Positions 1-64,000 of a stretch of DNA of 64,000 nucleotides are shown piece by piece; position 1 is the stretch's first letter, and each line of letters starts with the position of its first letter. This DNA is from Paenibacillus sp. FSL H8-0537 (GTDB taxonomy: Bacteria; Bacillota; Bacilli; Paenibacillales; Paenibacillaceae): NCBI RefSeq assembly GCF_038051995.1, contig NZ_CP150290.1:4392001-4456000 (forward strand). The letters run 5' to 3'. The notes beneath the pieces are model-generated. The model saw only the letters and a list, made by a program, of their open reading frames with translations, was not told where the DNA came from and ran no database searches. The position numbers and the translations under genes were made by a program.

Positions 1-432
1 ATCGTTATCTTCGTAAAAGAAAGGAAGGTTTTTCAAAAAGTCCATGTGAGAAGAAAGCTCCCCCATAATCACATCTCGTACTTCCTTCAAATGATCTAAA
101 CTATTGCTTTTGGTAGTCTTACAGTAACTATGTAAAGTTTCGCTGCCGCCATGCTCAAAAAATTTAATTATTTCTTGTTCACTCGCCCGATTCTCTATCA
201 CCCTAACAAAACGATGGTCATGGTTGCCTTGCAATGCAATTGCCCCCTGCTCTTGGACTAAATGCATGACTAAGTCAACGACCTCTTTGCTTTCCGGCCC
301 TCTACTGACATAATCCCCCAGAAGAATCAGTCTATCTTGTACTGAACGATATTCGACTTTTTCCAAGAGTTCTATAAACTCGCGGTAACAGCCGTGAATA
401 TCGCTAATTACCAATGTTCGTTCCATATTCAT
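1..432 (-). CDS. Metallophosphoesterase (PPP-type), 3' end outside window
   Basis: The reading frame is open from the ATG at 432 to the window edge, giving 144 codons with no stop, so only the N-terminal part is present. Three calcineurin/PPP phosphoesterase metal motifs occur in order: SDIHG near residue 10, LGDYVSRGP near 39 and GNHD near 65. These residues bind a two-metal centre that hydrolyses phosphate esters. The family includes bacterial PrpE and bis(5'-nucleosyl)-tetraphosphatases, and the substrate cannot be told from this fragment. The usual GDxVDRG box reads GDYVSRG, so the second Asp, which normally orients the catalytic His, is Ser. The start is supported by a GGGAG ribosome site about 7 bases upstream. 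A second in-frame ATG lies two codons later. Confidence 0.85.
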   Translation of the reverse strand, partial: MNMERTLVISDIHGCYREFIELLEKVEYRSVQDRLILLGDYVSRGPESKEVVDLVMHLVQEQGAIALQGNHDHRFVRVIENRASEQEIIKFFEHGGSETLHSYCKTTKSNSLDHLKEVRDVIMGELSSHMDFLKNLPFFYEDND

Positions 433-546
433 AAGTTTTCTCCCTAGTATATTATCCCTGTATAGGATAACACGCAAAACCTTCCTTAAAAACATCACTA
501 ACTATAGTATTCACTTTGAAAATTCTATGTAGCACATATATTGGGT

Positions 547-601
547 CTCCTTCGTTGCGTGCATACCTACATGCCTATATGCCTACAACGAAGGAGTTTT
601 T
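547..601 (+). terminator. Inverted repeat followed by T-run
   Basis: An 11-bp perfect stem (547-557 with 586-596) closes a 28-base loop and is followed by five T on the plus strand. It lies between two minus-strand genes, so the terminator polarity is opposite to the flanking transcription. It may act on antisense transcripts or be an operator-like palindrome. Confidence 0.45.
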
Positions 602-642
602 AATGTTAGCAAAATCACTAAGCTAGCTACCTGGAAAAATGG

Positions 643-2034
643 TTACTTTGTCGTTGCTCTGCGAGCCGGAGTAATACTTTGGGGATTTCTAAACACATTT
701 TGAGGGTCATATTTCGCTTTTATTCTCCGCAGCCTAGGATAGTTCGCTCCATAGTATACCGGTCCGGAATTTTTAATTCCTTGGTCTGGAACGTTTATAT
801 AGGACCCTACGATAAAGGGCTGCAGCTTCCGGCGTGTTTTGCGAACAATGGCGATATTTTTAACGGCTTCAGATTTCTTGAGCCAAGAGCTGTTCCACTC
901 CACATAAAATTTCGCTTTACGCCAGTAAAATGCCGTTGATCGAGGAGCTTTACGGCTTACGGCCCCACCCCAGTTGAGGAAAAAGAATCCCGCGAACTCT
1001 CCTTCTACCTTTTCTAAAAAATTGCGCATGGACTTTATCGCCTGATTGGGGAACGGCTTCCTTCCGAAACCGGAGGAGAATTGATTGCTGTATCTTTGAG
1101 TAAGCACCGGATCGGGAGGCAATAGAAATTTCACCGCTTCCGTGTACGGCAGCAACCGGATTATTGTGCTCGTAGGCGTTCCGACGCTCGTAACGGGCCT
1201 TAATAGGCGGATCGCCTCCGTTTTTGATCCGAGGAACAGCCCTTCCATGGATACATTGCCGCCCTTTTTCGGACCGATGGATAATTCGCTGCCTAGCCTG
1301 TTATTGACGAAAGGCGCCCATTTTTGCCAGGCTTTGAGTACCGCTTCGAATTGATTCCAGGGCCAAGTGATGCGATATACGGTAGCCTCGGCTGGAGCGC
1401 GATGTACTTTAAATTTGTATTTGGTATATACGCCAAAGTTGCCGCCGCCACCCCCACGGGAGGCCCATAGCAGATCAGAGTTGCACTTTTTGTTGGCACG
1501 AATCACCCTTCCCTTCGCATCAACCATTTCGACTTCAAGAAGATTATCGCTGATGAGGCCAATCGACCGTTGGAGCGGCCCGATTCCCCCACCGAGTGTG
1601 ATACCGCCGATCCCTACAGTAGGACTGTCACCAAAAGGAGCTATAAAACCTTTCCGTGCAAGCGTGTTTGCAATTCTTCCCACTCTATTGCCCGTCTCGA
1701 CAACAGCCGTTCCGCATCTTTTATTTAATTTGATTTTTTTCATATTACTTACATCGATGACAATTCCGCCATTGACCTGTGAAAGATTGACTTCGAGAGA
1801 ATGTCTTCCACTTCTCGGTCGAATCGGCACCTTATGCTCACGGGCCCATTTTATAGCATTAGCTACATCTCGCGTTCTTTGGGCAAAAACAAACACTTTA
1901 GGGAATTTGTCCGTATGGGGGTCCCAATTTTTACGTGCTGCTTCATAACCTGGATCGCCTTTGAAAATAACTCGCCCAGTAAGCTTCGTTTTTGATTTCA
2001 ATAATCGCAACTCCCTTTGAGCAGATGATGACAC
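643..2034 (-). CDS. cotQ: CotQ/YvdP-like FAD-linked oxidoreductase (VAO/BBE family)
   Basis: This 463-residue protein has the layout of berberine-bridge-type flavoenzymes: an N-terminal FAD-binding domain (about residues 40-215), a substrate domain, and a C-terminal BBE segment (YDPQNVFRNPQS near 440-452). RSGRHS near residue 76 holds the His that usually carries covalent FAD. The second flavin-linking Cys of bicovalent members is Ser here (FGDSPTVGIGG), so the flavin is probably singly attached. From memory the sequence follows B. subtilis CotQ (YvdP), a spore-coat oxidoreductase, over its whole length, including the GDSPTVGIGGIT and VNVPDQ segments. There is no signal peptide, as expected for a coat protein made in the mother cell. 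The substrate is unknown. Its neighbours do not form an obvious pathway with it. Confidence 0.85.
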   Translation of the reverse strand: MSSSAQRELRLLKSKTKLTGRVIFKGDPGYEAARKNWDPHTDKFPKVFVFAQRTRDVANAIKWAREHKVPIRPRSGRHSLEVNLSQVNGGIVIDVSNMKKIKLNKRCGTAVVETGNRVGRIANTLARKGFIAPFGDSPTVGIGGITLGGGIGPLQRSIGLISDNLLEVEMVDAKGRVIRANKKCNSDLLWASRGGGGGNFGVYTKYKFKVHRAPAEATVYRITWPWNQFEAVLKAWQKWAPFVNNRLGSELSIGPKKGGNVSMEGLFLGSKTEAIRLLRPVTSVGTPTSTIIRLLPYTEAVKFLLPPDPVLTQRYSNQFSSGFGRKPFPNQAIKSMRNFLEKVEGEFAGFFFLNWGGAVSRKAPRSTAFYWRKAKFYVEWNSSWLKKSEAVKNIAIVRKTRRKLQPFIVGSYINVPDQGIKNSGPVYYGANYPRLRRIKAKYDPQNVFRNPQSITPARRATTK

Positions 2035-2138
2035 GGCAACTCAACATAAGGCACCGTATATCGTATGAAGGACATTCGTGTAGGGAATGGGCTAATGTAC
2101 GGAAATAAATTTTATCGAAAATCGACCTAGAATCCCCC

Positions 2139-2543
2139 CTATCTAGACTGGAAATACAATCGGTAACGGCATACTAGATTCGTTATATTTACCAGCGATA
2201 ATACAGCAAGCCATATGATCAGAGATGACATGGTGGTCCATAATCCTAACCAAGGCAGCACACGTCCAGCAACAATAAATGAAGCTAGCTGGGGCAGGAA
2301 TAGAAAAATCAAGACCGGCAGCAGTCTCCCGACCGATGAAATAATCAATCTCCCAGCTGTTATTCTCTTCTTGCTCCTATTGATTCGGAAGATCGCATAG
2401 CCTCCCCAAAGGACCGTTCCAACTACCAGCAGCATCATAACCGTCTCCATATTTCTGTTGTTAAAGACAGGAGTTTCAGCTTTCTCTTCCGTCAGCAGTT
2501 TCCGAAGATCAGCTTCATCATCTATTATTAGTATTTTTTTCAT
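2139..2543 (-). CDS. Chimeric remnant: response-regulator start joined to a membrane C-terminus
   Basis: The first 17 residues (MKKILIIDDEADLRKLL) are a textbook beginning of a response-regulator receiver, with the acidic pair in place. From about residue 30 the protein instead becomes a stretch of three or four hydrophobic helices ending at residue 134. That part resembles the C-terminal membrane segment of Paenibacillus beta-lactamase-family serine hydrolases. The join is in frame. Receiver domains need about 120 residues, so this cannot phosphorelay. It is best read as a fossil of a deletion that fused two genes, although it may still be translated. A GAGGAAG ribosome site precedes the ATG. 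The assignment of the membrane half rests on visual similarity only. Confidence 0.55.
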   Translation of the reverse strand: MKKILIIDDEADLRKLLTEEKAETPVFNNRNMETVMMLLVVGTVLWGGYAIFRINRSKKRITAGRLIISSVGRLLPVLIFLFLPQLASFIVAGRVLPWLGLWTTMSSLIIWLAVLSLVNITNLVCRYRLYFQSR

Positions 2544-2590
2544 AGGTTTTCACTACTTCCTCATTTCAAATCATCTAAATTCAGCATAGC

Positions 2591-2614
2591 AAAAAACGCT
2601 TGGAATCCCAAGCG
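2591..2614 (-). terminator. Rho-independent terminator (second of two)
   Basis: A 7-bp perfect stem (2597-2603 with 2608-2614) with a 4-base loop is followed on the minus strand by six T. It lies 3' of the nine-gene ABC operon and just upstream of the chimeric remnant gene, so it backs up the terminator at 2644-2693. Confidence 0.75.
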
Positions 2615-2643
2615 TGGTGAATCTATTTATTGATCTACAGACT

Positions 2644-2693
2644 AAAAAAGCACCTAGCAGGCTATCCAGCAATTCGCTGCTCCCACTAGATGC
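2644..2693 (-). terminator. Rho-independent terminator of the nine-gene ABC operon
   Basis: A 12-bp stem with three G-T wobbles (2650-2661 with 2682-2693) is followed on the minus strand by six T (2644-2649). It begins 24 bases after the last stop codon of the operon. Confidence 0.85.
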
Positions 2694-2717
2694 TTGCCTA
2701 TCATTTGGTTGTTTCTC

Positions 2718-3659
2718 TTATCCAACAAGTCCTGTCCGCTCGATACTTTCGACAAAGTAGCGCTGCACGAACAGATAAAGAATAATTAGCGGCAAAATCG
2801 CAAGCAGTATTCCCGTGTCCTGTACCATGCTCAAGTAAAACGGGTCTGCTTTGGAGGATGCGCCGTCTTGGAGAAAGATGGATAAATTATAAGGCAAGGA
2901 AGCCAATTGTGTAGACATCACTTTGCTCGACGTTAGGTAGGTTGTCGTAAAGAAGCTGTCGTTCCACTGCCATACGAACGAGAACAGCAACACGGTTACG
3001 ATTGCCGGCATCGCATTTGGCAGCATAATGCGTAAAAACGTCTGCCCGACACCCGCACCGTCCATATAAGCGGCCTCCTCAACCTCCTTGGGCACACCTC
3101 TAAAAAATTGGCGAAAAATAAAAATATACAGCCCTGCTCGCAAGGAATTGGCTGTTATGGAGGTTAAAATAAACGGCCAATACGTGTTCAGCAAATTAAC
3201 AGATTTCCCCGTCAATAAAGGAATCAAGCCCATCAGGGTAAAGTCCTTCAGGTTTAAATACACGGGAATAAGTATAGTCGTAGGCGGAACCATGATCGTT
3301 AGAATGACGCCGCCAAAAAGCAGCTTGCTCCCTTTAAACTTAAGTCTTGCAAAAGCATAGCCAGCGAGCGCGCAGGAGGCAGCCGTCAGCAGGGTCGTTG
3401 TCGACGACAGCGCAAACGTGTTCAGCAGCGTCTGCCAATAATCCATAATGGCTATCGCCTGCTTAATATTATCCAGCGAATAATTTTGTGGAATCCATAT
3501 TACAATCGGTGAGTATAGATCGGTCTTGGACTTTATCGCTGTAGAAATCTTTTGCAGAATAGGATAAAGGATAACGAAGGATAATCCTGCGATTAAAGTT
3601 AAACGAACGAATGACCACAGCCACCGCTTCCAGCTTTCTAGCGATAATAATCGGTCCAT
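2718..3659 (-). CDS. Carbohydrate ABC transporter permease, MalG type (pair 2)
   Basis: Inner-membrane permease of the MalG/AraQ type with about six transmembrane helices. The first is at roughly residues 15-38 (LTLIAGLSFVILYPIL). The EAA loop that docks the ATPase reads EEAAYMDGAGVGQTFLRIMLP. It pairs with the upstream gene at 3682-4593 as the second half of a heterodimeric sugar channel. No ATPase is encoded nearby, which is normal for Firmicute CUT1 systems that share an MsmX-like ATPase. The frame is open back to 3713, overlapping the upstream gene. I place the start at the ATG at 3659 (MDRLLSLESWKRW), where family members begin. A TTG at 3665 is better spaced from the AAGGAG site. This is the last gene of the operon. 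Confidence 0.85.
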   Translation of the reverse strand: MDRLLSLESWKRWLWSFVRLTLIAGLSFVILYPILQKISTAIKSKTDLYSPIVIWIPQNYSLDNIKQAIAIMDYWQTLLNTFALSSTTTLLTAASCALAGYAFARLKFKGSKLLFGGVILTIMVPPTTILIPVYLNLKDFTLMGLIPLLTGKSVNLLNTYWPFILTSITANSLRAGLYIFIFRQFFRGVPKEVEEAAYMDGAGVGQTFLRIMLPNAMPAIVTVLLFSFVWQWNDSFFTTTYLTSSKVMSTQLASLPYNLSIFLQDGASSKADPFYLSMVQDTGILLAILPLIILYLFVQRYFVESIERTGLVG

Positions 3660-3681
3660 TATCAAGGCATTCACGCTCCTT

Positions 3682-4593
3682 TTAGTCTTGGTAGAACACC
3701 CTTTTAGATACAAAATACGAGCTGATCAGCAAAATAATCATGATTGCCAGAAAATAAAGCCATGCCATCGCTGAGCTGAGTCCAAAGTTAAAGGTGGCAA
3801 AGCCCGTCTCCCGAATCAATTCCGTCATATTATTCCTTGAGAACGAATCGATAATCGTATAGATCATATTGACGAGAATGAGTGGGCTGACCATCGGGAA
3901 CGTAATTTTCCAAAATGCTTCATAGCCCGTAGCTCCCTCCATCTTGGACGCCTCATACAGCTGAGGAGATATCGTCTGGATACCCGCTAGGAAGATCAAG
4001 AGCTGCACGCCCGACTGACTTACAATCTGATAAATACGGTCGACTGCCCCCGTAAGATACAAGACAATGTCTTCATTAACTCCCGCATCAAGCATTAATC
4101 CGGCCAGCTCATAAGCGCCAAAAGCATTGATGATGCTGGAGCCCGCATTTTGGTCATTGACAGCTTGGATCAAGCTTGTGCTCTCAAGCGTCATAATAAC
4201 CCCCGAAGCCAAAATGACAGGCAGAAAAAAGATCGACCTTGCAATAGCTCTGCCGAAAAATTTCTGATTCAGCAATACAGCTAAAAACAAACTGAATATA
4301 ACGATCAATGGTACGTTTACGACCATGTCCACAATCGCTTCTGTCAATATGCGATTAAAGCTCGTATTGATCGTCAAAGCCTCCACAAAGTTTGAAAATC
4401 CGATAAATTGGATGCTCAGGCCCTCCGAGTTAGCCGAAATAGAACTAAAGCTGTAGCGTAAGGAGGAGACCATCGGAATAAAAAAGAAAAAAACAAATCC
4501 AAGCAGCCAGGGCAGTACAAAAATAAAACCTAAAAAAGCCTTCTGCTGCGCATATGTCCGCTGCTTCAACCCGAGCTTCGTAATAAGCTTCAA
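3682..4593 (-). CDS. Carbohydrate ABC transporter permease, MalF/UgpA type (pair 2)
   Basis: This 303-residue integral membrane protein opens with a hydrophobic helix (GFIFVLPWLLGFVFFFFIPM). It has the MalF-type EAA loop EASKMEGATGYEAFWKITFPM near residues 213-233. It is the partner of the permease at 2718. The start is a TTG at 4593 overlapping the stop of the upstream lipoprotein gene by four bases, with GGTGG about nine bases ahead, so translation is probably coupled. An insert rich in polar residues (about 120-190) between helices is longer than in MalF-like proteins of this size and might form an outer loop. The substrate is not determinable. Operon context suggests a xylan-derived oligosaccharide. 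Confidence 0.85.
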   Translation of the reverse strand: MKLITKLGLKQRTYAQQKAFLGFIFVLPWLLGFVFFFFIPMVSSLRYSFSSISANSEGLSIQFIGFSNFVEALTINTSFNRILTEAIVDMVVNVPLIVIFSLFLAVLLNQKFFGRAIARSIFFLPVILASGVIMTLESTSLIQAVNDQNAGSSIINAFGAYELAGLMLDAGVNEDIVLYLTGAVDRIYQIVSQSGVQLLIFLAGIQTISPQLYEASKMEGATGYEAFWKITFPMVSPLILVNMIYTIIDSFSRNNMTELIRETGFATFNFGLSSAMAWLYFLAIMIILLISSYFVSKRVFYQD

Positions 4594-7142
4594 GAGCGTT
4601 CACCACCCGTAATATAGCTCTCGGCTTCAACCGTCCTGCCTTCAACCGTCACTTGAGTCTGGTTATAGTTCACAATCACATATATTCCATTCTCATAAAC
4701 CGTCTTAAATACGCCTTCATCCAGCTTGTCATGCGTGGTAATCCGCTCGTTTCGAACGCTCCTCAGAACGGCGTTCACTTCTTGATAGATCTCGGAGGCT
4801 TTATCGAGCCATAGCTTGTAATTGACAGCATAGAGATGATTGTATTCACTATCTTTTACCTTATAGTTCGGCTCGTAAATCCATTCGAAGTAAACACCCG
4901 CTCCATATTCCAAATTTTTCAGCACATATTGCTTTTCATTCGTATAGGTAGAAAGATTATACGGCGCCCCGGCGTATTCAATAAACCCACGAATGACCAT
5001 CTGATAGAAAGGAATTTCTTCATCCTCAAGCTTAAATCCGCTGCCGGACAACGGTGCATTCGTAATATGGGACAAATAAGGCAGCGCATAGGCATTTCCT
5101 CCGTTAGCCATTACCTTCAACTTTTCATCCCGAATTTTCTCCAGCGCTTCGCCCGATATGGCTTCAGACACCGTTCGATCCATTTGCTTGTTTTTACGGA
5201 AATCGCTATTCAATTGATCAGCCAAATCCTGCAGCGAGAGGCCTCCAGGCTGTAAATCACGAATGCCTTTGAGCATGGAATCCGTATAACCTACTACGAG
5301 CCGTGGGGATATGACATAGGACGGCGATTTGGTTATATCACGTCGATTCAATGCCAGATCAAGCGGATAAAGCATGGCAGGAACCTCTCTTAGCGTTCTT
5401 GAAGCTTCATCGGACTCATCGAACCCTCCTCCTGTAAGCGCAGTCAAAACGGAAACCTCCGGGAACAGAGAAATCCCTTTGCTCTGGGCAAACGCAATAA
5501 ACTCCTGCAAGCCCTTGCTCCCCCCGATTTCCTTATCGACCCTAACATGGTTCGGGACTTTATGATCGAGACCTCCATTAAACCAGCCAGAATACTTGAG
5601 CTTAATATCGCTTATCTCACGCTGCTGCAGCTGCTCGATAATGGTCTGCGCTTGCTCGAATGTCGTAAGCGGTTCAAGTGCCTGATAGGGAATGCCCACG
5701 AAGTGCTTCTGCTTGGATATGCTTCCAACCAGCTGCAAATAGAAGGGGGTATCCATTGTCGTATCATCTGCTTCGTGCTTAAGCAATCCATTCTTTTTCT
5801 CCAAATATTGCTGATAATATCGAGCCATTCCTTGGTAAGAAGCTTGCTTGCCACTTAGAAAAGCATAACGGATCGTATAATCGCTTTTCATCGGATTTTC
5901 TTGAAATCTTGGGAGTGAACGCTGCTGCCCATTCCCATCTAGGTATACTGTTCCCTTATTGATCACATAAAAATTCGGATAAACATAGTTGTAGCTGTTC
6001 AACCTGCCTCCAATGTCCGCATGGATGGTAGCAACAGATGCGCCCTCCTCAATGATTCCGAGAAAAGCTCCGCCCTCCCGAATAATCCCAAACACAGGGA
6101 GTCTCACCTTCTGTTCTCTAGCTGCATTCTCGGTTCTGTCTATCGTTTGATCCGCCCCGTAGACAAGCTGCTGATAGGCTGGATATTTGGTTTTTCCGTT
6201 GTTAAAGTGGATAAGAGCACCTGAGCCGTCCGGAACGAACATCGAACCGTCCTCATCCTTCCCTCCTGCACCAAAAAAGCTGAGGAGCGAAATCGTGTTA
6301 ACGGGATATTCATCGGGATAGCGGATGCTGGAAACGGGAATTTTGGCAACTAGGCTATCCGCATCCAGCGTATATTCAATCGATGCTTGAAAAATGCGCG
6401 CGGCGGGCTTCTCCTGCGTAAATTGAAGCTCGGCCATGTCCTCCTGCAGCTCCGCTTCTGTATAACCCGATTCCTCCAACGCAGCGAGCGCCCGCTCCAA
6501 TTGAAGCCCATTCAATGCGCTGTCATTTCTTGTATATACCGCTTTTTCCGTATCCTCTTTATAAGCGATGAGCAAGGCTCTTTTTCCCGCTTTCTTCAGC
6601 TTGCCCGACAATTCCTTGAAACGGGCCTTGCTTAACATTTTGGGTAAATCTTCTGCTGTTTTTGCGCTCGTTCCAAATTGATAAGATACGCTGATCCCAC
6701 TCGGAATCTCTGTGACATTAATCTGTTTATGGACAACACTGTCTGTGTATGAATTAATAGAGTTGATCTGGCCAAAGCTATTATAAAAATCAATTTTTAT
6801 TTGCGAGGACAATAAATCCTTGTTTACTCCCGTAGCAAGCGAATCCGAGCCTCGATCAAGCGGGTTGCTGTTCCATATTTCACCCGTTTGTTTAATAAGA
6901 ACCGCTATCGCCCCATTCTGATCATCTACGAATAGCCGCAGTTGGTCATTTTCAGCTACTCCCTTCATACCGGCGACACGAGAATCCGTGAAAGCAGCGC
7001 TCAAGGACTTCCCCTGCGCAAATACCGACAAAGCCTGATTATCGTCCTCGCTATGATTGCCAGATGGCGTATCGGAGCAGCCTGCAATGATAATCCCGAC
7101 TAGGAAGCATGCGACCAACAGGGCATTTTTGGCTATATTCAT
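4590..7142 (-). CDS. DUF5696-type lipoprotein, possible glycoside-hydrolase-like fold
   Basis: This 850-residue protein has a lipoprotein signal (IIAGC at residues 18-22), so it should be anchored on the outer face of the membrane. The N-terminal half (about 60-420) is beta-rich. The second half (about 460-790) has alternating segments such as IKLKYSGWFNGGLDH, GISLFPEVS and GAGVYFEWIYEP, which recall a TIM-barrel glycoside hydrolase. I recognise it as the DUF5696 family, which often sits beside sugar ABC transporters in Paenibacillus. No activity is established, and catalytic residues cannot be named with confidence. GGAGGAGG precedes the ATG. It lies between the Yip1-like gene and permease pair 2, with its stop overlapping the next start. 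Confidence 0.75.
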   Translation of the reverse strand: MNIAKNALLVACFLVGIIIAGCSDTPSGNHSEDDNQALSVFAQGKSLSAAFTDSRVAGMKGVAENDQLRLFVDDQNGAIAVLIKQTGEIWNSNPLDRGSDSLATGVNKDLLSSQIKIDFYNSFGQINSINSYTDSVVHKQINVTEIPSGISVSYQFGTSAKTAEDLPKMLSKARFKELSGKLKKAGKRALLIAYKEDTEKAVYTRNDSALNGLQLERALAALEESGYTEAELQEDMAELQFTQEKPAARIFQASIEYTLDADSLVAKIPVSSIRYPDEYPVNTISLLSFFGAGGKDEDGSMFVPDGSGALIHFNNGKTKYPAYQQLVYGADQTIDRTENAAREQKVRLPVFGIIREGGAFLGIIEEGASVATIHADIGGRLNSYNYVYPNFYVINKGTVYLDGNGQQRSLPRFQENPMKSDYTIRYAFLSGKQASYQGMARYYQQYLEKKNGLLKHEADDTTMDTPFYLQLVGSISKQKHFVGIPYQALEPLTTFEQAQTIIEQLQQREISDIKLKYSGWFNGGLDHKVPNHVRVDKEIGGSKGLQEFIAFAQSKGISLFPEVSVLTALTGGGFDESDEASRTLREVPAMLYPLDLALNRRDITKSPSYVISPRLVVGYTDSMLKGIRDLQPGGLSLQDLADQLNSDFRKNKQMDRTVSEAISGEALEKIRDEKLKVMANGGNAYALPYLSHITNAPLSGSGFKLEDEEIPFYQMVIRGFIEYAGAPYNLSTYTNEKQYVLKNLEYGAGVYFEWIYEPNYKVKDSEYNHLYAVNYKLWLDKASEIYQEVNAVLRSVRNERITTHDKLDEGVFKTVYENGIYVIVNYNQTQVTVEGRTVEAESYITGGERS

Positions 7143-7158
7143 CTCTATGCCTCCTCCC

Positions 7159-7794
7159 TTAGCTTCTCAAAACCAATTCTTGATAAATAACCGATATAAA
7201 AGCCAGCATCTGCTGGATTAAACTAAAGAACAATAAGCTTAAAAAGGCCATGAACCCCATAGCTGCAATCGTCAAAATGATGGTCCCGATCGTCTTGGAC
7301 GGCGTATATTGATGAACCGTCATATTGCCGACAAAGAGCAGAAACACGCACCATATCATGGCGATGCTGCTGGAAAAATGATAAAACGCCGTCTCCTGCA
7401 GCGAAATGAAATTGCTCAGCAAAATCCAAGGTAGCTGAATAATAACGAACGGTATTAATGCAAAGCATGTTGAAGTAAAGATGTCGACAAACTTCCCTTC
7501 CCCATCCATTAAGGTCGTCAGCGACCAATTGGCCACACACCAAAACAATACGGGAACAACGACATACAAAATCTCCATAAAGCTGTTCATTCCATTTGGA
7601 TTAACGAGATTGACCACAAACCCGCTGTACTGGCTCTGCATAATATTGGTCACGGCCAGCAAAAACAGAATCACAAAAGAAATGACGATGCTCGCCTTTT
7701 GATTGCGGTCATATTTCAGCTCCCAATAGCCATTAAAGGGATGCATAATGAGATAGAAAGGGTATTTATACAGCTCACTGTTCAATGGAGGCAA
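7159..7794 (-). CDS. Yip1-family integral membrane protein
   Basis: The body has about five hydrophobic helices after a short amphipathic start (LYKYPFYLIMHPFNGYWELKYDRN), which is the usual opening of Paenibacillus Yip1-domain proteins found beside NHL and DUF5696 genes. The frame is open back to 7842, which would overlap the upstream gene by 68 bases. A TTG at 7794 sits eight bases after GGGGG and still overlaps the upstream stop, so I chose it; TTG at 7785 is also possible. The function of bacterial Yip1 proteins is unknown. A role in assembling or regulating the neighbouring transporter is inference from the conserved gene order. Confidence 0.7.
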   Translation of the reverse strand: MPPLNSELYKYPFYLIMHPFNGYWELKYDRNQKASIVISFVILFLLAVTNIMQSQYSGFVVNLVNPNGMNSFMEILYVVVPVLFWCVANWSLTTLMDGEGKFVDIFTSTCFALIPFVIIQLPWILLSNFISLQETAFYHFSSSIAMIWCVFLLFVGNMTVHQYTPSKTIGTIILTIAAMGFMAFLSLLFFSLIQQMLAFISVIYQELVLRS

Positions 7795-9238
7795 CCTGAC
7801 GTCCCCCTTTCTTTTTCCGATACTTTTTAATAAGCAAGGCAACGATCACAAGTCCAAGCATGCCCGTCATAATCGCAGTAAAATGTTCCCGCAGCACTTG
7901 CTTGCGATAAAGCAGGAACGCCTTCGAATAGCCTTTCTGATCCATGCTTTGTTTAAAATATTTCATCGCCTCGCCATAATCCCCTTGCCGGATCAGTGCT
8001 TTGCCAATGCCCGCATAGGCGAATTCTAGATTTGCATTCATGTTAATCGTCTGATGAAACAACGTGTTGGCCTGCTCTTCATCGCCTTTATAATAAGCCC
8101 TGACCGCTTCATTCAAGGTGCGGCCGTATTCCGTCGATTGAAATACCGTGATTTCACCAAGCGCCTTATCCAGTATGAGGTAATCATCACCAACGCGCTC
8201 AAGCGCCACCGGTGTATGGAATTCACCCAATTGATTGCCTAGCCCGCCGAAAACATACATGAAATGTCCGTCACCATTGTAGGTGAAAATTCGGCCTCTA
8301 TTGGCATCCAAAATGGCGTATATTTCGCTGTCCGCGACATCGATATCGACCAAGCGGGTTGGACCATCAGCCTTCATAAAACGAATATCTCCTTCCGGAG
8401 GAAAATAACCTTCCTCCCTTAAAATATCGCCCCCCCGTGCATTCAATTTTCTGACGTTGTTTTGCATTTGACTATTTGTCGCGTAAAGGAAGCCTTCATC
8501 ATTAATATCCAAATTCGAAAATTCCGTCGGCGTGAACATCACCATCTGGCTCCGCTGCGCTTGGGTGGACAGCATTTTCCAAAAATACTCGACTGGGCTG
8601 AAAAACACACGGTTTGCGCCGATAAACGAAGTGAATTCGCCATTCGCATTAAATTCCATAAATCCGTCAAAAACACCCGCTGCCATCACGTAAATTCGCT
8701 GCGCCTTATCCACGACAACCCTTACCGGCTCAAATTTAAATGGGTCCTGCAGCAGCTCGGACTCGGGCGACTCGATAACCTTCACCAGCTTGTCGTCCTG
8801 ATCGAGATGAACCACTCTTTGATTTCCTGTATCAGCAACGAACAACTGCTTCTCATCCGTTACGAATAAACCTTGAGGGTTCTGGAACATTTCCTCTTTG
8901 CCCTCATGGACGTATGAAGTAATCATTCGCACCAGCTCAAATTGCTGATTCAAAATGACGACACGATTATTGCCTGTGTCGAGCAAATAAATCTGCTTAT
9001 CAGCCGTAACGTGCAAATCGCTCGGTTCCTTTAACGGCCCAATTCCCATGCTCTCGCCATTCCATAAGCTAGTTGCTTTGTAAGCTGCAGGAGCGGCTAC
9101 CGTGTCCCCCCAAAACGAATAATTGTAAGAGCCCGCATCCTCCGCCGCCTTGGCAATCGTTCCTCCCATGCCCATGCTTATCAGGCAACAAAGCGCAATG
9201 AATAGGTATACCTTTGTCTGTAATCTGCCTTTCAACAT
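7775..9238 (-). CDS. NHL-repeat beta-propeller membrane protein with TPR segment
   Basis: This 487-residue exported protein has a signal peptide (residues 1-31). NHL-type propeller repeats follow (about 55-370), seen as recurring blades such as LLDTGNNRVVILNQ, FVADTGNQRVVHLDQ, YAILDANRGRIFTYNGDG and YLILDKALGEITVF. A TPR-like stretch (about 375-445, AYYKGDEEQANTLFHQTI) comes next, then one C-terminal transmembrane helix (about 450-472) and a basic tail. The topology is an outside propeller held by a C-terminal anchor. Such propellers bind proteins or glycans. Next to two transporters and a Yip1 protein it could be a scaffold or a ligand sensor, which is inference. It overlaps the Yip1-like gene that follows. 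Confidence 0.8.
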   Translation of the reverse strand: MLKGRLQTKVYLFIALCCLISMGMGGTIAKAAEDAGSYNYSFWGDTVAAPAAYKATSLWNGESMGIGPLKEPSDLHVTADKQIYLLDTGNNRVVILNQQFELVRMITSYVHEGKEEMFQNPQGLFVTDEKQLFVADTGNQRVVHLDQDDKLVKVIESPESELLQDPFKFEPVRVVVDKAQRIYVMAAGVFDGFMEFNANGEFTSFIGANRVFFSPVEYFWKMLSTQAQRSQMVMFTPTEFSNLDINDEGFLYATNSQMQNNVRKLNARGGDILREEGYFPPEGDIRFMKADGPTRLVDIDVADSEIYAILDANRGRIFTYNGDGHFMYVFGGLGNQLGEFHTPVALERVGDDYLILDKALGEITVFQSTEYGRTLNEAVRAYYKGDEEQANTLFHQTINMNANLEFAYAGIGKALIRQGDYGEAMKYFKQSMDQKGYSKAFLLYRKQVLREHFTAIMTGMLGLVIVALLIKKYRKKKGGRQVASIEQ

Positions 9239-9254
9239 CCTGCACGACTCCCTT

Positions 9255-10136
9255 CTACTCTTTCATTCCGGAAGTTGCCATCGTCTGAATGACGCTGCTC
9301 TGGGAAATGATAAAGAGTGTGATCGGAACGACCATCAAGATTAGCGCAACTGCCGCACCGACTCCTGCTCTGGCAATTCCCCCTTGCGTAATTTGACCCA
9401 AAGCATAATGCAGCGTCTTTAAATTCTCACTGTAGATAAAGCTGCCCCCATCGGTCCCCCATAACATAGGAAACTGTAAAATCATGAGCGTTAACCATGC
9501 AGGCTTCACATTCGGCATGACAATGCTCCAAAAAATCCGGTATTCATTAGCACCATCAATTTTTGCCGCCTCCAGCAAGGCATCCGGTATTTGCTCCATG
9601 AACTGCTTCATGAGGAACAGACCTAACGGAAAGGCAAGTGACGGTACAATAATCGACGCATGCGTGTTAATCCATCCAAGCCATGACATCACCATATAGT
9701 TGGGAATTGCCGTCACATGCCCAGAAAACATCAAGGACAGCACTACGATGGAGAACAGCGTTTTTGATCCCAAAAATCGGTATTTTGCTAGTGGATATGC
9801 TGCGGCCGAGGCAAGCAAAATATGGCCGGCCGTACCGATAATTGTAATGATCACCGTATTTGCAATATATCGCGTGAGCGGGACCCACGAATTGCCCATT
9901 ATCGCCACCAGGTCAAAAAAGTTATCCAGCGTTGGGTTGTGCACAAATATGCGTGGCGGGAAAATAAACAGCTCATCAAGCGGCTTAAACGCATTGTTCA
10001 CTGCATAAATCAAGGGCATTGCCATAAAAGCGCCGAATAAGGCCAGGAGCGCGAATAGCAAAAAGCTGACTAGAAAGGAACGATTGAGCCTTTTGGGCGT
10101 CCGAAGGACCGCGAGCATTTTCATGGCCAACGTCAC
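9255..10136 (-). CDS. Carbohydrate ABC transporter permease, MalG type (pair 1)
   Basis: This 293-residue inner-membrane permease has six predicted helices. Its EAA loop EAAKIDGANEYRIFWSIVMPN near residue 200 matches the CUT1 MalG/AraQ consensus. It starts at a GTG (10136) that overlaps the stop of the upstream permease, so the pair is probably translationally coupled; an ATG five codons later is an alternative. With 10133-11092 it forms the first of two permease pairs in this operon. The two pairs are clearly different in sequence, so they may handle different sugars. Confidence 0.88.
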   Translation of the reverse strand: MTLAMKMLAVLRTPKRLNRSFLVSFLLFALLALFGAFMAMPLIYAVNNAFKPLDELFIFPPRIFVHNPTLDNFFDLVAIMGNSWVPLTRYIANTVIITIIGTAGHILLASAAAYPLAKYRFLGSKTLFSIVVLSLMFSGHVTAIPNYMVMSWLGWINTHASIIVPSLAFPLGLFLMKQFMEQIPDALLEAAKIDGANEYRIFWSIVMPNVKPAWLTLMILQFPMLWGTDGGSFIYSENLKTLHYALGQITQGGIARAGVGAAVALILMVVPITLFIISQSSVIQTMATSGMKE

Positions 10137-11092
10137 TCACCGACCTTTCGCAGCATTTTCTGTGTCAGCATATTCGTTCCAATCATAATGACAAAAAGAA
10201 CTGTCGCAATGGCTGACGCGTAGCCCATTTCAAAGCGAATCGAGCCAAAGTCCATCAGGTGCGTAACCACCGTATGCGCAGCATAGTTGACACTTGGAAA
10301 GCCAGCCAGCGCAATGGAGATGTCCGCAACCGCGAATGCTCCAGTAATCTGCAGGACGGCCCCGAATAACAGCTGCGGCCTCATGGAAGGCAGCGTAATG
10401 AACCACAATTCCTGCCAACGATTGTTAATGCCATCAACGGCGCCCGCTTCAATCAACGTCTGATCAATCGTTTGCAGACCCGCGATAAAGGCGAGAAAGC
10501 TCGTGCCCAGGCTAAGCCATAGCTGGACGAGAATCACGATCGGCAAAATATATTTCTCATTGGTCAGCCATAAAATCGGTTCCAGCATTAATCCATATTT
10601 GATCAGAAACCCATTTAAATAGCCGTAGCTATCTCCGGAAAATACGATCAGCCATATAAAGAACACATTTCCAGAAATCGATGGCGCATAGAAAATCAAG
10701 GTCATGACCGCACGAATCTTCGGTGACAGCTCATTGATGATCCATGCAAATAGAAAACAAGCGATATAGCTGACCGGGCCGGTAATGACCGCGAACATAA
10801 AGGTATTTTTTAAGGCAATCATGAATACATCGTCGTTAAGAAACAGCCTTGAATAGTTTTGCCAGCCAACAAAACGCGGAAATTCGAGCATATTAAAATA
10901 AAAGAAGCTTAGACATAAAGAGAATACGACTGGAATGACCGTAAATAAGAAGAAAATAAGCATATACGGACTCATCAAAATATAGTGATGCTTGTTTCTT
11001 TTCAACTCCTTTATCGTATGTGCCCATTTGGACGTCTTCGTTGGCTGGACGGGTTTAGGAACGGTTTTACCTGTTGCTGTTTCTGCTTGCAT
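10133..11092 (-). CDS. Carbohydrate ABC transporter permease, MalF/UgpA type (pair 1)
   Basis: This 319-residue permease has a cytoplasmic N-terminus of about 35 residues, then six helices beginning YILMSPYMLIFFLFTVIPVV. The EAA loop is EAGAVDGINNRWQELWFITLPS near residues 218-239. The ATG at 11092 has GGGGTG seven bases ahead. It follows the large solute-binding protein gene by 17 bases, and binding protein, MalF and MalG in that order is the canonical CUT1 arrangement. No ATPase gene follows. Confidence 0.88.
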   Translation of the reverse strand: MQAETATGKTVPKPVQPTKTSKWAHTIKELKRNKHHYILMSPYMLIFFLFTVIPVVFSLCLSFFYFNMLEFPRFVGWQNYSRLFLNDDVFMIALKNTFMFAVITGPVSYIACFLFAWIINELSPKIRAVMTLIFYAPSISGNVFFIWLIVFSGDSYGYLNGFLIKYGLMLEPILWLTNEKYILPIVILVQLWLSLGTSFLAFIAGLQTIDQTLIEAGAVDGINNRWQELWFITLPSMRPQLLFGAVLQITGAFAVADISIALAGFPSVNYAAHTVVTHLMDFGSIRFEMGYASAIATVLFVIMIGTNMLTQKMLRKVGE

Positions 11093-11108
11093 CGGCTTTC
11101 ACCCCAAT

Positions 11109-14006
11109 CTAGTACGGTAAGTTGAATTCCTTTCGTTTGATCGCTATTTCATCGTTAATGTACAAAATATAATCGGATAATGCCTCACGAGGATTCTCAT
11201 TTCCATTGACGACTTTTCGGAAGGCATTATCCAGATGCCTGCCCGTGAAATAGCCGCCTGGAACCTGCGGGATTCCTCGCACCCACTGCCACTGGCTCTC
11301 TAAATTTTGATAGTCCTTAATCGGCCAAGGCAATTGCCCAAGCGCCTCCATATTAGCTGTCGGATAACGTGCCGCTTCACCCATAAGCCCTTCCATCTCG
11401 CGTCCGTATGCCACTTGGGTTTCCTTGTCCGTCCACCATTTCATAAATTCCCATGCCGAGTCCTTGTCATTCGCATTCTCAAGCATCATCACTGCGGTTG
11501 TATGGCTGGCAACTTCATGATTGATCGAGCCGTTCTGCTGCTCCATGCCGGGCACGATTGTAAAGTCCCATAGGCCTTTAATTTCCGGTGCCATGACCGT
11601 CAGTGCATTGTAGGTCGTATAGTCCGCAATGCCGACAGGCATCTCACCCGTCCGAAAGCGATTAGGAAAGTCCGCTTGCAGCGGAAACTTGTAGTTCGTA
11701 TAGAACTGCGACCATCTCTTGAAGGCTTCCATCGATATCTCGGAATCCAAAGCGCTTCTTTTGTCCTCATCCCGATAGAACGCTCCGCCATTTTGGTACA
11801 GCAGCATCGCGAATGTCGCATTCGGAACGAGGTTCGCGTTATTGGTTGCCGCCTCAATAGGCAAATAAAACTCCATATTATGCTTTTGAAGAACGGAAAT
11901 CATGTTGTATACTTCCTGCCAGGTTTTAGGCGGCGTCAATTCCAGCTCCTCCAAAATATCCTTGCGATAAAACAGCATCGGGAACGTCTGCTGCTCCGGA
12001 AGGGCATACACCCCGTTGCTGTACACATACGGTTCCAGTGCGCTGTCGCGGAAACGGGACGCCACCTCCTTGAAATCAGCAAAGCTCGATAAGTCCGCAG
12101 AGGCGTTCCGCATCGCATAGTTGACGGGTACATCTTCGCCAATCTGCATAGCAACGTCAGGCCCTTCCTCAGCTAAAGTAGCCGGTAGAAGGATGTTGCC
12201 CGGGACGAGCCTAAGCTTCACCGAAATATTCGATGCCGATGTAAACGAATCGTCAATCAAGCTTTTCAGCACTTGCGCCTGATCCCGCCCTGTCGTAATC
12301 CAGACGGTTATGGAACGCTGATTTTCTCCTGTATTTCCAATGCTGTCATAGTCTTCGGTATAAGAGGCTATATAGCCGCCAAGCTCGTGCTTTATTCGAC
12401 CCAATGCCGTTGCCTCCGCCTGAGGGAGCTCGCGATCTGGCGAGGAGACAACCAAATAATCAAGTGTAAGCGGTTGTTCACGTACGGTCAGAATCCATGT
12501 TCCAAGACCGCCGACATTGATTTTAAATGCATTCAAGCGCCTTGCGACGGTTTCCGGTTTGTCCACCATTTCTTCCAATTGACGAACCATCGTATGCAGA
12601 ACAGCTACTTTGTCGCTGCGCTCCCCCGTTGCTTGCTCCAAGTAATCGGCCACACGTTGAATCGTTGCCGCTTGCTCCTTGAACACCTTCGTCATCTCCG
12701 GTATACGCTTCTCCAATTGATAATCGCGGTAGGGGTCCGGCGTATTCGAGGTAATCATCAATATTTTCCTAAACATTTCATTAAGCTGCAAAACGCTGGA
12801 CTCAACCGTTCGCAGCAGCGGCGCAATTTCGCCGAGAGAAACCTCCATCCGAATTCGATGCGTGCCTTTCGTCAGATGGAATAAATACGGCTCCGCTCCT
12901 CCGAGTACATTCATCTGCCAGTTCATATCGAATTTAAACGGGATTCGCTTCATTTCCGTAAACGGGTACTGGCCGTCAATCATCAGGCTGCGTGTGCTGT
13001 AAACGCCCCGGAGCTGATCCTGCTTGCGCTTAAGGGCAATTTGATACAGGCCGTCCTCCTTCACCTCTACTTCCCACTCTATCCACTGCCCAGGCAGCTT
13101 CCAATTCAGTCCGCCAATCGTATTGATTCTGAGCTTGGAAACATCGTACGGAACAACCGACGAACTTGATCTGTCGATAAGCGGGCTCAAGGTTGGAGAT
13201 GACTTCAGCACAGCCTCTTCCGCCTGAATCGTCACGTATTGATCTTTAACAGGTGCTAAACCTGCGACTTCATATTCTTTTTTGATTTCCGCATATGATT
13301 TTGCGGTTTTCTCCTGATACAGCTCGATATAATCGATAGCCATTGGCTCCCGTGATGACGTCAGCGACAAGGTTTGCTGCCCTTGGTCAAAATAGAATAA
13401 ATACGGCTCGTCATAATAACCGCCGCTATCCGTTAAAGTTTTGAGCTGCCATGATGGCTTCTCGACCTGTCTCGGGCGCAGGTCGTTTCCTCTATCGTCC
13501 CTTCTTATAGCATCTTCCAGATTACCCCACAGTCGGTTGAACAACAGCATTTCCGCACCCTTGAATGGCACCTTCTCATTAATAGCAAGCTGCCTTTCGA
13601 TCGCTGAGCTTTTCCCCTCTATGGGGTAATAATGAATTCTAATGTTGTATAGTCCCGGTTCTGCCATCTCCAGATTCCAGCTAATGGCTCCAGCCTCCGG
13701 CGTAATCACCGCTTTTCCATCCAAGCCTTCAAACCGATCTGCCATTTCAAAGCCGTCTCCAACCGTTTTCGAAAAGCTTTCCCCTTCGATTCGGATAACT
13801 TCAGCCGGACGATCGGCAGTCGAATAGCTGTTCAAATAGTCGTCATAGCCGCCCTTGGCATAGGAATGCTCTCCCATCTCAAAAGCACTCATGGCTTTAA
13901 CCTTCCCCCTATCAGATTGATTCGGAGGGTTATAGCTCCAAATGGACAAAAAAAATAAAACTAGAGCTAGTATGGCGATTGTGTATTTCTTCGCTTTGCT
14001 GTTCAA
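11109..14006 (-). CDS. Large solute-binding protein fused to carbohydrate-binding-like domains
   Basis: The product is about 965 residues from the TTG at 14006, which lies seven bases after AGGAGGGG; the open frame extends to 14072 but has no comparable ribosome site. A hydrophobic N-terminal segment (KKYTIAILALVLFFLSIWSY) exports or anchors it. Two beta-sandwich regions follow (about 70-230 and 255-400), with phrases typical of CBM6/CBM35-like modules (IRIEGESFSK, MAIDYIELYQE, VTIQAEEAV, GTHRIRMEV). A helical linker (about 410-500) leads to a family 1 extracellular sugar-binding domain (about 580-965). This is about twice the length of normal binding proteins. It could hold polymer or cell-wall glycan near the transporter. 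It is the second gene of the operon, after a strong hairpin. Confidence 0.8.
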   Translation of the reverse strand: MNSKAKKYTIAILALVLFFLSIWSYNPPNQSDRGKVKAMSAFEMGEHSYAKGGYDDYLNSYSTADRPAEVIRIEGESFSKTVGDGFEMADRFEGLDGKAVITPEAGAISWNLEMAEPGLYNIRIHYYPIEGKSSAIERQLAINEKVPFKGAEMLLFNRLWGNLEDAIRRDDRGNDLRPRQVEKPSWQLKTLTDSGGYYDEPYLFYFDQGQQTLSLTSSREPMAIDYIELYQEKTAKSYAEIKKEYEVAGLAPVKDQYVTIQAEEAVLKSSPTLSPLIDRSSSSVVPYDVSKLRINTIGGLNWKLPGQWIEWEVEVKEDGLYQIALKRKQDQLRGVYSTRSLMIDGQYPFTEMKRIPFKFDMNWQMNVLGGAEPYLFHLTKGTHRIRMEVSLGEIAPLLRTVESSVLQLNEMFRKILMITSNTPDPYRDYQLEKRIPEMTKVFKEQAATIQRVADYLEQATGERSDKVAVLHTMVRQLEEMVDKPETVARRLNAFKINVGGLGTWILTVREQPLTLDYLVVSSPDRELPQAEATALGRIKHELGGYIASYTEDYDSIGNTGENQRSITVWITTGRDQAQVLKSLIDDSFTSASNISVKLRLVPGNILLPATLAEEGPDVAMQIGEDVPVNYAMRNASADLSSFADFKEVASRFRDSALEPYVYSNGVYALPEQQTFPMLFYRKDILEELELTPPKTWQEVYNMISVLQKHNMEFYLPIEAATNNANLVPNATFAMLLYQNGGAFYRDEDKRSALDSEISMEAFKRWSQFYTNYKFPLQADFPNRFRTGEMPVGIADYTTYNALTVMAPEIKGLWDFTIVPGMEQQNGSINHEVASHTTAVMMLENANDKDSAWEFMKWWTDKETQVAYGREMEGLMGEAARYPTANMEALGQLPWPIKDYQNLESQWQWVRGIPQVPGGYFTGRHLDNAFRKVVNGNENPREALSDYILYINDEIAIKRKEFNLPY

Positions 14007-14043
14007 TTCTTCTCCCCTCCTGCTGCTAGAGATAAAATATTCC

Positions 14044-14084
14044 GAACAGCCCCTATTAATAGACTGGCTCAATAGGGACTGTTC
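14044..14084 (-). terminator. Intercistronic hairpin behind the first binding-protein gene
   Basis: A 14-bp stem, fully paired on the minus-strand RNA with one G-T wobble (14044-14057 with 14071-14084), lies between the 470-residue binding-protein gene and the 987-codon gene. It is followed by a broken T stretch. Hairpins in this position usually protect or partly terminate the transcript, so that the first binding protein is made in excess over permeases. Confidence 0.7.
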
Positions 14085-14102
14085 GACATTCGTAAGGAAT
14101 CG

Positions 14103-15515
14103 CTATTTTTTATACACTTCGTCAATTGCAGCTTGAACATTCGCTTTAAATTTGCTTATAACGGTAGATACCGAGTTTCCAGCAATAAGATCGCCTATAA
14201 TATCGTAATAAGGCAATTTCGGGAATGTATTGTGATCGAGAACAAGCATGCCTTTTCCGGAAATGATGGCGTTCTCAATATCATCCTCATTCGTAAAGTT
14301 GCTCTCCAGTGTAGCTTGGTCTGGATAATCATAAAGCGAATCGACATCGTTTATTTTTTCCCAAATGTACATAAGCTGCTCTGGGTTCTCGACTTTTTTT
14401 GGAATCGCCAGGGACTGGAAGAGAGCTTCGCCAGCATGGTAGGCGGTAGCACTCGGACCTTTAGGGAAGGGAACGAAGCCGATGTCATAATCCTTCATAT
14501 CAGTCTTAAGTCCTCCGATTTCCCAAATGGCGCCTGCATACATCAGCGTATTGCCTTGACGGAAAAACTGGCCAGGCTCTGTCCAATCTCCGCCTTCCGT
14601 AGCTCTGGCAACCTTCTCGGTTGCCACACGGGAAATGAAATTAAAGGCTTCAACCGTTTTGGGATCTTCTAAATTTTGCTTATTCCCTAGGGTAAGGCTT
14701 GCTTCATTGGAGTACAGCGACTGATCCATCAGCGAGCCTTGTGAAAGTCCCCATCTATCCAGCTTCCCATCGTTATTCGTATCCTTGTTGGCCTCTTTGG
14801 CAACTTGAATGAACGTGTCCCAATTCCAATTATCTTCATCTACATAATCCTGAAGCGGCTTAAGTCCTAGCTGATTCAGAAGAGTACGATTATAGAAAAC
14901 CCCACTCATAAAATCAGACTGATTATCCGTAAAACCATAGCCTCTGCCCTCATACTGCATAAACTCATTTGTAACCTTCTGGTTGAATACCTTCGTATTT
15001 TTCGTATACTCATCAATCGGCCAAATTAAATCTTGTTGGACCAATGCCGGAATCATATAGGCTTTACCCAGTCTGACGATATCGCCTAGTGGCTCGCCTG
15101 CTACCAAAGATGCGACAACTTTCTGCTGATACTCACCGTAGTCAACAGCGACGTATTCCACTTTAAAATTATGCTTCTTCATTAGATCATCCAGATTTTT
15201 CTTGCGCTGAATGTTGTCTGGATTGTCCTCGGGTATCGTCATATCCCACCACGATACGATTTTGATCACCCGTCCGCCCATGTCAAAATCCATCTCTGGC
15301 GTCGATTGTTCATCTCCAGTTGCCTCACCGGCATTATTAGCTTCAGCAGGCTCAGTCGTTTCCGAGCCTTCGTTAACGCTTGCCTCTACCGGTTCCTTAT
15401 TGCTGTTACCATTACTGCTTCCACTGGCATTAGTGCCTGCATTACCGCTGCATGCTGCTAGTGTAAATATCAACATTAAACTTAATAAAAAGACTGACAG
15501 TTTTCTCACTTGCAT
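14103..15515 (-). CDS. Sugar ABC transporter substrate-binding lipoprotein
   Basis: This 470-residue lipoprotein has lipobox LAAC at residues 19-22, followed by a Ser/Asn/Glu-rich linker (about 23-75) and then a family 1 solute-binding fold. TNNDGKLDRWGLSQ near residue 250 is an EF-hand-like loop seen in many LplA-type binding proteins. The first gene of an operon encoding a binding protein is typically the primary ligand receptor. GGGGGG lies six bases before the ATG. The transcript should begin about 26 bases upstream, at the promoter module at 15548-15613, and a hairpin follows the gene. The ligand is probably a xylan oligosaccharide, inferred from the promoter it shares with the secreted xylanase. 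Confidence 0.88.
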   Translation of the reverse strand: MQVRKLSVFLLSLMLIFTLAACSGNAGTNASGSSNGNSNKEPVEASVNEGSETTEPAEANNAGEATGDEQSTPEMDFDMGGRVIKIVSWWDMTIPEDNPDNIQRKKNLDDLMKKHNFKVEYVAVDYGEYQQKVVASLVAGEPLGDIVRLGKAYMIPALVQQDLIWPIDEYTKNTKVFNQKVTNEFMQYEGRGYGFTDNQSDFMSGVFYNRTLLNQLGLKPLQDYVDEDNWNWDTFIQVAKEANKDTNNDGKLDRWGLSQGSLMDQSLYSNEASLTLGNKQNLEDPKTVEAFNFISRVATEKVARATEGGDWTEPGQFFRQGNTLMYAGAIWEIGGLKTDMKDYDIGFVPFPKGPSATAYHAGEALFQSLAIPKKVENPEQLMYIWEKINDVDSLYDYPDQATLESNFTNEDDIENAIISGKGMLVLDHNTFPKLPYYDIIGDLIAGNSVSTVISKFKANVQAAIDEVYKK

Positions 15516-15547
15516 ATGGATCCCCCCTGAAAATGGATTACATAAAA

Positions 15548-15613
15548 ATTGTAGCGCTTACATTTCTGAGTAACAACCTGCCTGTATTTAGATCAATCAC
15601 CCTATAAATTATA
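15548..15613 (-). promoter_or_regulatory. Composite promoter of the nine-gene ABC operon, copy 1 of a shared module
   Basis: On the minus strand the -35 is TTGTTA (15571-15576), the spacer is 17 bases, and the -10 is TACAAT (15548-15553), about 30 bases before the start codon. A cre-like site (15550-15562, core GTAAGCGCTAC on the minus strand) overlaps the -10 and spacer, so CcpA binding would block polymerase. Upstream lie box A GGGTGATTG (15594-15602), box B AGGTTGTT overlapping the -35, and an A/T-rich TATAATTTATA. The same order and spacing recur twice before the secreted xylanase gene. Boxes A and B are 22 bp apart, about two helical turns, as expected for an AraC-type activator. Confidence 0.7.
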
Positions 15614-15798
15614 GATTCCAGTAAAATCGCTTTCTTTCCATGTTACACCAATTTACAAATGGTAAACAAATGGTTGAGGGATAAAGAAATGCACGTTGTG
15701 GAGAAGCCGTGCGTTGAACATAATGGAAACATAATTACTTCATTCGTACGGAAATTCATCCGAAGCCTATTATCGAAAATGAAAGTGAGGTTCTAACC

Positions 15799-16551
15799 GT
15801 GTATAAGGTATTGCTTGTTGATCCAATGATTCATTCGAGGGAAAAGACGCTGAACTTGCTTGACTGGAGACATTTAGGTTTTATCATACAAGCGTATGCG
15901 GGCAATTCCTCGGACGCCCTGGCTTTAATGGACAGGGAGCCCTTTTCCCTTGTTCTAATTAATATTAAAAACGCTCAAGCAGATGGCATGCTGCTTTGCG
16001 AGCATATCCGCCAGCAAAGCCGCGTTTCGATCATCCTCTTGGAAGGGGGCGATGATTTCCAGTTGGCTAGGAAAGCTTTGTCCTTTCAAGTAAGCGATTA
16101 CATTGCGCAGCCTGTTCAAGCAAGCGATTTAACGGCAAGCATACTTGCTGTAAAAAAAGAACTGGAATCCATCGCTGATGATCAACAGCCATTACATGCA
16201 TCGCCTGTCCCCTTTAAGCGGAGCAAGCAGGGCAAGTCGATTATCGATATCGTAAAAAAATACGTGGAGGAAGAATTGCACCTTAACATTACGCTGAAAA
16301 AAATATCCTCCCTTTTGCACTTCAACTGCGCTTATCTGGGTCAAAAGTTCAAGGATCACGAAAACATGTCGTTTAATGAATACCTCCTTCAGCAACGGAT
16401 GGAAAAAGCAAAGCTGCTGCTCGAAAAAACGGATATGCGCATCTATGAAATTGCGAATGAGGTTGGTTACACTGAAATCGATTGGTTTTATAAAAAATTC
16501 AAAGCGTATACAGGAGCCAGTGCGAACGAATATAGAAAGCAAATCTCTTAA
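15799..16551 (+). CDS. YesN-like AraC regulator with degenerate receiver domain
   Basis: This 250-residue protein has a receiver-like domain (1-120) and an AraC-type double helix-turn-helix (about 150-250, ending DWFYKKFKAYTGASANEYRKQI). The receiver fold is visible, but key residues are changed. The phosphorylated Asp is Asn55 (LVLINIK instead of the usual LVLTDIR), the conserved Thr/Ser region reads ILLEGG, the signalling Lys is Gln104 (YIAQPV instead of YLLKPV), and the acidic pair is VDPM rather than VDDE. It therefore should not be controlled by phosphorylation. It starts at GTG (15799), eight bases after GTGAGG. It is divergent from the nine-gene operon and has no histidine kinase partner, so it is the likely direct regulator of that operon. 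Confidence 0.85.
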   Translation: MYKVLLVDPMIHSREKTLNLLDWRHLGFIIQAYAGNSSDALALMDREPFSLVLINIKNAQADGMLLCEHIRQQSRVSIILLEGGDDFQLARKALSFQVSDYIAQPVQASDLTASILAVKKELESIADDQQPLHASPVPFKRSKQGKSIIDIVKKYVEEELHLNITLKKISSLLHFNCAYLGQKFKDHENMSFNEYLLQQRMEKAKLLLEKTDMRIYEIANEVGYTEIDWFYKKFKAYTGASANEYRKQIS

Positions 16552-16582
16552 ATTCATAGCTGTAATTGCGAGCACAAACATA

Positions 16583-16617
16583 CAGGCCAGCTTCCCTTGG
16601 ATGAGGAAGCTGGCCTG
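16583..16617. terminator. Hairpin between convergent genes
   Basis: A 13-bp perfect stem (16583-16595 with 16605-16617) has a 9-base loop. It sits between the plus-strand regulator and the minus-strand xylanase gene. There is no clear T-run on either side, so it may be a weak bidirectional terminator or an mRNA-stabilising end. Confidence 0.6.
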
Positions 16618-16672
16618 CTGCATGTCAATTAACCTTATAGAGCCATTACCTGTAACATTTACTGATTCCGCT

Positions 16673-17707
16673 CTATTGTTCTGTTGCTCTACTTGCAGAC
16701 AAATGGACAACCTCGTAATAGGCACCTTTCGGCTGCTGCTCCGTATCAAACAATAGCGGCCAATTTTTGCGGCCACTTACCGGGAAATAATCCAGCCAAG
16801 TATAGTCGTCTGCCGCTCCCCAAAACGTAACACCTGTCAGCACATCCCTATATTCGCGAAACAGCTCAAAAAACTGGCGGTAACGTTGTTCCTGCTGACG
16901 CAGCATTTCAACTGTCGGTATCACTATATCCGTACGTCGGTCTTCAAAGGCGAAGACCGACACATCCATCTCAGTAATTTGCAGCTTCAAGCCAAGCGAT
17001 GCATAACGCTCGATTGCCGCGCGGATGTCATCCAGAGATGGTTCTGTTAAATTCCAATGTCCCTGCAACCCAATACCGTGTACCGGAGCTCCCTGTTCAA
17101 GAAGCGTCTTGACGAGCCGATAAATTTTCTCGCGCTTCGCCGGATTGCACTCATTGTAATCGTTGTAGAACAACAGCGCCGCTGGATCGGCTTCATGGGC
17201 AAATTGGAAGGCTTTTACCATGTAATCCTCGCCAATGCCCTCCAGCCACCTCGAGGGCCTCAACCATTCATCCCCTTCGTCGCTGACCGCTTCGTTGACG
17301 ACATCCCAGCAATAGCTAGTATCTTGGTAACGCTGCATAACCGCCATGATATGCGCCTTCATCCGGGCAAGCAGCGTTTCCCGAGATGCTGTTCCGCCGT
17401 TTCCATCGTCGAATACCCAATCTGGTGTCTGATTATGCCACACGAGCGTATGCCCGCGCAGCTTCATGCCATGCTCTCTGGCAAACTGGGCAATCTGATC
17501 AGCCGCCTCGAATGTATACGTATCCTCGGCAGGGTGAAGGCTTTCAAATTTCATTTCGTTTTCCGCCGTCAAGCTGTTGTAATGCTTGATCAGCAATTCA
17601 CGTTGACTAACGATGGTGTGACCATTAACCGCAGCACCAATCAGAAAATCATTTTTGAAGCTTCCCGCCAGACTATCCGCTGAATTCATATGCTTCTTCT
17701 CTGTCAT
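16673..17707 (-). CDS. Intracellular GH10 endo-1,4-beta-xylanase
   Basis: This 344-residue single-domain glycoside hydrolase family 10 protein has no signal peptide, so it should act in the cytoplasm on imported xylo-oligosaccharides or aldouronates. The TIM barrel runs over almost the entire length. The acid/base Glu139 lies in WDVVNEAV and the nucleophile Glu246 in LQITEMDVS. Also visible are RGHTLVWHNQTPDW near 84-97 and the C-terminal FWGAADDYTWLDYFP substrate-site motif. It begins 35 bases after the secreted GH10 gene, with GAGAGGCGG before the ATG, so the two are almost certainly one transcript. Families of this type release xylose and xylobiose inside the cell. Confidence 0.93.
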   Translation of the reverse strand: MTEKKHMNSADSLAGSFKNDFLIGAAVNGHTIVSQRELLIKHYNSLTAENEMKFESLHPAEDTYTFEAADQIAQFAREHGMKLRGHTLVWHNQTPDWVFDDGNGGTASRETLLARMKAHIMAVMQRYQDTSYCWDVVNEAVSDEGDEWLRPSRWLEGIGEDYMVKAFQFAHEADPAALLFYNDYNECNPAKREKIYRLVKTLLEQGAPVHGIGLQGHWNLTEPSLDDIRAAIERYASLGLKLQITEMDVSVFAFEDRRTDIVIPTVEMLRQQEQRYRQFFELFREYRDVLTGVTFWGAADDYTWLDYFPVSGRKNWPLLFDTEQQPKGAYYEVVHLSASRATEQ

Positions 17708-17742
17708 TCTTCTACCGCCTCTCGCTTTTTTCTATGACGATG

Positions 17743-20442
17743 CTACTTTCCCTTCGAGCCCGTCAGCTGCAATACCCCAAAGCCGAATGTGTTCTGGTAC
17801 GACTGTCCGGACCGATCATTCCACATGGCCACACTATCGCGGCCTCCGTCGCCATCCTCGTCATTATTGATTTGCACGTCAAAGCCGATTAGATCTCCAG
17901 CTTTTGGCGCCTTGCCAATCCATGCGATAGATGCTTCCACTACATAACCATTCGCCGTCCGCTTCGTAGCTGAGATTAGATTTTTGCTTAATGAAGCCGG
18001 GCTGACAGTTTGTTCATTATCGAAGTTGATCCGGTACTGTCCGTCATCGGCATCATAGCTGCTGCTCGCTGCATTATTCTGGTCGATGAAAATTTCCACC
18101 GAATCCTGCTCCCACGCATTCGCGCTCTTTTTCGACAACAGCGAGTCAGTCACCTCGGCCAGCACATACAAACGTTGGCCGTCCCATAACGTTCTGACCT
18201 TGGCCTTCGATCCGCTTGATCCATTTACCCAGCGGTCGGTCATGATTGATTTTGCATTTGCCCATACCGCATCAATGCTGCCATCAATGACTGGCGTACC
18301 TTTTACAGCTTTAGTATGTTGAGGTCCTTCAACCAGCTTTAAAATGCCGAATTTGGACGTATCCTTATCCTGCGAATTCGTCTTGTCATTCCAGGATGAC
18401 TTCGTCACTGTACTGCCGGATTTATCAACCATTCGCACATCGAACCCAAGCTGTTTTCCTAGCTGCCCTTTAATAGGAACCGCAGCTTCAATACGGTAGC
18501 CGCCTTCCGTCTTAACCGCTTTATAATTCACGGTTTTATCCTTATTCGCTCCACTGCGCTGGAATGTATATTTTTTATCGTCCGCCTCGTAAGACGTTGT
18601 CTTGCCATTGTTGCTGTCTATATAAAGCTCAATTGCATCACTGCCATTCGCCGTCTTATCCATCACATCAACCGTTACATAAAGATGCTTCTTATCCCAA
18701 AGCGTCTTCACCTTGGCAATTGCACTGCCATCCTTCGAGATGGATACGAGCGGCGCTCTATTCCAAACCTCTTCCAGTTTGCCATCGATCTTCGCAGTTC
18801 CCTCCGCTGCCGTTGCTTGCATCGTTTCGACTGGCACCTTGCTCGGATCGACGAGCGCCCAGTACGCAAATTTCGCCTGAAGCCGCTCATCGAACAATAG
18901 CGGCCAATTATTGCGCGTGACAGGGAAAGTACGGAGCCATGAATTAAGATCGTCCTTGCCCCAGAAGATTACTGCATTGAGCTGATCCTTATGCTTTTTA
19001 AACACATCGAAAACTTCCTTGTACCGATTTGCCTGCTTAATTTGCAATTCAAGCGGAAACGCATCATAGGTGTCAGTGTCATTCGTATAAGCACTCATAT
19101 CAAGCTCCGTGACCTGCTGCTCTATGCCAAGATCCCGGAACGCCTGAAGCATATCATCAAGTGACTGAACGGACGGGGACGCAATGCCAATATGTGTTTG
19201 ATGGCCGACGCCATCCACAGGAATACCCTTGTCCTGTAGGCGCTTGATTAAATCATGCAAATCTTGTCGTTTTTGAGGAATATCCGTGTTGTAGTCGTTA
19301 ATAAACAGCTTGGCCTGTGGATCTGCAGCATGTGCATATTCGAACGCCTTCTCGATAAATTCCTCGCCTGCTATTTGGTACCATAGGCTGTTGCGCAAAC
19401 CATTCGGCTTCTGGTCACCGGAATCAAGAACCTCATTCACAACGTCCCAAGCATAGATTTTGCCCTTGTATCGGCCTACTACCGTCTCAATATGCCGCTT
19501 CATCCTTGCATACAGCAATTCCTTGCTGGCAAGATTGCCTTTCTCATCGTAGAACACCCAATTTGGCGTTTGGGAATGCCAGATGAGCGTATGGCCGCGT
19601 ACAGCAATGTCATTGTCTACAGCAAAATCAACGATTTTATCCGAGCGTGTAAAATCAAATTGGCCTTCCTTCGGCTCGGTAGCATCCCACTTCAGCTCAT
19701 TGCCTGCGGTCAGACTGTTGAAATGCTTCTGTAGCAGCTGTGCATCTGGGCCGGTGGCATCTTCAATTTCACTTACGAGCAAGGAAGTGCCCAGTAAAAA
19801 ATCATCGGCAAATACATCTTTTAGAGATGGAATATCCTTTTGAATTTCAATAGGCAACGCATCTGGAATGCGCGCAATAACAACATCATCCACATTGAAG
19901 TCAAGCTTCGCATTATCTATGGATTCAAAATAAACACCTAGGGTCTCAATCGGATGGAGCAAGCTGTACGCGCCAGTTAGCTTCACCCAGCCGCTTTCCG
20001 TTACTGTTTTGGCAGCAACTGACTCATAAAACATATCCCCATTCGTTTTCCGCTCGATCAGCATCGAGACGGACGAATCAGGCGTTCCCGCAGGCAGGCG
20101 AACCCAAGCTGAGAGCTCATAGGATTTGCCGACCTCCATAAACGAGGCTAGATTGAGCATTGGGCCGTTCCAGCCTTCCGTTCTTCCTGTAACCTGAAGA
20201 CCAAATTTACCCGAATGGGCAGCCGAAGCAGCAGCCGTCAGGCTTTCGTTGCCGCCGCGTCCATACCAGCCTTGTGTAGTGCCGTCTTCGAAATCCGTCG
20301 TGATTTGTTCAGCTTCGCTTGGCGGCGCTGTGCTAGCTTCCGCATTCGTCTGCTTTGGCAGCACGCTAAGCGATAAGGACGTTACCATCAAAATAGCAAC
20401 CAGTAACAACGAAATAGAGCGTTTCAGTCGATTCTTCTTCAT
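17743..20442 (-). CDS. Secreted modular xylanase: CBM22-GH10-CBM9-CBM9
   Basis: This 899-residue exported enzyme hydrolyses internal beta-1,4 bonds in xylan. Domains in order are: a signal peptide (1-35, cleavage near TNAEA); a CBM22/CBM4_9 module (about 46-193); a GH10 catalytic barrel (about 205-535) with acid/base Glu337 in WDVVNEVL and nucleophile Glu446 in QQVTELDMS; and two CBM9 modules (about 545-720 and 725-895), which are similar to each other (WDKKHLYVTVDVMD and WDGQRLYVLAEVTD). CBM9 modules bind reducing ends of sugars. There is no SLH anchor, so the enzyme is released or held by its CBMs. Two promoter modules precede it, at 20585 and 20757. The intracellular GH10 gene follows in the same transcript. 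Confidence 0.95.
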   Translation of the reverse strand: MKKNRLKRSISLLLVAILMVTSLSLSVLPKQTNAEASTAPPSEAEQITTDFEDGTTQGWYGRGGNESLTAAASAAHSGKFGLQVTGRTEGWNGPMLNLASFMEVGKSYELSAWVRLPAGTPDSSVSMLIERKTNGDMFYESVAAKTVTESGWVKLTGAYSLLHPIETLGVYFESIDNAKLDFNVDDVVIARIPDALPIEIQKDIPSLKDVFADDFLLGTSLLVSEIEDATGPDAQLLQKHFNSLTAGNELKWDATEPKEGQFDFTRSDKIVDFAVDNDIAVRGHTLIWHSQTPNWVFYDEKGNLASKELLYARMKRHIETVVGRYKGKIYAWDVVNEVLDSGDQKPNGLRNSLWYQIAGEEFIEKAFEYAHAADPQAKLFINDYNTDIPQKRQDLHDLIKRLQDKGIPVDGVGHQTHIGIASPSVQSLDDMLQAFRDLGIEQQVTELDMSAYTNDTDTYDAFPLELQIKQANRYKEVFDVFKKHKDQLNAVIFWGKDDLNSWLRTFPVTRNNWPLLFDERLQAKFAYWALVDPSKVPVETMQATAAEGTAKIDGKLEEVWNRAPLVSISKDGSAIAKVKTLWDKKHLYVTVDVMDKTANGSDAIELYIDSNNGKTTSYEADDKKYTFQRSGANKDKTVNYKAVKTEGGYRIEAAVPIKGQLGKQLGFDVRMVDKSGSTVTKSSWNDKTNSQDKDTSKFGILKLVEGPQHTKAVKGTPVIDGSIDAVWANAKSIMTDRWVNGSSGSKAKVRTLWDGQRLYVLAEVTDSLLSKKSANAWEQDSVEIFIDQNNAASSSYDADDGQYRINFDNEQTVSPASLSKNLISATKRTANGYVVEASIAWIGKAPKAGDLIGFDVQINNDEDGDGGRDSVAMWNDRSGQSYQNTFGFGVLQLTGSKGK

Positions 20443-20584
20443 TTAAAACACCTTGCCTTTCAACTTATATTCCATAAAGCTCCCTTTTGGGGCGTGTCAT
20501 GGCATCATTTGCTTTCTAGCAAAATGAACTCGGCGGATACCGCTGCATCTTGGTTCATTTATACCTAATCTTGCATTCCTTGCA

Positions 20585-20649
20585 AGTATAGCGTTTTCAT
20601 TTTGAGCTAACTACCCGTTGATCTTTGTGAATTCACCCGATAAATCATA
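20585..20649 (-). promoter_or_regulatory. Proximal promoter P1 of the secreted xylanase, module copy 3
   Basis: On the minus strand, -35 TAGTTA (20608-20613), a 17-base spacer and -10 TATACT (20585-20590). A cre-like site TGAAAACGCTATAC (20586-20599) overlaps the -10. Box A GGGTGAATT (20630-20638) and box B GGGTAGTT sit upstream at the same distances as in copies 1 and 2, within one base. The predicted leader is about 135 bases. Confidence 0.65.
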
Positions 20650-20745
20650 GATCCTTTTGCGAAATCGGGCCAAACGTTGGGAAATTCGATCCAGCTCCTT
20701 CACACGGTCAGGCTGCATCCCTCGTCCATGAACCGTAGATCGTTA

Positions 20746-20763
20746 CTACACTTAAAAGTGTAG
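20746..20763. promoter_or_regulatory. 18-bp perfect palindrome overlapping P2
   Basis: An 8-bp perfect inverted repeat CTACACTT/AAGTGTAG with a 2-base centre overlaps the -10 and start region of P2. Copies 1 and 3 of the module lack it, so it may be an extra operator specific to P2. Confidence 0.5.
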
Positions 20764-20822
20764 CGCTTACATTTTTGGACAACAACCTGTCTATCTTGTG
20801 TTCAATTACCCGTCATATTATA
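20757..20822 (-). promoter_or_regulatory. Distal promoter P2 of the secreted xylanase, module copy 2
   Basis: On the minus strand, -35 TTGTTG (20780-20785), a 17-base spacer and -10 TACACT (20757-20762). The cre-like site at 20759-20771 is identical to that of the nine-gene operon. Box A GGGTAATTG (20803-20811), box B AGGTTGTT and TATAATAT (around 20815-20822) lie at exactly the same distances as in copy 1. Confidence 0.68.
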
Positions 20823-20835
20823 GGTTTATTCTTGT

Positions 20836-20856
20836 CAGCTGCTATCAAAGCAGCTG
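20836..20856. promoter_or_regulatory. Inverted repeat upstream of P2
   Basis: CAGCTGC and GCAGCTG are separated by seven bases just upstream of module copy 2. It is a possible operator. No T-run follows, so termination is unlikely. Confidence 0.35.
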
Positions 20857-20865
20857 TCTAAATAA

Positions 20866-20912
20866 CAAAAAGACCGCAATTCCCAACCAAGTGGAAGGGG
20901 TTGCGATCTTTG
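20866..20912 (-). terminator. Terminator of the GH43/two-component operon
   Basis: A long imperfect stem (about 20867-20884 with 20894-20911, AAAGAYCGCAA paired arms) is followed on the minus strand by TTTTTGTTATTT. It lies about 50 bases after the stop of the GH43 gene at 20962. Confidence 0.8.
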
Positions 20913-20961
20913 TGCTTTATTATGCATATCTACTATTTGTTATTTAATCATAGCGGTCTAG

Positions 20962-21951
20962 CTAGCTTTCCATCGCATAAGGATCGATTATTTGAATCGT
21001 TCCATCATCATTGTAATGCAATTCCGTGAATTTAACACAGCGCTTATGATTGACACCTTCGGAGAGGGAGCTGTCGTGATAGAACAAATACCATTTGTCT
21101 TCAAACTGAACGATAGAATGATGGGTCGTCCAGCCGATTACTGGTGTAAGAATGGTCCCTTTGAACGTATAGGGACCCATCGGGTTACGGCTAACCGCGT
21201 AAACCAGCTTATGGGTAGTCCCTGTTGAGTACGACAAATAGTACCAGCCGTTATATTTATGCACCCAAGGTCCCTCGAAATATCTTCGATCCTCATCACC
21301 AGCTAGAATCGGGCTGCCGTTTTCGTCGAGAATCGAAATCTCCTGTAGCTCACCTTGAAAAGACAGCATATCCTCGCTCAGCAATGCGACCCGCGGACCC
21401 AGCGCTGCCTCCCCCGCATTCGGACCTTCTGCGCCCGGCTCAAAGACGCCGTTCTGCCATTTTTCCAGTTGTCCTCCCCAAAGACCTCCGAAATAAATGT
21501 AGGACTTATCGTCTTCATCCACGAATACAGCCGGATCAATACTGAAGCTGCCCGCAATGTAGTCAGGCTCTGGGGTAAAGGTACCCGCTGGTGTCGTGCT
21601 TGTGGCTACGCCAATCCGAAAGATTCCTTCATGATCCCGAGCGGGGAAAAACAAATAATACATATTGTTCTTATAGGCAGCATCCGGCGCCCATAGCTGC
21701 TTAGAAGCCCAACGGACATCCTTTAGATGCAATACCTCGCCATGGTCTACAACAGCAGCGTCAAAACTGTCTATCGACAGCACATGATAATCCTCCATCG
21801 CGTATTGATCCCCATTATCGTTGTCAGGACCATCGTGGTCAAGGTCATGAGACGGGTAAATATAGATTTTGCCTTCAAATACATGGGCAGAAGGATCTGC
21901 TGTAAAAAGATGGGTAACAAGCGGTTGATTAGGTACTGGTGCATTAGACAT
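20962..21951 (-). CDS. GH43 beta-xylosidase/arabinofuranosidase, intracellular
   Basis: This is a family 43 five-bladed propeller of about 329 residues without a signal peptide. The general base is in LFTADPSAHVFEG, the pKa-tuning Asp in SFSIDPAVFVDED, and the general acid Glu in YFEGPWVHKYNGWYYL. The start is the ATG at 21951, with GGAGGAG seven bases ahead; the frame extends to 21978 without support. Family 43 members of this kind remove xylose or arabinose from short xylan fragments. The gene follows the second GH43 gene by 45 bases and ends the operon with the YesN/YesM pair. Exact specificity cannot be read from sequence. Confidence 0.9.
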   Translation of the reverse strand: MSNAPVPNQPLVTHLFTADPSAHVFEGKIYIYPSHDLDHDGPDNDNGDQYAMEDYHVLSIDSFDAAVVDHGEVLHLKDVRWASKQLWAPDAAYKNNMYYLFFPARDHEGIFRIGVATSTTPAGTFTPEPDYIAGSFSIDPAVFVDEDDKSYIYFGGLWGGQLEKWQNGVFEPGAEGPNAGEAALGPRVALLSEDMLSFQGELQEISILDENGSPILAGDEDRRYFEGPWVHKYNGWYYLSYSTGTTHKLVYAVSRNPMGPYTFKGTILTPVIGWTTHHSIVQFEDKWYLFYHDSSLSEGVNHKRCVKFTELHYNDDGTIQIIDPYAMES

Positions 21952-21996
21952 ATGAAATCTCCTCCAATTCAGGGTCATTTCTAACTTGCGTATCGC

Positions 21997-23436
21997 TTAT
22001 TCGCTAAACTGCCACTCGTAAAATTTAATTCCTTTAGTGCCATGCTCTCCACAGAACACAAAGTACAGATCGTGCACACCGTATGCACCCGCTACTTCTG
22101 TTTGCAAGTCCATCCAGCCTTGTCCGTTCATGTTCGGAACCGGAAGTGTCCCAATCTGCTTTCCGTCCGGGGCATTCAAGCGGAGCTCTATTCTGCTATC
22201 CGCACCCGCATTTAAGATGGAAGCCTTAAAAGTCGCGGCTCCTTTATCCCCGAATTGTACCTTGGATAAAGCGAGCCAAGCCCCGCTATCCATGTCAGCT
22301 ACGACCGTTAGCGGGCTTTGCGGATCGCTCTCGCTTGCGATGGCGACCACAGCAACACCAGCACTCCACCCCATCGTCACCGCGTCAACACGGACATAGG
22401 GATTAAATGCCTTTACTTGCCGGGCACCTTCATAATCAGCATGGATCTCTTGAATTAAACCATCCTGAAACGTAAGCTGGTTCAGGTGCGTGGAGCGATA
22501 ACCGTTCGGAACGTCTAGCCTTTGGGATAATGTCTGGGCATGATAAGCGATATACCAGGCTTCATGAAACTGAAAAATGGCATGATGGTTGTTTCCCCCA
22601 ATACCGAAGAAGTGCACTGGATTTTTGAGGATCGTTCCACGATAAGTCCATGGCCCCATCGGTTTGTCGCTTGTCATATAGGCAATTTCGCCTGCGGGCG
22701 GGCTCCCCGCCGGGCGAGCGCCATTATAGAAATTCGAGCAATAGGTATAGTAATAAATGCCATCCCGCTTATTGATACCGGCATCCTCGAACATATACGG
22801 AGCAGGAATGACGGCTACCTCGCCAACAACGCTCGTCATATCATCACCCAACTGCATGACGCGCGCAGTATTGGGCATCTCATGCTTCCCCTTAGGAACA
22901 CCACCGCCAAAATAGATATAGCCCTTTCCATCATCATCGACCAATACGGCAGGATCAAAAAGCCACGTCACATCCTCCACGCCTGGCATTGATCTCGAAA
23001 TCAAGGGCTGCCCTATGGGATCAACCCATGGACCTACCGGGCTATCGCTTGACAATACGCCAATTCCGCTGGCATTGTTGGCAAAGTAAAGGAAATATTT
23101 ATCCTTGCCGTCGATTATTTTATGCGCTGCTGCCGGCGCCCACGACTGCGTGGCCCATTTGGCTGCGCCCTGCGGGCCTGCAACCTGAATTTCGCCATGA
23201 TCCGTCCAGTTCCTCAAATCATCCGAGGAAATAACCGTGATTTTATTAATGGTTCCATACGTATTTTCTTTCATATTTCCATCTTCGTCATATTCCAAAA
23301 CATCGTTCGTCATATAGAGATAGACGCGATCCTCTACAACTAAGGCATACGGATCTGCACCAAATTTGTGGGAGACAAGCGGATTGCCTTGTGGAGGCAA
23401 CTTCCCGATTGCAGTGGCGGGCAGTTGGTCATTCAT
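21997..23436 (-). CDS. GH43 arabinoxylan arabinofuranohydrolase (XynD-like) with CBM6, intracellular
   Basis: This 479-residue protein has a GH43 propeller (about 15-330) and a C-terminal CBM6-like beta-sandwich (about 345-479, starting VRVDAVTMGWSAGV). It closely resembles B. subtilis XynD, which removes arabinose from arabinoxylan. Active-site positions are GADPYALVVEDRVYLY (base), LFDPAVLVDDDGKGYIYFGG and FEDAGINKRDGIYYYTY (acid). It lacks a signal peptide, unlike XynD, so it should act on imported arabinoxylo-oligosaccharides. It is a clear paralogue of the second GH43 module of the SLH protein at 28778-35035. It starts one base after the regulator gene ends and is co-transcribed with it. 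Confidence 0.9.
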   Translation of the reverse strand: MNDQLPATAIGKLPPQGNPLVSHKFGADPYALVVEDRVYLYMTNDVLEYDEDGNMKENTYGTINKITVISSDDLRNWTDHGEIQVAGPQGAAKWATQSWAPAAAHKIIDGKDKYFLYFANNASGIGVLSSDSPVGPWVDPIGQPLISRSMPGVEDVTWLFDPAVLVDDDGKGYIYFGGGVPKGKHEMPNTARVMQLGDDMTSVVGEVAVIPAPYMFEDAGINKRDGIYYYTYCSNFYNGARPAGSPPAGEIAYMTSDKPMGPWTYRGTILKNPVHFFGIGGNNHHAIFQFHEAWYIAYHAQTLSQRLDVPNGYRSTHLNQLTFQDGLIQEIHADYEGARQVKAFNPYVRVDAVTMGWSAGVAVVAIASESDPQSPLTVVADMDSGAWLALSKVQFGDKGAATFKASILNAGADSRIELRLNAPDGKQIGTLPVPNMNGQGWMDLQTEVAGAYGVHDLYFVFCGEHGTKGIKFYEWQFSE

Positions 23437-23437
23437 T

Positions 23438-25105
23438 TCATATCCTCCTTGTACGTTCGTTTTCGTTTATAACGGTAGGAAAGGTATCCCGATATTCTTG
23501 CGGCGTTATTCCCGTCGCCTTCTTAAAAAAGCGCGTAAATGAATGTGCCGCTTCGTAGCCGACGGCGGATGATACTTCTCGAATTTTAAGCTCCCCGTTT
23601 CTTAGCAGCTCTCTAGCTTTTTTCAAACGGCAGCTATCTATATATTCGGATAAATTCACCCCCCGCTCCTGCTTAAAAAACCGGGATAAGTAGGATGGAT
23701 TAAAATAATTAATTTCCGCCAGCCGCACTAAGGATAAGTCCTCGCTTAAATGTTCTTCAATATATCGGCATATACGGTCGATTACACTGGTTGTCCGCTC
23801 CAGCTCGCCGTTATGCTTAACTTTGAATAGGCGGTCGGCAATGACATGCAAATAGGCAATCCCCTCCTTCATGGATGAATGCTCATCTAGTCGCATCAGT
23901 TTTCCATAATCACCAATCTGGTGGTAAAGCCCCCAGCGATTAATGGAAGAAAGCAGCACAAGCGCGATAGAATAATAGCTCTCTATCGTTCGGTGAACAT
24001 TGCCCGTTGGATGCAGCATGCCAGTCGTCATTTCCTCCACTACCTCATAAAACTTCTCTCTTCTCCCAGCTTCAAGATATGCTTCCATTAACTCCGTTCT
24101 TTGAGCAATCATACTGTCTTCTTTCCTGTTTGAAGGCTCAAGCTGCTCCGTGCGATCCGTTAAAATAATCGATAGCCCATCGGCAATGGTCATTTGATGC
24201 AGCTGACGCAGTCTTTCATATTGCTGCGATATCGCTTCCCATTCACAAGAAGCACCACTTATAGTGAAGGCAATCGTTAAGCCTAGCGATTCCAAACATG
24301 TCTCCTGAATGAGCTCGAGCGTTCCTTCCAAATAGCGAATTAAATGACTATAAAACCTTTCCTCGACACGTTCAGATGGCTGAAGCAGCCATAACAAATT
24401 GCCGTGCTTATCAACAATTCCAATATGCCGTGTCTGCTCTGACAAATAGGAATGCCCGATCATTCTGGCGGAATTAACAATCTCGCTTCTATCGGAGTAA
24501 GGGGTCTCAGCTGGATATGACAAATGACCAACTACCATCACAACCGGAATCAAAGGACTCAGATCGATGTTCAGTTTGCCAAATTCCTTAACCAACACCT
24601 CTTGATCATGGCAAAGAAGATGGCTTTTTTGCAAAAGATGTCTGATATACTCTCCTTGTGCCATAAATTCAAGCGCATACATCTGTTCACGGGATCGCTC
24701 GACTAATGCGCTCAATTGATTGTTTTGATGGATCTCTTGAATCACTTCTTGTACAACTTCCGTAACTTTCGTATAACCTTCCGTCTTCAATAAATAACGG
24801 ACATTCGACATTTGAATCGCCTTATAGGCATACTGAAACTCGCTATAGCCCGTTAGGAAGATGATTTTGCACCGTGGCCAATACATCTGGATTTCATCAG
24901 ACAATTCCAAGCCGCTCATGCCTGGCATGCTAATGTCAGTGATAACGATGTCAATACGGGTACGTTGCAGCCAATTGAGCGCTTCTTTACCAGAGTATGC
25001 TTTACAGACATCCAGCTTATCTGGCATCCATCGCTGAAATACTTCATATAACCCATCCGTAATGATGTCTTCATCATCCACGACTAACAGTCTAAGCAAT
25101 CTCAT
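23438..25105 (-). CDS. YesN-type response regulator, AraC family
   Basis: This 555-residue regulator has a receiver domain (1-125) with acidic residues VVDDED at 8-13, phosphoacceptor Asp57 in VITDISMPGMSG and a Lys in LLKTEGY. A long middle region (about 150-440) follows, then an AraC-type DNA-binding domain (about 450-550, ending HSFTRFFKKATGITPQEYRDTFP). It receives phosphate from the YesM-type kinase at 25092, whose gene overlaps its start by 14 bases. All receiver residues are intact, in contrast to the regulator at 15799. It probably activates the xylan genes around it and is a candidate to bind boxes A and B of the composite promoters. Confidence 0.93.
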   Translation of the reverse strand: MRLLRLLVVDDEDIITDGLYEVFQRWMPDKLDVCKAYSGKEALNWLQRTRIDIVITDISMPGMSGLELSDEIQMYWPRCKIIFLTGYSEFQYAYKAIQMSNVRYLLKTEGYTKVTEVVQEVIQEIHQNNQLSALVERSREQMYALEFMAQGEYIRHLLQKSHLLCHDQEVLVKEFGKLNIDLSPLIPVVMVVGHLSYPAETPYSDRSEIVNSARMIGHSYLSEQTRHIGIVDKHGNLLWLLQPSERVEERFYSHLIRYLEGTLELIQETCLESLGLTIAFTISGASCEWEAISQQYERLRQLHQMTIADGLSIILTDRTEQLEPSNRKEDSMIAQRTELMEAYLEAGRREKFYEVVEEMTTGMLHPTGNVHRTIESYYSIALVLLSSINRWGLYHQIGDYGKLMRLDEHSSMKEGIAYLHVIADRLFKVKHNGELERTTSVIDRICRYIEEHLSEDLSLVRLAEINYFNPSYLSRFFKQERGVNLSEYIDSCRLKKARELLRNGELKIREVSSAVGYEAAHSFTRFFKKATGITPQEYRDTFPTVINENERTRRI

Positions 25106-26834
25106 TCTCCTCCTTCAGCTTGATGCGAATGACGACCTTGAGACTATTCAGCTCGCCTCTAGACAGAAGCAAACCGCTATTTCTTCCATACGTTAAAATA
25201 ATGCGCCTATGAATGTTCATCATGCCCGTCATTTCATAAGATTCTGTAGTACTGTCTAGGCGATTCTGTAAGGCTTCGATCTCGGTATCGCTCAATCGAT
25301 TCCCGTTATTTTCCACTATAATCCGGGCCTCAGTCTGATCCAGCTCAAAAGCAACGCGAAGCAGTCCATCTTCCGTCATTTTCTCCAGACTATGCTCATA
25401 TGCGTTTTCGATAATAGGCTGAATGATGAGCCTGGGCACACGGATATTCTCCATTTCCTTTGGCAAGTCATCAAACTCCACACGAATCCGTCTTGAAAAC
25501 CGAAGCTTCTGAATTTCGGTGTACATGCGAGAGTGCCTCGTTTCCTCAGCCAGCAGCACATTATCCTCCCCATTACGGGTAATGAATCTAAAATATTCCC
25601 CTAGCATATTCGTAAATTCTTCAATGCGCTCCGTATCTCCCGTTCTGGCCAATGAATTGAGAATGAAAAAGCTGTTATAAAGAAAATGGGGATTGATTTG
25701 AGATTGAAGCTGCTTGAGCTCCGCCCGCTGCATCATCAGCTTTTGCTTAAAATCCTGATCAATAAGTGCCTGCAATTTATTCAGCATTTGGTTGAACCGA
25801 TTATACAAATAGCCGAACTCATCCTTCTCCTCGTGCTCAATATGAATATCCAATGCACCTCCTTCCATTCTCCTAAAGCTCTGAACGAGAAGCAGCAATG
25901 GTTTATGAACGAATTTATAAGTTGAATAAGAATAGATAGCGATGGCAATGAAGGTCATGATCGCGAATAGCCATGCCCAGATTACGAATTTGCCCAGCGG
26001 TTTGCGTACCGTTTCCTCGGGCAAATACGAAGCAACGGTAACACCCAATTTATCGGAATGTGCTTTATCAATATGATACTTTTTGCCATCTATAACCAGC
26101 TTGGTCGTGCTGGCCTCTTCTACTTCTCTTATATCGCCTTGAAGCCTTCCACTTAATTCCTCGTCGCTCATCAATACAAATCCCGTCGTATCCGAAATAA
26201 GAAAAGATCCGCTTTCTGGATAAATATTGACTTGGTCCAACGCGTATCTCAGCTTTTCCCTATCCAATTCAATTTGTATGACGAATAGCGGCTCTTCTCC
26301 CTTCTTACCGCTATACTTGGAGGTGCTAAGATGAAGGGTGTTCTCCCACTTTACAAGTCGCTGCTCGCTCCTTCCAATACTGAAGCGAAAGAAATTGTAC
26401 TTATCAACGTCAAGATCAGAGATCGCATTGCTAAACGAGATTGTTTTGTTAACAGGACGGATATGCACATAAACATCCTTAATGTATACACTACTATTTT
26501 TAAAGGAAGTTAAGCGACGGATTAAGTAATTTAAGCTCGCTCTTTTTTCAACATTGTCCATCATCTCCCAAGTGACAACGAGCCTATTTAATTCAGTATC
26601 TTCCAACAAGTCGAACTCCTGCAGCTCCATCCATTCGATTTCCCGATTAAGGGCTTCCAAATAATTGGTCAATTGCGCTTCAGAAGTTCTCGACAGGCCT
26701 TCGCTGGCATTTTTATAGCTCCAATTATACAAATATACGCCTAGCAGGATAATAGGAAGAATCACGATGAGATAAATAATGACCTGTCGCAGGAATATCG
26801 TATTACGCCAAGAATGAGCGGGAAATTTAAGCAA
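25092..26834 (-). CDS. YesM-type sensor histidine kinase
   Basis: This membrane kinase has an N-terminal helix (RQVIIYLIVILPIILLGVYLY), an extracellular sensor region of about 230 residues, and a second helix (FVIWAWLFAIMTFIAIAIYSY). A HAMP linker, the His_kinase motif with phosphorylated His in LQSQINPHFLYN (near residue 383) and a HATPase domain ending near 580 complete it. The TTG at 26834, six bases after GGAGGA, is the best start; the frame extends to 26873. It lies 81 bases after the binding-protein gene at 26916 and is coupled to the regulator gene that follows. It should sense extracellular sugars directly or through that lipoprotein. Confidence 0.9.
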   Translation of the reverse strand: MLKFPAHSWRNTIFLRQVIIYLIVILPIILLGVYLYNWSYKNASEGLSRTSEAQLTNYLEALNREIEWMELQEFDLLEDTELNRLVVTWEMMDNVEKRASLNYLIRRLTSFKNSSVYIKDVYVHIRPVNKTISFSNAISDLDVDKYNFFRFSIGRSEQRLVKWENTLHLSTSKYSGKKGEEPLFVIQIELDREKLRYALDQVNIYPESGSFLISDTTGFVLMSDEELSGRLQGDIREVEEASTTKLVIDGKKYHIDKAHSDKLGVTVASYLPEETVRKPLGKFVIWAWLFAIMTFIAIAIYSYSTYKFVHKPLLLLVQSFRRMEGGALDIHIEHEEKDEFGYLYNRFNQMLNKLQALIDQDFKQKLMMQRAELKQLQSQINPHFLYNSFFILNSLARTGDTERIEEFTNMLGEYFRFITRNGEDNVLLAEETRHSRMYTEIQKLRFSRRIRVEFDDLPKEMENIRVPRLIIQPIIENAYEHSLEKMTEDGLLRVAFELDQTEARIIVENNGNRLSDTEIEALQNRLDSTTESYEMTGMMNIHRRIILTYGRNSGLLLSRGELNSLKVVIRIKLKEENEIA

Positions 26835-26915
26835 ACAAAATCCTCCGATGCTGCTTTTATAAGTTGTGAGCAAGTATTGTGTCTTCCAGCAGACAAAAGT
26901 CGAAGAAACCTCTCC

Positions 26916-28589
26916 CTACTTCAGATTACTACCTCTTTCCGCATACCACTGGTTTACCTCCGCTGTTGTGCTGCTCCCGCCCAGCTTATTCCAATCGTCT
27001 ACAAACCGGTCAAATTCGTCGATAGAACTGCCAAGTATAATATTAATGAAGGTGTCGATTTGAAGATTATACAAAATCGCTTGCTTCACAAGCATCGTTT
27101 CCGTTGGTGGTCCTACAAAGCTTTCGTATAATAGCTGGTCTTTCTTCATATATTGGTCAAGGATGGAAAAAGCACCAGATGGCCCATAGGTCCGCTCCCA
27201 GCCCCAGCTTGACTCTTTATTCGCATTTCCGGAACGGGAAATTTCGATATTTTTATAGATGAAACTGGCTTCATCCTTTAAGACCGAATGATCGCCGTTT
27301 CCGCCAGCCTCAGCTATTTGGCGATACGCCTCCAGATTCTTCATTGCCGGGAACGGCGTCACTGGAGAAAGCTTCCAGACCGGAAACGGGGAGCTGTAAT
27401 AGGTTTCATATTCCGCTGTCCCACCCCAGTTCTTCTCCAGATGCAAATTAAAAAGCTTAACGATTGCTTCAGGATGCGGATACCCTTTTCTGACGGCAAA
27501 AAAATGGCTGGTGTTGAACCGCAGCGGAACCTTTGGTGCTTCTCCTGATACAGAAACGATCGGAAAGGCCTGCCACTCCGCATTTGGTTCATTAGCACGG
27601 CTTGATTGAACCGTAAAAGACCCCCATTGCTCTCCATAAAGCATGCCAACTTTCCCCTCAGCAATTAGCTTTTCTTCTTTCAAGCCATCCTTAAGAGCAA
27701 ATTCGCTATCAATTTGACCATCCCGATACATATTTTGAAGAACCTTTAACGCCTCTTTCACTTCTGGTTGAATCCCGCCATATAAGAGTTTTCCCGACGC
27801 GTCCTTCATCCATATATTAGGATAAGCCTTATAGCCAGCCATAAAGCCTGTCAATCCCATAACGGGATCAAATAAATACTGAGTCACTGCTAGGCCAAAC
27901 GTATCATGAATGCCGTTTTGGTCAGGGTCATTTTCTGTAAACGCTTTCGAAATAGCTAACACGTCGTCCATGGTTTTCGGCGGTTCTAATCCCACTTTGT
28001 TTAACCAATCTGTACGCAGCCATATAAACATCGCCCCTTCAATAGAAGAGCTGGTCTCTGGTATTCCCATCAGCTTCCCTTCAACCGTTGCTGCTTCAAA
28101 AGGCCCTGTCCCCTCTTGGCTTAAAATTTCCCTCGTAAACGATGAGCCATATTGCTCATAAGCTTCAGACAAATCCTGAATCAGTCCAGCATTGCTGAGC
28201 ATCCTCAGCTGCTGCGCATTGACTTTGACGACATCGGGAATATTTCCTGAAGCAAAGGCCCCGCTTAGCTTCTGATGATAAAGGTCACCCTTGGCGATCC
28301 ATTCATAATTGATTTTAATGCCAAGCACCTGTTCATATAGACGAATCCACCTATTATTCTCGAATGTTTCTCCCGGCAATTGGCTGATTAAATCCTCTAA
28401 GCTATCGTCGCTTTCTCTTGCAAAGGTTAGTTCAATAGCTGGATTATATGGGCTTAGCGCGGGCTCTTCATAAATAGTCCCTCCTTCAAGCCTGTTCGAG
28501 CTTTCTTTATTAGTGCCGCTGCTATAATCGCATGACGTTAGGAGTTGAACAGACAATAATGCAGCAAGCAAAAGCTTGACCTTGTTCAT
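26916..28589 (-). CDS. Solute-binding lipoprotein beside a YesM/YesN pair, no permease nearby
   Basis: This protein of about 557 residues has lipobox LTSC near residue 20 and an LplA/YtcQ-type binding fold, including the EF-hand-like loop DPDQNGIHDTFG near residue 230. The ATG at 28589 (MNKVKLLLAALL) gives a standard lipoprotein signal; a TTG at 28604 is possible. It heads the operon with the kinase, the regulator and two GH43 genes, and no permease gene is present there. It resembles the binding protein at 38383-40059, which also adjoins a YesM/YesN pair. It may present sugar to the kinase rather than to a transporter, or share permeases elsewhere. Confidence 0.88.
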   Translation of the reverse strand: MNKVKLLLAALLSVQLLTSCDYSSGTNKESSNRLEGGTIYEEPALSPYNPAIELTFARESDDSLEDLISQLPGETFENNRWIRLYEQVLGIKINYEWIAKGDLYHQKLSGAFASGNIPDVVKVNAQQLRMLSNAGLIQDLSEAYEQYGSSFTREILSQEGTGPFEAATVEGKLMGIPETSSSIEGAMFIWLRTDWLNKVGLEPPKTMDDVLAISKAFTENDPDQNGIHDTFGLAVTQYLFDPVMGLTGFMAGYKAYPNIWMKDASGKLLYGGIQPEVKEALKVLQNMYRDGQIDSEFALKDGLKEEKLIAEGKVGMLYGEQWGSFTVQSSRANEPNAEWQAFPIVSVSGEAPKVPLRFNTSHFFAVRKGYPHPEAIVKLFNLHLEKNWGGTAEYETYYSSPFPVWKLSPVTPFPAMKNLEAYRQIAEAGGNGDHSVLKDEASFIYKNIEISRSGNANKESSWGWERTYGPSGAFSILDQYMKKDQLLYESFVGPPTETMLVKQAILYNLQIDTFINIILGSSIDEFDRFVDDWNKLGGSSTTAEVNQWYAERGSNLK

Positions 28590-28735
28590 TATTGGTATTC
28601 TCAACAGGTGTGCCCCATTTCACATTAGAAAATATCGACCCAGTCTATTACTCTAATTATCCAAATAATGAGAAGAAACACAATACACATCTCTTTATAT
28701 TGTTACCCATCCTTTACTTTAAAAGCAAATAAAAA

Positions 28736-28770
28736 ATCCGCCCATCCCCTGCTTTGGATGATGGACGGAT
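28736..28770 (-). terminator. Terminator of the SLH enzyme gene
   Basis: An 11-bp stem with one G-T-type mismatch (28736-28746 with 28760-28770) is followed on the minus strand by TTTTTTATTTG. It begins 8 bases after the stop codon of the 2085-codon gene. Confidence 0.85.
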
Positions 28771-28777
28771 ATATTTG

Positions 28778-31700
28778 TTAGATTAAATCTGACTTCTGCA
28801 GCAGCAGCTGAATCATCTTGGCCACCTCGGCTCTTGTCACCTGTGCTTTCGGAGCTAGCGTGCCTACGCCTCTCCCGCTTACGATGCCTCCTTGAATCGT
28901 GTCTGCTATTCCGTCTTTCGCCCAGCCAGCCGCCTCCGATGCATCGGTGTAAGGCTGTAACAGCTCGCTTGCGGATTGGTTCGGAAGCTTCGCCTTCTGA
29001 CCAGTAACAACCATCGCCTTGGCTAAAATCGTCATTGCCTGTTCGCGATTAATCTTTTCTTTCGGCCGGAATGTACCATCCTCGAACCCTTGGATAAGTC
29101 CGTAGGCCTCGGCCGTCTTGACCGCGCTGCTGTACCAATCCCCCGCCAGCACATCCGAGTATGCCGGTGTCCCGCTTTCCAGCTTCAAGCCCAGTCCCCG
29201 CACCAAGATCGCCGCAAATTCGGCACGTGTAATGGCTGCACTCGGGTTAAATAAATTTTTGCCGATACCATTGATGACCATTCGTGCCCCCATGTCGTTC
29301 ACGGCATCCTTTGCCCAATGATTTTCGACATCCTTGAATGCTGTCGGATGGTAGATAATCGAGTAGGTGCTGTTAGACAAGCTGTTCAGCACCGCAAAAT
29401 ACTTGCCGTCCAACTGAACGATTTTAGTTGGCACATGACGAACCTCTCCATCCGGCTCAACGACAACACCTGTTGTTATTTTGCTAGGAACAACACCTTC
29501 TGGAAGAGCAATTGTCCGTTCTACATAAGCGTTGAACTTCGTTAGCTGAATGACTGAATCTTTATTCATAACCCTAATTGCAAAATCGATTGGCGGTACT
29601 ACCAAGGTGAATTCCTCTAGTGCAGCCGCACGCTCTACCACCTTTGTCATTTCCTCAGACGTTGCAGCGATCTCAAATTGAATCGTAATATCTTGTAAAT
29701 GGACCGAGTCTCCTAGCTGGCTGTTCACCGCATTCATATCGATTTTCTGCACAGGCACCGTATAGGTTGCCCGATCCGTTTGGAGCTCGATTACAGCTTT
29801 CTTCTCTCCTAAGACTTTAAGCATTTGGGCATTCAACTGTCCGATGACAATGTCGGAGCCGTTATGAACGGGAATGGTAACGACGGCACTATCCCCTTGC
29901 ACGGCAAGCAGTTGACCCAGCTTCTGCTCGTCAAACACAACCGTTGTAACGGTTTTTCCATTTTTTTCAATTGTTATTGCCTCTCCCGTACTTACCGCCT
30001 TGCCGTTGATTAGGATGTCGATGCGGCTGCTGCCCGTCTCTGGTGCAGTTGTCGATGTACCTCCACCATTGCTTCCGCCATTGTTGCCAGGATTGCTGCC
30101 TCCGTTGTTTTCGCCAGCTACCGTAATTTGCGTTACAGCCTTCTTCTCTGTGCCTCCGGCAGCGACTGTCAATGTCAGCGTGCCTGCTCCAGCTGATAAG
30201 CCTTTGACTGTAACGGCTGCTTTGTTGCTGTCTCCTACGATGCTGATATGACCGCCTGCCTCCCATTGATAAGCAGGGTTGGTTGCATCAATTGGATTGA
30301 GCGCCGAGCTGAAAGTTAATTGCTCGTTCACCTTAAGCAGCTGTGCCCCATCTGAAATGCTAACGGATTGCAAGGGAATGGTTTCCTCCGCTTCAAGTGC
30401 AGTGAATTTCCAATAATCCATATTGAATAGATTACTCTTGCCTTCTCCATTAAATATAAAGAAAACATTGTGGACCCCTTTAACAGGGCTTACATCGGTT
30501 TTCATCAGCTTCCAAGCTTGCTCCCCACCTGTAGAAGCCGCATCAAGCGTACCTATAACCTCACCAATAGGGCTATCTACACGAATCTCGATTTTTCCGC
30601 CTACATCTGAGGCAATATTGGCTTCGAATGACCCGGCCCCGTCATTGCCGAAATCCACATTCGCAACCGCCAGCCAATCTCCGTTATGAATATTCGTGAC
30701 ATTCAGATTAAACGCTGATTTTGTACTGCCTGGAGCAACAGATAATTCTGTCAAAATACCTGCATTCCACGCAATGGTTTCCGCTTCAACCCTTTGATAG
30801 GGATTGAGCGTTTTCAGTTGAGCGATACCCTCCATATCAGCTTGAATCTCTTTCATTAATCCATTCTCATAAAATTCAACCTTGTTAATATGAGTGGAAC
30901 GATAGCCTTTTCCATCACCAATAGCCGCTTTGCTGACGGTCTGCGCATGGTAGGTAACATACCACTCTCCATTAAACTCGAAAATAGCATGATGGTTATT
31001 GCCCCCAACTCCGAAGAATGTATACGGATTTTTCAAAATCGGTGCAACATAAGTAAACGGCCCCATTGGACTGTCACTCATCATGTAGGCAATTTCACCT
31101 GGAGGCGGTGTGCCTTCCGGATGGGTACCCGAGAAATTGGAACAATAGGTATAATAATATTTTCCGTTATATTTATGAATGCCGGAATCCTCGAAAATGT
31201 AAGGCGCATCGATCATAACCGCCGCCCCTACTGTGCTGATCAAATCCTCGCCCAGCTCAATCACTCTGGCGGTTTTGGGGTTAGCTATTTGTTCAGCAGT
31301 CGAGTTAGGTTCCCCAGGAATGCCTCCGCCAAAGTACAAATAACCTTTGCCATCGTCATCAACCAATACCGCCGGGTCAAACAGCCAGATTACGCCGGGA
31401 ACGCCGGGCGTATTTCCGGTAATTAAAGCTTTTCCGAGCGGATCGACCCACGGTCCGAGCGGGCTGTCCGCAGTTAGTACGCCAATGCCTCCTGCACCGT
31501 TAGCAAAATAAAGAAAGAACTTGTCCTCGCCATTAATTTGCTTATGTGCAGCTGCCGGCGCCCACGAGAATGTCGCCCAGCCAGCGATGCCACCCGAGCC
31601 CGCCACTGGAATTGCGCCATGGTCCGTCCAGTTCACCATATCTGCCGAGGAGATCACATGTACTTTATTCAAATTAGCGAATGAATTGTCTTTAATATTC

Positions 31701-34700
31701 CCGTTGCTGTCATATTCGAAGGAATCACTCGACATATAGATGTAGACTCTTCCATCGTAAGCTAACGCATACGGATCAGCCCCCAGCTTGTGACTTATCA
31801 AAGGATTGGAGTAGCCTGGGATTTTCGCAAGCGCTTTCGTATCCAGCAGCTTTAATCCAATGCTCGCTACGGCATCATGCACGTTGTAAACGACATCGCC
31901 GCCTTCAACATCAATGTAATCCGTTCGAATGGCAACGGTGCGATCAGATGGCACAAATCCATCGACCTTCAGTTTTATCGTCGCTAAGAGGTCGGAGGAT
32001 GCATGCGTAAACTTCACATTTTCCCCAGATACATGCAGCTGAAGACGATGGTTCTCATACGTATAAGTCCCATTTCCAACTAGATTGTCAGCATTAAACT
32101 CTACACCGGTTACTGTTAAATATTCGGGTATGCTATAGGACGCTGAAATCGACGTATAATTCCCACTCGGGAGCGCTTCCATCTTTACGGGTACGGTAAG
32201 CTCCATATTCTGAACGCCAATCACATCAGGCACATCTCCCAGATCTGCTTGCAGGACGGTTGCGAGTGAATCGGTTCCCGTCATTTTGTCAGCTATTCTA
32301 AAGTAATCAAAATCTACATATCCGCCTGTAGTCTTGGTAGCAAAATTAAACAATGCAAATCGATAGCCCATAAAATGATCAAGCTTGTAGCTCATTTGAA
32401 GGGGATTGCCTATCGCATGCCATTCAACTCCATTAAGACTATAATAGAAATAGGCTTTATCGGTTAAATTCCGATAATCAAATTCGACTTTTAAATAGAC
32501 TCTGTCCTGAGTTAGCGGAACGCTTGCAAGCTCTTCTGCTGTCCCTGAGCTTGCATTTACCATAATGAGGGATTTCGTATTCCCCTCCATTTTCACACCT
32601 ACGAATCCATAGTCCTTCTGGAAAGCAGCGAGACCCGCAACATCTCCATTTTTCATTTTGCTGATATCCACGGCCACTTTTCCTGAGCTTTCTGGTCCAA
32701 ACGTTCGTTGGGTAAGCGTATTTCTAGCATTTTCAATGCTTGTGCTCTTTCTTCCGTTCGTAAGTCGCAAATAACCAGGACGCTGCGTCAAAGACCAATT
32801 ATTTTGGTCCGGGTTATGATTCCACTGCCATGCCAAGGCAAGGTTAGAGCCATTGTAGTCATATTCTCCGTTGTTTGTTTTGTCCAACCCTCCGGGCGGT
32901 GTAACGTCAATAAGAGAAAGGTCATCCACATAGAAATCCATCAAATCCTTAACCGGGTCCTGCTGAGCTGTCCAGGAAGTCTCGATGAAAATAATCGGTT
33001 CATGGAGCGCGGCATCTGCCGGGATGGTGTAAGTCCCTTCAATCGTTACCCATTCCCCTTTATTTGCCACAGCCGATCCAATTACCTTGATCGTTGTCCA
33101 ATCTCCATCCTGCATTGCAAAGTTAAATTGCCTTCTAGTAGGCAGTGTGTCGTCACCTTCATACTTTACTTTTGCAGAAAATTTATAAATGCCTCCAGCC
33201 TTTACTTTACCGGCAATCCGTTGCTGAACGCCTGCACCTGTAGCCTGTCTGTCCGTAATCTGCAGGCTATGTGTTCCTCTGAATGCTTCATCCGTTGTTA
33301 CTGTAACCGTTGCCTGATCATGGGCCGTCCATGGGGCTTGTCCTTTTTCGAACCCGCCGTTGATGAGAAGATTGGGATCCAGCGATACATCAAGAAGAGA
33401 AACGTCATCTACATAAAAATCCATCAAATCCTTAATCGGATCCTGCGCAGCTGTCCAGGAAGTCTCAATGAAAATAATCGGTTCATGGAGCGCAGCGTCT
33501 GCCGGGATAGTGTAGGTTCCTTCAATGGTTCCCCACTCCCCTTTATTGACCGCAGCCGTTCCAATTACCTTGATTGTTGTCCAATCTCCATCCTGAATCG
33601 CGAAATTAAATGGCCTTGAGGCAGGCAGTGTATCGTCGCCTTCATATTTTACTTTAGCGGAAAATTTATAAGTGCCGCCTGCTTTTACTTTACCGGCAAG
33701 CCGTTGCTGAACACCTGCACCTGTAGCCTGTCTGCTGCTGACGTGAATGCTGCTTTCGCCGCTGTTATATACGCTGTCTGTTACTGTAACAATGGCCTGA
33801 TCATGAGCTGTCCATGGGTCTTGACCTTCTTCAAAGCTGCCGTTGACCAGAAGCTCTTCTCCTTCCTCCGCAAGCTCCGTTTGCCCAACACTAGCAGCAG
33901 TGTATAGCATTTCGTTAGAAGCTTCGTAAAGCTCTGCATCTGGGTCTGAAATTTGCTGCCTAGCAGCCGCATTCGCTGATGAATCACCTAATGCATTGAA
34001 TGATGAAGCCCCCACTCTCTCTGTGTTCTGATAGAACTCGTCAGAAGCTGCAAAATAGCTGTTGGCGCTTACTCCACTTACAGGAATTTTGATGTTTTCC
34101 GGAATTGTACCGTTGACGCCGAACACCGGCCAATTATTTTCCCAAGCAACGGGTACAAGAAACGGTATGCGGCCAACCGCTCCATGATCTTTGAACAGCA
34201 AGCCATACCACTTGCCGTCTTGTGTATCAATAATGCCACCTTGTGCAGCACCTTCACTTAAAACGAGTTTCCCCTCGTATGTGCCGTCGATAGTAGACGC
34301 GCGATGCACAATCTGAACACGAGGTGAATTTTTAGGCCATGCGATATTGAATATATAATAGTAGCCGTTTATTTTTTGAATGTGAGAGCCCTCGGCAGGC
34401 AAGCCAACATTCTCTATTGTGCTTGCTGCTAAACTTGCGTCGGGGATAACTATTTTGTTAAGGCCGCCTGCTTTAATCGCTGTCGCATCTGCGGTAAGCT
34501 CAATGATTTTTATATCACCTCCGCCGTACACCATGTATACCCGTCCATCATCATCAAACAGTAAGGACATGTCGTGATAAACCCCATCAAGCTCGGAACG
34601 CGTCCAAGGCCCTTTTTCAATATTAGCTGTTTGATAGATATAGGTTTTACCGGTACTGTATGAAGCAAAGGCCACGTAATATTTGCCATCATGATACCTT

Positions 34701-35035
34701 AAGCTGCTGGCCCACGAGCCTTTGCTATAATCGTTTTTTTCGTTTCGAAACGTCTGCTCGTCATTGTCAGCCAAAATATCATACACATAATTGACGATTT
34801 CCCAGTGTACAAGATCATAGGATTTCATAATCGGCACACCTGGATTCATATGCATAGTCGTGCTGGTCATATAGTAGACGTCGTTTACCCGAATAACATC
34901 GGGGTCCGGAACGTCTGCCCATATGATTGGATTCTGAAACTCAGCCTCCTCCTGTTTAGCGAATATGATGGTGCTGGGCACAAGGCTCATTAACAATGTA
35001 AACGCTAACAACAATACAAATGACTTTCTATACAT
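28778..35035 (-). CDS. Giant SLH-anchored arabinoxylanase with two GH43 modules
   Basis: 2085 residues, displayed on the cell wall. Domains: signal peptide (1-26); GH43 I (33-320; DPDVIRV, Asp155, Glu215); two near-identical CBM4_9/CBM22-like modules (395-550 and 556-711); the DUF1349-like beta-sandwich that normally completes GH43_12 enzymes (about 715-914); a cohesin-like domain (about 925-1063); GH43 II, XynD-like (1072-1370; Asp1087, Asp1220, Glu1282); CBM6 (about 1410-1545); an Ig-like domain (about 1555-1640); a Gly/Asn linker (1641-1670); a region typical of Paenibacillus SLH proteins (1671-1895); and three SLH repeats (1897-2075). It should strip arabinose and xylose side units from arabinoxylan at the surface. 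The tandem CBMs split GH43 I from its own sandwich. It is monocistronic, with a cre site 220 bases upstream. Confidence 0.93.
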   Translation of the reverse strand: MYRKSFVLLLAFTLLMSLVPSTIIFAKQEEAEFQNPIIWADVPDPDVIRVNDVYYMTSTTMHMNPGVPIMKSYDLVHWEIVNYVYDILADNDEQTFRNEKNDYSKGSWASSLRYHDGKYYVAFASYSTGKTYIYQTANIEKGPWTRSELDGVYHDMSLLFDDDGRVYMVYGGGDIKIIELTADATAIKAGGLNKIVIPDASLAASTIENVGLPAEGSHIQKINGYYYIFNIAWPKNSPRVQIVHRASTIDGTYEGKLVLSEGAAQGGIIDTQDGKWYGLLFKDHGAVGRIPFLVPVAWENNWPVFGVNGTIPENIKIPVSGVSANSYFAASDEFYQNTERVGASSFNALGDSSANAAARQQISDPDAELYEASNEMLYTAASVGQTELAEEGEELLVNGSFEEGQDPWTAHDQAIVTVTDSVYNSGESSIHVSSRQATGAGVQQRLAGKVKAGGTYKFSAKVKYEGDDTLPASRPFNFAIQDGDWTTIKVIGTAAVNKGEWGTIEGTYTIPADAALHEPIIFIETSWTAAQDPIKDLMDFYVDDVSLLDVSLDPNLLINGGFEKGQAPWTAHDQATVTVTTDEAFRGTHSLQITDRQATGAGVQQRIAGKVKAGGIYKFSAKVKYEGDDTLPTRRQFNFAMQDGDWTTIKVIGSAVANKGEWVTIEGTYTIPADAALHEPIIFIETSWTAQQDPVKDLMDFYVDDLSLIDVTPPGGLDKTNNGEYDYNGSNLALAWQWNHNPDQNNWSLTQRPGYLRLTNGRKSTSIENARNTLTQRTFGPESSGKVAVDISKMKNGDVAGLAAFQKDYGFVGVKMEGNTKSLIMVNASSGTAEELASVPLTQDRVYLKVEFDYRNLTDKAYFYYSLNGVEWHAIGNPLQMSYKLDHFMGYRFALFNFATKTTGGYVDFDYFRIADKMTGTDSLATVLQADLGDVPDVIGVQNMELTVPVKMEALPSGNYTSISASYSIPEYLTVTGVEFNADNLVGNGTYTYENHRLQLHVSGENVKFTHASSDLLATIKLKVDGFVPSDRTVAIRTDYIDVEGGDVVYNVHDAVASIGLKLLDTKALAKIPGYSNPLISHKLGADPYALAYDGRVYIYMSSDSFEYDSNGNIKDNSFANLNKVHVISSADMVNWTDHGAIPVAGSGGIAGWATFSWAPAAAHKQINGEDKFFLYFANGAGGIGVLTADSPLGPWVDPLGKALITGNTPGVPGVIWLFDPAVLVDDDGKGYLYFGGGIPGEPNSTAEQIANPKTARVIELGEDLISTVGAAVMIDAPYIFEDSGIHKYNGKYYYTYCSNFSGTHPEGTPPPGEIAYMMSDSPMGPFTYVAPILKNPYTFFGVGGNNHHAIFEFNGEWYVTYHAQTVSKAAIGDGKGYRSTHINKVEFYENGLMKEIQADMEGIAQLKTLNPYQRVEAETIAWNAGILTELSVAPGSTKSAFNLNVTNIHNGDWLAVANVDFGNDGAGSFEANIASDVGGKIEIRVDSPIGEVIGTLDAASTGGEQAWKLMKTDVSPVKGVHNVFFIFNGEGKSNLFNMDYWKFTALEAEETIPLQSVSISDGAQLLKVNEQLTFSSALNPIDATNPAYQWEAGGHISIVGDSNKAAVTVKGLSAGAGTLTLTVAAGGTEKKAVTQITVAGENNGGSNPGNNGGSNGGGTSTTAPETGSSRIDILINGKAVSTGEAITIEKNGKTVTTVVFDEQKLGQLLAVQGDSAVVTIPVHNGSDIVIGQLNAQMLKVLGEKKAVIELQTDRATYTVPVQKIDMNAVNSQLGDSVHLQDITIQFEIAATSEEMTKVVERAAALEEFTLVVPPIDFAIRVMNKDSVIQLTKFNAYVERTIALPEGVVPSKITTGVVVEPDGEVRHVPTKIVQLDGKYFAVLNSLSNSTYSIIYHPTAFKDVENHWAKDAVNDMGARMVINGIGKNLFNPSAAITRAEFAAILVRGLGLKLESGTPAYSDVLAGDWYSSAVKTAEAYGLIQGFEDGTFRPKEKINREQAMTILAKAMVVTGQKAKLPNQSASELLQPYTDASEAAGWAKDGIADTIQGGIVSGRGVGTLAPKAQVTRAEVAKMIQLLLQKSDLI
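32903..33853 (-). repeat. In-frame tandem duplication of a CBM-coding segment
   Basis: Two adjacent copies of about 468 bases (33386-33853 and 32903-33370) are offset by 483 bases. Each encodes one binding module, and long stretches such as ADAALHEPIIFIETSWTA are identical between copies. The sequences differ mainly at third codon positions and near the 5' end, consistent with a recent duplication. Confidence 0.85.
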
Positions 35036-35253
35036 TTTTTCGTCTCCTCCTGAAAATGATTATTTCTTTGTATATCTTAAAATAATCATGCTCACTAATC
35101 GATGTATTTTTTTATTCAAAAGGTTAAAATTATTATTATAAATTATTTATTTACCATTATTTAATAAAAATAAACGCAAAATAAAGAGCAGCTCAATAGC
35201 TAATCTGCTCTCCAATCTTTTAAACTATCTGATAGAAAAATGTATGACGCATA

Positions 35254-35267
35254 TGTAATCGCTTTCA
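35254..35267 (-). promoter_or_regulatory. CcpA (cre) site upstream of the SLH enzyme gene
   Basis: TGAAAGCGATTACA on the minus strand matches the cre consensus TGWAANCGNTNWCA at every position. It lies in the 425-base gene-free stretch 35036-35460, which is otherwise AT-rich and shows no gene. Boxes A and B of the composite module are not visible here, so this gene is probably under glucose repression but not under the same activator. Confidence 0.75.
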
Positions 35268-35460
35268 TTTACTCCTCTTATTATGGGATATCCACAAAAC
35301 AAAAAACAACGTTCATATTTTTACATCACCTACATTCCTTCTCTTCTTGAGCTTCAGGACGCCCACAAGGAAGCCTCGGCAAGAAGTAGACAGGCTCTAC
35401 TTATTTCTTTTTAAGTTTGTTGTTCTCTAAGGTCTCATCGTCTTACACCCTGCTTCTACA

Positions 35461-35895
35461 CTATTCCCGCCACCGAATATCCGCCTCATAATACTTCCGG
35501 CTCACCGGCCGCTTGCGCAGCTTTACACGCAGCTCGCCGTCCTTCACAATTGCTCTGCACACACGGGCGCGCACGCCAACAGGCAGCTTTATGATTTCTT
35601 TCCTATTGCCGGGCAGCCCTTCCACACGAAGGCGGTCTTCCTTTACCCATAAACGAAGCTCTTCCGAGCGCACATGTGCGGGAAGCGGGTATTTGACGAT
35701 GATAAATTGCTCACTCTGGGAAAAAGAGTACGGCGAAGCCTGCTCCGCAATTGCTCCGGCAGCTTCTGGCAGCGCTTTGGTCATCATTTTGCGCACAAAT
35801 TGCTCCACCCAATCTGGCTCACGCAGCACATCAAACCCTTTAGGCAGCTTCTGCCCCTCTACCCAGCGTTCGAGCTCATCCCATTTAGAATCCAT
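35461..35895 (-). CDS. Hsp20/alpha-crystallin-like protein
   Basis: This 144-residue protein has an N-terminal helical region (1-50) and a beta-sandwich (about 55-140) with the alpha-crystallin pattern (QFIIVKYPLP, LRLWVKEDRLRVEG, IIKLPVGV, DGELRVKLRK). The canonical C-terminal IxI anchor is not evident. It is divergent from gerPA, and genes of this kind in spore formers (CotM and CotP relatives) are coat proteins, so a spore role is likely but inferred. Divergent sporulation promoters probably lie between 35896 and 36105. Confidence 0.65.
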   Translation of the reverse strand: MDSKWDELERWVEGQKLPKGFDVLREPDWVEQFVRKMMTKALPEAAGAIAEQASPYSFSQSEQFIIVKYPLPAHVRSEELRLWVKEDRLRVEGLPGNRKEIIKLPVGVRARVCRAIVKDGELRVKLRKRPVSRKYYEADIRWRE

Positions 35896-36040
35896 CGTTT
35901 ACCTCCCACCTCCCAGCCTCTCTCCACTATATGCGTCACCCAGCTAGGCGGATACTTCTTAGCTGCTCCTGCATCAAAACAAAAGTAAGAAGACATGGCT
36001 TTTCAGTTTGCGCAAGGTTTCAACACCCTATCAAGCAGGG

Positions 36041-36068
36041 AACCTCTGGGCGAATGCCGCATACGATA
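36041..36068 (+). promoter_or_regulatory. Sigma-K-like promoter of the gerP operon
   Basis: The -10 CATACGATA (36060-36068) matches the sigma-K/sigma-E -10 consensus CATANNNTA exactly. AACC at 36041-36044 fits the short sigma-K -35 at about the right distance (16 bases from AC to CATA). gerP of B. subtilis is known to be sigma-K controlled. The gene start is 38 bases downstream. Confidence 0.55.
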
Positions 36069-36105
36069 TTACAACCATACGCTTAGCAGCAAGGAGGTCT
36101 TTGCT

Positions 36106-36345
36106 ATGCCCGCTATAGTCGGCTTTGTGAAAATCGTTAGCGTCGGCTCCAGCTCCATCGTCCAGTTTGGCGACGCCGTGCAAATGTCGCCCTCCAGCAC
36201 TTCCAAAACCTATGCTGGCTCAGGCTCCTTCCTTACCGGAAGCCTGACGAATTCCAACAACGCCGTAAGCGCCACAAATACGCTTGATCCAGACGTACAG
36301 GACGGCACGCAAAATGAAGTAGCAAACGGGGTCAATATCGTATGA
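36106..36345 (+). CDS. gerPA: Spore germination protein GerPA/GerPF type
   Basis: This 79-residue protein begins MPAIVGFVKIVSVGSSSIVQFGD and contains the Ser-rich SPSSTSKTYAGSGS segment and the DPDVQDG motif shared by GerPA and GerPF. As first gene of the cluster it takes the gerPA position. The ATG at 36106 has AAGGAGG six bases ahead; the frame continues to 35995 but that extension has no family match. GerP proteins act in the spore coat to let nutrient germinants through. Its stop overlaps gerPB by four bases. Confidence 0.9.
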   Translation: MPAIVGFVKIVSVGSSSIVQFGDAVQMSPSSTSKTYAGSGSFLTGSLTNSNNAVSATNTLDPDVQDGTQNEVANGVNIV

Positions 36346-36545
36346 ATTGGACCGTTCATCAGACGATTACGATCCATCAGCTCCGCGTGGACAGCGTCTC
36401 GAACAGCTCTGTCCTGCAAATTGGCAGCGCAGGCTCCATTCGCTCCTTATCCCAGCTTTATAATACGGGCGGCTTCACCGGTCCAGCCGCCCAGCTGGGT
36501 GGAGAAAATCCGCTTTCCTTCGTTCCGCTGCCTAATCCGACCTAA
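36342..36545 (+). CDS. gerPB: Spore germination protein GerPB
   Basis: This 67-residue protein matches GerPB closely: NWTVHQTITIHQLRVDSVSNSSVLQIGSAG is the typical N-terminus, followed by IRSLSQLYNTGG. It is a small soluble component of the spore coat germinant-permeability system. It overlaps gerPA by four bases and precedes gerPC by 17 bases. Confidence 0.92.
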   Translation: MNWTVHQTITIHQLRVDSVSNSSVLQIGSAGSIRSLSQLYNTGGFTGPAAQLGGENPLSFVPLPNPT

Positions 36546-36562
36546 GACAGGAGGTTTCAACG

Positions 36563-37222
36563 ATGCAGCAGCAGCCGAATCAGCTGTCTCCATGGCAAGC
36601 CTGGTCGCTTGACGTCGCAAGGCAGCTCCAATCCCAGCAGGAAAGCATCGCTTCGCTTGAGCAACAGCTTGCGGCCATCTGCGAGCAGCTCAAAAAGCTT
36701 GAAGCGAAGCCTACTTATAATGTGGAAAATTTGCAGTACCATTTTGACCAATTAAAGGTAGAAAAGCTTGAAGGCACGCTCAATATCGGCATGACGCCAC
36801 AGGGATCGCCGGATATGAATGGCGATATTGAGCAGTTGGCCGTATCCAAGCCGCTCGTCTATCCTGCTCCGCCTAATGGCGCAGCTCAGCCATCGGATCC
36901 CTATGCCCCGATACAAAATGATTTGAACCAGTATATTGATACCGAAGGCGCGCAGAAGCTGATGCAGATGGAAAAGCAATTTTGCATGCCGCTCGATCCC
37001 CATCACCGCAGACTCATTCTGTCCGATATCCGCAGCCAAATGCCTGCTCGCATCCAATATTATGCAAGGTCGCTGCCGCGCCAGGATGGCGTTAGCGAGG
37101 AAACCGCTGCCCAGCAGAACAGAGCCGAGGTGTTCGCCAAAACAGCTCGCGATGCCGACGCGGCCATGCTTCAATATATGCAGCAATTACAGAAGGGAGG
37201 CGTAAGGGAAACCCATGATTAA
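36563..37222 (+). CDS. gerPC: Spore germination protein GerPC
   Basis: This 219-residue protein has a Gln-rich start, a coiled-coil-like segment (about 20-55, ESIASLEQQLAAICEQLKKLE) and the GerPC signature TYNVENLQYHFDQLKVEKLEGTLNIGMTPQG (about 58-88). GAGG precedes the ATG by seven bases. GerPC is the largest GerP protein and is thought to act as a scaffold in the inner coat. The stop overlaps gerPD by eight bases. Confidence 0.92.
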   Translation: MQQQPNQLSPWQAWSLDVARQLQSQQESIASLEQQLAAICEQLKKLEAKPTYNVENLQYHFDQLKVEKLEGTLNIGMTPQGSPDMNGDIEQLAVSKPLVYPAPPNGAAQPSDPYAPIQNDLNQYIDTEGAQKLMQMEKQFCMPLDPHHRRLILSDIRSQMPARIQYYARSLPRQDGVSEETAAQQNRAEVFAKTARDADAAMLQYMQQLQKGGVRETHD

Positions 37223-37430
37223 ATTTATTGTTCACAATGATTGCCTGAGCGTTGGTAAAGTTGACATACTCGGCGTATCCAGCGCATCGCATTTCCAGAT
37301 CGGCGATAGCGATTATGTTACGTTGTATTCCATTTTTGATACACCGCCCGAATCCGTAATCATTGGCCCACTCGCGCCTTTTCCCGAGCCGGGCGGCGCC
37401 AGCAGCGCTGAGGGAGAAGGCGCGGAATGA
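37215..37430 (+). CDS. gerPD: Spore germination protein GerPD
   Basis: This 71-residue protein starts MIKFIVHNDCLSVGKVDILGVSSASHFQIGD, as GerPD does, and ends in a Pro/Gly/Ala-rich tail longer than the family core. It overlaps gerPC by eight bases and gerPE by four, so the operon is translationally coupled throughout. Confidence 0.9.
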   Translation: MIKFIVHNDCLSVGKVDILGVSSASHFQIGDSDYVTLYSIFDTPPESVIIGPLAPFPEPGGASSAEGEGAE

Positions 37431-37885
37431 CCTTTCCACTCGATTATCCTATTCGCACAGCTGAGGTCGGCGTTTTGACGATTGTAAGTGCCTCAGGAGC
37501 CGCCATCGTCCAGCTTGGAGATCGCGGGCAATCGACGCCAAAGCTTCGCGCGCTTGCCCTGCAGCGGGAAATAGGCCATGACCAGGCAGGCGATGTTTAT
37601 TTTGAATCATATGATCTATACACCCAGTCGTTTCCAAGCTTTGATAATTTCGACGGCTCGGCTAAAGACATCATCCATACAAAGCGCACCAATCATTGCC
37701 CGCGCATTGTGGTTGGCTGCGTATATATTATTGCCATTGGCTCATCATCGAGCGTGCAGGCGGGGAATGCGATGGAAACGATCGCCGAATCGCGGATTAA
37801 ACATATTCGCCAGTTTAAGCGTCCCATTCCAGTACCAGGCATCGGCTGCCCGCTCCCTCCGGTCAAGCCTGCGCTGTATAGGTGA
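37427..37885 (+). CDS. gerPE: Spore germination protein GerPE
   Basis: This 152-residue protein has the GerPE features RTAEVGVLTIVSASGAAIVQLGD near the start and a later repeat of the same theme, VVGCVYIIAIGSSSSVQAGN (about 100-119). It is the last recognisable gerP gene; no gerPF follows, although in Bacillus the order is A to F. The 200 bases behind it lead to the small-membrane-peptide gene at 38088. Confidence 0.88.
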   Translation: MTFPLDYPIRTAEVGVLTIVSASGAAIVQLGDRGQSTPKLRALALQREIGHDQAGDVYFESYDLYTQSFPSFDNFDGSAKDIIHTKRTNHCPRIVVGCVYIIAIGSSSSVQAGNAMETIAESRIKHIRQFKRPIPVPGIGCPLPPVKPALYR

Positions 37886-38025
37886 ATGGAGCATAGACAA
37901 CAGCTGTGCGGTACGAATTACCCGCAAGGCAAAATGCCCTTGCTAAGCTTATGTTCTCTCAACTAGGCATTAGCTGAAAAGCAGCTGTGACGGTACAAAC
38001 GTCCAATTTCCCCACACACCTCCGG

Positions 38026-38034
38026 CATATATTA
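38026..38034 (+). promoter_or_regulatory. Mother-cell sigma -10 (CATATATTA)
   Basis: CATATATTA matches the sigma-E/sigma-K -10 consensus CATANNNTA, 54 bases before the GTG at 38088. A matching -35 is not clear. Confidence 0.4.
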
Positions 38035-38087
38035 ACCTTGTGAACGAAAGCTTCACACTAACACAAACATTCAGGAGGTTGTTAATA

Positions 38088-38222
38088 GTGGGATACCCTG
38101 TAGCAGGCGCTAACGTAGGTTGCGGTCCAATCGCCGGTGCCAACAGCTGTTGGACAAATACGGGCACAATTCTCGTTCTCTTCATTTTGCTTGTTATCAT
38201 CTTGCGTACCTTCTGCTTCTAA
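38088..38222 (+). CDS. YjcZ-like small sporulation membrane peptide
   Basis: This 44-residue peptide starts at GTG (38088), nine bases after AGGAGG. The first half is Gly/Ala/Asn-rich with three Cys (GCGPIAGANSCWTN). The second half is one hydrophobic helix (ILVLFILLVIILRTFCF). This is the layout of YjcZ/YhaL-type small sporulation proteins (Gly-rich start plus an FALIVVLFILLIIVG-like helix). It follows the gerP cluster on the same strand with a sigma-K-like -10, so spore expression is likely. Exact family membership is by pattern only. Confidence 0.65.
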   Translation: MGYPVAGANVGCGPIAGANSCWTNTGTILVLFILLVIILRTFCF

Positions 38223-38324
38223 GCCTAGTCACACCACTGCACATTAGCGCATAATGAAACGGCTTGCTTTTAATCCAGCTTTATCTCAGCAGCATTCGCT
38301 AGTAAAAGGGTAGGCGGATACAGA

Positions 38325-38373
38325 CACAGCAATAACCGGCGGGGGGCATGGGCCCCTGCCGGTTATTGCTGTG
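38325..38373 (-). terminator. 16-bp perfect hairpin after the binding-protein gene at 38383
   Basis: 38325-38340 pairs perfectly with 38358-38373, with a G/C-rich loop that can pair further. It begins 10 bases after the minus-strand stop codon. There is no T-run, so it may stabilise the mRNA end as much as terminate. It also lies 3' of the small plus-strand gene. Confidence 0.65.
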
Positions 38374-38382
38374 CGTGCCTAA

Positions 38383-40059
38383 CTATTGCTCGGAAGCAAG
38401 CTCTGCTATTTCCTTCGTAATCTCATCCCCGCCCTGCATGCGCCACTGCTTGACGAATTCATCAAAGCTGTCCAAGCTTTGGTCGCCAACAATTATTTTC
38501 AAATAGGTCTCATTCTCCAGCTGCTCAAGTGCCGCCCATTTCGCGCCCATTGCCGGGGTGGAGCCGTAGAAAACACTGTTCACTTTAATCATGGGCGTTT
38601 TTCGGATGACACCGACGCCATATTCATAAGCCGCTGCGGGCTTCCATGCATCCAAATTTTTCTTCGAGTTTTGATGCTCAGTCTCCGTCATTTCATACAG
38701 CTGGTAAGTGTCAGGATCAAGCGTCGCGGGGTCACGCCGGCCTTCCAGCACGCTCTGCAGATTGTCATATCGCTTGTCTACCGCATCCGAATAATCAAGC
38801 AGCAGATCGAACGGATAATAATGGCGCAGCTGCACACCGGACTGGGACGCATATTCATCCAGCCACTGGATTTCTTGAATGTTCGGGTCCAGCCGCCGTT
38901 CCAGTCGGGTAAATACATTGAGCAGCTTAACGACCGCCTCAGGATATTCGTAGCCTTTACGCACCACGAGATAACGATCCGTTACCGGTGCGGTATGTGT
39001 GACATACTCCCCATTCGCATCCAGCGGAGCCGCATAAGCGCGCCATTCTGCTTTCGTATCCTGTGCTACTGCTTCTGAGAGCGGCCAATAAGGCACCCAC
39101 CACGGTCCAAAAAACATCCCTGCCCTGCCGTTCACAATTGGCTCCTCCGACTGTTTGTACAGCACAAACTGATTATCTATCAGTCCCTGCTTGTACCAAT
39201 CTGCCAGCTGGCCGAGCGCAGCTTTGCTCTCGGGCGTAATTGAACCGTACACGACATTGCCGCCCGAATCCCGCGTCCAATTTTTCGGGAAGGCATGGAA
39301 CGCATGAAAAATAGAATCAAAACCGCTTGGGTTCGGCTTCTGTCCAAATACGACAATTTTGTCACCGGCTATACCAACGGTATCCGCCTTGCCGTCGCCA
39401 TCAGGATCACGCTCTACGAAGGCACGGGCGATCTCCTCAATATCACGCAGCGTCCTCGGCGGCTCCAGCCCCAGACGATCGAGCCAATCCTGGCGGACCC
39501 AGAGAAGGGTAACTGCGTCCATCTCAATCGCCACATTAGGCAGTCCGTAAAGCTTACCATCACGCGAAGCCTCCTCCAGCGCCTTGCCGCCCGAAGAGGC
39601 ATAAATATCGCGTACCAGCTTGGAGCTGTAGGCCGCGTACGTACCCGTTAAATCCTGAATCATATCATTGTCGATAAGCTTCCGCAGCTGAGCGCGGTCA
39701 ACGACCATCGCATCAGGCATATCATTGCTCCCAATAGCAAAGCTGATTTTTTGCTCAAAAGCCTCTTCGCCCTTCGCTTCCCAAGCATGAACCACCTTTA
39801 TATTCGTCAATTGATCCAAGTAGCGGGAAATGGGGTTGTTGTCATTGGTGTCGCTGCCGGACAAGCGGGATTCAGGAATTTTAAACCCTACCCGAACGCT
39901 GACCCGCTCTGGCATGCTCCCATAAGCGAGCGGCTCTGCGCTGCTGTCCGCCAGTGCTTCTTCCTGCAAGCCAGCCGTCTGCGCTGGGCTATTATTGCCT
40001 GTACAAGCTCCCGTCAGCAGCAGCACAGCCATTATAAGCAAAGCTACTCTCGCTCTCAT
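38383..40059 (-). CDS. Solute-binding lipoprotein of the second YesM/YesN locus
   Basis: This 558-residue lipoprotein has lipobox LTGAC near residue 19, then an LplA/YtcQ-type binding fold with the EF-hand-like loop DPDGDGKADTVG (about 216-227). GGAGGGG precedes the ATG. It is the last gene after kinase and regulator, and resembles the binding protein at 26916-28589 in length and layout. The operon already has its own binding protein (43520), so this second one may serve sensing or widen the ligand range. The ligand is unknown. Confidence 0.87.
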   Translation of the reverse strand: MRARVALLIMAVLLLTGACTGNNSPAQTAGLQEEALADSSAEPLAYGSMPERVSVRVGFKIPESRLSGSDTNDNNPISRYLDQLTNIKVVHAWEAKGEEAFEQKISFAIGSNDMPDAMVVDRAQLRKLIDNDMIQDLTGTYAAYSSKLVRDIYASSGGKALEEASRDGKLYGLPNVAIEMDAVTLLWVRQDWLDRLGLEPPRTLRDIEEIARAFVERDPDGDGKADTVGIAGDKIVVFGQKPNPSGFDSIFHAFHAFPKNWTRDSGGNVVYGSITPESKAALGQLADWYKQGLIDNQFVLYKQSEEPIVNGRAGMFFGPWWVPYWPLSEAVAQDTKAEWRAYAAPLDANGEYVTHTAPVTDRYLVVRKGYEYPEAVVKLLNVFTRLERRLDPNIQEIQWLDEYASQSGVQLRHYYPFDLLLDYSDAVDKRYDNLQSVLEGRRDPATLDPDTYQLYEMTETEHQNSKKNLDAWKPAAAYEYGVGVIRKTPMIKVNSVFYGSTPAMGAKWAALEQLENETYLKIIVGDQSLDSFDEFVKQWRMQGGDEITKEIAELASEQ

Positions 40060-40095
40060 TAATCACCCCTCCATTCCCCCTGGATTGCCGCTTGC

Positions 40096-41511
40096 TCAAC
40101 CGCCCGTACGCATTCGCTCGGCTCGAAACTCGCTAGGCAAGCTGCCTACCAGCTCCCGAAACAGCTTGCTGAAATATTTATCATCCTCAAAGCCTACCGC
40201 GCAAGCAATTTCGTAGACTGGCATTTCTGTCGTGAGCAGCAGTTCCTTCGCGCGCTCCATTCTTATGCCGCGAAGCATGACGCCAAAGGGCATCCCAGCA
40301 AAACGGGCAAAGCAGCCGCTAAAATAGCTCCGGCTCATTTTCACATAATCCGCCACATCCACCTGATTAAGCTTGCCGGCCGCTTCACGGCGAATGTAGA
40401 CCGTTGCCCGCAGCATGCACTGAAACACCTCTTTGGAAAGCGACAGTTCCAGCATTCTGCGCTGGGCATAATCCGAGAAGCGGCGCAGCCAGCTTTTAAA
40501 GTCCTGCCAGCAGCGCGAACGAATGAGCTCTGCGCGAAGCCCTTCCGCCTCACTTGGCTGCATCAGCAGCGCGGACCAGGTCTGGCATAAGTTTTGGCCA
40601 AATTGCATGAGCTGCTCCTTGCTCGCCCGCAGCTGCTCCAAGCGGCATATGAGCGTTTCCCAAGCAGTAGGGTAAAGCGCCCAGCGCAGATCAGCCATGT
40701 CAGCATCAAGCAGTTGAAGCTGCCCCTCTTGATCAGTTGATGCCGTAATCCGCTGCAGCTCGGAAAAACTCAATTGAATTCTGTCATGCTGGCCGGTCGC
40801 CATATAAAACATCACGGCAGCAAAGCGCTCCTCCAGCAAACGCTTCACATCTGCCAGCTCCTTCTCTTGAAGCCCCGTAACGATAGCATAATGAAACCTG
40901 CCCTTTAACAGCTGAGCCAGCTCCCGCTGCCAGTCCGGCTCTGGGGTCAGATGCAGCAGCGGGATCAGCGATAGTCCATTCAGCTCAACCAGCGAAAAAT
41001 TCTTCAAGGCTGGATGCCGACACAGCTCGTCTTTCCCTGCACCTTCCGTTAAGGGATAGCACACCAGCGCAGCATCCGCCTTCAACCGTTCCGCTGCTCC
41101 GCTCAGCTCCGCTCCTGCTCGAAAGCTGCTTTCCCACCGAAAGCGCTGGGCAATTCTGTGCATCACTTCATCCGCTTTATCGGGCTCCAGCAGCGTCTTC
41201 ACAATATAATCAATCGCTCCAAGCCGCAGCGCCTCCTGGACATAATCAAACTCATGATGGCAGGTCAGCACGACGCTGCGAATAGCGGGAAAACGCTGCT
41301 TGATTTGCTCAATAAGCTCAAAGCCGGATAGCTGTGGCATCGTTATATCGGTGAATACAAGATCGACCTCCGTATGCGTGAGTAGCTCCAGCGCTGCTTT
41401 TCCATCCGCCGCCTCGCCAACGATTGAAATGCCAAACATCGACCAGTCAAATAACGATATAAAGCCTTTTCGCACCAGCCGCTCATCATCGACTACAATC
41501 GCTTTAATCAT
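40096..41511 (-). CDS. YesN-type response regulator, AraC family
   Basis: This 471-residue protein has a receiver with VVDDE at 7-10, phosphoacceptor Asp55 in LVFTDITMPQLSG and Lys in DYIVKTLLEP. A middle region (about 130-360) follows, then an AraC-type helix-turn-helix pair (about 370-468, DDKYFSKLFRELVGSLPSEFRAERM). The start overlaps the kinase stop by eight bases, with AAGGAGGAG ahead. It should control this second sugar locus. Confidence 0.92.
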   Translation of the reverse strand: MIKAIVVDDERLVRKGFISLFDWSMFGISIVGEAADGKAALELLTHTEVDLVFTDITMPQLSGFELIEQIKQRFPAIRSVVLTCHHEFDYVQEALRLGAIDYIVKTLLEPDKADEVMHRIAQRFRWESSFRAGAELSGAAERLKADAALVCYPLTEGAGKDELCRHPALKNFSLVELNGLSLIPLLHLTPEPDWQRELAQLLKGRFHYAIVTGLQEKELADVKRLLEERFAAVMFYMATGQHDRIQLSFSELQRITASTDQEGQLQLLDADMADLRWALYPTAWETLICRLEQLRASKEQLMQFGQNLCQTWSALLMQPSEAEGLRAELIRSRCWQDFKSWLRRFSDYAQRRMLELSLSKEVFQCMLRATVYIRREAAGKLNQVDVADYVKMSRSYFSGCFARFAGMPFGVMLRGIRMERAKELLLTTEMPVYEIACAVGFEDDKYFSKLFRELVGSLPSEFRAERMRTGG

Positions 41512-43258
41512 CGAACTCCTCCTTCGCTTTACGCGGAATCACGATGGTTACTACCGTTCCTTGACCCAGCTCGCTCTCAATGCAAAACTGCATCTGCCCA
41601 TTATAAAATTGCCGCAGCATCCGGTTCACATAGGACAGTCCGATGCCAAGACCTCGCTTCTCCTTGCTGTCATCACCGGACAATAGCTTTGCAATCGTCT
41701 CCGGCTTAATACCGGAGCCATTGTCCTCTACCCGCAGCAGCATCTCCGCAAAGCCGACAGGCTCTATCGTAATAACGATGCGCCCTGTACGGTCGCTCAT
41801 CCCATGGTAAATAGCATTTTCGACGAGCGGCTGCAGCAGAAAACGCGGAACCGCAACCTGCAGCACCTCATCAGCAACGTTAAGCTGAAATTCGAATTCA
41901 TAATCATAACGAATGCGCTGCAGCTCCATATAATTCGTCATCGCTTCTATCTCTTCATTAACGGTTACGATCAGGCTTTGCTTGCCCAAATTATAATGCA
42001 GCACCTTGACGAGCAGCGTGACCAGCTTATCAATTTCCTTCTGCCCATTCATCCGGGCCAGCCACTGCACGGTATTGAGCGTATTATGCAAAAAATGCGG
42101 ATTGATTTGGCTCAGCAGCTTTTCAATTTCAAATTGCCCTTTTTGCTTTTCCTTGTAGGCGACCTCGGCAATCAAATCATTAACCGTCGTTTTCATATTT
42201 TGAAAATTATTAAGCACGAAGTCAAACTCCTCGACATTGGTAAAAGAAACCGGGCTTGTGCGGTTTTCCGCCATGCGCACAATTTCTACATTGACCTTGC
42301 GCAGCGGGCGATAAATTTGCTTCCAAATAAACAGCGCCAGCAGCAGCGCGAAGACGAGCGTGGAACAACCCAGTACAAGCATTTTGCTAAGCCAGGCATA
42401 CATTTCGCTGTTGAAAGCTGATTTGCTGACAACGGCGATAAGCTGCCAGCCTTGGGCGCTCGGATAACGGAACAAATGATAATCCGCTACCTCCTTATGC
42501 AGCTCGGGAAACCCGGCATCTACCGCCTCCCGTACCTGCACCGGCATGCTTTCATCCTCCATATACGTCATGCTGCCCTGCTCATTGACAAGCACATGCG
42601 TAACCTTCATGCCGTAGGTCTGCTGCTGCAAAATGCTGCGAAATAAATTGTAATTAGTTTCCAAGTAAATATACAGCTTCTGCCCGCCGTCTACGCGAAC
42701 GATCCGCTGCTCAGAAAACACCATATTGCTGCTGGAGCTGTACTGCGTTTGATGCGGCCCATAATAATCCGCGCCATTATAATGAATAAACAAGGGCAGC
42801 ATGTTGCTGTCAAAGTTCGGGTTCATGGCCAAATTGGAAAACAGCACCGGATTTTCTTCTCCTGGCATAATGTAAGCGGTCAAGCCCAAATAGGGATTCG
42901 TAAAATTAAAGAGATTGATTTTCTGATCGATAGCGGTCATCATTTGTGATTTTCGAGAAATTTGCCGCTCCTGCAAAAAATCGGAAACCTCGTCTACAAT
43001 TTGACCATCGAGCGCAAATTGCTTGGAGGCAAAATCAAGATTGTTGATAGCGTTTTCAAGATTAACCGCCTCTTGGCCCAGGCTGGCGCTAATTCCGCTT
43101 TGAATTTTATTGGAGAAAATCGCATAGATGGAGGAATACGTCAGAAAGCCGACCAGAACGAGCGGCAGCAGGCAGCCCAGCATCACATAAAATATTAATG
43201 TGCGCCGCAAGGAACGGGCCGCAAAGCGGTTGTGAAGCACAGGATGTTGTGCTGACAT
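41504..43258 (-). CDS. YesM-type sensor histidine kinase
   Basis: Kinase with an N-terminal helix (LIFYVMLGCLLPLVLVGFLTYSS), an extracellular dCache-like sensor of about 240 residues, and a second helix (MLVLGCSTLVFALLLALFIW). A HAMP region, the motif LLSQINPHFLHNTLNTVQWL with the phosphorylated His, and a HATPase domain with DNGSGI and GLGIGLSYVNRML complete it. I place the start at the ATG at 43258; the frame runs to a GTG at 43291. It belongs to the operon from 47395 downwards, after a 228-base gap that holds a hairpin. Confidence 0.9.
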   Translation of the reverse strand: MSAQHPVLHNRFAARSLRRTLIFYVMLGCLLPLVLVGFLTYSSIYAIFSNKIQSGISASLGQEAVNLENAINNLDFASKQFALDGQIVDEVSDFLQERQISRKSQMMTAIDQKINLFNFTNPYLGLTAYIMPGEENPVLFSNLAMNPNFDSNMLPLFIHYNGADYYGPHQTQYSSSSNMVFSEQRIVRVDGGQKLYIYLETNYNLFRSILQQQTYGMKVTHVLVNEQGSMTYMEDESMPVQVREAVDAGFPELHKEVADYHLFRYPSAQGWQLIAVVSKSAFNSEMYAWLSKMLVLGCSTLVFALLLALFIWKQIYRPLRKVNVEIVRMAENRTSPVSFTNVEEFDFVLNNFQNMKTTVNDLIAEVAYKEKQKGQFEIEKLLSQINPHFLHNTLNTVQWLARMNGQKEIDKLVTLLVKVLHYNLGKQSLIVTVNEEIEAMTNYMELQRIRYDYEFEFQLNVADEVLQVAVPRFLLQPLVENAIYHGMSDRTGRIVITIEPVGFAEMLLRVEDNGSGIKPETIAKLLSGDDSKEKRGLGIGLSYVNRMLRQFYNGQMQFCIESELGQGTVVTIVIPRKAKEEFDD

Positions 43259-43421
43259 CGCGGGCTGATCCCTCTCTTTCAGGCCTATCACTGACAGACT
43301 TGTATGATTGACGATTATTTACTAGAGTTAGAAAATCTTGTTATTATCTTACGATTGGCTTGCCATTAATGCAAGGGGGGAATGGACGCTTTTCGCGATT
43401 TCCCCTGCCTCAAGACGTAAT

Positions 43422-43445
43422 TAGCCCCGCCAGTTGGCGGGGCTA
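43422..43445. terminator. Perfect hairpin between binding-protein and kinase genes
   Basis: A 10-bp perfect stem (43422-43431 with 43436-43445) has a 4-base loop and no T-run. It probably separates the abundant binding-protein message from the regulatory genes. Between it and the stop codon, 43493-43525 holds two imperfect copies of a 14-base unit. Confidence 0.6.
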
Positions 43446-43519
43446 TAAACGATGCAACGATTAGATTCTAAAACCTTTAGATCCTATGCTGCTATTACCT
43501 ACTGCCTATTACCTACTGC

Positions 43520-45307
43520 CTACTGCTTGCGGTAGCCGAATACTTTCTTATTTTGCTCGACGTTCCACGCCAGCACCTCATCATAGCCAAGGCCCTTCGC
43601 CTTATCGAGCATTTCCTGCCGCAGCTTATTGAACTCGGCTTCATTTTTCGCATAAATCATTTTCCAAGAAAATTGCCTGATTACCTGCGCCACTTGACCG
43701 CGCTTCTGCTCCAGCTCATCGCTAATAACGGAAGGTGGCGTTCCCGTGAACAATGGACGCATAATCGTCAGCTGATTATTTTTTTCTAAATAATCCTTAG
43801 CCGTCAGAGCGCCACCCATCGCAGCTCTCCAGTCTTGATCCAGCTTCGTAGGTGATTTCTCCAGCGTTGACTGCCATAGATTGTAATCGTAAGGCTCGCC
43901 ATTGTCTGGGTTAATATTGGTCGTTTTAAAGGTCGTATTGTTCAGCTGGCTCATGCCGTCCTTCCACGTCCCACCGCCAAACTCTTCTGGCAAGGCTGTG
44001 TCATTTGCCGGAAGCACCTGCTCGCCAAAAGCAGTCAATACCGGCTTGCCATCCTTCAGCTCCCAGTTAAGTCCCTCTGGCCCGTTGGAAGAAATCATAT
44101 TGCCTTCTGGGCTGTAAAGCCAATCAATGAACTCAAGCACGCGATCAGGGTGCTTCGTTTTTGAACCGATCGCCCAAACGCGGTTGCCTCCATAAGGGTC
44201 ATAGCCATAAGAGAATGTCCGCTCTTCCTTGAACGGAACGAGTGCAAAACCTTTTCCTTCTGCCATATGCTCAGCTGTATTGTACGTGTCATCGAGCCAT
44301 GGGAAGAATGTGAACAGCAGCTGGCCATCCTTCATTTTATTTACTACATCCTCAAACTTCTGCGTCATGGAATCCGGATCGACTAGCCCCATTTGATTCG
44401 CGTCAAAATAAAGCTTGAGTCCGCGCATGTAATAGCCGTCTTCATCCAGCACACCTTGATATTCGTCCTTGTCCCCCGAAACGAGCGTGAAGCCGCCAGA
44501 ATTAAAGCCGTCGCCTTCATCAAAGCCATGAATACCAGCCCATGCTTTCGTCAGCACCATCATATTGCCATCCCAATCTGCCCACATAGAGAATGCATAC
44601 GTCGGACGGCCAGATTCACTCTTCGGCTCCAGCTCCTGCATTTGCTTGAGCACCGGCAAATAATCCTCCATCGTATTGATTTCCGGTCTGCCCAGCTTCT
44701 CATACAAGTCCCAGCGCAAATTCGGATTGTAGGTCAAATCCTTCGCTTCGGACGGACCAGGCTTGTCGTCGCCAACATCGAAGCCGATGCCGTAGACGCT
44801 GGAGCCGCCGCCAAAGTTTGCTTTATTTTTCTCAATCGCCTTCGGTGCATATTTCAAAATATTTTGGCCTTTGCTGTCCAGCAAGCCTTCCTTCGTCCAG
44901 TCCACAAGCATGCCTGCTTTAATCGAATCCAAATACTTCTGGCCGTCATCGCCGAAAATAATCAAATCGCCAAGATTGCCTGCCGCCATCATCGTAGCGA
45001 ATTTAACGTCAGCGCCGCCTTCAAGGTTGGAAGCAATAATATTCAAATTAATATTGAATTTATCTTTAATGACTTTAGCAAACCAGCCTGTCTGCTCGCC
45101 CGAGAAATTGGACAGCATCGAGAACACATCTAGTGTTATTTCTTCTCGCTGGCTGCTGCCTGCCGTCTCGGTTGCTCCACCCGCAGCTGGAGCTGTGCTA
45201 GCCGTGCTGGCCGGCCCATTGTTTGTGTTCGATGTACAGGCTGCTGTCGATACGATCAGCATCGCCGCCAGTAACAGCAAGGAAAATGTTTTACGAAATG
45301 ATTTCAA
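43520..45307 (-). CDS. Sugar ABC transporter substrate-binding lipoprotein (LplA/YtcQ type)
   Basis: The product is about 595 residues from the TTG at 45307, eight bases after GGGAGG; the open frame to 45394 gives a poor signal peptide. The signal LLLLAAMLIVSTAAC supplies the lipobox. The mature protein has a Thr/Ala/Ser linker and the long LplA-type binding domain. It follows the two permease genes, the usual order for YtcP/LplB/LplA systems. The C-terminal half contains WDGNMMVLTKAWAGIHGFD and YDPYGGNRVWAIG, typical of the family. The ligand is unknown; relatives bind complex plant or host oligosaccharides. Confidence 0.88.
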   Translation of the reverse strand: MKSFRKTFSLLLLAAMLIVSTAACTSNTNNGPASTASTAPAAGGATETAGSSQREEITLDVFSMLSNFSGEQTGWFAKVIKDKFNINLNIIASNLEGGADVKFATMMAAGNLGDLIIFGDDGQKYLDSIKAGMLVDWTKEGLLDSKGQNILKYAPKAIEKNKANFGGGSSVYGIGFDVGDDKPGPSEAKDLTYNPNLRWDLYEKLGRPEINTMEDYLPVLKQMQELEPKSESGRPTYAFSMWADWDGNMMVLTKAWAGIHGFDEGDGFNSGGFTLVSGDKDEYQGVLDEDGYYMRGLKLYFDANQMGLVDPDSMTQKFEDVVNKMKDGQLLFTFFPWLDDTYNTAEHMAEGKGFALVPFKEERTFSYGYDPYGGNRVWAIGSKTKHPDRVLEFIDWLYSPEGNMISSNGPEGLNWELKDGKPVLTAFGEQVLPANDTALPEEFGGGTWKDGMSQLNNTTFKTTNINPDNGEPYDYNLWQSTLEKSPTKLDQDWRAAMGGALTAKDYLEKNNQLTIMRPLFTGTPPSVISDELEQKRGQVAQVIRQFSWKMIYAKNEAEFNKLRQEMLDKAKGLGYDEVLAWNVEQNKKVFGYRKQ

Positions 45308-45356
45308 TGCAGTTGCCTCCCTTTTTTTAAAATATAAGCATTTATAAGTTTTACAC

Positions 45357-45420
45357 CTATAAATTTCTCGGACTGAAATGCGCAGCGCCACCAAAGGACG
45401 GCGACAGCCATTTCACCTTG
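45357..45420 (-). repeat. Dispersed hairpin element, copy C
   Basis: Reading the minus strand, this stretch matches the elements at 58178 and 59126: GGTGAAA, GGCTGTCGCCGTCCTTTGG, then TTTCAGTCCGAGAAAT. It lies between a permease gene and the binding-protein gene, in the direction of transcription. An A/T-rich inverted repeat (ATTTATA/TATAAAT) follows, replacing the second hairpin of the other copies. Confidence 0.8.
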
Positions 45421-45514
45421 TTTCATGCTTATGCTCGACCTCCGACTTCGGCAGGCCACCCCCTTTCCATGCATGCACATAACGGATGACTGATTGCTCA
45501 GAGCCAGCTCGCCC

Positions 45515-46414
45515 TTACCCTTTAACAGCGCCAATCATAATGCCTTTGACAAAATACCGCTGAAAAAACGGATAAACGAACAAAATTGGAAGGATGACAA
45601 TCATCGAAACCGTCGTTCGTATGGAGGTCGCGGTCTGCTTGTTTGTCAGGTCGATATTGCCTACCGCGCCCTGGGAATTGCGAATAATCGCGGCAAGCGA
45701 TGTCGACTCGTTCAAATACTTGTAGAGCACAAATTGCAGCGTAAACAGCTTGCTGTTTGTCATTAGGAACACGGTGTCGATAAAGGAGTTCCACTGGCTG
45801 ACTGCCGAAAAAATCGCGATTGTCGCCGCAATCGGCGTAATGAGCGGCATAATGATTTTGCTGAAAATAACGAAGTAGCCCGCCCCGTCCATTTCCGCCG
45901 ACTCCTCCAGCACATCCGGTATGGATTCCACGAACGTTTTGACGAGAATGACATAAAACGGCGAGACGACTGCTGGCAAAATATACGCCCAAAAGTTGTT
46001 CGTCATATTCAGCTTCATCATAATGATGTACCACGGAATGATGCCCGCATTAAAATACATCGTAATGATGACAAAACGGTACCAGAAGCTTCTGGCCCAC
46101 ATTTTGCGCTTCGTAAATAAATAACCGAGAAAGGCCGAAGCCGCGACGGTGAGCAGCGTGCCAATAATCGTTCTGCCGCCCGAGACAAGCGCCGCTTGCG
46201 CCAATCCCTTTAATTGCAGCACCTGAATGTAGTTGTCAAAATGAATCATTTTCGGGTACAAGGTAACGAGTCCCCTGGCGCTGAGATCATTGCTGCTGAT
46301 CGTATTAATAAACAGATAATAAAAAGGAAACAGGCAAAGCAGCGTAAACAAGGTGAAAAATCCGTAGTTGCAAATATGGAACAGCCAGTCCCCAAGACGG
46401 CGTTGCGTGTGCAT
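45515..46414 (-). CDS. Carbohydrate ABC transporter permease, YtcP/MalG type
   Basis: This 299-residue permease has six helices. Its EAA loop EESAEMDGAGYFVIFSKIIMPLITP near residue 190 and the ending YPFFQRYFVKGIMIGAVKG are diagnostic of the YtcP subgroup. AGGAGGAGG precedes the ATG. It pairs with the LplB-type permease at 46442 and lacks a local ATPase. Confidence 0.92.
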   Translation of the reverse strand: MHTQRRLGDWLFHICNYGFFTLFTLLCLFPFYYLFINTISSNDLSARGLVTLYPKMIHFDNYIQVLQLKGLAQAALVSGGRTIIGTLLTVAASAFLGYLFTKRKMWARSFWYRFVIITMYFNAGIIPWYIIMMKLNMTNNFWAYILPAVVSPFYVILVKTFVESIPDVLEESAEMDGAGYFVIFSKIIMPLITPIAATIAIFSAVSQWNSFIDTVFLMTNSKLFTLQFVLYKYLNESTSLAAIIRNSQGAVGNIDLTNKQTATSIRTTVSMIVILPILFVYPFFQRYFVKGIMIGAVKG

Positions 46415-46441
46415 GCGCCTCCTCCTTTCCTCTCGCTTAAG

Positions 46442-47395
46442 TTAGATGATCGATTCCCCGCGGACGATTTTGGACAGCTGATTAGCAAAGAACAGCAAGA
46501 CGATGCTTATAATCGATTTGAGCATGCTGATCGCCGTTGCAAACGAGAAATTAAAGCCGAGCATTCCCGTGTTGTACACATACAGGTCAAGCACCTCGAT
46601 ATGATCTTTGTTAATCGCATTTTGGAAGACGAAAAATTGTTCCATGCCGTTGTTAATGAAATTAGCGATGGAAAGCAGCAGCAGGACAAAATACGTCGGC
46701 ATCAGCCCCGGAACGGTAATATGCCAGATCATTCGGAAACGGCCCGCGCCATCTACCTTTGCCGCATCGTATTGCTCCTGATCAATGGAGGAAATGGCCG
46801 CGATATACATAATGGCGCCCCAGCCCAGCCCTTTCCACAAGCCCCACAGCGTCATCGCCAGCCAAGTATGGTCGTCCTGAGCCAAATAGTTAACGCCCAT
46901 CTCCTGAAATCCGAGGGCAATCATCCATTTATTGACGACGCCGCTATCTACCGAAAACATCATGAAGGCTATCGAATAAACAAGCACCCAGCTGATGAAA
47001 TTGGGCAGCGTCGTGAGCACCTGTACCGTTTTCTTATACCAGGTCGTGCGAATTTCAGTGAGCATTATGGCAAAAATAACGGGGAACACCGATGTTAAAA
47101 TGCCGAGTGTACTCATCGCAAGCGTATTGCGCATCACCCGCATGACCTCTTGCGTCTGAGTCGGATTGGAGAAAATCGCCTTAAACCACTGCAGGCCGAC
47201 GAATGGCGTCTCCGATAGCGGAAACCCTGGCCGATAATTGTAGAAGGAATATAACCAGCCGTACAGCGGAAAGTAGCTAAACAATAAAATCAGCACGAGG
47301 AACGGAGAAGCAAATAAAAACAAACGGAATTTGTCCGGTATTAAGCTGCCGCTGCGCCGAGACATCGAGCTTTGCGGACGGATAGCCGCCTTCAT
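46442..47395 (-). CDS. Carbohydrate ABC transporter permease, LplB/MalF type
   Basis: The product is about 317 residues from the ATG at 47395, five bases after AGGAGGG; the frame continues to 47422. It begins with a basic segment, then FLFASPFLVLILLFSYFPLYGWLYSFYNY, which is the LplB/YtcP-partner N-terminus. The EAA loop reads YDAAKVDGAGRFRMIWHITVPGLMP. It is the first gene of the second sugar operon and is preceded by a palindromic operator at 47447. Confidence 0.9.
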   Translation of the reverse strand: MKAAIRPQSSMSRRSGSLIPDKFRLFLFASPFLVLILLFSYFPLYGWLYSFYNYRPGFPLSETPFVGLQWFKAIFSNPTQTQEVMRVMRNTLAMSTLGILTSVFPVIFAIMLTEIRTTWYKKTVQVLTTLPNFISWVLVYSIAFMMFSVDSGVVNKWMIALGFQEMGVNYLAQDDHTWLAMTLWGLWKGLGWGAIMYIAAISSIDQEQYDAAKVDGAGRFRMIWHITVPGLMPTYFVLLLLSIANFINNGMEQFFVFQNAINKDHIEVLDLYVYNTGMLGFNFSFATAISMLKSIISIVLLFFANQLSKIVRGESII

Positions 47396-47446
47396 GTAAT
47401 CCCTCCTGTAAAGATGTCGCAACCGCCTGCCAGGCTTTTCGTTTTC

Positions 47447-47460
47447 AGTAAGCGCTTACT
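47447..47460 (-). promoter_or_regulatory. Palindromic operator (cre/LacI-family type) before the second sugar operon
   Basis: AGTAAGCGCTTACT is a perfect 14-base palindrome with the central CG of LacI-family operators, 52 bases before the start codon at 47395. It fits the cre core, with mismatches at the outermost bases, so CcpA or a local LacI-type repressor could bind. Confidence 0.6.
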
Positions 47461-47631
47461 AAAAATGAGTTCACCAGCACCCAGCGGTTGATCTTGCCTT
47501 TAGTTTAGCCTGAATAGCCCTTCAGCAGAGAGTGACAGCTGTTTCAGCTCGAAAGAATGTCGTTTGGTATATTTGAACGAAATTCTCCCATTAGTGAACC
47601 AAATTCCTACCTTCTCCTTCTTGCCTGCCGA

Positions 47632-47680
47632 CAAAATAAAAGCCGCATGGCGTTTACATCCCATGCGGCTTGGAAATTTT
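47632..47680 (-). terminator. Orphan terminator hairpin
   Basis: A 9-bp perfect stem (47642-47650 with 47661-47669) is followed on the minus strand by TTTTATTTTG. It lies about 160 bases beyond the glg operon terminator and 250 bases upstream of the next gene, so it does not end any recognised gene. The rest of the gene-free stretch 47461-47823 shows nothing I can identify. Confidence 0.65.
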
Positions 47681-47824
47681 AAAAACAATATTTTTGCAAA
47701 ACATTTATACTTATGATACAGACAAACTTTCTTGTATATAACAGCAGCGTATCCCGTCCGCTTTTATCGTAATCACTTTCCCCTTTTGGAAGCTATTTTT
47801 GGCAGAGCATGCTGCGATTAGCGC

Positions 47825-47872
47825 AAAAAAATAGCAGGGAAAAGAGCGCTTGCCGCGTTCTTTTCCCTGCTA
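47825..47872 (-). terminator. Terminator of the glycogen operon
   Basis: A 13-bp stem (47833-47845 with 47859-47871) with further pairing in the loop is followed on the minus strand by seven T. It lies about 60 bases after the GH15 stop. Confidence 0.88.
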
Positions 47873-47929
47873 AAGCTTCTTTATGAATGATCCTTAATAC
47901 TGCCTATTTCATTCAAATAAATGAGAGAT

Positions 47930-49891
47930 TCAGCCCTTGAGCTGCTTATACTTCTCTGCGTATTTGCTTACGCTTTGAATGAATGTCGCATGCGACCAAG
48001 TGAGCGGTGCGACCGAGAGCGGGCTGCCATCGAACGGATTGAGCTGCTCCGCCAGCAGTCCGCTGGATAAAGCATGGTCTACGACCCATTGCAGCGTCTG
48101 CTTTGGCCCTTCCAGATCCTCGAGCTTCTGTGCAGAAGCAATTTGGTAATTGGCGACCCACAGCGTACAAATAATCCATGGATTGCCCGGAATTTTGTCA
48201 ATGTCGCCGGTTTGCTGGAAATAATAATCGTTTGTATACCGCGCATGTCCGCCAACATCGGTCTGGATTCTTAAACCGTCCCTAATCGCATTCATCGTCC
48301 GAACGACTTTATCATCATCGACCGGCAGCACGCCAAACTCCCAAATGCCGAATACGCTGCTCTCCAGCGTCATATCCTTCACCCAGCCATTGTCCTTCTG
48401 AATGAGACCGCGCGCAAACCGTCCGCTTTCCTCATCCCACAGCTGTGTCAGCATGCCATGCTTGATCGTCTGGGCTGTATTGCGATAATGGTCGCTGCGC
48501 TCGTAATCGCCGAACAGCTCGGTGAAGAAGGCTGCTGCCATTAAGCCGCCATATACAGAAGCGACGGTATAGGTCCAGATGCCGTAGCGCTCTTCCCATA
48601 GGTCATAGCTTGGCTTAGGCAGAGATAGCTCAGGCTCTATATAGCTGCTGAGGAACGTAGCTGCCTTGCGGATTAAGTTGCTGTATAAGGACTGAGGCAG
48701 CTCAATAACTTGATTCCGCAAATAATCCTGCCATAATGCGAACAGGACGAGCGCTGTCTCGTCTTCCTGAATCGGAAGCCTTTGGCTGCCCTGCACGATG
48801 TACGGATGCCAGCTGGAGCCGACCGTTCCGTCCGGATTGTATTTGTGATACAAATAGCCGTCTGGTGCAAGCGCTGCTGCGCAAAAATTGAAAAATGGGG
48901 CGATTACGCTCTGGTAACCGGCAAGCGACATCGATTCGGCAATCAATGCGCCGTCACGCGGCCACATGTAGCTGTAATGGTCACGATTGTATTGCAAAAT
49001 ATCGGTGTCATTGGCCGCCAAAATCGCGCCGCGCTCATCCACCTGTGTGCGGACTATGAGCAGGCTGTGACGGAACATCCGGCTGATGCTCTCATTTAAA
49101 TCGCCCAGATCGCTCTCCGCTCTTCTCAGCCAATGATTCCAATAAATAACGACACGGCTAAGCAGCTTTTCTGGACTATTATCGAGGACGTATTGATTAA
49201 GCTCCTTGACCTCCTCCAGGTTTTTACCAATTGACATCCAATAATAAAAGGTTTTTTCGCCGCCCCCCGGCACATTGGCGCTAAGGCCAATCGTGCTGTC
49301 CACGGAACCTTGGGCAATCGTATTGCCCATTAGCACGCCATCCTCTGCATCACGCCAGGTGCCTTCCGCAGAGTGGAAACGCTTGATGCCCGTCGAATAT
49401 TGCATTAAGCCGCCTTCATCGCTCGAGCCGCTGAACATAAAATAATTCGAGCGCTTGTAATGAAACAGCGTATTATTTTCCGGGTAATAAGCAGCTGTAT
49501 CACCAACCTCCGAGCCGTCGATCATCAAATCCTGATGAAAAAACAGCCTTGCCTCGCGGGCATCATTCCGTAAATTACGTACGACGACTCGTTTAATATA
49601 AATGCATTCGCGCTGATGAATGCCGTCATTCATTTGCAGCTCAACGCCAAGCCCCTCATGCCTTGCTATAATATTCGTAACGAGCGAATCATCAATGTAG
49701 CCAAGCTCAATATTCCACTCTGGTTCATCCAGCCAGGAGAAGACGCCACCAATCCAAATGCCGAAGCGGCAATAGTGGCCGCCCACATGATTGAGCTGTC
49801 CCACATAAGGATAATAAATATCGCGGATGTAACAGGTTTGATCTAAATTCACTAGCAGCTTGCCATTGCCAATTACAAGGTGACGGGGCAT
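47930..49891 (-). CDS. GH15 glucoamylase/glucodextranase-like protein
   Basis: This 653-residue protein has an N-terminal beta-sandwich (about 1-260, MPRHLVIGNGKLLVNLDQTCYIRDIYYPY) and a C-terminal alpha/alpha-barrel (about 280-640). Family 15 motifs are YSYMWPRDGALIAESM (substrate-binding Arg-Asp) near 320 and SYDLWEERYGIWTYTVASVYGGL (catalytic Glu region) near 435. There is no signal peptide, so it is cytoplasmic and could trim glycogen or maltodextrins from non-reducing ends. The start overlaps the glgA stop by 19 bases, so it is the last gene of the glg operon. GH15 in this position may take the role of glycogen phosphorylase, which is absent here. Confidence 0.88.
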   Translation of the reverse strand: MPRHLVIGNGKLLVNLDQTCYIRDIYYPYVGQLNHVGGHYCRFGIWIGGVFSWLDEPEWNIELGYIDDSLVTNIIARHEGLGVELQMNDGIHQRECIYIKRVVVRNLRNDAREARLFFHQDLMIDGSEVGDTAAYYPENNTLFHYKRSNYFMFSGSSDEGGLMQYSTGIKRFHSAEGTWRDAEDGVLMGNTIAQGSVDSTIGLSANVPGGGEKTFYYWMSIGKNLEEVKELNQYVLDNSPEKLLSRVVIYWNHWLRRAESDLGDLNESISRMFRHSLLIVRTQVDERGAILAANDTDILQYNRDHYSYMWPRDGALIAESMSLAGYQSVIAPFFNFCAAALAPDGYLYHKYNPDGTVGSSWHPYIVQGSQRLPIQEDETALVLFALWQDYLRNQVIELPQSLYSNLIRKAATFLSSYIEPELSLPKPSYDLWEERYGIWTYTVASVYGGLMAAAFFTELFGDYERSDHYRNTAQTIKHGMLTQLWDEESGRFARGLIQKDNGWVKDMTLESSVFGIWEFGVLPVDDDKVVRTMNAIRDGLRIQTDVGGHARYTNDYYFQQTGDIDKIPGNPWIICTLWVANYQIASAQKLEDLEGPKQTLQWVVDHALSSGLLAEQLNPFDGSPLSVAPLTWSHATFIQSVSKYAEKYKQLKG

Positions 49892-51330
49892 TGTTTGTTC
49901 TCCTCTCGCTGTAACAAAAGTTGATGATATACGGCTACATAGGCTTTGGCGGAGCGATTCCAGCTATAGTTCTCCTTGGAGACATTGTCTATAATTTGTT
50001 TCCAGGCCTCTGGATTCCGGTATAGGCGAAGCGCTCTGCTAACCGTACTCCAATATTCATCGGCATTATAGCCCACAAAGCTGAAGCCATTTCCTTCTCC
50101 AGTATATTCATCATAAGACTGGACGGTATCCTTTAACCCCCCGGTCTCCCTAACGATCGGGACAGCACGGTAGCGCAGCGCAAGGAGCTGGCTGATTCCG
50201 CAAGGCTCGAAGCGTGAAGGCAGCAAATATAAATCAGCTCCTGCGTAGATGCGGCGAGCAAGCCTCTCATTATAGCCAAGCCTTACCGCAATTTTGTCAG
50301 GATAACGCTGCGCATACTGCTGCAGCAGCTGCTCATAATGCCACTCGCCCGAACCAAGAATGACGAGCTGGACATCTTGTTGCAGCAGTTCCTCAAGCCT
50401 AGCCGTGATGAGATCCAGCCCTTTCTGCTCAACAAGCCGGTTAACCATGCCAATGAGCGGAATTTCCTCCGATTCCGGCAGTCCAAGCTCCTGCTGCAAA
50501 TCGAGCTTATTTTTCCTTTTTCGGCTAATGGAATTACGGTATGGCGTATGCAGCGAGGAATCCTTCATCGGATCATAGGACTCATCATCAATGCCGTTTA
50601 CAATGCCTAGAAGATCGCCTTCGCGATGCCGCAGCAGCTCCTCCAGACGCTCGCCATATTCACTGTCCTTGATTTCTTCCGCATAAGTATGGCTGACTGT
50701 CGTCAGCTTGTCTGCGTACACGAGGCCGCCCTTCAAACAGTTGGCTGCGCCATGAAACTCCAGCCCCTCCGGGCCAAAAGCCTCATCACCCGCACCCGTT
50801 AAATCCTGAAGCTGCTTGATGCCTAGTACGCCCTGATATTTCAGGTTATGGATAGTGAAAACGGTGCGGATATCCGCCCATTCTGCCGCATATTTCGTCT
50901 TGAGCAGAAACGGAATGAGCGCAGTTTGCCAATCATGGCAATGGATGACATCAGGAAGCACATCAACAAAGCTTAGCGCCGCCAACACAGCAAAGCTAAA
51001 AAACACAAAGCGCTCAGGATCGTCTCCATACCCATATAACCCTTCCCGCTTAAAATAAAACTCATTATCGATCAAATAATAGCAAACGCCATCGATTTCT
51101 CCGCGAAATAGCCCGCAATATTGGTTGCGCCAGCTAAAGGAAACATTGAAGGATGCAATTTGTTCGAAATATTCCAAATATTCTGCTGGAATGTCCTCAT
51201 ATTTTGGCAAAATAACGCTCGTGCCGATTTGACGTTTAACCAGTGCTTTGGGAAGAGCGCCTGCAACGTCGCCCAAGCCGCCGGTTTTTGCGAGTGGCGC
51301 GGCCTCCGAAGTTGCAAACAAAATATTCAT
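49873..51330 (-). CDS. glgA: Glycogen synthase (ADP-glucose dependent)
   Basis: The product is about 485 residues from the ATG at 51330 (MNILFATSEAAPLAKTGGLGDVAGALP), with GGAGGAG just ahead; the frame continues to 51417 without support. This is a GT5 glycosyltransferase with two Rossmann domains. KTGGLGD near residue 15 binds ADP-glucose, and FEPCGISQLLALRYRAVPIVRETGGLKDTV near 380-410 is the C-terminal catalytic region. It transfers glucose from ADP-glucose to glycogen chains in the cytoplasm. It follows glgD by about 100 bases. Confidence 0.95.
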   Translation of the reverse strand: MNILFATSEAAPLAKTGGLGDVAGALPKALVKRQIGTSVILPKYEDIPAEYLEYFEQIASFNVSFSWRNQYCGLFRGEIDGVCYYLIDNEFYFKREGLYGYGDDPERFVFFSFAVLAALSFVDVLPDVIHCHDWQTALIPFLLKTKYAAEWADIRTVFTIHNLKYQGVLGIKQLQDLTGAGDEAFGPEGLEFHGAANCLKGGLVYADKLTTVSHTYAEEIKDSEYGERLEELLRHREGDLLGIVNGIDDESYDPMKDSSLHTPYRNSISRKRKNKLDLQQELGLPESEEIPLIGMVNRLVEQKGLDLITARLEELLQQDVQLVILGSGEWHYEQLLQQYAQRYPDKIAVRLGYNERLARRIYAGADLYLLPSRFEPCGISQLLALRYRAVPIVRETGGLKDTVQSYDEYTGEGNGFSFVGYNADEYWSTVSRALRLYRNPEAWKQIIDNVSKENYSWNRSAKAYVAVYHQLLLQREENKQCPVTL

Positions 51331-51434
51331 TTTTTCTCCTCCTGTTTCGCTCAAAAATGTAGCCAGCAGAGGCTGCGACACGCTGTAGACAAGTCCCAGC
51401 TTTACCCCCAGCCTCATGCCTGCTATTCATTTAG

Positions 51435-52544
51435 TTAGATCGTCTTGCGCTTGCCCGCCAGAAAGGGCAGCTTCTCTGCTCCTCTTATATCCCGGTTGCA
51501 ATCGACTCGTACATCCTTATCCAAAATACTATGCTGAATCAGGCTATTTTCGCCAATGATGCCATTTTGCATGATGATGCTATTGCGTATGACTGCCCCT
51601 TTGCCAATATGGACACCCCGAAACAAAATGCTGTTCTCCACGGTTCCTTCAATACGGCAGCCATTGGCGATTAATGAATTATTAACCTTGGAGGATTCCA
51701 AATATCGCGCAGGTGGTTCATCCTTGACCTTCGTGAAGATCGTGCCCGGCTGGAAAAACAGCTCCTTCCACACTTCAGGACAAAGCAGATTCATGCTATT
51801 GGTAAAATAGCTTTCAAGCGTATTGACTACGCCCAAATAGCCATCGTATAAATGTCCATAAACCCGCAGCTTGTTCAAGCGGGAGAAAATCGCATGGCGT
51901 ACGAGATGATCCTGCCCCTGAGCAAGCGAGGTTTCTACGAGTTCCATGAGCAAATCTTTTTTCATCACATACATTTCCATTGAGGAAACATCGCTCAGCA
52001 TTCGCCCATAGTTTTCCTGAATCGATGTAACTCGGCCATCGCTGCTCATCTTGACCTTGCGCGCCTTGCCAGGCAGATCATGCTGCTTCTTGCACACGAT
52101 TGTAATATCCGCCCCGCGTGCCTCATGTTCATCAATAATCGGATTGAAATCAATATTGCAAACCATATGGCTGCGCGTAATGACAACATACTCCGCCGTT
52201 GAACGGTTGAAATAATCGCGATTTTGATAAAAATGGTATAAATCACCACGGCTGATTTCCTGCAAATCATCCGTGGCCGGCGGCAAAATAAACAAGCCGC
52301 TCTGGCGATTATTCAAATCCCAATATTTACCTGATCCAAGATGATCCATCAGCGAGCGATATTTCGTATGCGCAAACACCGCTACCTTGTTAATGCCAGA
52401 GTTCACCATGCTGGACAAAATAAAATCAATGAGCCTGTAGCGTGCTCCAAACGGCACGGTCGCAAGGCAGCGGTTTTGCGTTAAATGCTCCAACTCGTCC
52501 GTCTCGTGGATTAAATTGATAACGCCCATTATCCGGTTGCTCAT
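51435..52544 (-). CDS. glgD: GlgD, regulatory subunit of ADP-glucose pyrophosphorylase
   Basis: This 369-residue homologue of GlgC keeps the nucleotidyltransferase fold (1-235) and the left-handed beta-helix (about 260-360; [30 protein letters not shown]). It lacks the catalytic GGxGxRL loop: the N-terminus reads [20 protein letters not shown]. In Firmicutes GlgD forms a heterotetramer with GlgC and raises its activity. It overlaps the glgC stop by four bases, with GGAGGTGG ahead. Confidence 0.93.
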
Positions 52545-53707
52545 GATGGCTCCACCTCCAGCAATACGTGATCATTCGCAACAAACTGTCCGACAGCTAC
52601 GACGGTAATCGCATCATCCTCCGGATCGCCAATCTGCACGCCGTCTTCGATTACAGCGCCTTCGCCGATAATTGCCCGGTAAACGCGCGCCCCTTCGCCA
52701 ATCCGCACATTCGGCATAATGACGGACTCGCTAACCTCACTGTCCTTCTCCATCTGGACGCCATAGAAGAGAACCGAGCGATCTACCCGCCCTTCCACAA
52801 CGCAGCCCTCCGTCACCATAGATGATATCACCTCGGCGCCTGCCGCTACGTATTGTGCTGGCCGATTAGGATTGACAGAGTAGATGCGCCAGTCTTTATC
52901 CGATAAATCTAGAGAAGGCTCCTCTGCGAGCAAATCCATATTCGCCTCCCACAGGCTTTCAATCGTGCCGACATCTTTCCAGTAGCCGCGGAAAGAATAA
53001 GCGCTGACGATGAGGCCATCCCGCATCATAGCCGGAATAATGTCCTTACCAAAATCATTGCTGGACTGGCGGTTCGCCTCGTCATAAATTAAATATTTTT
53101 GCAATACCGACCATGTAAAAATGTAGACGCCCATCGAAGCGATATTGCTGGTAGGCTTTGCAGGCTTTTCCTCAAATGCAGTTATGCGGTCTTCATCATC
53201 GACATGCATGACACCGAAGCGGCTGGCTTCCTTCCAATCTACTTCTATACCTGCTATCGTTACATCCGCCCCGCACCGCTTATGATGCTGAAGCATCAGA
53301 TCGTAGTCCATCGTATAAATATGATCTCCTGAAATGACCAAGACATAGCTTGGATTATATCGCTCAATAAACTCCATATTCTGATAGATCGCGTTGGCCG
53401 TGCCCTTGTACCAGACGCCGCCCTTCTGTTTCACATGCGGAGGAAGAATAGCCATGCCTCCATCGCTGCGATCCAGACCCCAAGGCGTTCCAATGCCCAA
53501 ATAACGATTGAGCTCAAACGGCTGGTACTGCGTCAATACACCTACTGTATCGATACCTGAATGCGTGCAATTGCTTAATGTAAAATCAATAATCCGATAT
53601 TTCCCGCCAAAATAAACGGCAGGCTTGGCCAAATCCTTCGTCAGTACTCCAAGACGTTTTCCTTCACCCCCTGCAAGCAGCATTGCCAACATTTCTTTAC
53701 GAGCCAT
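52541..53707 (-). CDS. glgC: Glucose-1-phosphate adenylyltransferase
   Basis: The product is about 388 residues from the ATG at 53707 ([19 protein letters not shown]), nine bases after AAGGAG; an upstream ATG at 53728 and the frame to 53815 are less likely. The catalytic loop [19 protein letters not shown] and [15 protein letters not shown] are intact. The substrate Asp is in [14 protein letters not shown], and the left-handed beta-helix covers about 275-380. It makes ADP-glucose from glucose-1-phosphate and ATP, the committed step of glycogen synthesis. It is the first gene of glgC-glgD-glgA-GH15. Confidence 0.95.
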
Positions 53708-54389
53708 GGACACCAACTCCTTATTCATGAGTGTCCCCCAGAACCTGGTTGAGAGAGCAAGGCGATAGCGGGGGAAAATGTGATGAGATGCAACATTAGC
53801 AGCCGTGCCCAGCAATCGTATCGCTGACGAAATAAGGCTTCTGCCTTATCCCCGAGTCCCGGGTCAAATGATTTGTCGTCTATGAAAGAGCGGTAACAAC
53901 CCGGCTCTGGCACTCCGATTTGATAGTTGGAGCAGCATTTTGGAGTAGTTGGCTTTAACAACAAACCCTTGCCACATCATAATCATGATATGACAGATTG
54001 TCCGGCAATATGAATATATGCCAGAATAGAACTGGAAAAGTGCTTCCGTCCGTAAGCAGAAAACTATGGAGCTAAAATGAAAGTGAAGCACAGAGCAGCT
54101 TAATTGTGATAAATTCGTATACGAGAGTTCTAAACTTAGCGGTGTTCTTGCCATTGAGTGAAAAATAGCTGTAGTGGGGATAATCATCCTGCAAGCTTGG
54201 AAAGCTACGATTGACAAGGTCTGCTCCTTCCTTCTAAATTGGACAAAAGCGACGGTTGCCTGATTATTTTGAGGTAAATGGGGCCAAGGGCCCCATCTTG
54301 CAGCTAGTTATATTATACATCTTTCATAGCCAAATGAAACCTTAAATTGCTGATTTACTGACTGATAGCAGATGAATATGCATTTATTT
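53708..54389. other. Gene-free stretch upstream of glgC
   Basis: About 680 bases separate glgC from the small zinc-motif gene. No reading frame here has a ribosome site together with plausible protein composition. It should hold the glgC promoter, which I could not place. The only structured element is the hairpin at 54278-54296. Confidence 0.5.
54278..54296 (-). terminator. G/C-rich hairpin behind the small zinc-motif gene
   Basis: An 8-bp perfect stem with a 3-base loop (ATGGGGCC/GGCCCCAT) is followed on the minus strand by TTTACC. It is about 90 bases past the stop of the gene at 54390 and is a plausible weak terminator. Confidence 0.5.
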
Positions 54390-54617
54390 TTATACTGTAC
54401 GGCTTACCCGATGAATGTAATAATGTTTAGAGCAGTATCCCTTCGTGCTGGCGCTTTTTGTACAATTAATCCATTTACAGTTCGTTACAATTTTTGTTCT
54501 ACGGGGCCGGATAGTAAGAGGGTCTCCATGACGCATAAGACGTTGATGGTGCATGGAGCATAATTCTCTGGCTTTGACGGGTTTGGTGCAGTTCTCAATG
54601 TTGCATTCATTATTCAT
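54390..54617 (-). CDS. Small protein with two zinc-binding-like Cys/His repeats
   Basis: This 75-residue protein is built from two related halves. The first has CNIENC...LCSMHHQR and the second CKWINC...YCSKHYYI, each giving four potential zinc ligands (Cys-x4-Cys, then Cys-x2/3-His). The first half ends RLMRHGDP, a phrase I associate with small zinc-ribbon or HNH-like proteins of phages and bacteria. Basic residues between the halves suggest nucleic-acid binding. GGAGGAG precedes the ATG by seven bases. No catalytic HNH set is complete, and no neighbour indicates its role. Confidence 0.6.
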   Translation of the reverse strand: MNNECNIENCTKPVKARELCSMHHQRLMRHGDPLTIRPRRTKIVTNCKWINCTKSASTKGYCSKHYYIHRVSRTV

Positions 54618-54849
54618 GGTGTATCTCCTCCGGAATCAAGCCTTCTAATATATATCCCTATTTATTGATTATTTTAACAAGGATAGTGACCAGTTAGAAA
54701 GCGCGCTGAGCGCCCAATAAGCTGTAAAAATCGGACAGATATCCATACATCCGCTAGCTATATGCCCGCTAAGCTTTCAAGTTTAATTAATTAAACCTTA
54801 ATATACTTTACATAAATGCCGCACAGCTGGCTCAAAGGAGCGAAAACGA

Positions 54850-55746
54850 TTGACGGTTTTTGAAAGAGTGTTTCAAATGATGGACAGTCCTGCTGCTATT
54901 ATCCGATCTGTAAAGCATTATGGCTTCATCATGGATGTCAATGAATCTTTTATTCGCTTAACCGGTCTGGAATATGAATATTTGATAGACAAGCCGATAG
55001 GCGAACTGCTTGAGAACTGGTCGCTCAAGCACTATAAGACCAGCACAAAGCGGGAAGGACTGCTCCACACCTGCAAGCCCGGAGGAACGCCTGTCATGGT
55101 GGAGCATAATACCCTGAGCATGCTAAACGAAGAGCGCCAGGCATTATCGCTCATTGTACTGAGTGATTTGAGCTCCCATCATTGGATTGAACAGCAATTC
55201 GAGACGAATACGGTGCTGTTTAGCGGTATTCTCGATGCCAACTATCAGGTGCAACTTTTGAAGGATCCCTTCCCCGCCTATTTGTTAGTTGACGGCCATT
55301 TGAATGGAGAGTCTTTTCTGGAAATTGTGGCCGAAAGCGAGCATCTTCGCCTGCTTCATATTTTGGAGGAAACTCGAAAATTCAAGAAAACAAACCATAT
55401 TACTGTAAAAACAACTAAAGTGAACGGCGTAGAGCTTGAAGTAAAGATAACGTTCACTCCCATCTTTGACGGATTTGGACGAATTAAGGAATATGCCTTT
55501 ATCGTGCTTGATTTGCAGCCTATTAATACGCATGAGTATATTGATTCCAGCATGCGGCTGAAAATTTGGATGGCAAAACGCGACATAAGCGCAGGCCAGC
55601 TCGCAGCTGCCACAGGAATTTCCATCCAGACGATTTCTAAGCTGCGCAATGGAAAAATAAAAATGCCCCAGCGGCTTACGGCTGAACTGATTGCCTCGGA
55701 GCTTAAGGTTGACTGTTTAGAGATTTGGCAAAAAATACGCAAATAA
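54850..55746 (+). CDS. PAS-domain transcriptional regulator with XRE-like helix-turn-helix
   Basis: This 298-residue protein starts at TTG (54850), nine bases after AAAGGAG. PAS domain 1 (about 5-110) includes IRSVKHYGFIMDVNESFIRLTGLEYEYLIDKPIGELL. A second PAS-like region (about 120-228) ends YAFIVLDLQP. The C-terminal XRE/Cro-type helix-turn-helix (about 240-298) reads MAKRDISAGQLAAATGISIQTISKLRNGKI. PAS domains bind small ligands or sense redox or light, so this is a one-component sensor. It is monocistronic and convergent with helD, with a terminator between. Its target genes are unknown. Confidence 0.8.
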   Translation: MTVFERVFQMMDSPAAIIRSVKHYGFIMDVNESFIRLTGLEYEYLIDKPIGELLENWSLKHYKTSTKREGLLHTCKPGGTPVMVEHNTLSMLNEERQALSLIVLSDLSSHHWIEQQFETNTVLFSGILDANYQVQLLKDPFPAYLLVDGHLNGESFLEIVAESEHLRLLHILEETRKFKKTNHITVKTTKVNGVELEVKITFTPIFDGFGRIKEYAFIVLDLQPINTHEYIDSSMRLKIWMAKRDISAGQLAAATGISIQTISKLRNGKIKMPQRLTAELIASELKVDCLEIWQKIRK

Positions 55747-55778
55747 GGGATGGTCCCCTTCAGGACCATCCCTTATTT
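55741..55778. terminator. Bidirectional terminator between convergent genes
   Basis: A 16-bp perfect stem (55741-55756 with 55763-55778) has a 6-base loop. A/T-rich flanks of the arms give T-rich tails in both directions. It overlaps the stop codon of the PAS regulator and lies six bases before the helD stop. Confidence 0.9.
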
Positions 55779-55783
55779 GCATT

Positions 55784-58126
55784 CTATATGTTATTAAGCG
55801 GCTCGGCTAACTGCGCTTTGTCCAGAAAGCATGTTGGCTCGCCCATGTAATAAAGGTGCAGCTCATGCATTGCTCTCGTACAGGCCGTATAAAACAGCTT
55901 GCGCTCGTCTTCCCGTCCATATATTAGGCTTGAAGCATTATACAAAATAACAGCGTCAAACTCCACGCCTTTTGCCAAATAGGAAGGAATGACGACAACC
56001 CCCTGCTCGAACGTCGACGTTTCTTTGGCAATCAAATGAATATCCGGCACGATGGCGGACAAGGCTTCAAAAGCAAGCCTGCTCTCCTCCGCTGTCTTGC
56101 CTATAACGGCGATCGAGCTATTGCCCTGCTGCTTGAGCGCTTCGATCCGCTGGGCAATTTGCTGCTTCAGCTCTTCCTCGCCAGCAATAGCTGTAATCGT
56201 TGGCCATGGGCCGCTGCGATTGAATGGAATAATCCGCTCTCCGCCCGCGATAAAGCTGCTTGTAAACTCGGAAATTTGGCGGGTAGAGCGATAGCTCCGC
56301 GTAAGTATGACGCGCTCGGTTTCCTGCTCCTCATACATGCCCGCTAATGCATGAAAGCTGTCACCGACTACGGCATGGGCGAAAATCGACTGGTTCAAAT
56401 CGCCAAGCGCTGTAATTTTGCAGCTCGGGAAAATTTTCTTTAAATAATGGAATTGGAACGGCGAATAATCCTGCGCTTCATCGACGAACAAATGCTTAAC
56501 CGACGTATTCGTCTGGAAGCCCTCAAGCAGCTCCTTTAAATATAAATAAGGCGTGGCATCCTCATAAAATAATTCCTTCCGCGCCAGCTTCTCAGCCGTG
56601 CCTTCGCAGATCGCAGCCCAAAGCTGCGGATATTCGCCTTCCTGCTCGTTTGCTTCATGAAACAGCTGGCGATACACCTCCGGCATATCCAGAAACTTGA
56701 GCCGTTTAACCCTGCTGCGCAGGCGCTTAAAGCGCTCCTGAACAATAATCGCCGCCAGACGGTCGCTCTCCCGCTTATGATCATCGAAGGAATTTTGCGT
56801 AAACCCTTCCTTATCCAGCAGCTCGCTGTAAACCGTATTATACGTTTCGTTATCGAGCAGCTCCATCTCTTCTTCTACCCAGCGCTTGCCCCGCTCCTCG
56901 CGCCCAAGGCGGGTCAGCTCCTTGAGCAGCCACTCCGCAGTCATTCGCAGACGGTTTGGAACCGGATGAGATCGATTTTGACTGTAAAAATGCTCATGTA
57001 TCGCCTCGGCAGTAATTAAGGTGCGGCCGCGGAATTTCAACGCACGGAAGCGCAGTCCCTTCTCGCCGAGCGAAGCGGCATACCGGTCAATAACCCCAAT
57101 AAAGGAAAGGCTTGATTTATAGCGGATTCCTTCAATGCGAGCATCATATTCACTGCCATGCGCGGCAGAGAGCGTATACTCCAATTGGGAGAAAGGGTCC
57201 TCCAGATCAAAGGTTTGAACTAGGCGATGCTCCAAATACTGCTGATACGTCGTCTGCTGCATATTTTGCTCGCCAAGCTCTGGCAGTACGGTTGCGACGT
57301 AGCTGTTAAACATCGGATTTGGTGAAAAGAGGACGATTTGATCGGCATTCAATGTACCGCGATAGCGATAAAGCAAATACGCCACCCGCTGCAAGGCGGC
57401 TGAAGTTTTGCCGCTTCCCGCCGCTCCCTGAACGAGCAGCAGGCGAGCCTGCTCATTGCGGATAATTTGATTTTGCTCGCGCTGAATCGTCGCCACAATG
57501 CTTTTCATTTGCGAATCCGACTGCTTGCCCAGCACCGCTTGCAGAATTTCATCGCCAATCGTTACTCCCGTGTCGAACATCCCTTCAATTTCGCCCTGGC
57601 GAATGATATATTGACGTTTCAGTGTCATTTCACCTGAAATTTGTCCACTAGGCGTCTCATACTTAGCAGGTCCCGGAGAATAATCGTAATACAGGCCGGA
57701 TATAGGCGCACGCCAGTCATAAATTAAATAGGTGGCCCCGCTTTCGTCGAGCAGTGAGCCTACCCCCAAATAAATCGGTTCAATTGCCTCGCGGCTCTCG
57801 CCATCCTCTACAAAATCAATGCGTCCAAAATAGGGCGATTGCGCCAGCTTCTTCAGCAGTCCCAACTGCTCCATCGCTACGCGGCGCGTCCGCTCCCGCT
57901 CCGACAGCAATTCCGCCTGCTGCTTCAAGCTTGCATGAGTCTCCGCAGATTCGGCGGAATCCTCAAAATTGACGGTTACGTCATCCCAGAAGTTTTTACG
58001 AATGTCTACAATGTCCTCGCGCAGCTCTCCAGCCTGATCCTGCAAGCCTTCGATTTGCTCTTTGACCCACTTCGTTACCCGATTAACTCGCAGCTGTTCT
58101 CGTTCAAGCTCAGAATTCGGCATCAT
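55784..58126 (-). CDS. helD: HelD-like UvrD-superfamily RNA polymerase recycling ATPase
   Basis: This 780-residue protein has an N-terminal coiled-coil arm (about 1-95, MPNSELEREQLRVNRVTKWVKEQIEGL), as in HelD, which reaches into the RNA polymerase channels. Walker A GAAGSGKT lies at 234-241, Walker B/DEAQ in LFVDEAQDYS near 580, and helicase motif TRSYRSTRQISEF near 645. C-terminal motif VKGVEFDAVILYNAS-like residues appear near 725. HelD releases stalled RNA polymerase using ATP. No exporter or nuclease domain is present, which separates it from RecB or PcrA types. Divergent from yhhQ. Confidence 0.9.
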   Translation of the reverse strand: MMPNSELEREQLRVNRVTKWVKEQIEGLQDQAGELREDIVDIRKNFWDDVTVNFEDSAESAETHASLKQQAELLSERERTRRVAMEQLGLLKKLAQSPYFGRIDFVEDGESREAIEPIYLGVGSLLDESGATYLIYDWRAPISGLYYDYSPGPAKYETPSGQISGEMTLKRQYIIRQGEIEGMFDTGVTIGDEILQAVLGKQSDSQMKSIVATIQREQNQIIRNEQARLLLVQGAAGSGKTSAALQRVAYLLYRYRGTLNADQIVLFSPNPMFNSYVATVLPELGEQNMQQTTYQQYLEHRLVQTFDLEDPFSQLEYTLSAAHGSEYDARIEGIRYKSSLSFIGVIDRYAASLGEKGLRFRALKFRGRTLITAEAIHEHFYSQNRSHPVPNRLRMTAEWLLKELTRLGREERGKRWVEEEMELLDNETYNTVYSELLDKEGFTQNSFDDHKRESDRLAAIIVQERFKRLRSRVKRLKFLDMPEVYRQLFHEANEQEGEYPQLWAAICEGTAEKLARKELFYEDATPYLYLKELLEGFQTNTSVKHLFVDEAQDYSPFQFHYLKKIFPSCKITALGDLNQSIFAHAVVGDSFHALAGMYEEQETERVILTRSYRSTRQISEFTSSFIAGGERIIPFNRSGPWPTITAIAGEEELKQQIAQRIEALKQQGNSSIAVIGKTAEESRLAFEALSAIVPDIHLIAKETSTFEQGVVVIPSYLAKGVEFDAVILYNASSLIYGREDERKLFYTACTRAMHELHLYYMGEPTCFLDKAQLAEPLNNI

Positions 58127-58177
58127 AGGTCACGCTCCTTATATATAAAAGTAGTACTTCCCCAAAGTTTCAAATCA

Positions 58178-58276
58178 CAAGGTGAAACGACCGCGTGCCG
58201 TCCTCTGGTGGCGCAATGCGTTTCAGTCCGAGAAATATAGAGAAAGGATGGCGATATCATAACCTTTCCTATATTT
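58178..58276 (+). repeat. Dispersed hairpin element, copy A
   Basis: An about 99-base element between helD and the preQ1 riboswitch. It contains the inverted ends TGAAACG and GCGTTTCA around a G/C-rich hairpin (CCGTCCTCTGG...), then TCCGAGAAATATAG. A second inverted repeat closes it (AAATATA..AAAGG with CCTTTCCTATATTT). It is a direct repeat of copy B across yhhQ. Confidence 0.82.
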
Positions 58277-58363
58277 CAAATAAACATTGCTCGCCCTAAA
58301 ACAAGCGATTATAATGGCAAAGGCAGAAATATAATCATACATGCTGCATCGCAGCAAAGCAAG

Positions 58364-58402
58364 CCGCGGTTCGTAAACTCCCGCGTTATCAAAACTAGGA
58401 GG
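58364..58402 (+). promoter_or_regulatory. preQ1-I riboswitch controlling yhhQ
   Basis: The stretch has the compact preQ1 class I layout. A 5-bp P1 stem CGCGG/CCGCG (58365-58369 with 58381-58385) closes the loop TTCGTAAACTC, followed by an A-rich tail TTATCAAAACTAGGAGG. The ribosome site AGGAGG (58397-58402) lies in that tail, so ligand binding would hide it and lower translation. It resembles the known metE-type preQ1 riboswitch of Thermoanaerobacter. The downstream gene encodes a queuosine-precursor transporter, as expected. Confidence 0.88.
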
Positions 58403-58412
58403 TTTTTTTCAC

Positions 58413-59114
58413 ATGTTCAACTTGTGGTTCGGCGTTCTTTTTATGCTCGCCCACTTCACGCTGTTTCTCATTTCCTACCGTTTATTCGGCAAGGTCGGCG
58501 TCTATGCCTGGATCGGCATGGCAACCGTTATCGCCAATATTCAGGTCGTCAAAACCGTTGATTTGCAAATCGGAACATTAGCCATCGTCATTACGCTCGG
58601 CAATACGATGTATGGCACCATTTATTTGGCTTCCGACCTGCTTAACGAGAAATATGGCGAAGCCGATGCAAAAAAAGCGGTATGGTTCGGGTTTTTCACC
58701 TTAATTGCCTCAACCATTATTATGCAGATGGCGCTTCTATTTAATCCAGCCGAGCCCGGTCTGGAGGCGCAAGCAGCGCTTCAAAGCATATTTGGCATGC
58801 TGCCGCAAATTGCACTTGGCAGCCTATGCGCCTATTTTGTAAGCCAGTTTCTTGATGTGAAAATTTACACGCTGCTCAAGCGGCTGTTTCCAGCCCGCAA
58901 TCAGCTGTGGATTCGCAATAACGGCAGTACGATTGTCAGCCAATTCGTCGATACGCTCATTTTTTGTACGATCGCCTTTGCGACCGAATATGAGCTTGAT
59001 GTATGGATGTCGATCTTCCTGTCTACCTATGTCATTAAGTTTCTGGTGTCCGTCTGCTCGACGCCGTTTCTATATGCAGCGCGAAGCTTCACGTTCAAAA
59101 AAGAATCCATCTAA
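58413..59114 (+). CDS. yhhQ: Queuosine precursor transporter YhhQ
   Basis: This 233-residue integral membrane protein has six or seven helices and the DUF165/VUT family motifs TLGNTMYGTIYLASDLLNEKYG (about 67-88), FVSQFLDVKIYTLLK (about 145-160) and RNNGSTIVSQFVDTLIFC (about 175-192). It imports queuosine precursors such as preQ0 or preQ1 for tRNA modification. The ATG lies 10 bases after AGGAGG, inside the preQ1 riboswitch region. It is monocistronic, with copies of a dispersed element on both sides and a terminator at 59222. Confidence 0.93.
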   Translation: MFNLWFGVLFMLAHFTLFLISYRLFGKVGVYAWIGMATVIANIQVVKTVDLQIGTLAIVITLGNTMYGTIYLASDLLNEKYGEADAKKAVWFGFFTLIASTIIMQMALLFNPAEPGLEAQAALQSIFGMLPQIALGSLCAYFVSQFLDVKIYTLLKRLFPARNQLWIRNNGSTIVSQFVDTLIFCTIAFATEYELDVWMSIFLSTYVIKFLVSVCSTPFLYAARSFTFKKESI

Positions 59115-59125
59115 ATTCATAAATT

Positions 59126-59218
59126 CAAGGTGAAACGGCTGTCGCCGTCCTTTGGCGGCGCGTTTCAATCCGAGAAATATAGAGACAGGATAACGAAATG
59201 ATATCCTTTCCTATATTT
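59126..59218 (+). repeat. Dispersed hairpin element, copy B
   Basis: An about 93-base element 12 bases after the yhhQ stop. TGAAACGGCTGTCGCCGTCC and GGCGGCGCGTTTCA form a long hairpin. TCCGAGAAATATAG follows, and then a second inverted repeat AAATATAG..AGGAT with ATCCT..CTATATTT. It matches copy A closely in order and orientation, and copy C in its first half. Confidence 0.82.
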
Positions 59219-59221
59219 GTA

Positions 59222-59254
59222 CAAATAACCTCCCTTCTGCCGGGAGGTTATTTG
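59222..59254. terminator. Terminator between convergent yhhQ and hydrolase genes
   Basis: A 13-bp perfect stem (59222-59234 with 59242-59254) has a 7-base loop and an A/T-rich outer end giving TTATTTGTTTAC on the plus strand. It probably works in both directions. Confidence 0.85.
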
Positions 59255-59268
59255 TTTACAGCCGCATT

Positions 59269-61575
59269 TTATTGATAAAAGCCGATGTCATCCAGCATCA
59301 CCCGGCCAGCCGCTCCGGAAAAATAAAACGTTATCTGCGTAATTTTCGCCCCGGATGGCCAGCCCCCTGCTTCCGCAAACCGTGCTAGCGGCAAGCTGTA
59401 GGTCTGAAACACCGATTCAATGCTCTCTTTATATTTTCCCTTCTTAATCCGCTTCTCCAGCCAAGGGGCAATGGTAAACTGCGTTTCGAAGGGCAGCGGA
59501 ATATCGTTAAAGCTGGATAATGGCAAGCGCACCGCCTGCCCCTGTGAAGGCACAAGCTCCAGCTCGATTTGCGGCGCAGCTGCCGCATCATCATCCCTAT
59601 TTTCCACTCCCATATTTTCCATAGAAAAGCTGAACGTATTAAGTCCCTTGGAAACGATGGCCTCGCTATACGTCCCTGCAAGCTCCAACGTATAGGACGC
59701 AGCAGCGTCCCATTCCAGCACAGCACCGCGCGAGCCCTTATTCCGATTGTCCCGGTCCTTCGCCTCCGACTCCTCCCATACCTTGAAGCCTTCGGCACTC
59801 AGCTTGCCTCCGCTCGGCAGCGTCAGCTTGTTCACGTCTTCTTCATAACGCGCTGCCGCGAGGAAGGAAGCATCCTCGTATCTGCTTACATAATTGCTGG
59901 AGGAGGGGAGCCAATCCGGCGCCGTTTTGTTATTTTCGAACAAAGGCTTATAAGCATCGTTGCCGTGCAGAGTAGATTCCAGAAAAGCCGAGACATACAC
60001 TTTGGCCGCCTGCTGCTGCTCCGCCTGCGTCATCATGTTCTGCTGATTAAGAAACAGCCCGCCGGGAACCCGTTCATCCATCATGCCCCAATCCGAATTA
60101 AAGCGGCTGTGGTTCGCCTCGGACATATAAAGCGACGCTTTAAAATACGGCGAGCCTAGTGTAAAGCTGGTGCGAATGTACTGCCTGTCTCCGTAAAAGC
60201 TGTTGACGTCGCCATCCCTTGCGCCTTGCAGCGTCAAATAGCTCACATCTTTAATCCGCGCCGATGCATTGTCCACCTGCTTATCCGTCGGAGCCAAAGC
60301 CACTACGGAAGCAAAATTGACCTGGGCGATGCTGGAAAGCCCTTCATCCTCGGCAAACCATCGTTTGTAATCCACGGCCATCGCTACCGCTTGACCACCA
60401 CGTGAATGTCCAATTAAAGATACCTTGGAAAAATCAACTTTGCTGTAAAAGGGATTATCCGTCAGCGTACTGAACGACTGGATTTGCTGAATGTGCTTGA
60501 GCATGATCCATGCCCGCATTTTCATATCCTGCTCAGGAATGCTCGACCAGACTGAATAATTAAGAAAGTTTTCATCTACCGATATCGCGATAAAGCCCCG
60601 GCTCGCAAGCAGCTCGCCCAAGTAGGCATAGCCTGCGTCCGAAAACTCCTCCATTAAATGATTGCCATGCACCATGAGCACAAGCGGGAACGCTCCATCG
60701 CCTTCCGGCATCCACACTCTCGCGTTTAACGGAAGCTCGCGTTGATCAAAGCCCCAAAATTGCTTCTTGAGCCACGCCCACTTTTTAATGTAAGCCGATG
60801 CGTCTACGGAGGTCGCGAGCAGCTCCGTCTGCTCGCCGTATTCGCTGCGCTGCTTGTCGCTCCCGCTGCCATAGGTAAAGGCCTTATAGCTGTAATCGCC
60901 GGGCAATGCCGGATTGTCAGCTTCAATGGAAGCAAACGGCACGCCGTCCCCTAGGCTCATATCCGAGGCCCCATCTGCAGATGAATAGTTGGAATCCATA
61001 TCGGCGGCAGGTGCTGCATCATCAGAAGCTCCGCGCAATTGATTCGCTGCAACGTTTACAAATAGTGCTCCTGCCAAAATAATGCCTGCTATGGCGAGCC
61101 CTCTGCCAGGCAGCTTCACTATTTGACCGAGCAGCATGCCTGCCACCGCGCCACAAATCGCATACGCCGCTGCAAACAGCGCCGCCATGAGCATGCCAAA
61201 TTCCGAATAATACAAAATGAAATAAGCTTCAAATCCTACGTATAAGAAAAAACCGGCAAACAAGCGAGGAACAGGCACAAAAACAAGCGTTAGCAGCACT
61301 GAGCACAGCTGCGCGGCTGCATACAAGGCCACGGTATTTAACGACACAAAACCGCCGATATCCACAAGCGTCCCAAATCCCGTCGGCATGCCCAGCGCTA
61401 CCAGCACCATCGCCAGCGTTCCCGCCATCAGCAGCCCTGCGGAGCCATGGTAGAACAGCGTCCTGTCATAGGCGAGCCGCTGCTGCATCCGCGCCTTTAA
61501 CCACTGGGCCAACCGCTGCCTCTTAGGAAGCTTCGGTGGCGGAACAAAGCCTAATGGCCCTAATGCTGTATTCAC
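59269..61575 (-). CDS. Membrane-anchored alpha/beta hydrolase
   Basis: This 768-residue protein has a basic N-terminus (1-40), then about five transmembrane helices (44-175) and an extracytoplasmic linker (about 180-280). An alpha/beta-hydrolase domain follows (about 285-560), with oxyanion motif VLMVHGNH at 299-305 and nucleophile Ser391 in LIGHSRGGQA. A C-terminal beta-sandwich (about 600-768) ends VMLDDIGFYQ, like a carbohydrate-binding or lectin fold. The general layout recalls acetyl-xylan or polyester esterases, but the substrate is unknown. The start overlaps the stop of the ABC ATPase gene by four bases, so the two are co-transcribed. Confidence 0.78.
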   Translation of the reverse strand: MNTALGPLGFVPPPKLPKRQRLAQWLKARMQQRLAYDRTLFYHGSAGLLMAGTLAMVLVALGMPTGFGTLVDIGGFVSLNTVALYAAAQLCSVLLTLVFVPVPRLFAGFFLYVGFEAYFILYYSEFGMLMAALFAAAYAICGAVAGMLLGQIVKLPGRGLAIAGIILAGALFVNVAANQLRGASDDAAPAADMDSNYSSADGASDMSLGDGVPFASIEADNPALPGDYSYKAFTYGSGSDKQRSEYGEQTELLATSVDASAYIKKWAWLKKQFWGFDQRELPLNARVWMPEGDGAFPLVLMVHGNHLMEEFSDAGYAYLGELLASRGFIAISVDENFLNYSVWSSIPEQDMKMRAWIMLKHIQQIQSFSTLTDNPFYSKVDFSKVSLIGHSRGGQAVAMAVDYKRWFAEDEGLSSIAQVNFASVVALAPTDKQVDNASARIKDVSYLTLQGARDGDVNSFYGDRQYIRTSFTLGSPYFKASLYMSEANHSRFNSDWGMMDERVPGGLFLNQQNMMTQAEQQQAAKVYVSAFLESTLHGNDAYKPLFENNKTAPDWLPSSSNYVSRYEDASFLAAARYEEDVNKLTLPSGGKLSAEGFKVWEESEAKDRDNRNKGSRGAVLEWDAAASYTLELAGTYSEAIVSKGLNTFSFSMENMGVENRDDDAAAAPQIELELVPSQGQAVRLPLSSFNDIPLPFETQFTIAPWLEKRIKKGKYKESIESVFQTYSLPLARFAEAGGWPSGAKITQITFYFSGAAGRVMLDDIGFYQ

Positions 61576-62369
61576 TTGCTCTCAGCTGCCTTTATAAAGA
61601 GCCAATTGCGGTTCTCACGCTGTTCGACCTCTACAGGCACGCCAAAAAAATCGCTCATTCGCGCTGATGAGAGCACCTTGCTTGTATCACCGGCTTCAAA
61701 AACCCGGCCATCCTTAATCAGCAGCGTTTGATTAAAGCAAGGCAAAATTTCCTCTACATGATGGGTTACATAAATAATAGTCGGCGCATCCGGCTGCTGT
61801 GCCACCTGATTGATCATCTCCAGCAGCTGTTCTCTCGCAAACACATCGAGCCCGGTACAAGGCTCGTCCAAAATGAGCAGCTTAGGCGCAGCCATCAGCG
61901 CTCTTGCAATGAGCACCCGCTGGCGCTCGCCCTGCGAGAGCGTGCTGTACGTCCGGTTCAGCAATACTTCACAGCCGAGGCTGCGCATCAACGAGATTGC
62001 CTGCTCTTCATCCTCCTGCAGCGCTTGATCATACAGCCCAATCGTAGCGAATTTTCCGCTTAAGACAATTTTGAAGGCGGTATCCTGACCATGCAGCTTC
62101 TGCTGGAGCGATGTGCTGACCCAGCCTATGCTTTTGCGCAGCTCACGCAAATCGTATTCGCCAAATTTATGTCCCAGCACCGATACAGACCCAATCGTTG
62201 GCCAAATATAGCCGTTAATCATATTTAAAAGCGTCGTCTTCCCGGAGCCGTTAAGCCCTAACAAACACCAGTGCTGACCCGCTTCAACCTGCCAATCAAT
62301 CCCTTGAAGGACGATCTTTTCTTCCCGTTCCCAAGTTACGTTTTGAATGTCTATAATCATTGCTCTCAT
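61572..62369 (-). CDS. ABC transporter ATP-binding protein (YlmA/ModF type)
   Basis: This 265-residue single ATPase domain has Walker A GLNGSGKTT near residue 38, Q-loop STSLQQK near 90, signature LSQGERQRV near 144, Walker B LLILDEPCTGLD near 163-174 and an H-loop in YVTHHVEE near 200. It resembles B. subtilis YlmA and the ATPase halves of ModF-like proteins, which lack a dedicated permease. It should not be the energiser of the sugar permeases, because MsmX-type ATPases carry an extra C-terminal domain of about 130 residues that is absent. It overlaps the hydrolase gene. Confidence 0.88.
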   Translation of the reverse strand: MRAMIIDIQNVTWEREEKIVLQGIDWQVEAGQHWCLLGLNGSGKTTLLNMINGYIWPTIGSVSVLGHKFGEYDLRELRKSIGWVSTSLQQKLHGQDTAFKIVLSGKFATIGLYDQALQEDEEQAISLMRSLGCEVLLNRTYSTLSQGERQRVLIARALMAAPKLLILDEPCTGLDVFAREQLLEMINQVAQQPDAPTIIYVTHHVEEILPCFNQTLLIKDGRVFEAGDTSKVLSSARMSDFFGVPVEVEQRENRNWLFIKAAESK

Positions 62370-62534
62370 CCTCCCATGTAGTCTAAATTATATGTAAAGT
62401 GACCGTAACATTCAATCCTTCAACACCACCCGCCTAGTGGGGCGACGTTGTGCCTCCACCCCCGAAATGAGCAATGTGGACGCGAACATGGTACAATAAT
62501 AGCAGCAATAATGATATTAGGAGTGAGGGATCGC

Positions 62535-63164
62535 ATGCAGCGAGATATGATGAAGCAATGGGCGCACTTTTTTTTAACGTATAAATTTGCCTTGGATGAA
62601 GTAGAGACGAAGCTGAATATTTTAAACGAGGAATTTCAATTTATTCATGACTACAACCCGATTGAGCATGTCAAAACGCGGATTAAAAACCCCGAAAGCG
62701 TCATGGACAAGCTCCGCCGCAAAAATATGGATATTAACTTGGAAAATGCAAAAGAACATATTCGCGATATTGCTGGCGTTCGGGTCATCTGTTCTTTCTC
62801 CACTGACATTTATCAAATACTGGAAATGATCAGCCAGCAAACCGATGTTAAAGTGATTGAAGTGAAGGATTATGTCCTCAATCCGAAGCCTAACGGCTAC
62901 AAGAGCCTGCATCTCATCGTAGAAATCCCTGTCTTCCTGACGAACCGCATTGAAAATGTGCTTGTTGAAATTCAAATCCGCACGAGCGCGATGGATTTCT
63001 GGGCTAGTCTGGAGCATAAAATTTATTACAAATATAATGAAGGCATTCCTCCGGAAATTCAGCAGCAGCTGAAGGAATCCGCCGACATGATCAATTTGCT
63101 CGATAAACGCATGCTCGCTCTGAATCAAGAGGTACTTAAGCACCGCGAATTCGCGATAGAATAA
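62535..63164 (+). CDS. ywaC: Small alarmone synthetase (GTP pyrophosphokinase), YwaC/RelP type
   Basis: This 209-residue protein consists only of a RelA/SpoT synthetase domain, with no hydrolase or TGS domain. Visible motifs are NPIEHVKTRIKNPESVMDKLRRK (about 40-62), HIRDIAGVRVICSF (about 75-88), PKPNGYKSLHLIVE (about 117-130) and EIQIRTSAMDFWASLEHKIYYK (about 144-165). These include the catalytic Asp/Arg and pyrophosphate-transfer residues. It makes ppGpp or pppGpp and is closest, from memory, to B. subtilis YwaC (SasA), a stress-induced enzyme. The ATG at 62535 has AGGAGTGAGGG ahead; the frame extends to 62448 without support. It is divergent from the ABC ATPase gene. Confidence 0.9.
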   Translation: MQRDMMKQWAHFFLTYKFALDEVETKLNILNEEFQFIHDYNPIEHVKTRIKNPESVMDKLRRKNMDINLENAKEHIRDIAGVRVICSFSTDIYQILEMISQQTDVKVIEVKDYVLNPKPNGYKSLHLIVEIPVFLTNRIENVLVEIQIRTSAMDFWASLEHKIYYKYNEGIPPEIQQQLKESADMINLLDKRMLALNQEVLKHREFAIE

Positions 63165-63168
63165 TCGC

Positions 63169-63218
63169 AAAAAGCCTCCGGCACCGCTGTATAAGCGGAT
63201 GGCCGGAGGCTTTTTTTT
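63169..63218. terminator. Strong bidirectional terminator
   Basis: A stem (GCCTCCGGC 63174-63182 with 63202-63210, extended by flanking A/T pairs) has an internal pairing loop and is followed by eight T on the plus strand and five on the minus strand. It ends the alarmone synthetase gene and the convergent gene at 63224. Confidence 0.93.
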
Positions 63219-63223
63219 CAAGG

Positions 63224-63673
63224 TCAGGTTATCGCGCGGTACAATGGAATAATGACAACAGCGAGCACAAAGGCAATGAGGCCAATTGTGACTGCCCATG
63301 ATCCAAGTCCCTTCGCCCCTTGTCTGTACGCAACAAAGCCAAGCACTGCTGCGGCTGCCCCCATTAGCGCGGGCCATAAAAACCATGAGACGATCGCAAA
63401 CACCAAACCGACCCAGCCCAGCGCGGTGCCTCCCGCGCTTTCCCTCACCGTATCCTCGCCTTCGCTTTTGCTTTCGCTGCGCGGTACATAAGATACGGGA
63501 ACGGGTACACCAGCGGCAAATTCCCCCGCCATTTCTTCATTGATATTACGGCTTGCACCGTTTATTTCTTCATCGGATAACAATGCTCTATGATGACGCT
63601 CTTCCAACGCTGCCTCGTCGTTTTGCTCCTTCTCCCCATGACTGCTGCCCTCTGTTTCATCCCAGCGTTCCAT
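63224..63673 (-). CDS. DUF4190-like small membrane protein
   Basis: This 149-residue protein has a long acidic, charged N-terminus (1-80, including EEINGASRNINEEMAGEFAAG). Two hydrophobic helices follow: GWVGLVFAIVSWFLWPALMGAAAAVLGFVAY (about 86-116) and WAVTIGLIAFVLAVVIIPLY (about 124-145). The ALGxxGLVFAIVS plus GFVAYRQGAKGLG pattern is that of DUF4190 proteins, whose function is unknown. GGAGGTGAG precedes the ATG. It is convergent with the alarmone synthetase and shares its terminator. Confidence 0.75.
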   Translation of the reverse strand: MERWDETEGSSHGEKEQNDEAALEERHHRALLSDEEINGASRNINEEMAGEFAAGVPVPVSYVPRSESKSEGEDTVRESAGGTALGWVGLVFAIVSWFLWPALMGAAAAVLGFVAYRQGAKGLGSWAVTIGLIAFVLAVVIIPLYRAIT

Positions 63674-63761
63674 TTGGGCTCACCTCCACTTCATAAGCTT
63701 TGCCTTTCGATTCAAACCATCTTAGCCTGTCCTTCTCCACCTGACAGCCATCCCCAGCTGC

Positions 63762-63971
63762 TTAGCGCGCTTTAAAGGTATGGCAGCATGTTGCAGACGA
63801 CTTCGCCGCCTGGTCCTGATGCTGCAAGCCAAGCTCTTCAGCGGCAAATTCTGATCCAAAATCGGCACTTGCATGCTGATCAATATCAATCGCAATGGAA
63901 TCGGCGCCACAGTTATTACCTTCTGACCAAAACGTGCAATTCGATACGCTGCATGATACGCCCTTTGGCAT
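63762..63971 (-). CDS. DUF1540 small Cys-rich protein
   Basis: This 69-residue protein matches the DUF1540 pattern: GVSCSVSNCTFWSEGNNCGADSI at the start (Cys-x4-Cys, then GNxCxAxxI) and the ending SSATCCHTFKAR with the Cys-Cys pair. The five or six Cys could hold one metal ion. The spacing between the two halves is filled with Asp/His/Glu (IDQHASADFGSEFAAEE). GGAGGTGA sits seven bases before the ATG, an excellent ribosome site. The function is unknown; such genes are common in Bacillales and Clostridia. Confidence 0.88.
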   Translation of the reverse strand: MPKGVSCSVSNCTFWSEGNNCGADSIAIDIDQHASADFGSEFAAEELGLQHQDQAAKSSATCCHTFKAR

Positions 63972-64000
63972 AAAAAAATCACCTCCGCTATCAAGTTTCC

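Follow-up and report, generated by a model that had tools for sequence, protein, structure and literature searches.

Bacillota are major degraders of plant polysaccharides, but to our knowledge no uptake core has been established for them that is as widely shared as the SusCD core of Bacteroidota PULs, a multi-copy uptake core that is paired with different hydrolases. Oligosaccharides are taken up by CUT1 importers with a shared MsmX/MsmK ATPase, such as the Athe_0597-0598 transporter (PMC12838199). In Ruminiclostridium cellulolyticum, the Xua operon encodes a xylan-oligosaccharide importer with a two-component regulator of the AraC type (PMC11127375). For Paenibacillus sp. JDR-2, xylan uptake is ascribed to the aldouronate and other xylan transporters, and the means by which Paenibacillus links xylan hydrolysis at the surface with fast import of the oligosaccharides is stated as an open question (PMC4765114).

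Here, we describe a nine-gene operon of Paenibacillus sp. FSL H8-0537, contained in a window of 64,000 nucleotides (the whole stretch of DNA that was analysed), that encodes two sugar-binding proteins (S1 and S2), two CUT1 permease pairs (P4/P3 and P2/P1), an NHL/TPR propeller protein (N), a Yip1 protein (Y), and a DUF5696 protein (D). Like the SusCD core, the cassette is multi-copy and paired with different hydrolases; unlike it, the cassette is ABC-type and Gram-positive, and none of its nine products shows a SusC (TonB-dependent) or SusD domain at E ≤ 0.001. With CUT1 importers of the Athe_0597-0598 type it has in common family 1 binding proteins, a permease pair, and an ATPase encoded elsewhere, and it differs from the system as characterized in that report in having two permease pairs per operon along with three further proteins, N, Y, and D, that are almost always present (PMC12838199). 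The window copy resembles Xua as a putative xylan-oligosaccharide importer with an AraC-type regulator, but Xua, in the available portion of its description, comprises a single binding protein with a single permease pair (XuaABC), with no mention there of an NHL, Yip1, or DUF5696 part (PMC11127375). The xylan transporters of strain JDR-2 share with it the genus and the uptake of xylan oligosaccharides beside GH10, yet they are three-gene systems in the main text of PMC4765114, where neither NHL nor Yip1 appears and the cassette is not recognisable by term search. A genome that we take as that of JDR-2 carries one cassette copy, with GH10 after P1. In the open-licence literature, no description was found of the cassette as a system or of roles for N, Y, and D, nor was the term DUF5696 found. 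We propose that the operon probably encodes one surface glycan-uptake machine, composed of two CUT1 importers and a dedicated N-Y-D module.

Organization of the operon and its transporter subunits

The nine open reading frames lie on the minus strand between positions 2718 and 15515 in the order S2-S1-P4-P3-N-Y-D-P2-P1. Their products match the Pfam families BPD_transp_1 (four proteins), SBP_bac_1/8 (two proteins), DUF5696, Yip1, and NHL, with TPR below threshold. Adjacent genes overlap or are at most 16 nt apart, except for S2 and S1, whose gap amounts to about 100 nt because S1 probably starts at the TTG codon at 14006 rather than at 14072; a purine-rich, ribosome-binding-like stretch lies just upstream of 14006, and many homologues have about 965 residues. 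This gap contains a 17-bp stem-loop between the S2 stop and the S1 start (14043–14085, minus strand; fold z −3.1). Past P1, two hairpins with U-runs (approximately 2642–2695 and 2590–2615) form a tandem terminator-like element at 2590–2701 (minus strand; z −3.65 for both). The initial annotation had described genes that overlap or nearly touch and tandem terminators at the operon end, and both features are present, with the S2-S1 gap as the one exception to the former. A promoter-like site is located at 15576–15548, of a kind that is not commoner than in shuffled sequence (24 found versus 25.8 expected), and Rfam gives no match at gathering thresholds. The spacing and the hairpins suggest that the nine genes form a single transcript.

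S2 (14103–15515; SBP_bac_1) is a family 1 sugar-binding lipoprotein whose sole solved relative at E ≤ 0.001 is an arabino-oligosaccharide-binding protein (6rjy, E 7e-16). S1 (11109–14072) is a membrane-anchored sugar-binding protein with a single N-terminal hydrophobic segment, two N-terminal domains that resemble each other (hhalign 98%), the first of them CBM35-like (66%, E 5.5e-5), and an SBP_bac_1 domain at residues 601–886. Both proteins match PF01547 and PF13416, which identifies them as family 1 solute-binding proteins of the CUT1 kind. All four permeases match PF00528 (BPD_transp_1), and an EAA-type loop is present in most homologues of P4 (10133–11092; 154 of 174) and its partner P3 (9255–10136; 156/174), and of P2 (3682–4593; 153 of 178) and its partner P1 (2718–3713; 158/178), as in CUT1 permease pairs. 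S1 is assigned to P4/P3, which it would feed, because the S1-P4-P3 block is displaced, or missing from the stretch analysed, as a unit: it is located after P1 in L083, L084, L089, and L090, and is not found within 9.8 kb in L076–L078, which have N-D-P2-P1. S2 may feed P2/P1, a pairing suggested by gene order; the S2 gene nearest D lies upstream in 141 of 180 loci, downstream in 21, and is missing in 18.

Conservation of the cassette and the supply of ATP

The cassette is present in many Gram-positive bacteria, with up to 19 copies per genome. The order S1-P4-P3-N-D-P2-P1 is preserved in 186 of the 197 loci examined, which are not independent, at least eight pairs being the same locus or genome twice (L068/L102, L063/L170, L071/L157, L072/L129, L203/L095, L204/L126, L196/L108, and L208/L098). 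The first 60 loci were picked from the matches listed and the later 57 come mostly from copy-rich genomes, with L194 and L195 used in place of L048 and L053. Some of the 197 loci are cut contigs, L137 and L139 among them. These two belong to the eleven in which the order is incomplete, as do one locus that ends at a contig edge (L082) and four whose missing block may sit beyond the stretch analysed (L076–L078 and L085). In eight genomes N, Y, and D occur in a ratio of 48:48:48, every D having its own N and its own Y upstream on the same strand, and in seven of these genomes each of the 29 D genes has a distinct S1 upstream. Because it is conserved in this way across genomes, the layout is more than chance, and a chance neighbourhood is ruled out by the preserved order and the 48 D genes with their own partners. 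A standard CUT1 operon holds one binding protein, one permease pair, and nothing else; the view that two pairs with three extra genes depart from it, and that these genes are kept with the transporters in a conserved order, is borne out by these counts.

No ATPase gene lies within the operon, from which it had been concluded that energy comes from elsewhere. That conclusion is correct but describes an ordinary situation, because a UgpC-type ATPase is encoded at a distance (C1:302414-303517, UgpC subfamily, above cut-off) in the same genome. Among the 188 loci with a full-length S1, 14 have an ATPase gene of UgpC size directly upstream of S1, five of them confirmed as UgpC by family scan (L180, L188, L193, L202, and L210) and nine assigned by similarity and size. 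A system without any energy source is ruled out by the distant gene and these 14 cases. The distant ATPase presumably serves this importer, and ATP hydrolysis would be supplied in trans by an enzyme of the UgpC/MsmX type.

The position of these 14 genes, each adjoining S1, also fits an arrangement of two ordinary, independent ABC importers that are merely co-transcribed, with N, Y, and D as separate accessories for surface binding or quality control and no joint complex. The EAA-type loops kept in most homologues of either permease pair agree with such independence, as do L076–L078, where N-D-P2-P1 occurs without S1-P4-P3 within the same 9.8 kb (a fourth case, L137, is a cut contig). We consider this arrangement unlikely, if still worth serious thought, as it sits poorly with a near-invariant order across the phylum sample, with a one-to-one ratio that is kept in genomes with as many as 19 copies and that extends to S1 and D in seven genomes, and with the fusion of N to Y.

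The N, Y, and D proteins

N (7775–9238) has a signal-type N-terminus, an NHL propeller recognised by Pfam, a sub-threshold TPR region, and a C-terminal membrane helix, with PDB matches to NHL and TPR proteins; its earlier description as an anchored NHL/TPR propeller agrees with these features. The last helix is richer in K/R on its C-terminal side in 139 of 167 N proteins. Y (7159–7842) is a Yip1-family protein (Pfam) with five membrane helices predicted from hydropathy, and it probably starts near 7794, its homologues having 208–211 residues. In 54 of the 197 loci the two form one fused protein, and the split or fused state changes 8 times on the D tree (179 scored loci). In the proposed machine, N and Y would be one split membrane subunit, the propeller and TPR facing outward and the Yip1 part lying in the membrane, that may act as a scaffold or gate.

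D (4590–7142) is a DUF5696 protein (PF18952, E 4e-222) with a lipobox read by eye. Its profile matches 5opq (ZGAL_3152, E 5.7e-13), 5wzn (NagBb, E 6.9e-10), and 8rzg, the last in three collinear stretches, and these matches make D a distant relative of the GH129-type glycosidases. The likeness is one of profile, in alignments to GH129-like structures that end before the position of Asp486 of 5opq; D differs from those glycosidases in its membrane anchor and in its link with an importer. None of its acidic residues is strictly invariant over 180 sequences, the best conserved in the C-terminal two thirds being E745 (99%), D647 (93%), and D707 (89%), and Pfam glycosidase models do not match D, DUF5696 alone being returned even at E up to 10. 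A plain GH129 enzyme is weakened as a candidate by both results. Of the initial annotation's lipoprotein with a possible hydrolase-like fold, the lipobox and the GH129-like similarity stand. The processing step that it placed between polymer binding outside and import is a possibility, D being GH129-like yet lacking a strictly invariant acid.

Alternatively, D could define a new GH family of active exo-glycosidases, with the trimming of oligosaccharides ahead of their import as the chief purpose of the cassette. We regard this as improbable: the distant structural matches and the three well-conserved acids point that way, but no acid is invariant, and the same D family stands beside GH10, GH26, GH32, and GH38 enzymes, which is odd for a single exo-activity. 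In the joint uptake machine, the GH129-like D would face outward and either hold oligosaccharides close to P2/P1 or trim them there.

The xylan link and the apparent portability of the cassette

A promoter module, CAGGTTGTT-N9-TGTAAGCGCTA, is located upstream of S2 (15552–15580, minus strand), where it overlaps a cre-like site (15549–15562). As an exact match it occurs only twice in the 7.0 Mb genome, here and at 20761–20789 before the GH10 operon, and the surrounding 73-nt copies (15545–15617 and 20754–20826, minus strand) are 77% identical. The GH10 operon comprises two xylanase genes (16673–17707 and 17743–20442, together 16673–20442 on the minus strand; Pfam GH10) on the side of the operon away from P1, past a divergent regulator. 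The module stands before both units, as in a xylan-utilisation regulon. Because the exact module is confined to these two places, xylan as the substrate of the window copy is well supported, and the link proposed earlier from the shared promoter holds. Among 84 loci, the module with at most 3 mismatches is found upstream of S2 in 20, including the window copy (shuffled 0/84), and 47 of the upstream regions contain a cre site when one mismatch is allowed, against 2 of 252 simple shuffles. Nine upstream regions, when aligned, yielded a poor consensus. GH10 follows within three genes of P1 in 39 of the 80 nearest named loci, which are nearest relatives only (the best 80 of 578), and is not within that distance in the other 41, some of them cut contigs. 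The xylan link holds for the window copy and for some of the loci closely related to it, and does not extend to the cassette as a whole. The window copy would import xylan oligosaccharides freed by the neighbouring GH10 xylanases and be co-regulated with their genes through the shared promoter, probably by CcpA-type repression and the divergent regulator.

This regulator (15799–16551, plus strand) is a short response regulator with an AraC-type HTH (Pfam). Among the named loci (the best 80 of 578), 58 of the 74 that could be scored have a homologue divergent to S2, which would suit a trigger-type sensor in which P2/P1, N-Y, and D detect a surface ligand and control the regulator, leaving import to S1-P4-P3. 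Such a sensor is very unlikely, since beyond the named loci 1 of 6 scorable loci has the homologue (a small test), whereas N-Y-D occurs at all levels sampled, and P2/P1 look like full permeases.

Other cassette copies adjoin GH26, GH30, GH32, GH38, GH43, GH76, and further families, which rules out xylan as a universal substrate; because of these many GH families, the cassette looks like a portable glycan-uptake core, in a survey where 64 of 180 loci received no neighbour label. A Pfam tally of 79 genes of the unlabelled loci contains, among the families listed (25 of 100), some without an obvious part in carbohydrate metabolism, such as luciferase-like monooxygenase in 5 and MFS in 2.

The cassette suggests what DUF5696 and a bacterial NHL-Yip1 protein are likely to do. 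Its nearly fixed gene order, the presence of as many as 19 copies in one genome, and the wide range of hydrolase families beside it make it a strong candidate for a Bacillota uptake core. It also supplies a testable part list for the question of hydrolysis-uptake coupling as put in the text of PMC4765114. More tentatively, and with the balance somewhat against it, the cassette may be a Gram-positive counterpart of SusCD, a portable multi-copy chassis whose N-Y-D module physically joins the two ABC importers in a single surface complex and which is retargeted to different polysaccharides by swapped binding proteins and neighbouring hydrolases. If this reading is true, the Paenibacillus cassette would be a candidate coupler of surface xylan hydrolysis to oligosaccharide import.

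Gene content, signals, and energy supply

The operon at 2718–15515 (-) encodes, in order of transcription on the minus strand, the sugar-binding proteins S2 and S1, the CUT1 permease pair P4/P3, an NHL/TPR propeller protein (N), a Yip1 protein (Y), a DUF5696 protein (D), and a second CUT1 permease pair, P2/P1. S2 consists of 470 aa, S1 of 987 aa as an ORF (about 965 aa counted from the likely start), N of 487 aa, Y of 227 aa as an ORF, and D of 850 aa, all on the (-) strand. Domain scans agree with the nine-gene set of the initial annotation: S2 and S1 are family 1 binding proteins, the four permeases match BPD_transp_1, and N, Y, and D match NHL, Yip1, and DUF5696. The parts are those of a CUT1 importer; the layout, as also noted in the initial annotation, is not a standard CUT1 one. 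Among relatives with a named source, those closest to D belong to Paenibacillus, at 94% and 89% identity, which suggests a Paenibacillus host. Two terminator-like hairpins are located 3' of P1, consistent with the tandem terminators that close the operon in the initial annotation. Between S2 and S1 lies a stem-loop of 17 bp; by analogy with malE, the transcripts of binding proteins are often set apart at such a position. A promoter-like site occurs 5' of S2, in a region whose total of 24 such sites is no excess over the 25.8 expected. A short ORF at 2139–2543 (-) has a response regulator receiver-like beginning, MKKILIIDDEADLRKLL, followed by unrelated membrane-like sequence; a Pfam search returned no match for it at E ≤ 0.001, and it may be the remnant of a gene or else a mechanical ORF.

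The nine proteins include no ATPase, as had been stated, and a UgpC-type ATPase is encoded elsewhere in the same genome. With 150 of 179 candidates scored, a single protein matches a UgpC-type query with an E-value no higher than 1e-60; it is encoded at C1:302414–303517 of the strain's own genome and scores above the UgpC subfamily cut-off. Across the sampled loci, an ATPase gene of UgpC size and similarity is found directly upstream of S1 in 14 of the 188 loci with a full-length S1, and the five of these 14 that were family-scanned are all UgpC.

Conservation and modular architecture

DUF5696 is found above cut-off in 45 of 51 genus genomes, 77 of 118 genomes of a family sample, and 37 of 398 of a phylum sample. 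Loci were taken from all three levels, and their genes were classed by profiles of the window proteins and their relatives. Among the 197 loci examined, not all of them independent of one another, N occurs in 196, Y in 197 (fused to N in 54), S1 in 190, S2 in 176, and at least four permeases in 190. The conserved-looking gene order noted initially is borne out, S1-P4-P3-N-D-P2-P1 being present in 186 loci. In the other eleven, S1-P4-P3 is placed after P1 (L083, L084, L089, L090), is wholly or partly missing within 9.8 kb (L076–L078, L085), or the locus is truncated by a contig end (L082, L137, L139). S2 is located 3' of P1 in some distant loci. Because S2 may follow P1, and S1-P4-P3 may follow P1 or be missing from the stretch sampled, the evidence points to a cassette built of three blocks: S1-P4-P3, N-Y-D, and P2-P1-S2. 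Extra S2-type binding protein genes lie after or inside the cassettes of L193, L202, L224, and L075, as if specificities had been added.

Separate searches for N, Y, and D in eight genomes gave 48 matches each; in every genome the three counts agree, and they range from 1 to 19. Each D has its own N upstream on the same strand, with centres at most 3.1 kb apart, and its own Y upstream on the same strand within 2.1 kb; the outcome that the initial annotation had named as a refutation, extra genes not kept with the transporters, is not what is seen. S1 gave 29 matches in seven of the eight genomes, with one distinct S1 upstream per D in 29 of 29 cases. A search of 199 genomes sampled from the phylum finds N in 16, each of which is also among the D-positive genomes of the phylum sample above. 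One 7.6 Mb genome of the same family carries 19 copies each of N, Y, and D; in seven of these loci S1 is preceded by an ATPase gene of UgpC size.

Predicted properties of N, Y, D, and S1

On a FastTree D tree with 179 scored loci, the split or fused state of N and Y changes 8 times, where none of 50 shuffles gave fewer than 33 changes, and this fusion with few changes of state argues that N and Y would act as a single membrane subunit. In 139 of 167 N proteins a charge bias follows the last helix (opposite in 10, equal in 18); together with the hydropathy of N, this would place the propeller outside and the N-Y fusion point inside.

A sequence profile built from 20 diverse members of the D family matches 8rzg and 5opq at E about 5e-13 and NagBb (5wzn) at E 7e-10; the alignment of D with 8rzg runs through three collinear stretches. 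Candidate catalytic residues of 5opq are Asp202, Asp486, Glu517, and Glu531 (PMC5698469); the alignments with D end short of Asp486. In 180 D proteins, the most conserved acids are E745 (99%), D305 and D331 (98%), D647 (93%), and D707 (89%); which of them would lie in the barrel is judged by alignment. A loose pattern finds a lipobox-like N-terminus in 78 of the 180. As judged from sequence, D may have enzymatic activity or may be a binding protein descended from an enzyme.

S1 contains two mutually related domains at residues about 88–258 and 278–425 (hhalign 98%), and the remainder is a binding-protein domain. The first resembles CBM35 (66%, E 5.5e-5) and the second hardly does (9%), where the control comparison of CBM35 with CBM6 gives 7%; a Pfam search of these N-terminal domains found no CBM.

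Genomic neighbours, the probable xylan link, and interpretation

The families encoded after P1 include GH26 with a GDSL esterase, GH30, GH32, GH38, GH31, GH43, DUF5060, a ricin-type lectin protein, GH76, GH2, GH35/42, GH20, GH5-like, and GH8. A Pfam tally of 79 proteins after P1 (25 of 100 families listed) contains GH42, GH29, GH16, and others, including some genes without an evident carbohydrate role. With 12 labels, some not glycosidases, on 116 of 180 loci, neighbour labels change 17 times on the D tree, where none of 100 shuffles needed fewer than 57 changes. Relatedness of the loci contributes to the low count, which is evidence of stability by clade and not of independent events.

For the window copy, the proposed link to xylan through a shared promoter module is upheld. 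A 73-nt repeat of 77% identity is common to the promoters of the cassette and of the neighbouring GH10 xylanase operon (16673–20442 (-)), and the pattern CAGGTTGTT-N9-TGTAAGCGCTA has exactly matching sites only at these two promoters in the whole genome of 7.0 Mb. One further site has three mismatches, and a reversed control pattern has one match within three mismatches. The pattern overlaps a cre-like site and is found with at most three mismatches upstream of S2 in 20 of 84 loci, window included; shuffles never fell below seven. Of the 80 nearest named loci (best 80 of 578), 39 have GH10 among the first three genes after P1, as do 3 of 60 loci chosen at genus, family, and phylum level, whereas in the window GH10 is upstream of the cassette. 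Paenibacillus sp. JDR-2 has one cassette copy (E ≤ 1e-20), with GH10 directly after P1.

Elsewhere in the window, 28778–35035 (-) encodes a surface-layer-type protein of 2085 aa in which GH43 matches in two stretches and CBM4_9, CBM6, and SLH domains are also present; cre-like sites occur by its gene at 34997 and 35254. Two sets near xylanolytic genes, at 23438–28604 and 38383–43291 (-), resemble in translation an AraC-type response regulator, a sensor kinase, and a binding protein. An ABC exporter gene with an adjoining DUF1854 gene comes after the cassette and GH10 in L166 (15612–18313) and in loci like it, and several named Paenibacillus loci have genes of like length near the equivalent place.

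The Background of PMC4765114 describes surface hydrolysis coupled to oligoxyloside transport by an unidentified mechanism; its main text contains neither "NHL" nor "Yip1", and the JDR-2 cassette may figure in its supplementary lists. No description of the cassette was found in searches of an open-licence library of papers, in line with its initial designation as a candidate undescribed system, and a description elsewhere is possible. The cassette is real, conserved, and apparently undescribed, and it combines a dual ABC importer with an NHL-Yip1-DUF5696 module that is near-obligate; the best reading is a putative joint machine, a single surface complex in which the two importers would be tied by N-Y-D.
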